Part shown: positions 1 through 43,808 of the stretch, piece after piece
Layout: every line of letters begins with the position of its first letter
Position numbering within the stretch: position 1 is the stretch's first letter
Source: Alicyclobacillus herbarius DSM 13609
GTDB taxonomy: Bacteria; Bacillota; Bacilli; Alicyclobacillales; Alicyclobacillaceae
NCBI RefSeq assembly: GCF_000430585.1
Contig: NZ_AUMH01000023.1
Location: forward strand, 1-43,808
DNA: 43,808 nt
Direction of reading: 5' to 3'
Translations under genes and position numbers: made by a program
The notes under the pieces: generated by a model
What the model saw: only the letters and a program-made list of their open reading frames with translations
What the model was told of the DNA's origin: nothing
The model's database searches: none

Positions 1-12
1 TCTGATCCATTC

Positions 13-95
13 GGGCATAGACCCTGCACATGAGCTTGGCTGGCCTCCACCCTTTCGATAGGCCGTACGAAGGACTGCTTGGGGCACAGACCCTG
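13..95. repeat. Imperfect 14-bp direct repeat, period 69
   Basis: GGGCATAGACCCTG at 13-26 and GGGCACAGACCCTG at 82-95 differ at one base. Each is followed closely by a copy of ACATGAG (28-34 and 100-106), so the repeated unit is longer than the 14-mer. The window edge truncates the first unit. Confidence 0.6.
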
Positions 96-141
96 TGAGA
101 CATGAGAGGGTAAACCACGAAAGTGTTTGGTGGAGATCCGA

Positions 142-193
142 GGTGCGTACCAAAATCTAGAAGACGGTGCTACACCGTCTGGTTTGGTACACC
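142..193. repeat. Nested inverted repeat (long hairpin/cruciform)
   Basis: Inner perfect stem AGACGGTG (162-169) / CACCGTCT (173-180) with the 3-nt loop CTA. Outer arms GGTGCGTACCAAA (142-154) and TTTGGTACACC (183-193) pair apart from a 2-nt bulge. There is no T-run on either side, so it is not a typical intrinsic terminator. Confidence 0.65.
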
Positions 194-416
194 CTCAAAC
201 GGGTCCGCCCACTCACATCACACATTTTGCGGTCTGGGTACGCAAGGAGTCAAATGCGAAATCGTGCGATTGAGTGAGAAAAACGAAGAAAAACCTACTT
301 TCCCTGAGAGAGGATGTTCATGCGAGGACTCACGTCCGGCGCGGTCAAGATGTAGCTCCACCGATTCAAACCACTGCGCCGATGGCAGCACCCATCAACA
401 AGGAGGCGATTGCAAA

Positions 417-1802
417 GTGCCGAGGAACAAACCCAATCTGTTGCTTTTGGGAATCGACAGCTTGCGCGCAGACCACATGAGCCTGTATGGCTACCAGCGG
501 CTGACGACACCGCACATCGACCGCTTTGCCGAGGGCGGCGCCGTATTTGCACACCATTTTAGTCCGAGCATTCCGACAACACCCGGGTACGCGTCGATGC
601 TCACCGGTATGGACTGTTTTGGAACGGACGTAGTGGCCCTGCGCCACGGCGGACCGCTGGGCAACCATGTGACAACGTTGGCAGAACTTCTGGCTTTGCA
701 CGGGTACAACACCACTTGCGTCGGATTCACCGGTAACCCGGCGGCGCGCGGTTTCCAGAAGTACCTCGACTACGAGGCCTGGATTCCCGACGAGAGTGGA
801 CGGTGTCCGAAAGCCGAGAACCTGAACGAGATCGCTATCCCGGAACTAAAGCGGTTGGCCGGGAACGACGAGCCGTTCTTCCTGTTCATCCGCCACATGG
901 ACCCGCACTCCCCGTACCTCCCACCACGACCGTTCGAACGGCTGTTTTACGGGGGAGACGAGTACGACCCGGACAACCATTCGCTGGAGCCGGTGTACAA
1001 CTTCAAGCCGTTCGCGGACTTCTTCAAGTCCTGGATGCCGGAAGGCTGCACCGATAGTCGTTACATCGACGCCCAGTACGACGGTGCGATTGCGTACATG
1101 GACGCATGCATCCAAAACATTTTCAGTGCGCTAGCCGAGCTTGGCATTGAGGAGGACACGCTCGTCGTGGTTACCGCTGATCATGGAGAGACCCTCAACG
1201 AACACGACTGCTACTACGACCACCATGGCCTGTACGAGTGCACTCTCAAGGTGCCCCTCGTGTTCCGTTGGCCGGGGAAGATCCCGGCGGGCCAGCGCTA
1301 CAACACCACCTCGCTGATACAGGACATCATGCCTACCATCGTTGATTTGCTCGACATCGATACGGACATCGCCTTTAACGGACGGAGCCTAGCGCCTTTA
1401 TTCCGGGGAGAGGCGAGAATTCCGGACACCGAGTTTTATATCACGGAGTGCACTTGGATGCGCAAGCACGGCTGGCGGACACCGGAGTGGAAGCTGATTC
1501 GGGCGTTGGAGCCAGACTTCCACTTCAAGCCCGAGGTCGAGTTGTACAACTTGCTGAAAGACCCACTGGAGCTGCATAACCTTGCCGACGAGGAACCGGA
1601 GATACGGGCCGTTCTCGAGGCGAGGATGAATGATCACATCGCCAGGCGCGAGCGGGAGACCGGTCGCACCAATCCGATGTACGTGAACCTGGGCTGGCAC
1701 GGCCTCAAGCGCGGGCCGTTCACCTCGTCGCAGGAAGCGTACGACACACTGTACATCGGATCCATCAAGACGGCACAGTCGCTGCAGGCCAAGTCGAGGT
1801 AG
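417..1802 (+). CDS. Sulfatase-like hydrolase with Thr in place of formylglycine Cys
   Basis: This is a 461-residue protein of the alkaline phosphatase/sulfatase superfamily. The start is GTG 417, with AGGAGG at 401-406 ten bases upstream; the frame stays open upstream but without a ribosome site. N-terminal metal-site motif GIDSLRAD (12-19) and TTPHID (30-35) are followed by TTPGYASMLTG (54-64). This aligns with the sulfatase signature C-x-P-x-R, but the nucleophile position is Thr54 and the Arg position is Tyr58. A second metal motif, VTADHGE, and a later HHGLYE are present, as is the C-terminal sulfatase-type ELYNLLKDPLELHNLAD block. No signal peptide is visible, so it is probably cytoplasmic. 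A Thr nucleophile is known in superfamily phosphodiesterases and phosphoethanolamine transferases, so a phosphoester substrate is at least as likely as a sulfate ester. The substrate is unknown. Confidence 0.85.
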   Translation: MPRNKPNLLLLGIDSLRADHMSLYGYQRLTTPHIDRFAEGGAVFAHHFSPSIPTTPGYASMLTGMDCFGTDVVALRHGGPLGNHVTTLAELLALHGYNTTCVGFTGNPAARGFQKYLDYEAWIPDESGRCPKAENLNEIAIPELKRLAGNDEPFFLFIRHMDPHSPYLPPRPFERLFYGGDEYDPDNHSLEPVYNFKPFADFFKSWMPEGCTDSRYIDAQYDGAIAYMDACIQNIFSALAELGIEEDTLVVVTADHGETLNEHDCYYDHHGLYECTLKVPLVFRWPGKIPAGQRYNTTSLIQDIMPTIVDLLDIDTDIAFNGRSLAPLFRGEARIPDTEFYITECTWMRKHGWRTPEWKLIRALEPDFHFKPEVELYNLLKDPLELHNLADEEPEIRAVLEARMNDHIARRERETGRTNPMYVNLGWHGLKRGPFTSSQEAYDTLYIGSIKTAQSLQAKSR

Positions 1803-1855
1803 CAATGACTTTGTTTTAGCCTGTCGCAAGCGGCGTAGAACGGAGGCGTTGCCCG

Positions 1856-3097
1856 GTGTCGGTACAGTCCAATTTTCTGCTGATTGTCGTGGATCAGCAA
1901 CGATACGACTGCATCGGATACGCGGGGCGTTATCCGGTCCAGACACCCGCCATCGATCAGCTCGCTCGTGAAGGGATTTGGTTTTCATCGGTATACAGCC
2001 ACATTCCGCTCTGCAGTCCGGCTCGGCAGTCGCTGATCACCGGCCGCCGGCCGGAAGCTTTCGGGAACTTGTGGAACTACGACAACGGGCTGAAGGTCGG
2101 GGCCCTCAATCCCGCAGAGTATGCGTGGCCGCGCGCGCTTGCGACGCTCGGGTACCGGACCGGTTACATTGGCAAGTGGAACGTCCACCCACACTATGCG
2201 CCGACCGAGTACGGGTACAGCGAGTACCTTGGTCTCGGCGAGTACGAGCGGTATCGAGGAGGAGAAACGATGAAGCTAGGTATCAACACAGTGCTGTTCG
2301 GAGGATACGACCTTGCAACAGCTGTTCGCTACATCAAATTCACCGGGTACCAGGGCGTTGAGTTGGCGTCCATTCCGGGAATGGTCGAACACCTTACAGA
2401 TACGGCTACGGACGCAAACGTGCGGGAGATCCGCCAACTGGTGGAGGACGCGGGCCTGGAACTGTACGCCGTCGAGGCAGCGACTGACATCTTGGTGGCA
2501 GAAAACCGGGAGCGGTCGCGGCAGGTGTTTGAACGAGCCCAGAAGCTTGGCATTCCGGTGGTCACCATCGGCAGCAGCGGCGTTTCCGACGACGAGGCGA
2601 AGTTCGAGGCGTCGCTTCGCGCCATCGAGGACCTGGCTCAGGCTGCGGGGGACCTTGGGGTCAAATTTGCGCTGAAAATCCACTATGGGCAAAGCGTGTA
2701 CAATACCCAAACCGCGCTTCGCTTAATGGAGGAAGTTCGGCATCCGGCCCTCGGGCTGAACTACGACCCGACGCACATCGGCCGTGTCGGCGACGATCCG
2801 GTTGCGGCGCTCTTGGCCCTTAAGGACCACATCATTCACATTCACATTCGCGACACGTTGATCGAACAGTTGAAAATCGCGCCGCCGCCGCTGCAGGTAC
2901 CCGGTCGCGGTACGACGCCGCTTACGGAAATTGTGCGGACCGTGGTGGAAATCGGGTACCAGGGCGCGGTGGACCTCGAGATCATCGGTGCCAACCGTCT
3001 GGAACTGCCGGAAGTCGTCGCCATCGCCGCAGAGAGCCGCGGATATCTGTCACGTCTGTTCGAGGAAGTAGAAGCGCAAGTAGAAGCACAAGTCTAG
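1856..3097 (+). CDS. Truncated sulfatase N-terminus fused in frame to TIM-barrel sugar isomerase/epimerase
   Basis: One open frame (413 aa) joins two unrelated parts. Residues 1-138 are the N-terminus of a genuine type I sulfatase: VVDQQRYD metal motif, CSPAR formylglycine signature at Cys53, ITGRRP and GKWNVH. The rest of a sulfatase (second metal site, C-terminal domain) is absent. From Met139 (MKLGINTVLFGG) the sequence is a complete xylose-isomerase-like TIM barrel of the sugar phosphate isomerase/epimerase family (275 aa, normal length), with HIHIRD and DLEIIG metal-ligand-type motifs. GTG 1856 has GGAGG at 1842-1846. ATG 2270 has its own strong site. The cell probably makes the isomerase from 2270, while the upstream part is a deletion remnant; a true fusion protein cannot be excluded. 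The 3' neighbour is a Gfo/Idh dehydrogenase, a common partner of such isomerases in sugar or inositol catabolism. Confidence 0.75.
   Translation: MSVQSNFLLIVVDQQRYDCIGYAGRYPVQTPAIDQLAREGIWFSSVYSHIPLCSPARQSLITGRRPEAFGNLWNYDNGLKVGALNPAEYAWPRALATLGYRTGYIGKWNVHPHYAPTEYGYSEYLGLGEYERYRGGETMKLGINTVLFGGYDLATAVRYIKFTGYQGVELASIPGMVEHLTDTATDANVREIRQLVEDAGLELYAVEAATDILVAENRERSRQVFERAQKLGIPVVTIGSSGVSDDEAKFEASLRAIEDLAQAAGDLGVKFALKIHYGQSVYNTQTALRLMEEVRHPALGLNYDPTHIGRVGDDPVAALLALKDHIIHIHIRDTLIEQLKIAPPPLQVPGRGTTPLTEIVRTVVEIGYQGAVDLEIIGANRLELPEVVAIAAESRGYLSRLFEEVEAQVEAQV
2255..2272 (+). promoter_or_regulatory. Internal ribosome site and start of the isomerase
   Basis: GAGGAGGAG runs up to about six bases before ATG 2270 inside the longer frame. 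The protein starting here begins exactly where the TIM-barrel family normally begins, which supports independent translation of the isomerase. Confidence 0.65.
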
Positions 3098-3121
3098 TAA
3101 AAATGGAACGGTGGGGGATCT

Positions 3122-4111
3122 ATGACACTCAAAGTGGCCGTCGTTGGGGTCGGGAACATCGGTTCGATTCATGCGCGCGTCTATCACGAGAATCCGAAGA
3201 CAGAGTTGGTCGCGGTGTGCGACGGCATCCGCGAGCGAGCGGACGCGGCTGCGGCGAAGTATGGAGCGCGGGCGTTCTACAGCGTAGAGGAGATGATTGC
3301 GAGCGGCATTCACCTCGACGCCGTGAGCGTCGCCACCAAGGGCGTGGAGAACGGGAGCGAACACTTCACGCCGACGATGCAGCTTTTACGGGCCGGCATC
3401 CCAGTGCTCGGCGAGAAGCCGATTTCCAACCGGATCGACGAAGCTGAGCAGATGGTAGAGTTCGCGAAGAAAAACCGGATTCCATACGCCATCAATCTGA
3501 ATCACCGCTTTACCCCGGCCGCGGTGCGGGCCAAGGAATGGGTGGACGCGGGTCGACTAGGCAAGTTGCACATGATCAACATGCGGATGTGGATCAACAA
3601 CCCGGTGGAGACTTCACCGTGGTTCCATCTGCGGGCCCTGCACCCGCACTCTTTTGACGTGATGCGCTACTATTGCGGCGACGTGGCTCGGGTGGCCGCC
3701 TTCATGATGAAAGGTGAAGGGCGGAGCATCTGGTCGAACACGCAGGTTTTGCTGGAGTTCAAGAGCGGGGTCATCGGCCACCTGGTCGGCAGCTACGACG
3801 CGGGAGCGAGTTACGGTCTGGAACAGTGTGAAGTGGTCGGGGCGAAGGGCCGGTTTGTGCTCGAGGACGCCTGCGAGGTGTTGACTTTTTACCCACGCTA
3901 CAGCATCGAGACGGAGACATACCGCTACTTAGGGGGCATGCGCTCGTTTAATGAGACGTTCAAGAGCCGCATCGATGCCTGGATTGAACAACTGGATCAA
4001 GGTGTCTCCTCTGAAGAGGTGGACGGCTCGGCGGCGGATGCGCTGGCGGCTCAATACATCATTGAGGCGGCCATCCGCTCGTTTGAAACGGGCACGATTG
4101 TCGAGTTGTAA
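3122..4111 (+). CDS. Gfo/Idh/MocA family NAD(P)-dependent oxidoreductase
   Basis: This 329-residue protein has a standard N-terminal Rossmann fold, VAVVGVGNIGSIHA (5-18), followed by the family motif GEKPISNR with the expected catalytic-type Lys. The C-terminal alpha/beta domain contains the HPHSFDVMRYYCGD segment typical of sugar or cyclitol dehydrogenases of this family. The start is ATG 3122, preceded by a G-rich site (GGTGGGGG). It lies 24 bases after the isomerase and ahead of a second sulfatase-like hydrolase, so it is probably co-transcribed. The likely role is oxidation of a sugar or sugar-derived substrate at a hydroxyl; the substrate cannot be read from sequence. Confidence 0.85.
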   Translation: MTLKVAVVGVGNIGSIHARVYHENPKTELVAVCDGIRERADAAAAKYGARAFYSVEEMIASGIHLDAVSVATKGVENGSEHFTPTMQLLRAGIPVLGEKPISNRIDEAEQMVEFAKKNRIPYAINLNHRFTPAAVRAKEWVDAGRLGKLHMINMRMWINNPVETSPWFHLRALHPHSFDVMRYYCGDVARVAAFMMKGEGRSIWSNTQVLLEFKSGVIGHLVGSYDAGASYGLEQCEVVGAKGRFVLEDACEVLTFYPRYSIETETYRYLGGMRSFNETFKSRIDAWIEQLDQGVSSEEVDGSAADALAAQYIIEAAIRSFETGTIVEL

Positions 4112-4184
4112 CGGTTGTCCGAAAGAGGGGCCAGGTCGTCGACGTCCGACCGGTCACTTCGCACGGCTATGGAGGGAACCCCTT

Positions 4185-5573
4185 GTGAAAATCATCTTTG
4201 TGTCATTGGACACCACGCGGGCCGACCGACTGGGGTGTTACGGCTACCCGAAACCCACCACACCACACCTTGACCGCATCGCGTCGGAGGGGGTGTTGTT
4301 TGAGTCTGCCTACGCGGCCGATATCCCAACGGAAGTGGCGCACACCGACATCTTTACCGGAAAAGTGGGCCTCACCACCGGCGTCGTCGCACACGGAGCG
4401 AGTTTGCACCGCTTGCCAAAGCACACACCCTGGCTGCCTGCCTTGTTGCGCGACGCCGGGTTTTTAACCGGCGCGGTCGACAACCTGTACCAGCTTAAGG
4501 AGTGGTTTGCCCGCGGCTATCGTTATTACATCAACTCGGCTGGCCCACAGCGGTGGATTGACAGGCGGACAGTCAACGACCTGGCCATGCGGTGGATTCG
4601 CGAGCACCGGTCGGACGATTTCTTTCTTTTCCTTCATTACTGGGACCCGCATACGCCCTATCTGCCGCCGGATGGATACGTGGAGCGGTTTTACGACGGG
4701 CACGATCCGTACGACCCGGCAAACCACAGCATGGACGCGGCGTACAACCACCGCGCGTACCCGTTTTTTAAGCACCATCACTACCGTCTCCTTGGACCGG
4801 TCACGGACGCCGAGTATGTGAGTGCCCTGTACGACGCCGAACTGCGCTACCTGGATGGCCTGCTGCAGGAACTGGACACGTGTTTGGTGGAGGAGGGTTT
4901 GTTCGAGGACACTCTTCTGGTTCTGTTCGGAGACCACGGGGAGAGTCTCACCGAACACGACATCTTCTGGGACCACTGCGGCCTGTATGAGACCACGGTC
5001 CACGTGCCGCTAATGCTGCGCTGGCCCGGGCGAATCCCGGCTGGTCGGCGCGTCAAGGGCTTCGTGCAGCAGGTCGACCTAATGCCGACGATACTCGAGG
5101 CCGCGGGTGTCCCGGTACCCACTGACCTCGACGGGCGGAGCCTTTGGCCGAGCATCGAGGGGCGGGCGGATGGCATCTGGGACACTGTGTTTCTCAGTGA
5201 GTGCGCCTGGCAAGCCAGCCGCGGGATGCGTACGGGGGAGTACAAGTTCATCCGGACGCTCGACGCGGGTCCCTTTGTCCGACCGCCGCGCGAACTGTAC
5301 AACCTGCAGAGCGACCCGGGCGAAGAACACAACCTGGCCGATTCGCTGCCCGATGTCGCCTCAGAACTGGAGGGGTTGTTGGACGCGTGGGTGGCCGAGA
5401 AGCTCGCGGGGCGCGCCGATCCGATGGAGATTGTCCTGCGCGAACAAGGCCTTCCCTTTCGCCGCCGGATCGAACAGATTCTCCTTGACGTCGGCCTGAC
5501 ATGGGAGGAGTGGTCGGCCGCACCCGACAGGGACCGCTTCGACGGAGCGTATGCAAAGGCGAGGAGGCAGTGA
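4185..5573 (+). CDS. Second sulfatase-like hydrolase with Thr at the nucleophile position
   Basis: This 462-residue protein is a paralogue of the hydrolase at 417-1802, with a shared FLHYWDPHTPYLPP-type block and the same C-terminal ELYNLQSDPGEEHNLAD motif. Start GTG 4185 has GGAGGG at 4171-4176; the frame extends upstream into the 3' end of the dehydrogenase without a site. Metal motif VSLDTTRADRLG (6-17), second metal motif LFGDHGES and HCGLYE are intact. The sulfatase signature is replaced by TEVAHTDIFTG (49-59): Thr49 aligns with the Cys, Val with the Pro and His with the Arg. It therefore cannot use formylglycine chemistry and is more likely a phosphoester hydrolase or transferase. Its stop overlaps the ribosome site of cysC. 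Confidence 0.85.
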   Translation: MKIIFVSLDTTRADRLGCYGYPKPTTPHLDRIASEGVLFESAYAADIPTEVAHTDIFTGKVGLTTGVVAHGASLHRLPKHTPWLPALLRDAGFLTGAVDNLYQLKEWFARGYRYYINSAGPQRWIDRRTVNDLAMRWIREHRSDDFFLFLHYWDPHTPYLPPDGYVERFYDGHDPYDPANHSMDAAYNHRAYPFFKHHHYRLLGPVTDAEYVSALYDAELRYLDGLLQELDTCLVEEGLFEDTLLVLFGDHGESLTEHDIFWDHCGLYETTVHVPLMLRWPGRIPAGRRVKGFVQQVDLMPTILEAAGVPVPTDLDGRSLWPSIEGRADGIWDTVFLSECAWQASRGMRTGEYKFIRTLDAGPFVRPPRELYNLQSDPGEEHNLADSLPDVASELEGLLDAWVAEKLAGRADPMEIVLREQGLPFRRRIEQILLDVGLTWEEWSAAPDRDRFDGAYAKARRQ

Positions 5574-5578
5574 CCGAC

Positions 5579-6142
5579 ATGAAGCACAGGGGAGTGACGG
5601 TTTGGTTGACCGGGTTGAGTGGCGCCGGCAAGACAACCCTCAGCCAGTGCCTGGCGCACAAACTGAGGCTTTGCGGCTGCAAGGTGGAGGTACTGGACGG
5701 GGACGCGGTCCGCAAGACGTTGACGAAAGGACTTGGGTTTAGCCGCGAGGACCGCGTCGAAAACGTCCGCCGCATCGCCTACGTGGCGCACCTGCTCACA
5801 CGCAACGGGGTCATCGTGCTGGTGTCAGCCATATCGCCCTATCGGGTAGCGCGGGACGAGGCGCGGCAGCTGATTGGCGACTTTGTCGAGGTGTATGTCA
5901 ACGCCCCGCTTAAGGTCTGCGAACAGCGAGACGTGAAAGGGCTGTACAAACGGGCGCGTGCCGGCGAGATCGCCCACTACACCGGCGTTGACGATCCGTA
6001 CGAGCCTCCGCTTCACCCGGACGTGGAGTGCAGGACTCACTTGGAATGTGTCGAAGAGAGTGCCGAGAAGGTGCTGGCCAAAGTGCGCGCTCTCGGATAC
6101 CTTGAGGGAGTGCACGAAACGGTGTCCTGTCAAGAACCGTAG
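5579..6142 (+). CDS. cysC: Adenylyl-sulfate (APS) kinase
   Basis: CysC phosphorylates adenosine 5'-phosphosulfate to PAPS, the sulfate donor and assimilation intermediate. The 187-residue protein has the P-loop GLSGAGKT, LDGDAVR, the GLGFSREDRVENVRRI block, SAISPYR and the highly diagnostic KGLYKRARAGEIAHYTG. ATG 5579 is chosen because AGGAGG at 5562-5567 is 11 bases away; GTG 5570 would sit only two bases from it. The gene follows the hydrolase stop by five bases. No ATP sulfurylase, PAPS reductase or sulfotransferase is present in the window, so its APS source and PAPS consumer lie elsewhere. Confidence 0.92.
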   Translation: MKHRGVTVWLTGLSGAGKTTLSQCLAHKLRLCGCKVEVLDGDAVRKTLTKGLGFSREDRVENVRRIAYVAHLLTRNGVIVLVSAISPYRVARDEARQLIGDFVEVYVNAPLKVCEQRDVKGLYKRARAGEIAHYTGVDDPYEPPLHPDVECRTHLECVEESAEKVLAKVRALGYLEGVHETVSCQEP

Positions 6143-6248
6143 GATAGACCAGGGGGCGGGGCGTTCTGGCGATGCCGATGCACGAGTGGCTTGGTTTTCC
6201 GAACAAAATATCTGGTGCAACTCACGCATAAACAAACACAAACAAAGA

Positions 6249-6273
6249 ATATGTGGTATAATAGGACACATAT
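6249..6273 (+). promoter_or_regulatory. Extended -10 promoter with overlapping palindromic operator (rha operon)
   Basis: TGG-TATAAT (TATAAT 6257-6262, preceded by TGn) is an extended -10 element with no good -35. A perfect 7-bp inverted repeat, ATATGTG (6249-6255) / CACATAT (6267-6273), with an 11-bp spacer brackets it. A repressor bound here would block the promoter, and the DeoR-type regulator at the end of the operon is the obvious candidate. The first start, at 6373, is about 100 bases downstream. Confidence 0.6.
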
Positions 6274-6372
6274 CACGTAGGGATCCGTGCATCGGCAGGC
6301 TTCTCTGTTGGCTCGTGGGGTTTCTCGTAGGCTTTATAGACACGTCGCCACTCAAGGGAGTGTTGAACGACG

Positions 6373-7596
6373 ATGATGAGTGATCACAATTCCAGCAAGA
6401 ACAAGGACGGAATGGTTAGGGTCTCTGAAAACACGTTGGATTCCATCAAATCCAGACTCAAAGCGCTCATAATCGAAACCCCATCCTGGGGATATGCCAA
6501 CAGCGGGACTCGCTTTAAGGTGTTCAAGCAACCCGGGGTCCCGCGCGATCCGTACGAGAAGCTGGAAGATGCGGCTCTCGTTCATCGATTGACCGGTGCC
6601 TGTCCAAAGGTGGCCATCCACATCCCGTGGGATAAAGTGGATGACTACCAGGGCCTTAAATCGTATGCCGAGGATTTGGGCTTGCAGATTGGTGCCGTCA
6701 ATCCGAACCTGTTCCAGGATGACGAATACGCGCTCGGAAGTCTCTGTCACCCGCGCAAAGAGGTGAGAGACAAAGCCATCGGCCACATGCTCGAGTGCGT
6801 GGACATTATGAAGGCCGTCAATTCGGATGTCCTGAGTCTGTGGCTGGCCGACGGCACAAATTATCCTGGGCAGGACGACTTTCGCAAGCGCAAACACTAT
6901 TTAATGGAAGCTCTCCAACAAGTGTACTCCGAATTGCCGGAAGGCGCGCGGCTGCTCATCGAATACAAGTTTTTCGAACCTGCCTTCTACCATACCGACC
7001 TTCCGGACTGGGGAACGGCCTATAGCTTGAGCCTGAAGCTGGGCGACAAGGCACAGGTCTTGGTGGACCTGGGGCATCATCCGCAGGGTACAAACATCCC
7101 CTACATTGTGGCAACGTTGTTGGACGAGGGCAAACTGGGTGGCTTCCACTTCAACAATCGCAAATACGCGGACGATGACCTGATGGTTGGCGCGATTGAT
7201 CCCTATGAACTCTTTCTCATTTGTCTGGAGTTGGTCAGTGCGGCCGAGGACCCCAGGACGGCAGCTGGCGCAGCGCAGGTGGCGTACATGATTGACCAGT
7301 CTCACAACATTGAACCGAAAATTTCGGCGATGTTGCGCTCGGTGGAAAACATCCAGACCGCGTTTGCTAAAGCACTGTTGGTACCGCGGGACGAGCTCGC
7401 GGCAGCGCAGGCGGAAGGCGACGTGATTCGCGCGGAGAAGATTGTCTCGGATGCCTTTCAGACGGACGTCCGGCCGCTGTTGGTGGAGGTTCGGGAGGAA
7501 CTAGGTGTTCCGGCCGATCCGCTGGCCGCCTACCTGGAGAGTGGTGAAGCAGAGAAGCGGCTGCAGCGGGGGACCGGGGGGCAAGGGTGGACGTGA
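6373..7596 (+). CDS. rhaI: L-rhamnose isomerase (RhaI type)
   Basis: This enzyme converts L-rhamnose to L-rhamnulose in the cytoplasm. The 407-residue TIM-barrel protein resembles the Pseudomonas stutzeri-type isomerase rather than the E. coli RhaA fold family. Features seen: [14 protein letters not shown] near the N-terminus, [21 protein letters not shown], and metal-ligand regions [24 protein letters not shown] and [13 protein letters not shown] with the expected Glu, Asp, His and Asp residues. ATG 6373 has AAGGGAG at 6354-6360; a second ATG follows at once. It is the first gene of the rhamnose operon and overlaps rhaB by ten bases. Confidence 0.9.
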
Positions 7597-9122
7597 GGGC
7601 CAGGTGGCGCGGATTTGCGGCGGATTTGGGAGCGAGCAACGGACGTACAGTGCTCGGCGAGTTTGACGGGAAGGTGCTCTCACTGCGGGAACTGACGCGG
7701 TTTGCCAACCATCCCGTGACGCTGGGGGATACGGTGTACTGGGACTTCCCCAGATTGTTCCACGAGGTTTGGCAAGGCCTCTTGAAAACGAGGCTTACGG
7801 GTGGGGTGCGGACGCTTGGCATTGACACCTGGGCGGTTGATTTCGGTCTGTTGGATAAACACGGTGAGCTTCTGGCCAATCCCCGTCATTACCGCAATCC
7901 GCACTTCGCCCAGGCGATGACTCGTGTATTGGCGCATACGTCGAGACAGGAACTGTTCCAGCGCACTGGAATTCAAATCCTACCTATAAATACCATATTC
8001 CAATTGGCCTATTTGGCAATTGAGCGTCCGCAGCTTCTGGCCGCAAGCCAGCATGCGGTGTTGTTGCCGGACCTGTTCACCTACTACTTGACCGGGGAGT
8101 TGGCGAGTGAATTCACGAATGCCACGACGACACAGCTATTGCGTCAAGGAACAGCGATGTGGGATGCGGAACTGCTCAAGGCGGTCGGGCTTCCATCCGG
8201 ACTGTTCCCGCCGGTGGTGCATCCCTTGCACCGACTCGGCCAGCTGCGTTCTGAACTTCGCGAGCAGCTCGGGACGGATACCATTGAAGTCGTCAATGTG
8301 GCCGAACACGACACCGCCTCGGCGATTCTCGCACTGCCGTGCGAATCGGAGAACGTGGCATACATCTCGAGCGGAACCTGGTCGTTGGTGGGAACGCTGG
8401 TCGGGCGGCCGCTCATCACGGAGCAGACCGAACGCTTCAACTTTACCAACGAAGGCGGCGTGGGTAACTACCGGCTGTTGAAAAATGTGATGGGGTTGTG
8501 GTTGCTGCAGGAGGTGCGGCGCATCTGGCAAACGGAGGGCCGGGAGGTTTCGTTCGCCGAGATGGCAGCCTTGGCCGAGACAGCCCCTCCGATGACGTGC
8601 GTGATAAATCCGGACGCAGACGTGTTTCTCGCTCCGGACCACATGGTGCGCGCCATACGCGCCTACGCGGTACAATCCGGGCAGCAGCCCCCGGCGACGG
8701 AAGCGGCACTCCTGCGCTGTATCCTCGAGAGCCTGGCGCTCAAGTACCGTTACGTATTGGAACACCTGGAGCAGGTGACCGGGCGCCGCTTTGACGCGAT
8801 TCACGTAGTCGGTGGCGGGGTACACAACGCCACCCTCTGCCAATGGACCGCAGATGCTACCGGGAAGACGGTGATTGCGGGACCGGCCGAAGCGACGGTG
8901 GTCGGCAATCTTTGTGCGCAGCTGGTGGCGGACGAGGAATTGAGCGGTCTCAACGAGGTTCCCGCGTTAATCCAGCGTTCGTTTCAACAGACAATTTACA
9001 CGCCTAGCGCCGAAGACGGACGCTGGGACAGCGGGTATGAACGGTTATTGGCGCTGGTGAATGAGGAAAACGCTATGCCGACCAGCACCCCATTGGGACA
9101 GGCTGGCAGGACGAACCGTTAA
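7587..9122 (+). CDS. rhaB: Rhamnulokinase (FGGY kinase)
   Basis: RhaB phosphorylates L-rhamnulose at C1 with ATP. The 511-residue protein shows the FGGY-family N-terminal phosphate motif [18 protein letters not shown], the RhaB-type [22 protein letters not shown], the [10 protein letters not shown] block and the C-terminal adenosine motif [20 protein letters not shown]. Start GTG 7587 lies inside the end of rhaI behind a run of G residues, giving a 10-base overlap and translational coupling. Length and motif order are normal. The C-terminal 25 residues are low in conservation. Confidence 0.93.
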
Positions 9123-9128
9123 CAGGTA

Positions 9129-9150
9129 GTCCGGAAAGGTCTTTCCGGAC
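9129..9150 (+). other. Intercistronic hairpin with TCCGGA core
   Basis: GTCCGGAAAG (9129-9138) and CTTTCCGGAC (9141-9150) are perfect 10-base inverted repeats separated by GT. The hairpin lies between the rhaB stop and the rhaEW ribosome site. No T-run follows, so an mRNA stability or processing element is likelier than a terminator. Confidence 0.6.
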
Positions 9151-9176
9151 ACGCAGTTGAAAGGAGATCATCTTTC

Positions 9177-11222
9177 ATGACGGCAACCTTTGTTCAGACT
9201 TCCTTGCGGGAATTAGTAGAACGATCCAATCGGTTGGGGTCGGATCGATCCGTTTGCAACTGGGGCGGTGGCAACACGTCGATGAAAACGGAGGAGACCG
9301 ACTTCCGCGGGCGTTCAGTGAAGGTCCTGTGGGTGAAAGGGAGCGGATCGGACTTGGCCGAGGCGACGGAAAAAAACTTCACCGCGCTGCGCCTGGATGA
9401 CGTCCTGCCGCTTTTGGAGCGGGACGCGTTGAGCGACGAAGAGATGGTCGAGTACCTGTCCCATTGCATGTTGGACGCGCGCCATCCGCGTTCTTCCATT
9501 GAAACGTTGCTACACGCGTTTCTGCCGTTCCCTCACATTGACCATACTCATCCGGACAGCATCATTTCGTTTTGTTGCGCGGATAACGGCCGTCAGCTCG
9601 CAGAGGAGCTGTTCGGCTCGCGCATGGTCTGGGTGCCTTACGTACGGCCCGGGTTTCAACTCTCCAAGATGATTGCCGAGGCGGTGGCCGCAAACCCCAA
9701 CTGCGAGCTGGTGCTCATGGAGAAGCACGGTCTCATTACGTGGGGCAATACGTCCGAGGAGTGCTATGAGAACACCTTGCGGGTGATTCGCGAGGCGGCG
9801 GATTTCATCGCAGCCCGGATAAACCCGGAAACGGTGTTTGGTGGCGCTCGGCACGAGGCGCTGCCAGAATCGCGGCGAAAAGCCGTGGTCGCCGAGGTAC
9901 TCCCTGTGGTGCGCGGGCTCGTCTCCGAATCGCAGCGGATGATCCTCACGTATGACGACGGCGAGGACTTACTGCAGTTTGTGAACAGCCAGGACGCCCC
10001 CGCGTTGTCGCAGGTGGGCGCGGCGTGTCCGGATCACCTCGTGCACACTAAGCGCGTGCCGCTGTTTGTCGACTGGCGGCCGGACGAGGAGACGGTGGAG
10101 CAACTCCTGGACAGGCTGCGCGAGGGTATCGCTGCCTACCGCGCCGCCTACACCGTATACTTTGAGCGCAATACGGACGGTCAACAGTCCATGGCCGATC
10201 CGTTCCCGCGCGTCATTTTGATTCCTGGCCTCGGCGTCATCGGCACAGGGAAGACGAAGAAAATGGCGAACGTCGCGGTGGCGCTGTATCGTCGTGCGGT
10301 GGCGGTGATGAAAGGGGCGACCGCCCTCGGCCGGTTTGTGTCACTCGATGAACACGAGTCGTTCCGTGTTGAATATTGGCCGCTGGAACTGTATAAGCTT
10401 TCGCTCGCTCCGCCGGAAAAGGAGTTGTCTCGCCAAGTGGCATTGGTCACTGGCGGTGCCGGCGGCATCGGCAGCGCGACCGCCGAGCGCCTGGCGGCGG
10501 CAGGAGCCCACGTCGTGATTGCCGACATCAACGTGGAGCGCGCGAACGAGGTGGCGGAGGAGCTGGCGAGTCAGTTTGGGGAAGGCACGGTCACGTCCGT
10601 TTACTTGGATGTGACGCGCGAGAAAGCGGTGGAGGACGCCCTGCGGGAAGCGGTTTTAGAATACGGTGGACTCGACCTGTTGGTCTCGAATGCGGGCTTG
10701 GCCAGTTCCGCTCCGGTGACGGAAACCAGTCTTGCGGAGTGGAACCGGAACCTATCGGTACTGGGCACTGGCTATTTCTTGACCTCGCGGGCCGCGTTTG
10801 CGATTATGAAGCAACAAGGGACAGGCGGCAGCATTATCTTTGTAGCTTCCAAAAACTCGGTGTACGCGGGCAAGGATGCGGCTGCTTACAGCAGTGCCAA
10901 GGCGCTCGAGATCCACCTCGCTCGCTGCCTGGCGGTCGAAGGCGGCCCGTATGGGATTCGCGTCAATTGCGTGCTCCCTGACGCTGTCTTGCAAGGTTCC
11001 CAGATTTGGAACTCAAGCTGGCGTGAGGAGCGCGCTGCGGCGTATGGAATTTCCCCTGATGAATTGGAAGAGTATTATAAGAATCGAACCCTCCTGCACG
11101 TCAACGTGGTGCCGGAAGACATCGCCGAAGCGATTGTGTTTTTCGCCTCGGCCCGCGCGGCGAAGACCACCGGGTGCATGTTGACCGTGGACGGCGGCGT
11201 GGCGGCAGCCTTCACCCGGTAA
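9177..11222 (+). CDS. rhaEW: Bifunctional rhamnulose-1-phosphate aldolase / short-chain dehydrogenase
   Basis: The 681-residue protein has two enzymes. Residues about 1-400 are a class II aldolase/adducin-type domain (NWGGGNTSMK, metal region HTHPDSI, EKHGLITWG) that splits rhamnulose 1-phosphate to dihydroxyacetone phosphate and L-lactaldehyde. Residues about 420-680 are a short-chain dehydrogenase (cofactor motif TGGAGGIGSATA, SNAG, Ser and YSSAK active site) that probably oxidises lactaldehyde. This is the arrangement known from Bacillus subtilis RhaEW (YuxG). ATG 9177 has AAGGAG at 9160-9165. It follows rhaB across a hairpin and precedes the regulator, completing the intracellular pathway. 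Confidence 0.93.
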   Translation: MTATFVQTSLRELVERSNRLGSDRSVCNWGGGNTSMKTEETDFRGRSVKVLWVKGSGSDLAEATEKNFTALRLDDVLPLLERDALSDEEMVEYLSHCMLDARHPRSSIETLLHAFLPFPHIDHTHPDSIISFCCADNGRQLAEELFGSRMVWVPYVRPGFQLSKMIAEAVAANPNCELVLMEKHGLITWGNTSEECYENTLRVIREAADFIAARINPETVFGGARHEALPESRRKAVVAEVLPVVRGLVSESQRMILTYDDGEDLLQFVNSQDAPALSQVGAACPDHLVHTKRVPLFVDWRPDEETVEQLLDRLREGIAAYRAAYTVYFERNTDGQQSMADPFPRVILIPGLGVIGTGKTKKMANVAVALYRRAVAVMKGATALGRFVSLDEHESFRVEYWPLELYKLSLAPPEKELSRQVALVTGGAGGIGSATAERLAAAGAHVVIADINVERANEVAEELASQFGEGTVTSVYLDVTREKAVEDALREAVLEYGGLDLLVSNAGLASSAPVTETSLAEWNRNLSVLGTGYFLTSRAAFAIMKQQGTGGSIIFVASKNSVYAGKDAAAYSSAKALEIHLARCLAVEGGPYGIRVNCVLPDAVLQGSQIWNSSWREERAAAYGISPDELEEYYKNRTLLHVNVVPEDIAEAIVFFASARAAKTTGCMLTVDGGVAAAFTR

Positions 11223-11228
11223 TGCAGG

Positions 11229-12029
11229 ATGAAAACTCCCAATGGTAAGTCGGTGATGAGTTCAATGTTGATGGCAGACCGGCACCGCAAAATTGTGGAA
11301 CTGGTGGAGCGCGAGGGAAGTGTGCGCGTCTCCGAACTCAGCGAGCTGTTCCAGGTGACCGAAGAGACGATACGGCGGGATTTGGATAAGCTGGAAGCCG
11401 AGGGCAAGATCCTACGCACGCATGGTGGCGCGGTGCGCAGTGACGAGCCTGGGTTGGAGATCCCGGTCTCGGAGCGGGAAATCGAACGGATTGAGCAAAA
11501 GCGGGCCATCGCCGCGAAGGCGATAGAGTGGGTTGAGCCAGGAGATCAAATTATCCTGGACGCCAGTACGACCGCGTGGCAGATGGCGAAGATTTTGCCC
11601 GACATCCCGCTAATTGTGGTTACCAATTCGGTCAAGGTGATCATGGAGTTGGCCGGCAAGGACAACATTCAGGTCATTTCGGTGGGCGGAAACCTGGCCG
11701 CCAGGTCGCTCTCGTTTGTCGGTCCCTTGGCCGAACGTTCGCTGGACAACTACCACGTGCGCAAGCTGTTTATGTCGTGCGGCGGCTGCCATCTGGACTA
11801 TGGCATCAGTGAGGCGACGGAAGAACAGGCACGAGTCAAGGCGAAGATGATTGCCAATGCGGATGATGTCATCCTGTTGGTGGATTCGAGCAAGTTTCAA
11901 AGGCGTGCGTTCACCCAGATTGCGCCGGTCGAGACGGCGGACGTGGTGATTACCGACGCCGAGGTGGACCCGGGTATCGTGGAACGGATGGAAGGCTTGT
12001 CCATCTCGGTGCACATTGTTCAGGAATAG
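11229..12029 (+). CDS. rhaR: DeoR-family transcriptional regulator of the rhamnose operon
   Basis: This 266-residue protein has an N-terminal winged HTH with the DeoR signature (RHRKIVELVEREGSVRVSEL, TEETIRRDLDKLE) and a C-terminal sugar-phosphate effector domain (LDASTTAWQMAK, VTNS, VGGNL, CGGCHLDYGISE, LLVDSSKF). The position inside the rha operon and the presence of B. subtilis rhaR in the equivalent operon make it the likely rhamnose repressor, probably acting at the palindrome at 6249-6273. ATG 11229 has only a weak site; ATG 11265 or 11271 would give a start closer to the usual family N-terminus. The terminator at 12053 follows. Confidence 0.88.
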   Translation: MKTPNGKSVMSSMLMADRHRKIVELVEREGSVRVSELSELFQVTEETIRRDLDKLEAEGKILRTHGGAVRSDEPGLEIPVSEREIERIEQKRAIAAKAIEWVEPGDQIILDASTTAWQMAKILPDIPLIVVTNSVKVIMELAGKDNIQVISVGGNLAARSLSFVGPLAERSLDNYHVRKLFMSCGGCHLDYGISEATEEQARVKAKMIANADDVILLVDSSKFQRRAFTQIAPVETADVVITDAEVDPGIVERMEGLSISVHIVQE

Positions 12030-12052
12030 GTTGTGGGCTGTAGGGACGATTA

Positions 12053-12078
12053 CCCCCACCGGAAGGTGGGGGTTTTTT
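12053..12078 (+). terminator. Intrinsic terminator of the rha operon
   Basis: CCCCCACC (12053-12060), loop GGAA, GGTGGGGG (12065-12072), then TTTTTT. An 8-bp GC-rich stem with a T-run is a textbook rho-independent terminator, separating rhaR from the polysaccharide locus. Confidence 0.95.
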
Positions 12079-12108
12079 GTTGGATAAAGAGCCTTTAGAA
12101 AATCCATA

Positions 12109-13569
12109 GTGAACGTATACACAAAGGTAACAGAACCTTCACGAACGACAGCTAATCTGAGCATGCGCGGATTTTCGACCGTCGTGCGGACGAGCTGGTC
12201 CGGTGCCCGCGCCCAAGCTTCCCGTACGAAATGGGGGAAATGGCTCATGCTCTATTTGCTGGACCTTGCGCTTCTATATGCATCGGTTGTCTTGTCGTTT
12301 CTCCTTCGCTTTGGTACGCACTGGCCGACGGCGAACTGGGAGGCTGCTCTGCACCTGTTGCCGTACCTGTTAGGGCTGGCGGCACTACTGAGCTACCTGC
12401 TCGACCTGAACGGTGGGCCGCGCCGCAAGCGTATGGGCGAAATTGTCCCGATTCTCGTGTTTTTGAACGGGGCCTTATTTGTCCTCTGTCTGGCCCTCTC
12501 ATTTTGGACTCGCCAGTTTGCGCTCCCGCGCAGCATCGCGGTCACCGCGTGTCTGGTCAATCTCCTGCTCGGCGTGCTCCTGCGCGGCGCTTGGCAGCGG
12601 ATCAAACAGCGGTCCTTGCCCCGCCGGGCGGTGTTGGTGTGTCGCTCGGCGGGCGAGGGACAGGCCTTGCGGCGGCAGCTCCAGTCGGTGTCGACACCGC
12701 TGTTCCAGGAGCTGCGGATTGCGGCGGCGGGAGCCGAGCACCTGCGCCCACTCGAGGCCGACACGGTCATTCTCAGTCCGAACCTGCGTTGGGAGGACCG
12801 ACAACAGATGGCGCTCACGGCGCTTGAATCCGGGCAAGAGGTCAAGGTCATGCCGTCGGCTGCGGACCTGATGCTGAGCCGATGCTCCGTGGAGCAACTC
12901 GGCGATACGCTGTTGTTGTCGATGCATCCGCTCGGCATCTCGGCGGCAGATGCCCTGGTCAAGCGCGTGATTGACGTATTGGGTGCGCTCGTTCTGATGC
13001 TCGCCACTGCCCCCATCTCCCTCCTGTTATTTCTGCTCATTCCGCTCACGTCCCCCGGCCCCGCGCTGTATCGGCAAGACCGCGTGGGCCAGAACGGGCG
13101 GGTCTTCACCATTTACAAGTTCCGCACCATGATTCCGGAGGCGGAACGCACAACCGGCCCGGTCCTGGCCGCCGCGGGCGATCCGCGCGTCACCCCGTTT
13201 GGCCGCATCTTGCGTGCCACTCGTCTGGATGAGCTGCCACAGCTGTTCAACGTCCTTAAAGGGGACATGAGCCTGGTCGGCCCCCGTCCCGAACGTCCGG
13301 AGTTCGTCCGCCAATTCGAAATCCGCATTGCGGGGTACGGTCTGCGGCATGTGGTTCGGCCGGGACTGACCGGACTGGCCCAGGTGCTTGGCGAGTACTC
13401 CACCGATGCGGCCGAAAAGCTGCGTTATGACCTGTGGTACGTGCGCCACTATTCGCCCGCACTCGATTTGAAAATCCTGCTCCAGACCGTGTTTGTTGTC
13501 CTGCGTCCAAGTCGGGCGCGTGGGGTTAAGACGAACCCCATCCCACTGGACGCCAGTGTCAAGTCGTAA
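12109..13569 (+). CDS. Polyprenyl-phosphate glycosyl-1-phosphate transferase (initiating sugar transferase)
   Basis: The enzyme places the first sugar 1-phosphate on undecaprenyl phosphate at the membrane, starting repeat-unit assembly. The 486-residue protein has about four N-terminal membrane segments (residues 47-165), a central soluble domain, one further membrane segment ([20 protein letters not shown]) and the bacterial sugar transferase domain with [40 protein letters not shown] and GPRPERPEF. Start GTG 12109 lacks a clear ribosome site; ATG 12247, with GGGGGA at 12233-12238, would begin just before the first membrane segment and may be the real start. It is the first gene of the polysaccharide locus. 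Confidence 0.9.
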
Positions 13570-13602
13570 CGAAAACGATGCAAAGGTTGAGGAGGCGCCT
13601 AC

Positions 13603-14928
13603 ATGCTACAAACGACTACTGCGGCTCAACAGCTGCTGGAGCGCATTCACAGCCGCACGGCCATCGTGGCGGTCGTCGGTCTCGGCTACGTGGGTCTGCC
13701 GTTGGCGGTGGAAAAGGCGAAAGCCGGGTACACGGTCATTGGGCTCGACCGGAACCCGCGCCGTGTAACCGCGGTTAGCCGAGGCGAGAGTTATATCGAC
13801 GACGTCTCGACGCTCGAACTGGAACCTTTGGTGACAGCTGGACAGCTGCGGGCGGGTCAGGATTTCGACGTCCTCGTGGATGCGGACGTGATTGTCATCT
13901 GCGTCCCGACGCCATTGACGAAAAACCTTACCCCTGATTTGCAGTACGTTCGGCACGTGACGGAGGAAGTTGCGCAGCGACTGCGACCGGGGCAGTTGGT
14001 TTCGCTGGAATCCACCACTTATCCGGGGACGACGGCCGAGGTGATGCTGCCCATCTTGTGCCGGAGCGGACTCCTTCCCGACCAGGACTTTTTCTTGGCC
14101 CATTCCCCTGAGCGGGTGGACCCCGGAAACAAGCTGTTCACCACCAAGAACACTACTAAGGTGGTGGGGGCGATTGGGGAAACCTCGTTGCGTGTGGCGT
14201 CCGCCTTTTATGAAACCACCATCGACCGGGTGATTGCGGTCAGCAGCAGTCAAGCGGCCGAGTTGACCAAGGTGTTTGAAAACACGTTTCGAGCGGTCAA
14301 CATCGCGTTGGTCAACGAGTTAACGATGCTTTGTGACCGACTCGGGTTATCCGTTTGGGAGGTGTTGGATGCTGCGTTCACCAAGCCGTTCGGCATTATG
14401 CCGTTCTATCCTGGTCCGGGCGTGGGTGGCCACTGCATCCCTATCGATCCTCACTACTTGGAATGGAAGGCGAAAGAGGTCAACTTCCACACGCACTTTA
14501 TTTCCCTGGCGGGCGAGATCAACCGCAGGATGCCTGAGTTCGTCAAGGACAAGGCGGTGCGTGTTTTGAACGACGCGGGATTGGCCATTTCGGGTGCCCA
14601 TGTGCTGTTGGTCGGTCTCGCGTACAAAAAGAACGTCTCCGATGTTCGCGAGTCCCCCGCGTTGGAGGTCATGCAGCTCCTGCATCAGGCCGGGGCAGAA
14701 ATCGCCTATCACGATCCGTTCGTCCCCGAATGTGTGACGCCCATCGGTTTGCGAAAGTCCGTTCCGCTAACCGATTCGGTGCTTGCTCGCCAGGACCTAG
14801 TCGTCATTACGACCAACCATGACGAGGTGGATTATCGGCGCGTGGTCGAGCTGTCCCAGCGCGTCCTCGACACCCGCAATGCCACGCGGGACGTGCCGGA
14901 GAGAGATGGAAAGGTGTGGTTGTTGTGA
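13603..14928 (+). CDS. wbpA: UDP-N-acetyl-D-glucosamine 6-dehydrogenase (WbpA-like)
   Basis: WbpA oxidises UDP-GlcNAc to UDP-GlcNAc-uronate with NAD+. The 441-residue protein has the N-terminal Rossmann motif VVGLGYVGLPLAV, CVPTPL, ESTTYPGTT, the catalytic Cys in PGPGVGGHCIPIDPHYL and the C-terminal domain with GLAYKKNVSDVRESPALE. The GGHCIPIDP form is typical of UDP-HexNAc dehydrogenases rather than UDP-glucose dehydrogenase. ATG 13603 has GAGGAGG at about 13587-13593. The following three genes are WbpB-, WbpD- and WbpE-like, which supports UDP-GlcNAc as substrate rather than UDP-ManNAc. Confidence 0.88.
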   Translation: MLQTTTAAQQLLERIHSRTAIVAVVGLGYVGLPLAVEKAKAGYTVIGLDRNPRRVTAVSRGESYIDDVSTLELEPLVTAGQLRAGQDFDVLVDADVIVICVPTPLTKNLTPDLQYVRHVTEEVAQRLRPGQLVSLESTTYPGTTAEVMLPILCRSGLLPDQDFFLAHSPERVDPGNKLFTTKNTTKVVGAIGETSLRVASAFYETTIDRVIAVSSSQAAELTKVFENTFRAVNIALVNELTMLCDRLGLSVWEVLDAAFTKPFGIMPFYPGPGVGGHCIPIDPHYLEWKAKEVNFHTHFISLAGEINRRMPEFVKDKAVRVLNDAGLAISGAHVLLVGLAYKKNVSDVRESPALEVMQLLHQAGAEIAYHDPFVPECVTPIGLRKSVPLTDSVLARQDLVVITTNHDEVDYRRVVELSQRVLDTRNATRDVPERDGKVWLL

Positions 14929-15896
14929 CTCAGGTGGCGGTCATTGGTGCGGGGCAGTGGGGCCGGAATCTCGTACGTACGTATGCCAAGCTCGGGGTGC
15001 TAGCGGTGGTGGCTGATGTGGACGAGACGGCGCGCGCCCTGCTCAGCCAGGAACACTCGGAGGTGTCGTGGTGTACGGATTTCCGACAGATTTTGCAGAG
15101 TGACATCCCGGCGGTGGCCATTGCGACGCCGGCCGCCACGCACTATTCACTCGCCCGCGAAGCGCTGCTGGCGCACAAGGATGTGTTTGTCGAAAAGCCG
15201 TTGACCCTGTCGGTCAGTGAGGCGCGGCGTCTGGTGGAGATCGCACGGCGGACAGGGCGGGTGCTGATGGTGGGCCATCTGCTCCTGTTTCAGCCGGGGA
15301 TTCAGAGGTTGAAGCAGTTGATTGATGAGGGGAGGGTGGGCGTTGTCCGCAGCATCCATCAGGAGCGGGTCAAGTTGGGCCGTGTGCGCACCGTTGAGGA
15401 TGTGACGTGGAGTCTTGGCGTGCACGACCTGGCCGTGCAGCACTTTCTCATCGGTACGGCGCCAGAGCGGGTGCGCGTGGTGGCACAAAACGTGCTGCCG
15501 TCCGGGGTTGCGGATGACGCCTATCTACACCTGGGATACCCTGGCGGGACGTGGAGCCATCTGCATGTTTCCTGGCTGTGGCCCATCTCACGACGGAGTC
15601 TGACCGTGATTGGCAGTGAGGGCATGTTGGTGTTCGACGAGATCGCCCAAACCTTGACGTATCACCACAAGGGGGTTCATCCCAATCTCGAGGTGTACGA
15701 CGAGGGAGAGGAGATGGTCCTCTCTTCCAGCGAATCGGCGTTGGAGTTGGAGTGCCGTCACTTTCTCGAGTGTGTCGAAACGCGCCGGAAGCCGATTGCG
15801 GACGGGAAGCAGGGGTTGGCGGTGGTCCAGGTGCTGGAGGCTGTGGCGGAACAGCTACGGGTCAGGCGTCGTGTGCGGAGAGGGGGATACCGGTGA
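14925..15896 (+). CDS. wbpB: Gfo/Idh oxidoreductase, UDP-GlcNAc-uronate 3-dehydrogenase (WbpB-like)
   Basis: WbpB oxidises C3 of UDP-GlcNAc-uronate to the 3-keto sugar used by WbpE. The 323-residue protein has the Rossmann motif [20 protein letters not shown], the VEKPLTLS family motif and the [18 protein letters not shown] segment typical of this subgroup, then [13 protein letters not shown]. Start GTG 14925 makes a GTGA overlap with wbpA and has AAAGG at 14911-14914; GTG 14916 is an alternative. Order and overlap with wbpA, wbpD and wbpE are the main evidence for the specific reaction. Confidence 0.83.
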
Positions 15897-16531
15897 ACGA
15901 GTCTCTGTATGATGTCCACCCCTCCGCCTGGGTCGACGAAGGGGCAACGATTGGGGAAGGAACGCGCATCTGGCATTTTTGCCACATATCCAGCCGCGCG
16001 CACATCGGTCGGGACTGCAATCTCGGACAGAACGTGTTTGTCGCAGATAACGTCGTCATCGGCAACCGCGTGAAGATCCAGAACAACGTGTCGGTCTACG
16101 AGGGCGTTACCCTCGAGGACGAGGTGTTTTGCGGTCCAAGTGTGGTCTTTACCAATGTCCGCACACCGCGCAGCGGCGTGCCGAGATCGGCCCATGAGTA
16201 TGAAAAGACCCTGGTCAAGCAAGGGGCGACGCTTGGGGCCAATGCGACCATTGTCTGCGGCGTCACCATCGGCAAGGCGGCCTTAGTCGCGGCTGGTGCG
16301 GTCGTTACCCACGACGTTCCCGACTACGCACGGGTGGCCGGCGTTCCGGCGCGTCTGGTGGGTTGGCAGTGTTGGTGCGGCGAAAAGCTCACCTTTACCG
16401 CAGGCGAGGCCCGTTGTCAGTGCGGGCGGGTGTACCGCCGGAGTCAAGACGGTGTAAACGCGATTGTTACTCAGGACGGTCTCGCCAGGCATGAAATACC
16501 GACCGTACAGGCGAAGGGAGCGACTCTTTGA
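15893..16531 (+). CDS. wbpD: Left-handed beta-helix N-acetyltransferase (WbpD-like)
   Basis: This enzyme acetylates the 3-amino group of UDP-2-acetamido-3-amino-glucuronate with acetyl-CoA. The 212-residue protein is built from hexapeptide repeats ([28 protein letters not shown]-like turns, [34 protein letters not shown]) and has the family loop FTNVRTPRS. The C-terminus adds a Cys-rich tail (CWCGEKL, CQCGRVY) resembling a small zinc ribbon, as seen in some homologues. GTG 15893 overlaps the wbpB stop (GTGA) with a G-rich site at 15880-15886; the frame continues upstream without a better start. Confidence 0.88.
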
Positions 16532-17670
16532 TGACCGTTCAGACCCCCTTACGGATTCCAATTTTTCATCCGGGAACCGAGTGGAACGCCTTGTCCGCGG
16601 AAGTGCTGGCGGCCGTCGAGCGTGTGCTCCGGGACGGACAGTTCATCCTCGGCCCAAATGTGCGTGCCTTTGAAGAGGAAGTAGCCGCCTACCTCGGCGT
16701 GCGTCATGCGGTCAGCGTCAACTCCGGAACGGATGCCCTGGTCATCGCCCTGCGTGCGGCTGGGATTGGCCCCGGGGATGAAGTCATCACGACGCCGTTC
16801 ACGTTTTTTGCCACGGTGGAGGCGATACACCACGTGGGCGCCTCGCCCGTGTTTGTGGATATCAATCCGGATACGTTTAACATCTGCCCAGAGGCTGTGG
16901 AGTCTGCGGTCACGGAGCGGACCAAGGCACTGCTGGTGGTGCATCTGTTTGGTCGCTCGTGTGCCATGGATGGCTTACAACGGGTGGCTGAGTCGTATGG
17001 GCTCCGGTTGGTGGAGGACTGTGCGCAGGCGTTTGGTGCCACTTACCGCGGCCGTAAGGTCGGAACGATGGGTGACGCCGGGTGTTTCTCGTTTTTTCCT
17101 TCCAAAAATCTGGGGGCGATTGGGGATGGCGGCCTGATTGCCACGAACGACGACCGTCTGGCTGAATTTGCTCGCATGCTGCGCACGCATGGGGGACGGG
17201 ACAAATACCGGAACGAAATGGTCGGTTACAACTCGCGGTTGGACGAGGTGCAGGCTGCGGTTTTGCGCGTCAAGCTGCCGTATGTGGACGCTTGGAACGA
17301 GCGGCGGCGGCAGATAGCGCAGGTGTATAACGCAGCTTTTGCGGGTCTTGACGGGGTGAACACCCCGGAGGGCGCTCCGGAGTTGGAGCATGTGTATCAC
17401 CAATACACGCTCCGCTTCCCGGCCGCGGTGCGCGACGCTGTCCAGCAACGGTTGGCTGAAGCCGGTGTCGACAGTAAAGTGTACTACCCAGTGCCTGTGC
17501 ACCGACTGCCGCTGTATGGCGAGGGCCAGCCTGCGCAGCCGGAAGCGGAGCGAGCGGCGGCGGAGGTGTTGTCCCTGCCGATGTGGCCGGGGCTGGGAAA
17601 GGAACAGCAGGAGCGTGTCATTCAAGCCGTGAGCGAGGTGTACCAATGGGCCATGTCGCGTTGGGTGTGA
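16531..17670 (+). CDS. wbpE: DegT/DnrJ/EryC1/StrS PLP aminotransferase (WbpE-like)
   Basis: WbpE transfers an amino group to the 3-keto sugar nucleotide. The 379-residue protein has the family blocks VRAFEEEVAAYLGVRHAVS, NSGTDALVIAL, VEDCAQAFGATYRGRKVGT and the PLP lysine in FFPSKNLGAIGDGG, followed by LRTHGGRDKY and YNSRLDEVQAAVL. ATG 16531 has AAGGGAG at 16514-16520 and overlaps the wbpD stop by one base. It completes the route to UDP-2,3-diacetamido-2,3-dideoxy-glucuronate. No WbpI-like C2 epimerase is seen, so the gluco rather than manno isomer may be used. Confidence 0.92.
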   Translation: MTVQTPLRIPIFHPGTEWNALSAEVLAAVERVLRDGQFILGPNVRAFEEEVAAYLGVRHAVSVNSGTDALVIALRAAGIGPGDEVITTPFTFFATVEAIHHVGASPVFVDINPDTFNICPEAVESAVTERTKALLVVHLFGRSCAMDGLQRVAESYGLRLVEDCAQAFGATYRGRKVGTMGDAGCFSFFPSKNLGAIGDGGLIATNDDRLAEFARMLRTHGGRDKYRNEMVGYNSRLDEVQAAVLRVKLPYVDAWNERRRQIAQVYNAAFAGLDGVNTPEGAPELEHVYHQYTLRFPAAVRDAVQQRLAEAGVDSKVYYPVPVHRLPLYGEGQPAQPEAERAAAEVLSLPMWPGLGKEQQERVIQAVSEVYQWAMSRWV

Positions 17671-19112
17671 GGACGAGGGGGCTGAAGGCGTCCTTCTTGC
17701 GCGAGACAACCCTGCTGGTGGGCGGTACCGCGCTGGCGCAAGGGATGGCCATTCTCGCCACACCACTACTCACACGGGTGTACGGACCTGCCGATTTTGG
17801 CGTCTACGCCACGTACACGAGCCTGCTGTCGATTCTCGCCGTTCCGGTGTGTCTGCGCTATGAACAGGCGATTGTGCTGCCCGAAGACGATGTGGAATCG
17901 CTGCGCGTGTTGGTGATTTCCTTGTTGGCAACCCTTGGGTTTTCGCTGCTGGTGTTGGCCCTGACCGGGTGGTTTGGAGGTAGCCTGAGTCGGCGACTGC
18001 ACGCTCCCACCCTGGGGAACCGCCTCTGGCTTTTGGCCGTGGCGCTGGCAGCCACCGGGCTCTACCGGGCGCTGAGCGCCTGGGCAAGCCGGCAGGCGCG
18101 CTTTCTCGCGGTGGCGCGGACAAAGGTGACCCAAGTCCTCGGCCAGTGCGCGATTCAGGTGGGCCTGGGCGCTGCCACACACAGTATAACTGGCTTACTG
18201 ATTGGGGATGTGGTGGGTAGAGCGGGCGGATCGACCAGTTTGGCCATGGGATTGTGCCGGCGCAGCGTATGGCAGGGGCTCAGCTGGCGGGAACTGGGAC
18301 GCACCGCCCGCCGCTACGCACGCTTTCCATTGGTGTCCACCTGGGCGAGCCTCTGCAACGCTCTCAGCCTGCAGCTGCCACCGCTTTTAATGGAAGGGTT
18401 GTTCAATCCCACGGTAGCCGGCTGGTACTCCTTGTCCTACCGCGTCCTGGCGGCGCCCTTGACGCTGATTGGCCAGGCGGTAGGACAGGTGTTTTACACC
18501 CGGGCGGCGCGCCTGACCGACGATAATTCCCAACTCGCACGCCTGACGAGCGGCGTGGCGGTGTACCTCTTGGCTGCGGGCATGCCGCTGTTTACGTGGC
18601 TCGCGGTAGCGGGCGAGCAGGTGTTTACGCTCGTGTTTGGATCCCACTGGAGCACCTCCGGCGTGTATGCGAGTTGGCTGTGTCCGTGGTTCCTAGTGTG
18701 GATGGTCAGCAATCCCCTAAGCAATCTGCTGTTCATTCGCAATTGGCAAGGCTTGAACCTGGCGGTCACTCTGGGGGAACTAACGACGCGGGTGGCCTCG
18801 GTATGGGTGGCGAGTGTGTGGGCGTCGCCGGAGTGGGCGATGCGCCTGCTCTCCGGCGCCGGTGTCGGTGTGGCCGTGTTGTCCCTCTGCCTGTTCCTGC
18901 GGGCCGCTCGCGCCTCGCGGGTCCAGATGTTGGCACGGATGTGTCTAGTGCTGATGACGGCACTGCCGTTTGTTCCTTTGTACCTGGTTGCACGAGCGTT
19001 CCCGATGCCGGGGTTTTGGCTGCTCTCCGTCGTGGGGATTGGCCTGCACTACGTCGCCTTGGGGCTGCTCCTGTTTTGGCAATCGGGCAAACGGTGGGGG
19101 TGGACAGCGTGA
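17646..19112 (+). CDS. Polysaccharide flippase (Wzx/MATE-like membrane protein)
   Basis: This 488-residue, highly hydrophobic protein has roughly 12-14 predicted membrane segments and the N-terminal family pattern LLVGGTALAQGMAILATPLLTRVYGPADFG. It probably flips lipid-linked repeat units across the membrane. ATG 17646 lies 25 bases inside wbpE with GAGGTG at 17634-17639; GTG 17667 would give a GTGA overlap like its neighbours and is a fair alternative. The order flippase, glycosyltransferase, polymerase supports a Wzx/Wzy-type pathway. Confidence 0.87.
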   Translation: MGHVALGVRTRGLKASFLRETTLLVGGTALAQGMAILATPLLTRVYGPADFGVYATYTSLLSILAVPVCLRYEQAIVLPEDDVESLRVLVISLLATLGFSLLVLALTGWFGGSLSRRLHAPTLGNRLWLLAVALAATGLYRALSAWASRQARFLAVARTKVTQVLGQCAIQVGLGAATHSITGLLIGDVVGRAGGSTSLAMGLCRRSVWQGLSWRELGRTARRYARFPLVSTWASLCNALSLQLPPLLMEGLFNPTVAGWYSLSYRVLAAPLTLIGQAVGQVFYTRAARLTDDNSQLARLTSGVAVYLLAAGMPLFTWLAVAGEQVFTLVFGSHWSTSGVYASWLCPWFLVWMVSNPLSNLLFIRNWQGLNLAVTLGELTTRVASVWVASVWASPEWAMRLLSGAGVGVAVLSLCLFLRAARASRVQMLARMCLVLMTALPFVPLYLVARAFPMPGFWLLSVVGIGLHYVALGLLLFWQSGKRWGWTA

Positions 19113-20374
19113 GAATCATTTATGTCACGTCCAGTTTTCCGTACGGTCCGGGGGAAGCGTTCCTGTTGCCGGAGCTCACCTACCTGCGGGATGCAGGGCA
19201 TGACCTGTGGCTGATCCCGCTGTTTGCCAAGGGGGACGTGGTGCACAGCGGGGCGCAAGCCTTCCTTCCGCAGACACTCGTCTGGCCAAAAGCCAAAGCC
19301 CGGCTCCTGCTCCAGGGGTGGGTTTGGTTGCTGCAGAACCCGGGTCTGACCGTCACCACGGTTCAATCTGTACTCTCCAGCCGGACCTTTGGCATGCGCC
19401 TCCGGAACTTCTACTGCCTCCTGTTGGCCGCAGCTTTGGCCAGTGACTACGGCAGTTGGGAGGCCGACCTGATTCACGCCCACTGGCTGCATTACCCATC
19501 CAGTTTCGCCATGCTGCTCAGCACCCTCACTGGGCTGCCGTGGGTGGCGACCGGCCATCGCAACGACATCCTGGCCGACAACCTCCTCGGTGAGAAACTG
19601 GACTCCGCCGGCTTTGTGCGCTTCATCTCTGAATCAGGCCTAGAGGCGGCTCGCGCTCTCGCTCCAGAGGCAAACTTTCGCCACGCCTGCGTCTTGCACA
19701 TGGGGGTGGATGTGGGACAAATGAGAACGCCAGGGGAAGGGCAAGTTCCGTCGGGACCGCCGGTTCTGTTATGTCCAGCCCGACTCAGCGAGGTCAAGGG
19801 CCAGCGCTACCTGCTGGAGGCGGCGCGCCAGGTGCTTCAACGCGGCCAGAGATTTTCCCTGTGGCTGGCAGGGGATGGGCCGATGCGAAACGAGTTGGAG
19901 ACTCGCGCGAAAGAGTTGGGGCTCGCGGAGGTGGTTCGCTTCCTAGGCGTGGTCGACAACGAGACCCTCAAATCCTGGTATGTACAAGGCGTCGTGCAGG
20001 CGGTCGTCCTGCCCAGCCTGCATGAGGGGATCCCGGTCGCCTTGATGGAAGCGATGAGCTGTGGCGTACCCGTGATTGCCACGGCAGTGGGGGGGACGCC
20101 GGAGTTGGTGCGCGACGGGGCTGGCATCTTGGTGCCGCCTAAAGACGCGACGAGCTTGGCGGACGCGATGGAGCGCATACTGACGGACGCGCAGGCCTGT
20201 GCGGAGATGTCCGCGGCGGCCTCGCGCGTAGTGGCCGAATCGTTTTCGATTGAGCGAATTGGTCCGAAACTGGAGGAACTGCTCGGCCAGCACGTCCGGC
20301 TGACCAGTGGATTATACGGAGACCGTCTGGCCCCATCGGATGCGGCTGTAAGGCCAGCGAGAGAAGAGGTCTGA
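19109..20374 (+). CDS. Glycosyltransferase family 4
   Basis: This 421-residue GT-B enzyme probably adds a sugar to the lipid-linked intermediate. It begins VRIIYVTSSFPYGPGEAFLLPEL, has the central HAHWLHYPSSFAML region, LLCPARLSEVKGQRYLLEA, GDGPMRNELE and the GT4 donor motif with two Glu residues in HEGIPVALMEAMSCGVPVIA, followed by GGTPELV. GTG 19109 makes a GTGA overlap with the flippase stop and has a G-rich site; the frame runs far upstream inside the flippase but only as shadow sequence. Donor and acceptor cannot be read from the sequence. Confidence 0.9.
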   Translation: MRIIYVTSSFPYGPGEAFLLPELTYLRDAGHDLWLIPLFAKGDVVHSGAQAFLPQTLVWPKAKARLLLQGWVWLLQNPGLTVTTVQSVLSSRTFGMRLRNFYCLLLAAALASDYGSWEADLIHAHWLHYPSSFAMLLSTLTGLPWVATGHRNDILADNLLGEKLDSAGFVRFISESGLEAARALAPEANFRHACVLHMGVDVGQMRTPGEGQVPSGPPVLLCPARLSEVKGQRYLLEAARQVLQRGQRFSLWLAGDGPMRNELETRAKELGLAEVVRFLGVVDNETLKSWYVQGVVQAVVLPSLHEGIPVALMEAMSCGVPVIATAVGGTPELVRDGAGILVPPKDATSLADAMERILTDAQACAEMSAAASRVVAESFSIERIGPKLEELLGQHVRLTSGLYGDRLAPSDAAVRPAREEV

Positions 20375-20377
20375 TGT

Positions 20378-22954
20378 GTGATGTCCATGTGGAAAGTGCC
20401 TGTATCGACGAAGTCATCCGCCTTAGCAGGGCCACAGCCGCTGGCGTGGACCATAGTCGAGAACGGTTTTTTATTCTTGTTCCCGCTTACGGCTGCGCTC
20501 GGTCCCTACCTGTTGCCGCTGCATGTTCTGGGAATCAATGCCTATGGGTTTCGCGTTTTCGTGTTGCTTTGTGCGGTTGTGTCGGGTGTGGGCTGGTTAA
20601 GACGGCCGCGTCTGCCGCGTGCTCCGATTCTGATTGGCTACCTCAGTCTGGGTGCGCTGTGGGTCATTTGGGGTGGTCTGTCGCCCCTGTGGGCCGGTAA
20701 GGCGTCTCAACCACTGGCCTTGTTGGATGTGGTGCTCGGCTTTCTCGTTGCACTCCCGCTTGCACGTATTGCGAATCGTCCGGCTGAAGCGCAGCTGGTC
20801 AGTCTGCGCCGCGGTTGGGTTGCCGCCTATCTGGCAGCTTTGGCGGTGGCGGCTTGGGAACTGGTGAGCAATCACCATCTGCCCGGGTATTACGCAGAGC
20901 ACGCCTCGCCATGGAAGCTTCACCACGTAGTCATCGCGACCTTTGAGAACCCCAACAACTACGCTGCGTTTATCACCCTTAGCCTACCCTTTCTGTGGTG
21001 GTCGTGGCGGTGCGGCGGCCGGGTCGCAAAGGGAGTCTACGGTGTCCTGCTGCTGACTGTGCCAGCCCTGCTCGCCCTGACGGCCGGGCGGCTTGGGATT
21101 ATCGGTGCAGTCCTCGCATTGGCCTTGCTCACAGGGTTCCGCGTGCGCACCCTGCGCGGGCTGATCTGGGCCGCCTGCGGCTGGGGCGTGATGTACCTGG
21201 TATTTCAGGCTGGTCTCAGCTTCAGCGCCTCCGACGCGGAGAAAATCCGTCACACCTTAGGTACGCCCACATTCTCTGGTGCCGAACCCCTGGGTTCTAT
21301 CGGCCAGCGTCTGAATCTGATTCGGAACGGAATTCACTTCACCCTTCTCTCTCACGGTTTGGGCTTTGGGCCGGGGAGCTTTGAGTACCTAATGAGCCAC
21401 CACGTAGGTATCTACCCGACCGGCGGCATCATCAATCCGCACAACTTCTGGATGGAGGTGTTGAGCGAATACGGCGTGATTGTGTTCTGCGGCTTGCTGT
21501 TCTGTCTGGCGGCGGTCTTCCTGGCCGCCTGGCGGGTGCGCAGGGACACACCCAAAACACAGGTTAACATTCGTGCCGCCGCTGAGGTGGTTCTGGCCGG
21601 TCTGCCCGGATATGGCTTTGCCGCCATGGAACACAGTTCCTACATTAACCAGCCGGTCAACTGGGCGTTCCTCACTTCCATAATGGCCATGGCGGTTGTG
21701 TTACGCGGCTTGACCGCGTCGGCTGGGGAGAAGATCGAGGCAAGTCAGGAGGGGGACAGCCGTCCACGAGTGGTGCACCTGACCAGCGTCCATGGGGCCA
21801 CAGACACCCGAATTTTCATCAAGGAGTGTCGCACCTTAGCTGCGGCTGGGTATGAGGTGGTCTATCTCGTACCCGGCGGCCAGGGAGGATGGCAGGATGG
21901 CGTGCACATTGTCTCGGTAGGCGACCGAATGAACCATCGGCTGCTGCGGATGACGGTGCAGGTGTGCCGAGTGCTGTGGTGGTGTCTGGCAAATTCCGCG
22001 GACCTCTACCATTTTCACGATCCAGAACTGCTTTGGGTGGGCTGGCTCCTCAAGGCGCTCCGGAGACGGGTTATTTACGACGTGCACGAGGACGTCCCGC
22101 AGCAGATTCTATCACGCCACTGGCTTCCCAGGTGGGTGAAAAAACCGCTCGCTTGGTGGATTGGGCGCTTGGAGCAAGCCACCGTGCGGAAGGTGGATGC
22201 GGTGGTTGCAGCCACCCCTTTTCTCGCCCAGCGCCTTAGGCCTGCTGCCCGGCGCTGCGTGGTGGTGCGAAATTATCCGAGGATTGAGGAATTGAAGCCA
22301 GCAGCACTGGAGAAACGGGCGATCCGTACGCCGGACAAAGCCTTGGTCACCTACGTGGGCGACCTGACGGCGCCGCGCGGGGTGTGTGAGATGGTGGCGG
22401 CGATGGAGAAGGTGAATACCAGATGTGAAGCCGTATTAGCCCTGGCCGGTCACGTTTCTCCCCCAGAGTTGCTCACCCGTCTCAGCCAGACGGCTGCTTG
22501 GCAATACGTCGACTACCAAGGCTGGCTTTCTCGATCCGAGGTGCGAAATCTGTTGCATCGCTCGGATGTCGGGTTGGTGCTGATTCACCCTGAGCCTCGC
22601 TATCAGCAGGCGTATCCGGTGAAGCTGTTCGAGTACATGGCGGCGGGCGTGCCAGTGGTGGCCTCCAATTTTCCAGTCTGGCGCGAGATTGTGGAAGGCA
22701 GTCAGTGCGGGCTGTGTGTCAATCCACTCGATGTTGACGCCATCGCGGAGGCTGTCTGCTGGATCTTGGAGCATCCCCAGGCGGCTCGGGCCATGGGCCA
22801 AAACGGGCAGGCGGCGGTTTGCTCTCGCTACAGCTGGGACTCCGAGGCAGAGGCGCTGCTGGCATTGTATGGCGACCTGCTGGGCCTCCCTGCGGCGAAA
22901 AATTTCCCTGTCGAAGACGCACCCGTCTGGGCGTCGGCCAGCGCGCTGAAATAG
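20378..22954 (+). CDS. O-antigen polymerase/ligase-like membrane protein fused to a GT4 glycosyltransferase
   Basis: This 858-residue protein is made of two normally separate proteins. Residues about 1-450 form a multi-membrane O-antigen ligase/Wzy-like domain with the signature region LLSHGLGFGPGSFEY and NPHNFWMEVLSEYG. Residues about 462-835 are a complete GT4: VVHLTSVHGATDTRIFIKEC, YHFHDPELLWVG, YDVHEDVPQQ, YVGDLTAPRGVCEM and KLFEYMAAGVPVVA. GTG 20378 or ATG 20381 follow AGAGG at 20364-20369. At the junction (21747-21755) AGGAGGGGG lies 14 bases before GTG 21770, so the transferase may also be made alone. The protein is likely to polymerise or ligate repeat units and also build them. Confidence 0.85.
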   Translation: MMSMWKVPVSTKSSALAGPQPLAWTIVENGFLFLFPLTAALGPYLLPLHVLGINAYGFRVFVLLCAVVSGVGWLRRPRLPRAPILIGYLSLGALWVIWGGLSPLWAGKASQPLALLDVVLGFLVALPLARIANRPAEAQLVSLRRGWVAAYLAALAVAAWELVSNHHLPGYYAEHASPWKLHHVVIATFENPNNYAAFITLSLPFLWWSWRCGGRVAKGVYGVLLLTVPALLALTAGRLGIIGAVLALALLTGFRVRTLRGLIWAACGWGVMYLVFQAGLSFSASDAEKIRHTLGTPTFSGAEPLGSIGQRLNLIRNGIHFTLLSHGLGFGPGSFEYLMSHHVGIYPTGGIINPHNFWMEVLSEYGVIVFCGLLFCLAAVFLAAWRVRRDTPKTQVNIRAAAEVVLAGLPGYGFAAMEHSSYINQPVNWAFLTSIMAMAVVLRGLTASAGEKIEASQEGDSRPRVVHLTSVHGATDTRIFIKECRTLAAAGYEVVYLVPGGQGGWQDGVHIVSVGDRMNHRLLRMTVQVCRVLWWCLANSADLYHFHDPELLWVGWLLKALRRRVIYDVHEDVPQQILSRHWLPRWVKKPLAWWIGRLEQATVRKVDAVVAATPFLAQRLRPAARRCVVVRNYPRIEELKPAALEKRAIRTPDKALVTYVGDLTAPRGVCEMVAAMEKVNTRCEAVLALAGHVSPPELLTRLSQTAAWQYVDYQGWLSRSEVRNLLHRSDVGLVLIHPEPRYQQAYPVKLFEYMAAGVPVVASNFPVWREIVEGSQCGLCVNPLDVDAIAEAVCWILEHPQAARAMGQNGQAAVCSRYSWDSEAEALLALYGDLLGLPAAKNFPVEDAPVWASASALK

Positions 22955-22956
22955 CA

Positions 22957-22980
22957 GGTCCGGAAAAGCAAGTCCGGACC
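22957..22980 (+). other. Intercistronic hairpin with TCCGGA core
   Basis: GGTCCGGA (22957-22964) and TCCGGACC (22973-22980) form an 8-bp stem with an 8-nt loop just after the fusion-gene stop. It resembles the hairpin at 9129-9150 and has no T-run. Confidence 0.55.
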
Positions 22981-23002
22981 AACCTCTGAAAGGGTGACGT
23001 AC

Positions 23003-24151
23003 GTGAGTACCGGGTTTTGGCTGACCGTGCTGCTGATCGTTTTTCCATACACCGGATACCCGTGCTTGCTGTGGGCGCTGACAAAATGTATGCGGACACC
23101 GCAGAAATCGCGAACACCTGACTCCGTCGGGCCTGCGGCGTCCTTGCCGTCGGTGAGCCTCATTATCTCGGCGTACAACGAGGCCGACGTCATTGAGGAC
23201 AAACTGCGTAACACGCTCGCCATGGATTATCCCAACCTGGAGGTGGTCGTGGTTTCGGACGGATCGACCGATGACACGGAGGACATTGTCGCTCGGTTTG
23301 CGGACGCTGGTGTGCGGCTTGTGGGCCTGCCTCAGAATCAGGGGAAAACCGCGGCACAAAACTGCGCGGTAGAGGTCTGCCGCGGGGATATCCTGGTTTT
23401 TTCTGACGCCAACTCCATGTACGCTCCAGACGCCATCTCGGAGCTGGTAAGGCCGTTTGCCGACGCCAATGTGGGCTGTGTTTGCGGCGAGCTTCGGTAT
23501 ACGTCGCCAAGTTCGGGCGGATCGGCCGCGGAGGAAGGCGTCTACTGGCGGTTCGAGCGCTGGATAAAGCGACTGGAGGGCCGCCTGGGATTGCTGTTAG
23601 GGGCAAACGGCTCCATTTATGCCGTCCGGCGTGCATGCTACGTTCCCCTTCCGGCTGACATCATCAGTGACCTGGTGGAGCCGCTCTTCGTCTTAGCGCA
23701 GGGTAGGCGCGTGGTCTACGTCCCGAGCGCATATGCCATGGAGTCGACGTCCAGCACAATGGGGGTCGAGTTTCGCCGCAAACGCCGCATTGTCACCCGC
23801 AGTCTGCGCGGGGCGTGGTATGCAAGGCGCATTCTTTCGCCCTGGCGGCACCCACTGTTGACGCTCTTGTTCCTCAGCCATAAAGGGTTGCGCTGGCTGG
23901 CGCCCGCCTTGTTGGTGGCTGCGTTCTGGTTGAACGCCCGTTTGGCCCTTAAGTCAGAGACTTACGCGGTGTTACTCACCATGCAACTCGTGTTCTACCT
24001 GTTGGCTGGGATTGGCGTGTTGGCGCCGCGGCTGAAGAGTCGGCTGGTCACGCTGCCGACCTACTTCTGCGTCGTGCATACGGCCGCGTTATTAGGGCTG
24101 TGGCACGCTATCTGCGGCGGCAAGGTGGTCACCTGGAAGCCGTCGCGCTAA
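23003..24151 (+). CDS. Membrane glycosyltransferase family 2
   Basis: This 382-residue GT2 enzyme has one N-terminal membrane segment, a GT-A domain (SLIISAYNEADVIEDKL, VVVSDGSTDDT, the DXD-like FSDANSMY, GANGSIYAVRR, DLVEPLFVLAQGRRVVY) and about three C-terminal membrane segments. This topology resembles N-acetylglucosaminyl- and hyaluronan-type transferases. GTG 23003 is preferred because GAAAGGGTGA ends six bases upstream; GTG 22994 lies within that site. It follows the polymerase fusion and precedes UDP-glucose dehydrogenase. Its exact product is unknown. Confidence 0.87.
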   Translation: MSTGFWLTVLLIVFPYTGYPCLLWALTKCMRTPQKSRTPDSVGPAASLPSVSLIISAYNEADVIEDKLRNTLAMDYPNLEVVVVSDGSTDDTEDIVARFADAGVRLVGLPQNQGKTAAQNCAVEVCRGDILVFSDANSMYAPDAISELVRPFADANVGCVCGELRYTSPSSGGSAAEEGVYWRFERWIKRLEGRLGLLLGANGSIYAVRRACYVPLPADIISDLVEPLFVLAQGRRVVYVPSAYAMESTSSTMGVEFRRKRRIVTRSLRGAWYARRILSPWRHPLLTLLFLSHKGLRWLAPALLVAAFWLNARLALKSETYAVLLTMQLVFYLLAGIGVLAPRLKSRLVTLPTYFCVVHTAALLGLWHAICGGKVVTWKPSR

Positions 24152-24209
24152 GGCCTGCACGCTGCCGTGTCTCAGGCGTGGGAACTTCATTCACTACGAG
24201 GTGAGAAAC

Positions 24210-25520
24210 GTGAAGGTGATTGTGATTGGCGCGGGGTACGTCGGTTTGGTCACGGCCGTTTGCCTCGCGGAGCTGGGGCATCAGGTGACGGTCCACGATA
24301 CGGATGCGGATAAAATCAGCCGCTTGCAGGCCGGGCGAACGCCGTTTTACGAGCCTGGACTGGAGCAAGCACTGCAGACGCAGGTGAATCTGGGACGGCT
24401 GGAGTTTGTTGGTACCGTGAGAGCGGACTGTGACTGGCAGGTGGCGCTGGTGGCGGTGGGTACACCCGCAGACGCGGACGGCGGGGCTGATCTGCGGGCG
24501 GTGTTTGCCGCGGCTGCGACCTTGGCCCGCACCTTGCCACTCGGGGCGGTGGTCGCGTTGAAAAGCACAGTGCCGGTGGGGACGGCCAACCGGATTGGCA
24601 GGTGGCTTGCCATTCACGGACGCGAGGATTTGCGAGTCGCTTCTGTACCGGAGTTCCTTCGGGAAGGCTCGGCCCTTGCCGACGCTCGCCAGCCCAATCG
24701 CCTCGTTATCGGCGTAGAGGACGAGGGTGCGTTGACGGTGTTGCGAGAACTGTATGCCGGGGTTGACGCCCCGGTGGTTTACTGCGACTGCGCCAGCGCG
24801 GAAATGACGAAGTATGCGTCCAACGCCTTCCTGGCGACGAAAATCTCGTTCATTAACGAGATTGCCAACATCTGCGAACGGACGGGAGCGGACGTCCGGC
24901 GTGTAGCTGAGGGCATGGGACTTGATCCACGCATCGGACCGGATTTTCTCCGCGCCGGGCTGGGCTACGGCGGGTCCTGCTTTCCCAAAGACACGCAGGC
25001 GTTGGTGCGCATCGCCGGGGATGTGGACTATGACTTTCAACTCCTCAAGGCGGTAGTCCGCCGCAATCAGGAGCAACGAACCGAGCCGGTGCGGCAGTTG
25101 ACGGAGTGGCTGGGGGATTTGTCCGGGAGGCAGGTGGTGTTGTTGGGCGTAGCCTTCAAGCCCCACACCGATGATGTCCGCGAGTCTCCAGCGCTGGACC
25201 TAGTCGCCTGGTTGTGGCAGCGCGGCGCCAGAATGCGTTTGGTCGATCCGGTGGTCCGCCGCGTCCTTTTGCCGGAGCTGGGTGTGGTCAAGGTGATGTC
25301 GGATGCCTACACAGCGCTTTCTGGCGCGGATGCGGCCGTGCTGGTGACGGAATGGCCAGAGTTTGTCCAACTGGATTGGCTGCGGGTGCGACAGGCGATG
25401 CGGCAGCCGTTTCTATTCGATGGCCGTAACGTATTAAATCCGCAACAGATGTTGGCTATGGGCTTCACCTTCCGTAATTTTGGCTGCCGTACACTGCGCC
25501 TGGCCGGCCAACTGAAGTGA
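24210..25520 (+). CDS. UDP-glucose 6-dehydrogenase
   Basis: This enzyme makes UDP-glucuronate from UDP-glucose with NAD+. The 436-residue protein has VIVIGAGYVGLVTAVCLAELGH, VAVGTPADADGGADL, STVPVGTAN, VPEFLREGSA, NAFLATKISFINE and the catalytic Cys in LGYGGSCFPKDTQAL, then GVAFKPHTDDVRESPAL. The GGSCFPKD form marks UDP-glucose rather than UDP-HexNAc dehydrogenases. GTG 24210 has GAGGTGAG at 24198-24205. It is the last gene of the polysaccharide locus and supplies a second uronate precursor besides that from wbpA. Confidence 0.92.
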   Translation: MKVIVIGAGYVGLVTAVCLAELGHQVTVHDTDADKISRLQAGRTPFYEPGLEQALQTQVNLGRLEFVGTVRADCDWQVALVAVGTPADADGGADLRAVFAAAATLARTLPLGAVVALKSTVPVGTANRIGRWLAIHGREDLRVASVPEFLREGSALADARQPNRLVIGVEDEGALTVLRELYAGVDAPVVYCDCASAEMTKYASNAFLATKISFINEIANICERTGADVRRVAEGMGLDPRIGPDFLRAGLGYGGSCFPKDTQALVRIAGDVDYDFQLLKAVVRRNQEQRTEPVRQLTEWLGDLSGRQVVLLGVAFKPHTDDVRESPALDLVAWLWQRGARMRLVDPVVRRVLLPELGVVKVMSDAYTALSGADAAVLVTEWPEFVQLDWLRVRQAMRQPFLFDGRNVLNPQQMLAMGFTFRNFGCRTLRLAGQLK

Positions 25521-25640
25521 CGGTTGACGGAAGCGGCGGTCCAGTAGCCAAGAGAAGCGATGGCCGACCAAAGATCCGAGCCTGTAGCCGGTTTTATCCC
25601 TCAACGAGGGCGGATTGTTATGTTGTGCAAAAAATATCAT

Positions 25641-25672
25641 ACTATTGTATAGTGGGACATGATTGCGATAAT
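25641..25672 (+). promoter_or_regulatory. Putative promoter and palindrome upstream of the Mo-hydroxylase operon
   Basis: TGC-GATAAT (GATAAT 25667-25672, preceded by TGn) resembles an extended -10. Just upstream is a short perfect palindrome, ACTAT-TGT-ATAGT (25641-25653), in an AT-rich patch that contrasts with the GC-rich surroundings. The region from 25521 to 25768 holds no gene. Confidence 0.4.
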
Positions 25673-25768
25673 ACAGGGGGAGTGATACCATCTCTAGTAA
25701 ATAAGTAGCAATCTTTGATAGACCTCTTGCCGGATTCGCTCCTCGACGTCAAAGGAGGAATGGCCAAG

Positions 25769-26335
25769 TTGGAAGGCACGAAGTGTTCCATCACGGTGTC
25801 GGTAAACGGGACGTCCTATACGCGGGAAGTGGAGCCGCGTCTGCTGTTGGTCCACTTTTTGCGTGACGAGCTGGGGTTGACCGGGACACACGTGGGCTGC
25901 GATACCAGCCAGTGTGGCGCATGCACGGTGCTCTTGGAGGGGAAGGCGGTCAAGTCGTGCACCGTACTGGCGGTGCAGGCCGACGGATTGAACGTGACGA
26001 CGATTGAGGGGCTGGGGAAAATCGACCAGCTCCACCCGGTGCAGGAAGGTTTTTGGGAGAAGCACGGGCTACAGTGCGGATTTTGCACGCCCGGCGTGAT
26101 TATGACGGCAGCCGGGCTGTTGGCGGACAACCCACACCCAAGTGAAGCGGAGATCCGCGAAGGATTGGAAGGGGTTATCTGTCGCTGCACAGGGTATCAG
26201 AACATCGTCCGGGCTGTGCAGTACGCGGCAGAGCGGACGACCGCGTCGCAACCTCAGCCGGAGGTGCAGGTGGCTGCAACGCGGGTGGAGGAAAGCGGTT
26301 CCACTCGCGATTCGGAAGGGGGGACAAAGGGATGA
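25769..26335 (+). CDS. Molybdenum hydroxylase 2Fe-2S subunit (CoxS/XdhE-like)
   Basis: This small subunit passes electrons between the Mo centre and FAD through two [2Fe-2S] clusters. It has the plant-ferredoxin motif [22 protein letters not shown]-like Cys spacing and the second-cluster motifs CGFCTPG and CRCTG, all complete. TTG 25769 is chosen because AGGAGG (25753-25758) is 10 bases away; ATG 25760 is only one base from that site, though it would be used if the spacing rule fails. The protein has 188 residues; the last 30, after the cluster domain, are poorly conserved. It is the first gene of the operon and overlaps the large subunit by four bases. Confidence 0.92.
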
Positions 26336-28680
26336 GCACCGTCTTTGGACAGGTGGTTAAACGCCGCGAGGACCCACGCTTTATCACGGGACGCGGACAG
26401 TACACGGACGATGTGCAACTGCCTGGTATGCTGTACGCGGCGATTCTGCGCAGTCCGCACGCACACGCCCGCATCATCAGCATCGACGTCGAGGCGGCCA
26501 AGCGGGCGCCGGGGGTGGTCGCTGTCTACACAGGTCGCGACCTGGCGGACAAGATGGGGACCGTCCCGACGGCCTGGATTCCCCCCGAGTCGAACCTGAA
26601 GACCCCGCCCCATTTTGCCTTGGCGGTCGATCGCGTCCGTTACGTGGGGGACGGAGTGGCCATGGTGGTGGCCGATAGCCGCTACGCCGCGCGAGACGCA
26701 CTCGACCTCATCTCCGTCCAGTACGAGGTACTCCCGGCGGTGGTGGATCAGGTTGCCGCGATGCGTGAAGGTGCGCCTGTTCTGCACGAGGAAGCGCCTG
26801 ACAACGTCGCCTTCCACTGGCAGGTTGGGAATGCCACGGACGAGGTGTTCGACCAGGCGGAGGTGGTCGTGCGACACAAAATTCGCCAGCAGCGCCTGGT
26901 TCCCAATCCGATGGAACCACGGGCTTCGGTGGCTCAATACAACCAAGCGACCGGCGAACTGACCGTCTGGGTCACTTCGCAGAACCCGCACATCCACCGC
27001 TTCATTCTGTCCGGCATCCTAGGCATTCCAGAACACAGGCTGCGCGTAGTGGCGACCGATGTCGGGGGCGGCTTTGGCGCCAAGATTGCCGTCTATCCAG
27101 ACGAGGCGCTAGTGGGATTTGCGGCCATCGATCTCGGGCGTCCGGTCAAGTGGACGGAAGACCGGCGGGAACACTTTGTGGCCACCACTCACGGTCGGGA
27201 TCACGTGGAGGAGTTGGAACTGGCCGGGACAAAAGACGGGCGCATTCAAGCCCTTCGCGTGCGAGCCTATGCCAACATGGGGGCGTATCTGTCGACGGCG
27301 GCCCCGGGGGTGCCGACGATTTTGTTCGGCCTGATTGTCCCGGGTCCCTACACCATTCCGTACGTGGGCGTGGACGTGTACGGAGTCTTTACCAACACCA
27401 CGCCGACCGATGCGTACCGTGGCGCTGGACGACCAGAGGCGACATACCTGATCGAGCGCATGGTCGATTTGTACGCGCGGGAAATTGGCATGGACCCGGT
27501 GGAGGTGCGCCGGCGCAACCTGATTCCGGCCGACGAGTTTCCGTACCACTCGCCGACCGGTCTGGAGTATGACAGCGGCAACTATCAGCTGGCCCTGGGG
27601 CGGGCGCTCGACATGGCCGATTACGACGGATTCCGCCGTAAGCAGAAGGAACTGCGGGCGAAAGGACGCTACATCGGTGTGGGCATCACCACGTACGTGG
27701 AAATCTGCGGCTTAGGCCCATCTCAGGTCGCCGGAGCGGTCGGATTTCAGGGCGGCCTATGGGACAGTTCTACGGTCCGCGTTCACCCGACCGGAAAGGT
27801 CACCGTGTTTACGGGCGCTTCTCCGCACGGACAAGGAGAGGAGACCACGTTCGCCCAAATCGTCAGCGACCGGCTGGGGGTGCCGGTGGAAGATGTGGAG
27901 GTGGTGCATGGGGACACCGCACGCATCTCCATGGGATGGGGAACGTACGGATCGCGCACGACCCCGGTGGCCGGCAGCGCACTGGCAGTAGCGCTCGACC
28001 GGGTGATTGACAAGGCGCGCAAGATTGCCGCGCACCTGTTGGAAGTGGACGCCGAGGACGTAGAGTGGGCAGACGGGCGCTTCCATGCGAAAGGGGCACC
28101 CAGCCGCAGCGTCAGCTTCCAGGATGTCGCCCTGCAGGCCCACCTGGCCTGGAACTTGCCGCAAGGCGTGGAGCCCTCGCTCGAGGCGCAAGCGTTTTAC
28201 GATCCGGCCAACTTTACGTACTCTTTTGGCACTCACATCTGCATGGTTGAGGTCGATCCGGATACGGGGGATGTGCGAATTGACCGGTATATCGCCGTAG
28301 ACGACTGCGGGCGGGTCATCAACCCGATGATTGCAGAAGGCCAGGTGCATGGCGGCATCGTGCAGGGCATCGGGCAGGCGCTCTGGGAAGGGGCGGTCTA
28401 TGACGAACAAGGTCAGTTGGTGACCGGCACCTTTATGGATTACGCGATGCCAAAGGCGCGCTTTTTTCCCAACTTTGAGACGGCCTTCACCGAAACCCCA
28501 GCTCCGCACAATCCGCTCGGGGTAAAAGGGATTGGCGAAACGGGGACGATTGCTGCGACACCGACGGTCGTTAACGCTGTGTTGGACGCTTTGACGCCGT
28601 TCGGGGTGCGGGAGATTCCGATGCCGCTGACGTCGGAGCGTGTCTGGCGGGCGATTCAGGAAGGGGGGCGTGAGGAATGA
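26332..28680 (+). CDS. Molybdenum hydroxylase large subunit, form II CoxL-like
   Basis: This 782-residue subunit binds the Mo-cofactor and substrate. The N-terminal domain has [15 protein letters not shown] and SPHAHARI; the Mo-cofactor region has [21 protein letters not shown] and the catalytic Glu in [14 protein letters not shown]. The active-site loop is AYRGAGR (361-367), the form II signature, not the AYxCSFR loop of proven CO dehydrogenases. It may therefore act on an aldehyde, a purine or another substrate, and CO oxidation should not be assumed. ATG 26332 overlaps the small-subunit stop (ATGA). Order S-L-M followed by MoxR and VWA genes fits Cox-type operons. Confidence 0.92.
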
Positions 28681-29531
28681 TTCCACAGACGTTCGCCTAC
28701 CGGCGGGCCGGTTCCGTGGCTGAGACGATTGCCATTCTGCAGGAAGACAGAGGAGCCAAGCTGTTGGCAGGCGGTCACAGCCTGCTGCCGTTGATGAAGA
28801 TGCGCCTGGCTAATCCCGAGACCCTGGTCGACATCAGCGGGGTGCGCGAACTGCGCGGTGTGGAAAAGGTCGGTGACGAAATCGTCATCGGGGCGCTGAC
28901 CACCCACGCCGAGGCCGCGAAAGACCCATTGATTCAACGTCACCTGCCGGCCTTGGCTGAGGCAGCGGCACAGGTGGGCGACCTACAGGTGCGAAACCGC
29001 GGTACTGTCGGCGGGAACCTCGCCCATGCCGATCCGTCCTCCGATTTGCCGGCGGTGGCTCTGGCCTACGAGGCTCGGCTGACGGTGATTGGACCAGAAG
29101 GGAGAGAAGCCATCGCGGCCGAAGATTTCTTCCTTGGTCCGATGGTCACCGCGTTGCCGGAGGGACACGTGGTTTCCTCGGTGGCAGTTCCTATTCCGGC
29201 TGCCAACACCAAGAGCGCTTATCTGAAGTGCCCGCATCCGGCCTCCGGGTATGCGGTGGTCGGCGTGGCTGCTGCGGTGGCGGTGAGCGAAGACGGAACG
29301 GTGGAGCACGCTCGCGTCGGGGTGACCGGAGCCGGGGATTGTGCCTACCGTGCCTACGCGGTGGAAGAGGCCCTTTTTGGGCAGACGGTATCCTTGGAGC
29401 TCATCCAGGAGGCCGCGAGACACGCGGCTGAGGATGGCTCCATCGGATCGGACATCTACGCCTCGGAGGACTACCGGCGCCACCTGTGCGCGGTGTATAC
29501 GGAGCGGGTGCTGCGGAAGGTGTTGCTGTGA
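28677..29531 (+). CDS. Molybdenum hydroxylase FAD-binding medium subunit (CoxM-like)
   Basis: This 284-residue protein has the FAD-binding type 2 motifs AGGHSLLPLMKMRLANPETLVDI-like N-terminus (29-36 AGGHSLLP), a second FAD loop RNRGTVGGNLAHADPSSDLP and the C-terminal CO-dehydrogenase flavoprotein domain ending in EDYRRHLCAVYTERV. It oxidises the iron-sulfur subunit and passes electrons to a quinone or another acceptor. ATG 28677 overlaps the large-subunit stop by four bases. Confidence 0.92.
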   Translation: MIPQTFAYRRAGSVAETIAILQEDRGAKLLAGGHSLLPLMKMRLANPETLVDISGVRELRGVEKVGDEIVIGALTTHAEAAKDPLIQRHLPALAEAAAQVGDLQVRNRGTVGGNLAHADPSSDLPAVALAYEARLTVIGPEGREAIAAEDFFLGPMVTALPEGHVVSSVAVPIPAANTKSAYLKCPHPASGYAVVGVAAAVAVSEDGTVEHARVGVTGAGDCAYRAYAVEEALFGQTVSLELIQEAARHAAEDGSIGSDIYASEDYRRHLCAVYTERVLRKVLL

Positions 29532-30451
29532 ATCATTCGTTTCAGGGTCCAGAGGACGTCGAGCGGGCGTTTGCAGAGGCGGGATACATCACGGATGAGG
29601 CGCTGGCAACTAGCGTGTTTCTCGCCCTGACGCTCAACCGTCCACTGTTCTTGGAAGGAGAGGCGGGGGTCGGCAAGACGGAGGTGGCGAAGGTGGCGGC
29701 CGCCGTCCTCGACCGCCCGCTCGTCCGTCTTCAGTGCTACGAAGGAATGGATAAGGCGAGCGCCCTCTATGAGTGGAATTACCCTTTGCAGCTGTTACAC
29801 ATTCGACTGTGGGAGCGCGAGGCCACGGACGCCAAGGGGCGCGAGGCGCTTGAGCAGGAGCTGTTTGGACCTCGCTTTTTGCTTCGCCGCCCGCTTTTGC
29901 AGGCTGTCAATCCGGACGGTCCAGCGCCGGTCTTGCTGATTGACGAAGTGGATCGCAGCGATGCGGAGTTTGAGGCGTTTTTGTTGGAGGTGCTGGCCGA
30001 GTTCCAGGTGACGATTCCAGAACTCGGTACCCTGCGTGCGGAGGAGGAGCCGTTGGTCGTCCTCACTTCCAATCGGACTCGTGAATTGCACGATGCCCTC
30101 AAACGTCGATGCCTGTACCATTGGTTGGATTACCCGTCTTTCGACAAAGAGGTACGCATCGTCCGCCAGCGGGTACCGGGCATCGGCGACCAGCTGGCTG
30201 CCAGCATCACGGCGTTCGTCCAGCGGTTGCGCCAGGAGCCTTTGTTCAAGGCGCCTGGGGTGGCCGAGACCCTGGAGTGGGCGGAGGCCCTGCAGGCGCT
30301 CGGCACAGTCCGTCTTGGTCCAGACCAGGTGACGGCGACACTCGGGTGTCTGGTCAAGTATCGGGACGACTTAGACCTCCTTCTGGGTGAGCGCGGCGGT
30401 GACCCTTCGCCCATTCACCGTCTATTGCGGGAGTCGGGGGCGACAGGATGA
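29528..30451 (+). CDS. MoxR-family AAA+ ATPase (CoxD-like)
   Basis: This 307-residue ATPase has Walker A GEAGVGKTEVAK, Walker B VLLIDEVDRSD and a sensor region LTSNRTRELHDALKRRC. In Cox operons the equivalent protein helps mature the Mo-Cu or Mo active site together with the VWA protein. GTG 29528 makes a GTGA overlap with the FAD subunit and has GGAAGGTG at 29513-29520; the frame extends upstream without a better site. Confidence 0.9.
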   Translation: MNHSFQGPEDVERAFAEAGYITDEALATSVFLALTLNRPLFLEGEAGVGKTEVAKVAAAVLDRPLVRLQCYEGMDKASALYEWNYPLQLLHIRLWEREATDAKGREALEQELFGPRFLLRRPLLQAVNPDGPAPVLLIDEVDRSDAEFEAFLLEVLAEFQVTIPELGTLRAEEEPLVVLTSNRTRELHDALKRRCLYHWLDYPSFDKEVRIVRQRVPGIGDQLAASITAFVQRLRQEPLFKAPGVAETLEWAEALQALGTVRLGPDQVTATLGCLVKYRDDLDLLLGERGGDPSPIHRLLRESGATG

Positions 30452-31761
30452 CCGAAGAGAACCTGATTGCGTTTTTACGAGCGCTGCGGTCGTTCGGATT
30501 TCAGGTGGGTGCAGAGGAAGAGACTCTGGTCATGCGCGCCTTGGCGGCGGTGGGTTGGGAGCGCCCAGAGGTCTGCGCGGCTGCGGTGCGCGCCGTGGTC
30601 GCTAAAGGGGCCGACCAATTCTGGGTCTTCGACACTCTCTGGCGGCAGTTTCTTTTCACGCTGCGACGGCCAGAGTCGTCGTGGGTGGCCCGGAATACCC
30701 TGGCTGCCAACGTCGCTCGCCTGCGCGCCCAGCGTTGGACGCAGCCGCAGGTCATCTGGCGCGGTCGGTCAGCCCAAGAAAAAAGGGATGCGGTTGTGGA
30801 TGAGGGCCAGGCCCAAACGGATATCGAGGTGGCGTGGCGAAGCGGGGCGAGCCGGGAAGAACGGCTGCGCCAGACCGACTTTGCCCGCTTGACGGCGGCG
30901 GAGCTGCGGGAATTGGCGCACCTGGCGCAAGGGTTTGCAGCCCCGGTGCGGCGCAGTCGACGTTGGCGAGCGTCTCGCCAGCGACAGGCGGTTGACCTGG
31001 CAAGAACGGTCCGCCGGAGTTTGGCTGCGGGGGAGGTCCTGCGGTTTGCGTATCAAAGCCGTGCTGACGTGGCACGGCCCGTGCTTCTCCTCTGTGATGT
31101 TAGCGGATCGATGGAGCCGTACAGCCGAGCCCTGTTGACGTTTGCCCACGTGTTGTTGTTGCGGCGTGCTCGTGTCGAAGTCTTCGTGTTCTCAACCCGT
31201 TTGTCCCGCATTACCCGTGAGCTGCGGCAGCAGAGTGCAGACAGGGCCATAACCGATGCGCTGCGGCGGATCCCAGACTTTGCTGGCGGCACCCGCCTGA
31301 CAGACGCCCTGGCTGAGTTTCGTAGTCGATATGCCCGACGTATGCTGCAAGCGGGGGCTTACATCCTGCTGGCCACAGACGGCTTTGAGGCGGGTGGGGG
31401 CGAATGTGCCGCGCAGCTCATGCCCGGCATCACTAGTCCCAGCCTTCCCAGTCGCGGCGGTGCCCCGAGTTCTGGCGGCACCCAGGGTCACGACGGCGCC
31501 TCCAGTATCGTTACCTCGCTGGAGGCCGAGCTAACCTGGTTAGCGCGTTGGACACCCTGGTTTATCTGGCTGAATCCACTCGCCTCCGACCCGCGCTACC
31601 GAGCGGTGACGCTGGCAGCCGGCGTGTTGGCGCGCGTGGCCGATGAGGTGTTGCCAGCGGGCAACTGGGCGGACTTGGAGTCGGCCTGGCGGAGTTTACT
31701 GGAGCATTCGAGCAGACCGGGTCAACCGAAGGCAGCGGAGAGGAGAAGGCGGCATGTTTGA
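30448..31761 (+). CDS. VWA domain protein (CoxE-like)
   Basis: This 437-residue protein is the usual partner of the MoxR ATPase. The N-terminal half is helical and charged; the C-terminal half is a von Willebrand A domain with an intact metal-ion site: CDVSGSMEPYSR, then the Thr in FAGGTRLTDAL and the Asp in LATDGFEAGG. A Gly/Ser/Pro-rich insertion (about residues 330-352) interrupts the domain. ATG 30448 overlaps the previous stop (ATGA). The 3' end overlaps the XdhC start by eight bases. Confidence 0.9.
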   Translation: MTEENLIAFLRALRSFGFQVGAEEETLVMRALAAVGWERPEVCAAAVRAVVAKGADQFWVFDTLWRQFLFTLRRPESSWVARNTLAANVARLRAQRWTQPQVIWRGRSAQEKRDAVVDEGQAQTDIEVAWRSGASREERLRQTDFARLTAAELRELAHLAQGFAAPVRRSRRWRASRQRQAVDLARTVRRSLAAGEVLRFAYQSRADVARPVLLLCDVSGSMEPYSRALLTFAHVLLLRRARVEVFVFSTRLSRITRELRQQSADRAITDALRRIPDFAGGTRLTDALAEFRSRYARRMLQAGAYILLATDGFEAGGGECAAQLMPGITSPSLPSRGGAPSSGGTQGHDGASSIVTSLEAELTWLARWTPWFIWLNPLASDPRYRAVTLAAGVLARVADEVLPAGNWADLESAWRSLLEHSSRPGQPKAAERRRRHV

Positions 31762-32629
31762 TATTGTCCGGGAACTGAAAAAGGCGCTGGCCGCCGGGAA
31801 GAAGGCGGCCATTACCACCATTGTGGACACAGCCGGATCGGTCTATCGGCGGGAAGGCGCCCGCGCGGTCATCCACGAAGACGGGGCGATTGCGGGCATG
31901 GTCAGCGGCGGCTGTGTCGAATCCGATTTGTCCGAGTACGCCCGCGAGGTCTGGGAGAAGGGCGTTGGCATGCGCGTTCCGTACGACTTCCGGGCCGAGA
32001 ACGACCTGATTTGGGGGCTTGGCGTGGGGTGCAACGGGGCGTTGACGACGTGGATTTTCCCGTTTGATCCCATTGGCCATCGAGACGTTGCAAAGGCAAT
32101 CGTAGAAGAATTCGAGCGTCGGCGTACCACCCACACCCTGTATCGGGTGGGATGGGTAGTGGAGTCTGCGGACCCTGCCCGTTTTCCGGAAGGCGCCGTA
32201 GTTGAACTGGCAGAGCCCCTTCCGTGGGGGCTGGTGGAACGAGAGCTCGACGGGTGCCAGGTACTCCTATTCGTAGAAGAAGTGGTGCCCAGGCCGCAGC
32301 TCGTGGTGTACGGAGCCGGGCCGGATGCCGTACCGTTGGTCGAACAGGCACGTGTCCTTGACTGGTCGATTCACGTGTACGACCATCGGCCGCAGATGGC
32401 GACCAAGATGCGATTTCCAGCGGCGGACAAGGTGCAGGTGATTGACCGCACGGAATATGGGACGCAGGATTTTCCGACCAACGAAACATTTGTGGTGGTG
32501 ATGACGCACAATTACGAGTTGGACCGAAACCTGTTAGAGCACTTGCTGCCGCAGCCGTTGCCGTACCTCGGATTGTTGGGCCCGCGCGCGCTTGGAACGG
32601 ATGCTGGAAGACCTACGTCAGGGCGGTAA
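31754..32629 (+). CDS. XdhC/CoxI-family Mo-cofactor chaperone, frameshifted near the C-terminus
   Basis: XdhC-type proteins bind and sulfurate Mo-cofactor and deliver it to hydroxylases. ATG 31754 has AGGAG at 31741-31745. The N-terminal domain (TIVDTAGSVYRREGARAVIH, GMVSGGCVESDL, LGVGCNG) and the Rossmann-like domain (VYGAGPDAVPLVEQA, VVMTHNYELD) are intact. At the conserved YLGLLGPR block the frame breaks at 32583-32591 and ends in 11 unrelated residues. The missing C-terminus is encoded in the next frame. Adding one CG unit to the (CG)4C tract would restore GPRARLERMLEDL. Confidence 0.85.
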   Translation: MFDIVRELKKALAAGKKAAITTIVDTAGSVYRREGARAVIHEDGAIAGMVSGGCVESDLSEYAREVWEKGVGMRVPYDFRAENDLIWGLGVGCNGALTTWIFPFDPIGHRDVAKAIVEEFERRRTTHTLYRVGWVVESADPARFPEGAVVELAEPLPWGLVERELDGCQVLLFVEEVVPRPQLVVYGAGPDAVPLVEQARVLDWSIHVYDHRPQMATKMRFPAADKVQVIDRTEYGTQDFPTNETFVVVMTHNYELDRNLLEHLLPQPLPYLGLLGPRALGTDAGRPTSGR

Positions 32630-32882
32630 GGTGTTTACAGAGGAACAATTGGCCAAGGTCCATTCTCCGATTGGTCTGGACATCGGCGCCGATACGCCGG
32701 AGGAGATTGCTCTGTGCGTGACCGCAGAGGTGTTGGCGGTTCGGAACCATCGTAATGGCGGATTTCTCAAACAGCGGATTGCGTCCCTGCACGACCGAGC
32801 CACGGCCGGGTTGCTTGTGGAAACTAAGGTCGCGACCGGCACCAGGGGAGACCCCCGGCCGCTCGACGAGTGGGGTCACTAA
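32592..32882 (+). pseudogene. Displaced C-terminal part of the XdhC-family gene
   Basis: Read in the +1 frame relative to the gene above, this stretch encodes LERMLEDL, FTEEQLAKVHSPIGLDIGA, TPEEIALCVTAEVLAVRN and HDRA, which is the conserved C-terminal block of XdhC proteins. It has no start site of its own that makes sense, so it is the continuation of the frameshifted gene. Confidence 0.85.
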
Positions 32883-32970
32883 GCCGTATGGAAGGAGGCT
32901 TGTTGTTTCCCGGGCCGGTCACCGAGTCTGCGGCGGCCCCGGGACAGTCGGCGTATCCGCCGCATCGGCT

Positions 32971-33618
32971 TTAGCCACAGGGTTTCGTTTTGGGACGGCT
33001 CACCGCTTGCAGGAGTTGAATATACGCCTCTGGAGTATCCACATCCTGTCCCCATAACGGATTGGGGACGTCGAGCCACGCGACGCGGGATGGGTGGCGC
33101 ATGAGAATGGATTTAGCGCCCGTATCCCCCGTCAGCTGGAATAACTCTGGAAACAGGGAGCGATCAAACAGCACTGGGTGCCCGGGCACCCCGGCGTAGC
33201 GTGCCCGTACGATGCGAGTCCCCTTCGCCCAATCCGCCCGGTAGCGCTGACAAAGGTCCTGGATGACGAATGCCGGCAACAGGGGTTGATCGGCGAGTAA
33301 AATCATCGCCGCATCGCATACCTGGGCGACCTGGGTCAACCCGGTTACGAGGGAGGAGCTCATGCCATCGGCGAAGTTTGGATTGACGACGATGTTCGTG
33401 TCTGGAATCCCCTCGACGCGCTCACGCACTTCCTCCGCGTGCGGCCCAACCACAACCACTAATGGAGATAATCCCCCTGCCTTTGCGGCCTCGACGACGC
33501 GCCGTACAAATGGCTTCCCGTCGAGGTCAAGGAGTGGCTTGGGACGCCCCATACGGGTTGAGCGTCCGGCAGCGAGGATGATGCCGGCAATTCGTTTCGG
33601 ACGTTGCTTCTCATCCAT
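32971..33618 (-). CDS. mocA: Molybdenum cofactor cytidylyltransferase (MocA-like)
   Basis: This 215-residue nucleotidyltransferase has the N-terminal signature GIILAAGRSTRMGRPKPLL, VVVVGPHAEEV, the metal site LLADQPLL, GHPVLFDRSLFPEL and the terminal DVDTPEAY. It transfers CMP to molybdopterin for xanthine-oxidase-type enzymes, the class encoded next door. ATG at 33618 has GGAGGG eight bases upstream on the minus strand; GTG 33627 overlaps the moaA stop but is too close to that site. It converges on xdhC with fewer than 90 bases between them. Confidence 0.9.
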   Translation of the reverse strand: MDEKQRPKRIAGIILAAGRSTRMGRPKPLLDLDGKPFVRRVVEAAKAGGLSPLVVVVGPHAEEVRERVEGIPDTNIVVNPNFADGMSSSLVTGLTQVAQVCDAAMILLADQPLLPAFVIQDLCQRYRADWAKGTRIVRARYAGVPGHPVLFDRSLFPELFQLTGDTGAKSILMRHPSRVAWLDVPNPLWGQDVDTPEAYIQLLQAVSRPKTKPCG

Positions 33619-33623
33619 CCGTA

Positions 33624-34640
33624 TCACCCTCCGATATGGGACATTTCCACCTTGCGGCGGACCGTCTTCGCGGTTGCGTCGGTCCGTAGCTCCGAATACC
33701 TATCCGTCCGCTTGCCCCAGACCTGTCCGATAGCTTCCAATAACTCTTCGTCCGTGGCGCCCGCGCGCATCAAACTGCGAATATCAAAGCCACGCGCGGC
33801 AAATAGGCACGTATACAGACGGCCTTCCGCAGAGAGGCGTAATCGCGTACACTGCCCGCAAAACGGGCGCGTCACGGAGGAGATGACACCGATTTCGCCC
33901 TGCCCGTCCACATACCGATAGCGGGTGGCGACTTCACCTGGCGTCCTTGGCGGAACTGGCTCCAGGGGCCAGCGCTGGTCAATCCGTTCGAGGATTTCTG
34001 AGGCCGGTACGACATCGTCCATTTTCCACCCGTTTGAATTGCCCACATCCATATACTCAATGAACCTGAGAATACAGCCGCTACCGCGAAAGTAGTCCGC
34101 CATCGGCAGGATGCTGTCTTCGTTCCTTCCCCGGCGCACGACCATGTTGACCTTTACTGGTGCCAGGCCGGCCGCCTGGGCATTGTCAATGGCTGCAAGC
34201 ACCTTGGCGACTGGAAAGTGGACGTCGTTCATGTTCATGAAGACTGCGTCGTCCAGGGAGTCGAGACTGATGGTGATTCGTTTTAAACCCGCGTCTTTTA
34301 ACGCCCTGGCTCTTTCCTTGGACAGGAGCGATCCGTTCGTCGTCATCGCGATGTCGTCGACCCCTTCCACTCCGGCCAGTTGGGCGATAAGGTCTTCAAG
34401 GCCCCGGCGCAGGAGCGGTTCGCCGCCGGTTAGGCGAAACTTATGTACGCCCAGTCGAGCGGCCAGGCCCGCGAAACGGGCGATTTCTTCAAAGGTCAGC
34501 AGGTCACTACGCTGGAGGAACGCGAAGTCCGGTCCGAATACCTCTTTCGGCATGCAGTAGCGGCAACGGAAGTTACACCGATCTGTCACAGAAATGCGTA
34601 AATCTCGTAGAGGGCGCTTTAAGGCATCGGTAAGTGACAC
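33624..34640 (-). CDS. moaA: GTP 3',8-cyclase, first step of Mo-cofactor synthesis
   Basis: This radical SAM enzyme makes 3',8-cyclo-GTP. The 338-residue protein has the N-terminal cluster CNFRCRYC, FRLTGGEPLL, TTNGSLL, the C-terminal cluster C-x2-C-x13-C in CGQCTRLRLSAEGRLYTC, and the conserved final Gly-Gly tail. GTG at 34640 has AAAGGAGGG six bases upstream; the longer frame to 34718 lacks a site. It is co-transcribed with mocA and lies divergent to the PfkB kinase. No MoaC is present in the window. Confidence 0.94.
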   Translation of the reverse strand: MSLTDALKRPLRDLRISVTDRCNFRCRYCMPKEVFGPDFAFLQRSDLLTFEEIARFAGLAARLGVHKFRLTGGEPLLRRGLEDLIAQLAGVEGVDDIAMTTNGSLLSKERARALKDAGLKRITISLDSLDDAVFMNMNDVHFPVAKVLAAIDNAQAAGLAPVKVNMVVRRGRNEDSILPMADYFRGSGCILRFIEYMDVGNSNGWKMDDVVPASEILERIDQRWPLEPVPPRTPGEVATRYRYVDGQGEIGVISSVTRPFCGQCTRLRLSAEGRLYTCLFAARGFDIRSLMRAGATDEELLEAIGQVWGKRTDRYSELRTDATAKTVRRKVEMSHIGG

Positions 34641-34744
34641 GCGAATCCCTCCTTTGGCGGGCGAGTGAACGGGCGAATGGGCGCAATGCGGCCGTACCAT
34701 GCAGACCGACACCGGCACGTGTACCGTTCAACTTCCTTATTTAT

Positions 34745-34750
34745 ATTATA
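34745..34750 (-). promoter_or_regulatory. -10-like element upstream of moaA
   Basis: On the minus strand TATAAT reads from 34750 to 34745 in an AT-rich patch about 105 bases before the moaA start. No convincing -35 is seen. The 34641-34854 divergent gap holds no gene. Confidence 0.4.
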
Positions 34751-34854
34751 GATCACGAGGTAGGGCGGATTGGTGACAAAGTCATTGATCCCACGGCGAA
34801 AGCCCGGGGCTGGCCGGTGTAGTATGCACAACCTTACGTAGGAGGAGACGATCA

Positions 34855-35967
34855 TTGACCAGTGAACAGCATGTAAAAGACGTGACGGCCACGACACAAC
34901 CCAAGGTATTGGCACTGGGGGAGTTGTTGATTGATTTCACCCCCGTTCATTCGGAACAAGCGGTTCCGGTTTTTGCGGCGAATCCGGGGGGCGCTCCAGC
35001 CAACGTATGCGCAGCCTTGGTGAAGTTTGGCGTTCCCGCGGGATTCATCGGCAAGGTGGGGGATGACGCGTTCGGTCGCCAACTGGAGTCCACCCTGCAG
35101 ACGGTGGGTGTCGACACAGCCGGCCTCGTCCTTTCGAAAAGTGTACCGACGACCCTGGCCTTTGTCCATCTGGCCGCGGACGGCGAGCGCTCCTTCCATT
35201 TTTATCGCCATCCTGGCGCAGATACACAGCTCAACGTCGAGGACGTGGACCTGGAGCGGGTGGCTCGCACGCCAGCCTTTCACTTCGGATCGGTCTCGTT
35301 GACGGACAATCCGGCTCGCTCGGCTACCTTCACGGCCGCGGATATAGCCAAACAAGCTGGCCGCCTGGTCTCATTTGACGTCAATTTACGGCCGATGCTC
35401 TGGTCGGACTTGGCTGCCGCAAAAGCGGAGATTCAACGCGGGTTAGAGTTTGCACACGTGGTCAAGTTGTCGGAGGAGGAGCTTGCCTTCCTTTGTCCAG
35501 AGGTTGCCGAGGAATTGCCAGCGCTCGTTGAGTACCTAGCGCGCTCCCGAACAAAGCTTGTGCCCGGTGCGGATACACTGGCGCCGGTGCCCATCCGTTG
35601 GGTGAAGGCCATCGAAGCCCTAACCGAGAAGCACCTTGTGTCTGTCTTGCTCGTCACCCTGGGGGCGCATGGAAGCCTCGTGTATGCCCCAGAATGGCGC
35701 GCGGAGGTGGTCTATGTGGCAAGTCTCCCTGTCCAAGCCGTGGATACCACCGGAGCCGGCGACGCGTTTATGGCTGCGGTCTTATCCCGCCTGGCGCAGA
35801 TAGACTTCCGATTGGACAAGCTGAGCTCGGTCGATTGGCCTGCTGTCGTTCGCTTCGCGAATGCTGCCGGCGCCCTCACCGCCACCCGGCACGGCGCCAT
35901 TCCGGCGCTGCCTACGGTGGATGAGGTTGCGGCATTGTTGGCAGACTGCGCCGGCTACAAGGTGTAA
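34855..35967 (+). CDS. PfkB-family carbohydrate kinase (fructokinase-like)
   Basis: This 370-residue ribokinase-fold kinase has ALGELLIDFTP, the N-terminal signature GGAPANVCAALVKFG, NLRPMLWSD, KLSEEELAFL and the C-terminal ATP/anion-hole motif DTTGAGDAF with the catalytic Asp. Fructokinases fit best, but 2-keto-3-deoxygluconate kinases and others share these motifs. The start is TTG 34855 with AGGAGGAGA ending about six bases upstream. An insertion (about residues 210-260) makes it longer than typical 310-330-residue members. It appears to be monocistronic. Confidence 0.88.
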   Translation: MTSEQHVKDVTATTQPKVLALGELLIDFTPVHSEQAVPVFAANPGGAPANVCAALVKFGVPAGFIGKVGDDAFGRQLESTLQTVGVDTAGLVLSKSVPTTLAFVHLAADGERSFHFYRHPGADTQLNVEDVDLERVARTPAFHFGSVSLTDNPARSATFTAADIAKQAGRLVSFDVNLRPMLWSDLAAAKAEIQRGLEFAHVVKLSEEELAFLCPEVAEELPALVEYLARSRTKLVPGADTLAPVPIRWVKAIEALTEKHLVSVLLVTLGAHGSLVYAPEWRAEVVYVASLPVQAVDTTGAGDAFMAAVLSRLAQIDFRLDKLSSVDWPAVVRFANAAGALTATRHGAIPALPTVDEVAALLADCAGYKV

Positions 35968-36032
35968 AACCCGGCGGAGACAACCACGGATTGGCCCTCT
36001 GCGCAGCCTATTATGCACAGCCTGCCAACGCC

Positions 36033-36296
36033 TTACGACATGCGGGCCAGGGCCAACTGTTGCAATTCTTCGCGGCAGTCGTGACAAATCATCCGTCCGT
36101 GGAACGATTCAATCGACTCGTCCAGGTTGCCGCAGAAGATGCAGGCCGGTTCATACCGCTTGAGAATGATTCGGTCCCTGTCGGTATAAATGGCGAGTGG
36201 GTCTTTGATCTCGATGCCGAATGTGCGGCGGAGTTCAGCCGGAATGGCAATCCGCCCGAGCTGATCAACTTTGCGGACAATCCCTGTCGTTTTCAT
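36033..36296 (-). CDS. AbrB/SpoVT-type transcription factor with C-terminal Cys4 motif
   Basis: This 87-residue protein has an N-terminal swapped-hairpin DNA-binding domain, MKTTGIVRKVDQLGRIAIP, ELRRTFGIEIKDPLAIY, as in AbrB, Abh and SpoVT. Its tail has two CxxC pairs (CIFCGN and CHDC, about 18 residues apart) that could bind zinc, a variant seen in some Bacillota AbrB-like proteins. ATG at 36296 has GGAGG eight bases upstream on the minus strand. It is likely a transition-state-type regulator; targets are unknown. The 3' end faces the kinase gene. Confidence 0.88.
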   Translation of the reverse strand: MKTTGIVRKVDQLGRIAIPAELRRTFGIEIKDPLAIYTDRDRIILKRYEPACIFCGNLDESIESFHGRMICHDCREELQQLALARMS

Positions 36297-36432
36297 GTCC
36301 GTTGCCTCCAATCTTGCGTTCAGTGCTTACATTCATCCCTATATAGTCCGTCCCCGGATTCGGAAATGTGGGGGTAAGTGTGCACGGATTCCCACAAGCA
36401 CTGTCCGTTTCCAGAAAAATGAGGAGAGCACG

Positions 36433-36492
36433 ATGCCGGTATGTATAGCCGACAACGCAGCCGGACATACTGATGAGTGTAAGGGAGGCTGA
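36433..36492 (+). CDS. Possible 19-residue peptide with two Cys
   Basis: ATG 36433 has AGGAG about eight bases upstream and encodes MPVCIADNAAGHTDECKGG. A second tiny frame (ATG 36499-36537, 12 residues, MLPQALILIQSV) has AAGGGAGG at 36481-36488, ten bases away. Both precede a hairpin terminator, so a leader-peptide or small-protein unit is possible. There is no homology evidence. Confidence 0.3.
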   Translation: MPVCIADNAAGHTDECKGG

Positions 36493-36573
36493 TGTGCGAT
36501 GCTACCGCAGGCCTTAATACTGATCCAGTCAGTTTGAGGCAGGTTGCGACGAACAGAAGCGGTACCTTACAGG

Positions 36574-36611
36574 GAGAGCGGTCGTGTTGGCCGCTCTCTT
36601 TCATGTTTTAC
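36574..36611 (+). terminator. Terminator-like hairpin
   Basis: GAGAGCGG (36574-36581) / CCGCTCTC (36591-36598) with a 9-nt loop, followed by TTT-CATG-TTTT. The interrupted T-run makes it a moderate terminator or attenuator ahead of the dehydrogenase promoter. Confidence 0.6.
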
Positions 36612-36614
36612 CGC

Positions 36615-36644
36615 TTGACAAGCTGGACTCAAATCGCCTACGGT
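36615..36644 (+). promoter_or_regulatory. Putative sigma-A promoter of the 2-hydroxyacid dehydrogenase
   Basis: Perfect -35 TTGACA (36615-36620), an 18-bp spacer and a weak -10 TACGGT (36639-36644), immediately before the AAGGAGG ribosome site at 36654-36660. The 5' leader would be very short. Confidence 0.45.
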
Positions 36645-36667
36645 CAAGAAGATAAGGAGGCTTGTCC

Positions 36668-37606
36668 GTGGGTGAGAAGCCAAACATCCTCGTCTATGCC
36701 GAAAAGTTGGCGGACATATATCAGGAACTGCTCATCGCTGCAGGCGTTCCGGCCCTAGCCGCACGTAGCCCAGAGGAGGCAATGCCCCTGTTGCCGGAGG
36801 CGAACATCGTGTTGGGATGGAAGGTCCCTTGCGAACTGTGGCCGCTCGCAACCCGAGTTCGCTGGATTCATGCGGCTGGCGCCGGTGTCGACGATCTGGT
36901 AAACTGTCCGCATCTTCCAGAAGGCGTCCTCATCACGCGGGCGGTCGACCAATTTGGCGCCTCTATTAGCGAATACGTATTCTCCTACTTGCTCTACCTT
37001 CAGAAACCGCTGCGACGGTGGCGTACGAATCAGCGTAAGCGCCTGTGGCAGCCCTGTCCCATAGGGGACTTAGCTGGGCGCTGTATGGGGGTAGCCGGAA
37101 CCGGCTCCATTGGACAAGCCCTGATTCGGCGGGCCGTTGCATTTGATATGCGGGTGAAAGGACTCAACCGTACTGGCCATCCGGTTCCGGGGGTGGAACG
37201 GGTATATGCGTTGAATGAATGGCACTCGTTTGTTGAGGATGTCGACGTACTCGTTCTCACCCTCCCGTTAACGAAAGAGACTTATCACGTGGTGGACGAG
37301 ACCGTTTTGCAACGGTTGCCCGAGGGGGCGATTCTCGTCAATGTCGGCAGGGGGGCGCTGATTGACACCAAAGCGCTTATCCCGTACCTTCAGACTCGGA
37401 GGTTTACTGCCGTATTGGACGTATTTGAGGAGGAACCCTTGCCACCTCACCATCCGTTGTGGAAGTTTGAAAACGTATGGATAACTCCGCACCAATCCGG
37501 GCCCAGCGACCCAAAACGGATCGTCAAACAATTTGTGGAAAATCTACGGCGCTATCGGGCAGGAATGCCCTTGTTGGGGTTGGTAGATAAGCAGCGCGGG
37601 TATTAA
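36668..37606 (+). CDS. D-isomer-specific 2-hydroxyacid dehydrogenase
   Basis: This 312-residue NAD(P)-dependent enzyme interconverts a 2-oxoacid and a D-2-hydroxyacid. It has the nucleotide-binding motif GVAGTGSIGQALIRRA, LPLTKETYHVVD, the catalytic Arg region VNVGRGALIDTKAL, the catalytic Glu in LDVFEEEPLP and the catalytic His in WITPHQSG. GTG 36668 has AAGGAGG (36654-36660) seven bases upstream; TTG 36662 would be one base away and is rejected. The subgroup resembles glyoxylate/hydroxypyruvate reductases, but the substrate is unclear. Confidence 0.9.
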   Translation: MGEKPNILVYAEKLADIYQELLIAAGVPALAARSPEEAMPLLPEANIVLGWKVPCELWPLATRVRWIHAAGAGVDDLVNCPHLPEGVLITRAVDQFGASISEYVFSYLLYLQKPLRRWRTNQRKRLWQPCPIGDLAGRCMGVAGTGSIGQALIRRAVAFDMRVKGLNRTGHPVPGVERVYALNEWHSFVEDVDVLVLTLPLTKETYHVVDETVLQRLPEGAILVNVGRGALIDTKALIPYLQTRRFTAVLDVFEEEPLPPHHPLWKFENVWITPHQSGPSDPKRIVKQFVENLRRYRAGMPLLGLVDKQRGY

Positions 37607-37666
37607 AATGCATCGCCGGACAACCTCTTGAACCTGACGCCAAGTTTATCTTGAGGAGGAACATCA

Positions 37667-38575
37667 GTGGCTAATCCGGAGTTCCAATCATTACAGCCGC
37701 TGCATTCGTTATTGAGTTCCGCGGTGGCTTTGCCGTTTGCGAAGGCCGTGCGGGAACTAGGGTGTGCGGATTTACCGCAGGCACCGTTTGTCGATGAGAT
37801 TCAGCCGTATTTGGACACGGCTGCCTTTGACCGGCCGAATACTGCAGAGACGCGCCTGGCGGTGTGGCGCGCGGTGCAAAACGGTCGAGTGTTGGCGGTC
37901 GAATCGCTGCCCGACGGGGGCATGTTGTTCCATGTCCAGGCACGTCTGCAGGGCGGTCTGGGCATGGATGTACGCTTGCGCTATCGGGCCGATACTTGGC
38001 GCGTTCAATCCGTGACATCCATTCACCGCATTCCGTTTCAACGGACGAGATCGTTCATGTATTTGGTCTCGGCGGCATCTGTCGTCGTGGCGGGATTGCT
38101 TGGGTTCTCTTTAGCAGTCGGGTTGCATGCCGGCAGCTCACCCGCACAGCCGGCGTTGACCAAAAACGGGGTCGAAAGTTGGGCCAAGGCGCATGGTTAC
38201 CAGTTGGTGAAACCCGCGGCCGGCCCCGTGTCGTCCACTCCCGTAGCCAAGTCGAACGGGACATCCGCGGCGCACAAGTCGGTCACTCCGGCCAGCGGGG
38301 ATAAGACCACGGCGAAAACCGGGGCGGCAGCCAGTACCAGTCCCAAAAAACCTGCCGTGAAGACCTATACGTACACGCTGCACCTGGGGACACCTGTGCA
38401 CGATTTGTCCGTATTCTTGGAGCAGCACCACCTGGTCAAGAGCGCCATTGCGTTTGACATGGAGATGAAAAATACGCACGCGGATGCAGACCTGCGGCCA
38501 GGAACGTATACGTTTCGTTCAAACATGAGCGAATCGGACCTGATTCGCGTCTTAAAGGCAGGGCCTAAGTCGTAA
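37667..38575 (+). CDS. Single-pass membrane protein with MltG/YceG-like LysM-type C-terminal domain
   Basis: This 302-residue protein has a soluble N-terminal region (1-125), one membrane helix (about 130-155, MYLVSAASVVVAGLLGF), a Ser/Thr/Lys/Ala-rich linker (about 185-232) and a C-terminal domain. Seen there are YTLHLGTPVHDLSVFLEQH, then LRPGTYTFRSNMS, which match the LysM-like N-terminal module of MltG/YceG endolytic transglycosylases. The transglycosylase domain itself is absent, so it is probably not an enzyme but may bind cell wall. GTG 37667 has AGGAGG at 37654-37659. Confidence 0.72.
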   Translation: MANPEFQSLQPLHSLLSSAVALPFAKAVRELGCADLPQAPFVDEIQPYLDTAAFDRPNTAETRLAVWRAVQNGRVLAVESLPDGGMLFHVQARLQGGLGMDVRLRYRADTWRVQSVTSIHRIPFQRTRSFMYLVSAASVVVAGLLGFSLAVGLHAGSSPAQPALTKNGVESWAKAHGYQLVKPAAGPVSSTPVAKSNGTSAAHKSVTPASGDKTTAKTGAAASTSPKKPAVKTYTYTLHLGTPVHDLSVFLEQHHLVKSAIAFDMEMKNTHADADLRPGTYTFRSNMSESDLIRVLKAGPKS

Positions 38576-38603
38576 CGCACGGGAGGGGGAGGAAGAAACG
38601 GTC

Positions 38604-39446
38604 ATGACGCTAAGGCTGGATCACATTGTGCATGCGGTGCATGACCCCCACCAAGCGGCGAAAACCTTTGCCGAGCGGTTGCTGGTCCCAACCTCCACGG
38701 GGGGACGCCACGAGGCGTGGGGGACCTACAACACGTTGGCCCCACTCGCGGCGGCGTATCTCGAATGGGCCAGCGTGTTTGATGCCGGTTTGGCGGCCGA
38801 TAATGAATTTGGCCGCTGGCTGCTGTATGACCTTGAGCGTGGGGAAGGGGTAAGTCAACTCGCCGTCACAGCGAAGGACCTAGACGCGGTGGCGGATAGA
38901 TGGCGGCGGGCTGGGTTGCCGTTTATCGGCCCTGTGCCCGGGCGCCGAGTCCGGCCGGACGGCAGTATGCTCAGCTGGCGGTTGCTGTTTCCTGCCCGCG
39001 AGTCGGGCGAGGCGTTTCCCTTGCCGTTCCTCATCGAGTGGGATGAGGGGCAGGCACCCGTAGCGACACCTATGTCCGCACGGGACGTGGCTCCCCTCCA
39101 CCTTGTCAACCTGCACGCGTGGGTTCACAGCCCGGACCACACGTATACCCGGATGGCGGCCTATTACGACGGACTATGGACGCCGCCCGTGTGGATGGAG
39201 CACAAGGGTGTGCGGGTTCTTGTTTGGGACTTGGGGGCAGCCAAGCTGTGGCTGTGGCCAGAGGGGACGAGTGCGGTCAAGGCGGAGGTTCCTCGTGTCT
39301 TAGAACGGGGCGAGCGTGTCGTGGCGGCCGACTTTGTCCGGTCGGCTGAGCAGCGCGAATGGGATGGACAGTCCCTTTTCCATGGGCAGCCGTGCCTGCA
39401 CGGTCTCTACGTCAGCGTGTTGCAGCCGCAGGAAGGTAAATCGTGA
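38604..39446 (+). CDS. VOC-superfamily (glyoxalase-like) protein
   Basis: This 280-residue protein begins RLDHIVHAVHDPHQAAKTF, the typical metal-His start of a VOC/glyoxalase-like domain, followed by GTYNTLAPL, YLEWASVFD and a second half with HLVNLHAWVHSPDHTYTRM. It likely binds a small molecule with a divalent metal; the reaction is unknown. ATG 38604 has a GGGAGGGGGAGG site. Its 3' end overlaps the convergent kinase gene by 35 bases. Confidence 0.82.
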   Translation: MTLRLDHIVHAVHDPHQAAKTFAERLLVPTSTGGRHEAWGTYNTLAPLAAAYLEWASVFDAGLAADNEFGRWLLYDLERGEGVSQLAVTAKDLDAVADRWRRAGLPFIGPVPGRRVRPDGSMLSWRLLFPARESGEAFPLPFLIEWDEGQAPVATPMSARDVAPLHLVNLHAWVHSPDHTYTRMAAYYDGLWTPPVWMEHKGVRVLVWDLGAAKLWLWPEGTSAVKAEVPRVLERGERVVAADFVRSAEQREWDGQSLFHGQPCLHGLYVSVLQPQEGKS

Positions 39447-40704
39447 AGCGTGTGCCAAACCCTTTTTCGCTGTGCACCTCAATTTGTCCGCCCATGTCGC
39501 GGATGATCCGGTAGCTGATGGTCAGGCCGAGGCCGGTTCCGGAGGTCTTCGTGGAATAGTACGGATTGCCGAGGCGTTCGATTTCTTCCGGCGTCATACC
39601 GACCCCTGCGTCTGCAATCACCAGCGCCACCCGGTTGTGTTCCCGGTGTCCGTAAATGCGTAAGGTTTCTCCTTTCGGCATCGCTTCAATCCCATTTTTC
39701 GCGATATTCATCAGGGCCTGGTCAAACCGTTTGGGGTCCCCCCAAACGTACAGGTCGGGTTCGCATAACTCGACGATATCAATGCCCCGCAATACCGCGT
39801 ACGGTGCCATCATGTCGACCAGGTGGCGAACCCGTTCGACCACATCAATCCGCGTCTTTTCTTGCGCGGTCGGCTTGGCCAGCGATAGATACTCGGCGAT
39901 GATGTCTTCGGCCCGATGCAGCTCCTGAATGCTGGTTTCCACATACATCTTCTGTTTCTCGAGTGGAATACCGTCGTCCCGTAAGAGCATTTGCAAGAAC
40001 CCGCGCACGACGGTCAATGGATTGCGAATTTCGTGCGCGATGGAGGCGGCCAATTGCCCCATCACCTGGGACTGTTCAATGTCTTGAACGTGCTTTTGCA
40101 TATGTCGAAACTCGTTATGCTGCTCAATGATGGTGACGGCAATCCAAGCCAGCACGGCGTGTGCCATAAGGTAAATGACATCAAAGGACAATCGTTGCGG
40201 TGAAAAGATGCCTGGCTCCGAATCGGCCATTTGAAATAAGGCGGTGGTCAAGAGGACAGCGAAGGCGGCTGTACTGGCCATTACAACTGCAGTCACCATC
40301 CGCGCCCGGCGGTTTTGCTTGCGAAAGTTGGGAATAACGACGTACAAGGCAGGCAGCACATAGATGTAGCTGATGAGAACAGGGTACGCGGCCGATCCGT
40401 CCAGGAGCGCCTGGTACGCATACATGACGACGGTCAACGCGACGGCGGCCCATTGGCCCAGGAACAGACTGGCAATCAGCCATGGCACCGCGCGCAGGTC
40501 ATATACGTGATGTCCAATCGATTCGGGAAATGTCATACATAACATGATGGAGACGGCAGCGCTGATGGCGGCAACGATTTTTATGTGAATATTGGTGATG
40601 TTGGCCCGTTGATTGACGATGCTCTGGCATACGTACAACGGGACCAGGATGTTCGCGATATTTAAAAGCAGGTCTTTCACATCGGTCAACCCACTCAACT
40701 CCAC
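39412..40704 (-). CDS. KinB-like membrane sensor histidine kinase
   Basis: This 430-residue kinase has about six N-terminal membrane segments of the 5TM-5TMR_LYT type (residues 10-200), then a HisKA box SIAHEIRNPLTVVRGFLQML with the phospho-acceptor His, and an ATPase domain: N box NIAKNGIEAMP, G1 IADAGVGM, F box and G2 GTGLGLTIS. This layout matches the sporulation kinase KinB and related kinases, which feed phosphate into Spo0F. No response regulator is adjacent, consistent with an orphan phosphorelay kinase. GTG at 40704 lacks a strong site; nearby TTG codons are alternatives. Confidence 0.88.
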   Translation of the reverse strand: MELSGLTDVKDLLLNIANILVPLYVCQSIVNQRANITNIHIKIVAAISAAVSIMLCMTFPESIGHHVYDLRAVPWLIASLFLGQWAAVALTVVMYAYQALLDGSAAYPVLISYIYVLPALYVVIPNFRKQNRRARMVTAVVMASTAAFAVLLTTALFQMADSEPGIFSPQRLSFDVIYLMAHAVLAWIAVTIIEQHNEFRHMQKHVQDIEQSQVMGQLAASIAHEIRNPLTVVRGFLQMLLRDDGIPLEKQKMYVETSIQELHRAEDIIAEYLSLAKPTAQEKTRIDVVERVRHLVDMMAPYAVLRGIDIVELCEPDLYVWGDPKRFDQALMNIAKNGIEAMPKGETLRIYGHREHNRVALVIADAGVGMTPEEIERLGNPYYSTKTSGTGLGLTISYRIIRDMGGQIEVHSEKGFGTRFTIYLPAAATR

Positions 40705-40749
40705 CTACAACATCCCTTGTTTCTGCATTCCCTCTCCCCAAACGCATGC

Positions 40750-40776
40750 GGTCTGTATGGTCTTTACGGTCTGTAG
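40750..40776. repeat. Three tandem 9-bp repeats in the kinase leader
   Basis: GGTCTGTAT (40750-40758), GGTCTTTAC (40759-40767) and GGTCTGTAG (40768-40776) follow each other without spacing. They sit 46 bases before the kinase start, in a gap without genes. Confidence 0.75.
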
Positions 40777-40810
40777 TGGGTCCACAAGAGACAACAAAAA
40801 CCGGTGCGGT

Positions 40811-40852
40811 CATGCAAAAATGAGTGCCACCCATGCAAAAATGAGTGCCACC
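40811..40852. repeat. Perfect 21-bp tandem repeat
   Basis: CATGCAAAAATGAGTGCCACC occurs twice back to back (40811-40831 and 40832-40852). On the minus strand each reads GGTGGCACTC then ATTTTTGCATG. The layout resembles multiple transposase-binding repeats at an IS21-type end, or a duplicated operator upstream of the kinase. The gap 40705-41022 has no gene. Confidence 0.85.
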
Positions 40853-40928
40853 ACGCACACCCAATGAAGTATTGTACACTAACGCCAGTCCTCTGGGGCA
40901 AGTCGATCAGGATACATGAAAGAAGCAG

Positions 40929-40967
40929 GAAAAGCGGCAACGACCTAGTCACAGGTGGCTGCCGCTT
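40929..40967 (-). terminator. Probable terminator of the purA-like gene
   Basis: AAGCGGCA (40932-40939) pairs with TGCCGCTT (40960-40967), with an inner ACCT/AGGT stem. On the minus strand the stem is followed by TTTTCC, giving a moderate intrinsic terminator 55 bases after the stop. Confidence 0.6.
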
Positions 40968-41022
40968 GGACGTCAGGTTTCAGGGTGACGCCACATCTCG
41001 GTGGACATCCTGCGGTGGGGAT

Positions 41023-42288
41023 TTATGCCGAGCGGACGATGGTCTGATTGCGCTCCGGACCGACGGACACGTAGCGAATCGGAACGCCGACCAGTTCCTC
41101 AATCCGGGCGACAAACCGCTGCGCCGCCTCCGGCAGTTCTTCGAACCGACGGCAGTCCGACAGGTCTTCTGTCCATCCCTCGTGCCACTCGTACACCGGG
41201 GTAACCTGCTCCAGTTGATAGGCGGGCAGAGGGGTATCGTAGCGTTTCCCGTTCCATTCGTAGGCCACACAAAGGGCGACCTGATCCAACCCCGATAGTA
41301 CATCCAACTTCATCATGGCCAACTCCGTATACCCGTTAATCCAAGCCCCGTAGCGGAGTGTGGGGATGTCGAGCCAGCCGCAGTCGCGCCGACGCCCGGT
41401 GGTTGCGCCGTATTCATGGCCTTGTTCCTGGAGGTGTGTGCCATACTCATCCGCAAGGGCGGTTGGGAACGGGCCCGCACCCACCGCGGTGGTGTACGCC
41501 TTGGTAATTCCGGTCACGCGTGTAACCGCCTGCGGCGGTAGGCCGGCGCCGGCAGGAATGCCGCCAGCGATAGGAGAAGACGACGTAACAAACGGGTACA
41601 CCCCCCAGTCCAGGTCCCGCATGATGCCGAGCTGCCCTTCCAAGAGAACGTATTTGCCGGATTGAACCGCATCTTGAATCAAAGGCATCGTATTCTGGAT
41701 GTACGGCAGCAGATATTCTCGCGCCTCGGCCAACTCATCCCAGAGGGTTTGAAAAGGCTGGGCGAATTCTTTCATGCCCGGCATCCGTTCCAATTTAGCG
41801 GCGTACGCTTGTTCGACGCGGCGGCGAAAATGTTCTAGATCTCGCATCTCGCCAATCTGAATACCAAACCGTCCGGCCTTATCCTGATAGGCAGGGCCGA
41901 TGCCCTGCAACGTGGTGCCGACCTTGCGGGAACGGGCGTATTCTTCATACTGGTCCTGCCAGACGTGATACGGAAGCACCAGATGCGCGCGTTCGGAGAT
42001 GACGAGGTTGCCCGTAGCGATGCCCGCTTCATTCAGCGACGCAAGTTCTTTCACCAGGTTCATCGGGTGAATGACCACACCGGTTCCCAGCACAGCTTTC
42101 GTCTTCGGGTTGAAGATGCCAGATGGGACCAGGTGCAGCGCAAACCGGCCATGTTCGTTGACAATCGTGTGGCCCGCGTTGCCGCCCCCCTGATAGCGGA
42201 TGACCATGTTGGCATCAACCGCGAAGTAATCAACCATCTTTCCTTTGCCTTCGTCGCCGTATTGGGCGCCCACCACTGCGTGCACCAT
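41023..42288 (-). CDS. purA: Adenylosuccinate synthetase, divergent
   Basis: PurA joins IMP and aspartate using GTP to make adenylosuccinate. The 421-residue protein has AVVGAQYGDEGKGK with the catalytic Asp, QGGGNAGHTIV, HLVPSGIF, RAHLVLPYH, GTTLQGIGPAYQDKAGRFG, SSPIAGG and GWTEDL. Several normally invariant loops differ: LEGQLGIMRD where EGAQG is usual, TTAVGAGPFPT where TRVG is usual, and TTGRRRDCGW where TTGRPRR is usual. ATG at 42288 has GGAGG eight bases upstream (minus strand). A divergent LysR gene follows. It may be a paralogue with altered activity. Confidence 0.88.
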   Translation of the reverse strand: MVHAVVGAQYGDEGKGKMVDYFAVDANMVIRYQGGGNAGHTIVNEHGRFALHLVPSGIFNPKTKAVLGTGVVIHPMNLVKELASLNEAGIATGNLVISERAHLVLPYHVWQDQYEEYARSRKVGTTLQGIGPAYQDKAGRFGIQIGEMRDLEHFRRRVEQAYAAKLERMPGMKEFAQPFQTLWDELAEAREYLLPYIQNTMPLIQDAVQSGKYVLLEGQLGIMRDLDWGVYPFVTSSSPIAGGIPAGAGLPPQAVTRVTGITKAYTTAVGAGPFPTALADEYGTHLQEQGHEYGATTGRRRDCGWLDIPTLRYGAWINGYTELAMMKLDVLSGLDQVALCVAYEWNGKRYDTPLPAYQLEQVTPVYEWHEGWTEDLSDCRRFEELPEAAQRFVARIEELVGVPIRYVSVGPERNQTIVRSA

Positions 42289-42355
42289 TTGCGTCGCCTC
42301 CACGTTAAAAAGATAAAGCATCTCGGACCGTGTTCGCCGGCCTCGTTATCCACGC

Positions 42356-42369
42356 GTGCACATATGCAC
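42356..42369. promoter_or_regulatory. Palindrome in the purA-lysR divergent region
   Basis: GTGCA (42356-42360) - CATA - TGCAC (42365-42369) is a perfect inverted repeat between the two divergent starts and could be an operator. Confidence 0.4.
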
Positions 42370-42414
42370 TTCTCAGTTTACGATGCGCGTTGTTATGTGT
42401 AAAATTGATTTGTT

Positions 42415-42429
42415 GTATACTTTTTATAC
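42415..42429 (+). promoter_or_regulatory. LysR-type T-N11-A box overlapping a -10-like element
   Basis: GTATA-CTTTT-TATAC (42415-42429) is a 15-bp inverted repeat with the T-N11-A spacing known for LysR-type regulators. TATACT (42416-42421) within it resembles a -10 for the lysR gene, about 80 bases before its start, which suggests autoregulation. Confidence 0.5.
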
Positions 42430-42498
42430 GGATTCTGCATAAAGGTCCAACGATGTGCGGATAACCTCTACAAGCGATGTGGATTGCGAGGGATGCCT

Positions 42499-43398
42499 GT
42501 GGACACCTGGCTTCGCACCTTGGTGACGGTGGTCGAATCGTCGACGCTTGTGCAGGCGGCCGAGTCGTTGCACCTTACCCAACCAACCGTCACCCGGCAA
42601 CTGCAGCAACTGGAGCAACAGCTCGGCGTGCGGCTGTTTGACCGGCTGGGGAGACGCCTCGTCCTCAACCGCGCGGGCGAGGTGGTCTACCACTACGCGA
42701 AGAGCCAACAAAGCCTCTACGACAAGATGCAGGCGGAACTCGGTGCACTGGCCGATCCGTACGTGGGCACGGTCTATCTCGGGGCAGGACTGACGCCGTC
42801 CATCTATCTTTTGCCGCCGCTGTTGGCGGAATACCGCCGGCGCCACCCGCAGGTTCGGTTTCAAGTGACGAGCGGATCGTCTAAGGAAATCGCTGCGGCC
42901 CTAGAGCGGCGCGAAATTGACTTCGGCGTTGTGACGACGGTGGATGAAGGCATGACCGATCTTTGGACGATCCCGCTCTTGCGCGATGAATTGTTGCTGG
43001 TTGCGGCGCCGGGTCATCCCTTGGCCGAGCGGGGCGCGGCATCGGCGGCGGAGTGGATGCAAGAGCCACTGGTGTTGATGCGCAAAGGATCGGGTCTGCG
43101 GCGCATCCTCGACAATCTGGCGACCGAACACGGTCTGACTCTGCAGGTAGCGATGGAAACGGACAGTCTCGAAAGCATCAATCGCTTGGTCCAACTGGGG
43201 GTGGGTCTGTCCTGTCTACCCAGGTCCTGTGTCCAGGACGATATAGCAGCCGGGCGGTTGGCGGCCATTCGCACGCTGGATGGGGAGCTTGGCGCGCGCA
43301 CCATCACCCTTATCGGTCGTCGCGAAGGAACTCTGTCTGCCTGCGCCGGGCGGTTTATCCGCGTGTTGTCGGAGTGGTGGAAGTCGGACGCACACTGA
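42499..43398 (+). CDS. LysR-family transcriptional regulator
   Basis: This 299-residue protein has the N-terminal HTH (LRTLVTVVESSTLVQAAESL, LTQPTVTRQLQQLEQQLGVR, LFDRLGRRLVLNRAGE) and a periplasmic-binding-like effector domain (VYLGAGLTPSIYLLPPLL, REIDFGVV, LVQLGVGLSCLP). GTG 42499 is chosen because it begins exactly at the usual family N-terminus and has GAGGGA at 42488-42493. It is divergent to the purA-like gene, so regulation of that gene is likely by the usual LysR layout. Confidence 0.9.
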   Translation: MDTWLRTLVTVVESSTLVQAAESLHLTQPTVTRQLQQLEQQLGVRLFDRLGRRLVLNRAGEVVYHYAKSQQSLYDKMQAELGALADPYVGTVYLGAGLTPSIYLLPPLLAEYRRRHPQVRFQVTSGSSKEIAAALERREIDFGVVTTVDEGMTDLWTIPLLRDELLLVAAPGHPLAERGAASAAEWMQEPLVLMRKGSGLRRILDNLATEHGLTLQVAMETDSLESINRLVQLGVGLSCLPRSCVQDDIAAGRLAAIRTLDGELGARTITLIGRREGTLSACAGRFIRVLSEWWKSDAH

Positions 43399-43422
43399 GG
43401 TGTCCCCTTTCCGGACATGAAC

Positions 43423-43450
43423 TTGTGTTTCGACAATTTGTGTTTCGACA
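43423..43450. repeat. Two 13-bp direct repeats, period 15
   Basis: TTGTGTTTCGACA at 43423-43435 and again at 43438-43450. They lie between lysR and the IS110 transposase, possibly inside or at the left edge of the element. Confidence 0.7.
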
Positions 43451-43542
43451 GGGAGACCTTCTGATTTCCGAAATTCTGCAGATATCCTCAATCCATGAGC
43501 AGTCCTGTAACGAAGTAATTTGAGGTTTGCGGCATGAAAAAA

Positions 43543-43590
43543 CCTCCTGGTATCGTGGTAGTTGCCCAAACCAACCATCGACCAGGAGGG
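43543..43590 (+). promoter_or_regulatory. Hairpin sequestering the transposase ribosome site
   Basis: CCTCCTGGT (43543-43551) pairs perfectly with ACCAGGAGG (43581-43589), which contains the ribosome site; an inner TGGT/ACCA stem extends it. Read-through transcripts would fold and hide the site, a known way for insertion sequences to limit transposase. Confidence 0.7.
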
Positions 43591-43808
43591 TGAAGCAACA
43601 ATGGCTAAGAATGTGAACGCCAAGATTCAGCGCATCACGGAGGGGACTCTCATCGTCGGTATCGATATCGCCAAACACACGCACGTCGCACGTTGCGTGG
43701 ATTGGCGAGGCATCGAACTGGGCAAGCCCCTCGCCTTCGAGAATACCATCTCTGGATTCGAAGGTCTAGAGCAGTGGCTAGCGGCACTCAAACATTCTCT
43801 TGCCAAAG
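43590..43808 (+). mobile_element. IS110-family insertion sequence, left part
   Basis: The element is defined only by the transposase start and its upstream non-coding DNA. Its left boundary cannot be fixed by eye but lies somewhere between the lysR stop (43398) and 43540. The start given here is only the certain part. Confidence 0.6.
43601..43808 (+). CDS. IS110-family transposase, N-terminal part (cut by window end)
   Basis: ATG 43601 has AGGAGGG at 43584-43590. The 69 residues visible include TLIVGIDIAKHTHVARCVDW, the RuvC-like DEDD catalytic core start of IS110-family transposases, and NTISGFEGLEQWL. IS110 elements lack terminal inverted repeats and carry a guide (bridge) RNA in their non-coding end. 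The rest of the gene lies outside the window. Confidence 0.9.
   Translation, partial: MAKNVNAKIQRITEGTLIVGIDIAKHTHVARCVDWRGIELGKPLAFENTISGFEGLEQWLAALKHSLAK

Follow-up and report, generated by a model that had tools for sequence, protein, structure and literature searches.

Does an open reading frame that joins a Wzy-type membrane protein to a GT4 glycosyltransferase record a true merger of two genes, and does the ribosome-site-like sequence at its seam still permit separate translation of the second half? The frame lies in a window of 43,808 nt, the whole stretch of DNA that was analysed, which is one whole contig of the draft genome of Alicyclobacillus herbarius DSM 13609 (3.31 Mb in 57 contigs, with a listed completeness of 99.97% and a contamination of 0.03%). 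It is a single open frame of 858 codons, running from its GTG to the stop without an internal stop codon (Table 1). An earlier note on this DNA had described an 858-residue frame with a Wzy-like membrane half and a full GT4 half, and this description holds, given the open frame and the Pfam domains above cut-off within it. On balance, we think it likely that the frame truly joins a polymerase gene to a glycosyltransferase gene within a Wzx/Wzy-type polysaccharide cluster.

Table 1. Features of the fused frame, its seam and the surrounding cluster (positions in the window)
Feature	Position	Strand	Remarks and basis
Polysaccharide cluster around the fusion	12109..25520	+	scans of ORFs; same-strand run
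Wzx-like flippase	17583-19112	+	
Upstream cluster GT4	within 18596-20374	+	
Fused Wzy-type polymerase / GT4 glycosyltransferase ORF	20378..22954	+	858 aa; GTG 20378, alternative start ATG 20381
Wzy/WaaL-type membrane half	20378..21751	+	~residues 1-458; Pfam Wzy_C, alignments A2/A4, model, Foldseek WaaL 7tpg
AGGAGGGGG	21747..21755	+	anti-SD complementary; read as relic ribosome site of former GT4 gene
AGC codon, Ser461	21758..21760	+	aligns with start Met of standalone GT4s L018 and L019
GT4 half	21758..22951	+	~residues 461-858; Pfam, alignments A1/A5, model
GTG GTG, Val465 Val466	21770..21775	+	sole in-frame ATG/GTG/TTG codons close by, lying 17 and 20 nt past AGGAGG
GT2	22994-24151	+	
UDP-glucose-dehydrogenase-like protein	24201-25520	+	

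Both halves are recognised by their families. Wzy_C (PF04932) matches residues 225-372 with 41.7 bits, passing the Pfam gathering score of 31.7, and GT4 domains span residues 484-829, the best at 74 bits against a cut-off of 27. N- and C-terminal GT4 domains lie above their gathering cut-offs (PF13439 at 52.8 against 28.5, PF13692 at 74 against 27, and PF00534 at 69.1 against 26.4). The top NCBIfam match of the Wzy half, at residues 87-447, is the equivalog NF047675 for TuaE, of the teichuronic acid polymerase family of Bacillus; the model is without a GT4 part, and the match fails its cut-off (73.5 of 400 bits). Codon scores were trained on 256 long ORFs taken from 400 kb of this genome. By these scores frame 0 outranks both other forward frames in each of the 15 listed 30-codon segments (starts 21338-22178), seam included, and composition is alike in the Wzy and GT4 halves (GC 0.600 vs 0.613, GC3 0.700 vs 0.704). 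Within the GT4 motif EX7E, the second E (E752) is invariant in the GT4 relatives of alignment A5. The first position (22607-22609) holds Gln744 in this protein, whereas the 24 relatives in the same alignment have D, V, E or N, and this variability suggests that the motif is loose in this GT4 subfamily.

The Wzy half shows the WaaL-like arrangement of about 12 helices and a large outer loop with conserved Arg and His, in a model built with nine sequences (mean pLDDT 66, pTM 0.70; 12 long helices by our own count). The loop, residues 281-366, precedes the last three helices and contains R311 and H355, which are invariant in alignments A2 (14 rows) and A4 (9 rows). A Foldseek search with this half returned WaaL (7tpg_B) first, with an E of 1.3e-8 and a TM-score of 0.58 by query, as the sole match at E <= 0.001; FtsW and a peptidoglycan synthase chain came next with E near 0.07. 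Lysine and arginine number 11 in the 58 residues of the modelled inside loops and 6 in the 140 residues of the outside loops. An even number of helices, together with a catalytic loop outside, would leave both ends of the Wzy half inside, and the GT4 half is placed by this model on the cytosolic side. For the GT half only, we used a whole-protein model, which is poor across the Wzy half; pLDDT is above 80 in 36 of the 40 ten-residue blocks of the GT4 half, and the linker at 448-459 is modelled below pLDDT 50.

The surrounding cluster is a Wzx/Wzy-type polysaccharide locus, with an initiating glycosylphosphotransferase (TIGR03025, above cut-off), nucleotide-sugar enzymes, a Wzx-like flippase, a GT4, the fusion, a GT2 and a UDP-glucose-dehydrogenase-like protein in this order. 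Among the cluster ORFs scanned, the fusion is the sole polymerase-like gene recognised, so the Wzy half fills the polymerase's place, and the membrane half is probably a polymerase. Within the cluster, positions 13603-17670 consecutively encode a nucleotide-sugar dehydrogenase, a Gfo/Idh/MocA oxidoreductase, a hexapeptide acyltransferase and a DegT aminotransferase, a set reminiscent of the WbpA/B/D/E route, which leads to a 2,3-diacetamido uronic acid. The window also holds, at 6373-12029, genes for a rhamnose-isomerase-like protein, an FGGY kinase, an aldolase-II/short-chain-dehydrogenase fusion and a DeoR regulator, which together look like a deoxy-sugar catabolic operon, and, at 25715-32629, a CO-dehydrogenase-like molybdenum hydroxylase operon (2Fe-2S, MoCo-binding and FAD subunits, an AAA ATPase, and CoxE-like VWA and XdhC/CoxI proteins).

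How the two halves are arranged in relatives bears directly on the origin of the frame. We compared 131 loci with a homologous GT4, these being the loci out of 154 with a GT4 match at 1e-20 (the remainder was dropped). A separate Wzy-type gene stands directly upstream in 26 of them, meaning -40 to +300 nt from the Wzy stop to the beginning of the GT4 match, and elsewhere in the locus in 10. No Wzy-type gene was found within the compared stretch in 94 loci, which is an upper bound because loci from the genome searches carry flanks of just 1.5 kb; L126 is counted among these, yet another search shows its match from residue 285. The GT4 is fused to a Wzy half in one locus, the one studied here. 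Wzy queries included the Wzy proteins of seven relatives, and some rows are thus self-matches; 22 of the 26 adjacent Wzy genes were recovered with the Wzy half of the fusion as query. The count includes duplicate rows (L015 and L052, Aneurinibacillus danicus, share contig number and coordinates), and L141-L154, where the GT4 match is too weak, lie outside it, as do L175-L199. The 26 adjacent pairs make Wzy and GT4 genes recurrent neighbours. Split neighbours such as those in L011, L012, L023, L117 and L124 have the same families, order and strand as the fusion, but they are two genes, each with its own stop and start. The earlier note had offered a gene merger as one origin of the frame and had proposed looking for split genes in relatives; relatives were found split, and the merger gains support. 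A chance meeting of two domains was considered and rejected, because both pass their cut-offs and their families recur as neighbours. Longer fused proteins of another kind were also seen. In L028 (1489-3885) and L022 (reverse strand), a homologous GT4 sits in a 798-aa frame directly after a separate Wzy-type gene; these resemble the fusion in holding such a GT4 inside a longer protein, but the partner is a second, C-terminal GT4 (located in L028 by domain scan) and not a polymerase. L134 encodes another two-GT4 protein, of 828 aa.

The two halves differ in how closely they are matched elsewhere. Standalone relatives of the GT4 half occur in several phyla, at up to 48-49% identity, and most matches begin at query residues 449-468; the Wzy half diverges more. 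Among the matches listed, in a sample centred on a Planctomycetaceae genome, the closest Wzy relative shares 36% identity over residues 28-446 (33% over 412 columns by BLASTP), and it precedes a different GT4, which scores 30 bits to the GT4 half here. The closest GT4 relatives (L009 and L015-L017, 44-47%) have no Wzy detected within their 1.5-kb flanks. Since the closest GT4s show no Wzy in these flanks and the closest Wzy has another GT4, these two particular genes may have come together newly and not be long-standing neighbours.

The Wzy-GT4 fusion is known from one genome only. Within the host's own order (59 genomes, its own included), 14 others match, with the GT4 half alone, at 24-31% identity. 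A scan of named genomes with the whole protein as query found no relative, and none is fused among the 80 top-ranked loci, out of a longer list, from a scan with alignment A1. Plasmids contributed 113 matching records, none covering 80% of the query. Samples of 345, 246 and 398 genomes came from three further phyla, each centred on the genome of one locus (from a Bacteroidales, a Planctomycetaceae and a Massilia, respectively); no match among those listed covers both halves in one open frame. The genome searches took in 1951 genomes in all, repeats counted, and list the best-scored candidates per genome with E below set limits (1e-12 to 1e-40), so that weak fusions may escape. Five listed matches (G309, G278, G219, G736 and G1030) start well within the Wzy half and run on into the GT4 half, but they contain stops; four of them, G736 not included, are separate ORFs.

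At the seam, AGGAGGGGG and the in-frame GTG at residue 465 are where the earlier note had put them. The AGGAGG ends at 21752, leaving 5 nt to the AGC codon of Ser461, and the standalone GT4s of L018 and L019 begin MSRKVVHLTSVH, which places their Met at this serine. On the other side, the closest Wzy relative ends near residue 458 (14 residues past the position of residue 444) and overlaps the next gene by 13 nt, and the Wzy-type tails of L012, L117 and L123 end at about 451-462 in a hand count, ungapped from the conserved W429. With a Wzy end near 458 and a GT4 start near 461, the join would insert nearly nothing. In L123 and L124, a GGAG lies within the final Wzy codons, 4 nt upstream of the first of two candidate GT4 ATGs. 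As for the motif itself, the 291,660 sense coding bases sampled from this genome contain AGGAGG 115 times, or about 0.012 expected per 30 nt, and AGGAGGGG five times; of 3000 coding stretches of 30 nt picked at random, 121 pair with the anti-SD at least as strongly (dG <= -11.5). A rare AGGAGG, set beside this share of strong pairing, makes a chance origin of the seam site unlikely, not impossible, and the argument for a relic rests on the placement of the site more than on the motif. The best reading of AGGAGGGGG, in our view, is that of a relic ribosome site at which internal initiation is weak at most. The seam resembles a snapshot of neighbouring or overlapping genes merging, in which the ribosome site persists as coding sequence and the start codon is lost.

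A functioning internal start is the alternative that the seam itself suggests. Besides the full-length fusion, ribosomes that also enter at AGGAGGGGG and start at GTG 21770 or 21773 would yield a meaningful amount of free GT4. At -11.7 kcal/mol, the site pairs with the anti-SD about as strongly as the best starts of 241 local genes do in the median (-11.4). Two GTG codons follow in frame, and a wobble-rich nine-base register, suggested by the computed fold, may cut the effective spacing by about 3 nt. However, GTG 21770 is 17 nt from the AGGAGG, and no start codon is found 5-9 nt after the site. In a local survey with mechanically chosen start codons, AGGAGG precedes the candidate start in 48 of 256 ORFs, with a spacing of 0-12 in 47 and of 17 in one. 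The standalone GT4s examined start at least two residues before GTG 21770, and, since the first GT4 strand is modelled at E464-468, a product from that codon would begin inside the strand. An out-of-frame start was rejected, the only other ATG, GTG or TTG in 21741-21800 being ATG 21792 in frame 1. The separate translation suggested in the earlier note is thus weakly supported, the SD-like site being present but the nearest start codon lying 17 nt away. We judge substantial dual expression unlikely, and GTG 21770 may yield a little free GT4.

Two further readings concern the assembly and the function of the membrane half. The simplest artefact is a one-base error in the G5 run at 21751-21755, one base too many there joining two overlapping genes. 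Minus one G, the first frame would run for 467 codons to a stop (...GTAVHEWCT) and overlap GTG 21770; overlapping Wzy/GT4 pairs occur elsewhere (L188, by 13 nt, and L124), and the genome sequence is a 57-contig draft. Yet the GT4 would still lack a start codon at the usual spacing from the site, which makes the artefact less likely, and the coding score stays in frame on both sides of the seam and across it, in a genome listed as near complete and with little contamination. We regard such an error as very unlikely. A single substitution error was rejected as well, as two proper genes need a stop plus a start. As for function, the Wzy_C family takes in ligases as well as polymerases, and the top fold match is the ligase WaaL, so the membrane half could be a ligase or oligosaccharyltransferase, acting for instance on the wall or on an S-layer protein, instead of a chain polymerase. 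Against this, it belongs to the sole such ORF recognised beside a flippase, an initiating transferase and glycosyltransferases, and its best NCBIfam match is TuaE, though far under the cut-off. The ligase reading seems to us quite unlikely.

Under the favoured reading, a true fusion, the main product would be one 858-aa chain. Its 12-helix N-terminal half would link lipid-anchored repeat units on the outside of the membrane, and the C-terminal GT4, which a linker of roughly twelve residues would tether at the inner face, would add one repeat-unit sugar from a nucleotide sugar. AGGAGGGGG would be the former ribosome site of the GT4 gene, now coding, with the Wzy stop and the GT4 start lost or shifted out during the merger; the merger reading draws on the position of the site, which lies 5 nt ahead of the codon matching the former start Met in the alignment.

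The closest known system is WadA of Brucella, described as a bifunctional protein whose N-terminal domain is a glycosyltransferase and whose C-terminal domain is an O-antigen ligase, and as the first such enzyme known to its authors (PMC9938171). A second source reports WadA as bimodular, GT121 with GT25, in five genera (PMC10920833). As far as these accounts and the modelled topology go, WadA and the fusion both carry a cytosolic glycosyltransferase and a WaaL-type membrane enzyme with an outside active site in one chain. However, the WadA-type architecture, an N-terminal GT25 and then GT121, is not that of the fusion, which has the membrane half first and a GT4 second, and WadA acts on the Gram-negative LPS core, whereas the membrane half here is probably the polymerase of a Bacilli-type host. 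At the level of titles and abstract beginnings in the open-licence PubMed Central literature, WadA was found and a Wzy-GT4 fusion was not. A single chain of glycosyltransferase and WaaL-type domain is thus already known, and the Wzy-GT4 combination would be a new version of that arrangement. According to PMC10666635, subunits of heteromeric complexes are over-represented among gene pairs a short distance apart, and this fits a gene pair prone to fuse.

Given the modelled topology and the WadA precedent, it is plausible that the fusion couples sugar transfer to polymerisation. Rather unlikely, and offered tentatively, is a fuller version of this idea, a bifunctional polymerase with active sites on both membrane faces, in which the tethered cytosolic GT4 would couple unit synthesis to chain growth and the relic ribosome site would tune the balance of free and tethered GT4. 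A covalent link between a glycosyltransferase inside and a polymerase outside would support the view that Wzx/Wzy enzymes act as a complex, and the fused protein offers a direct test object for that view.
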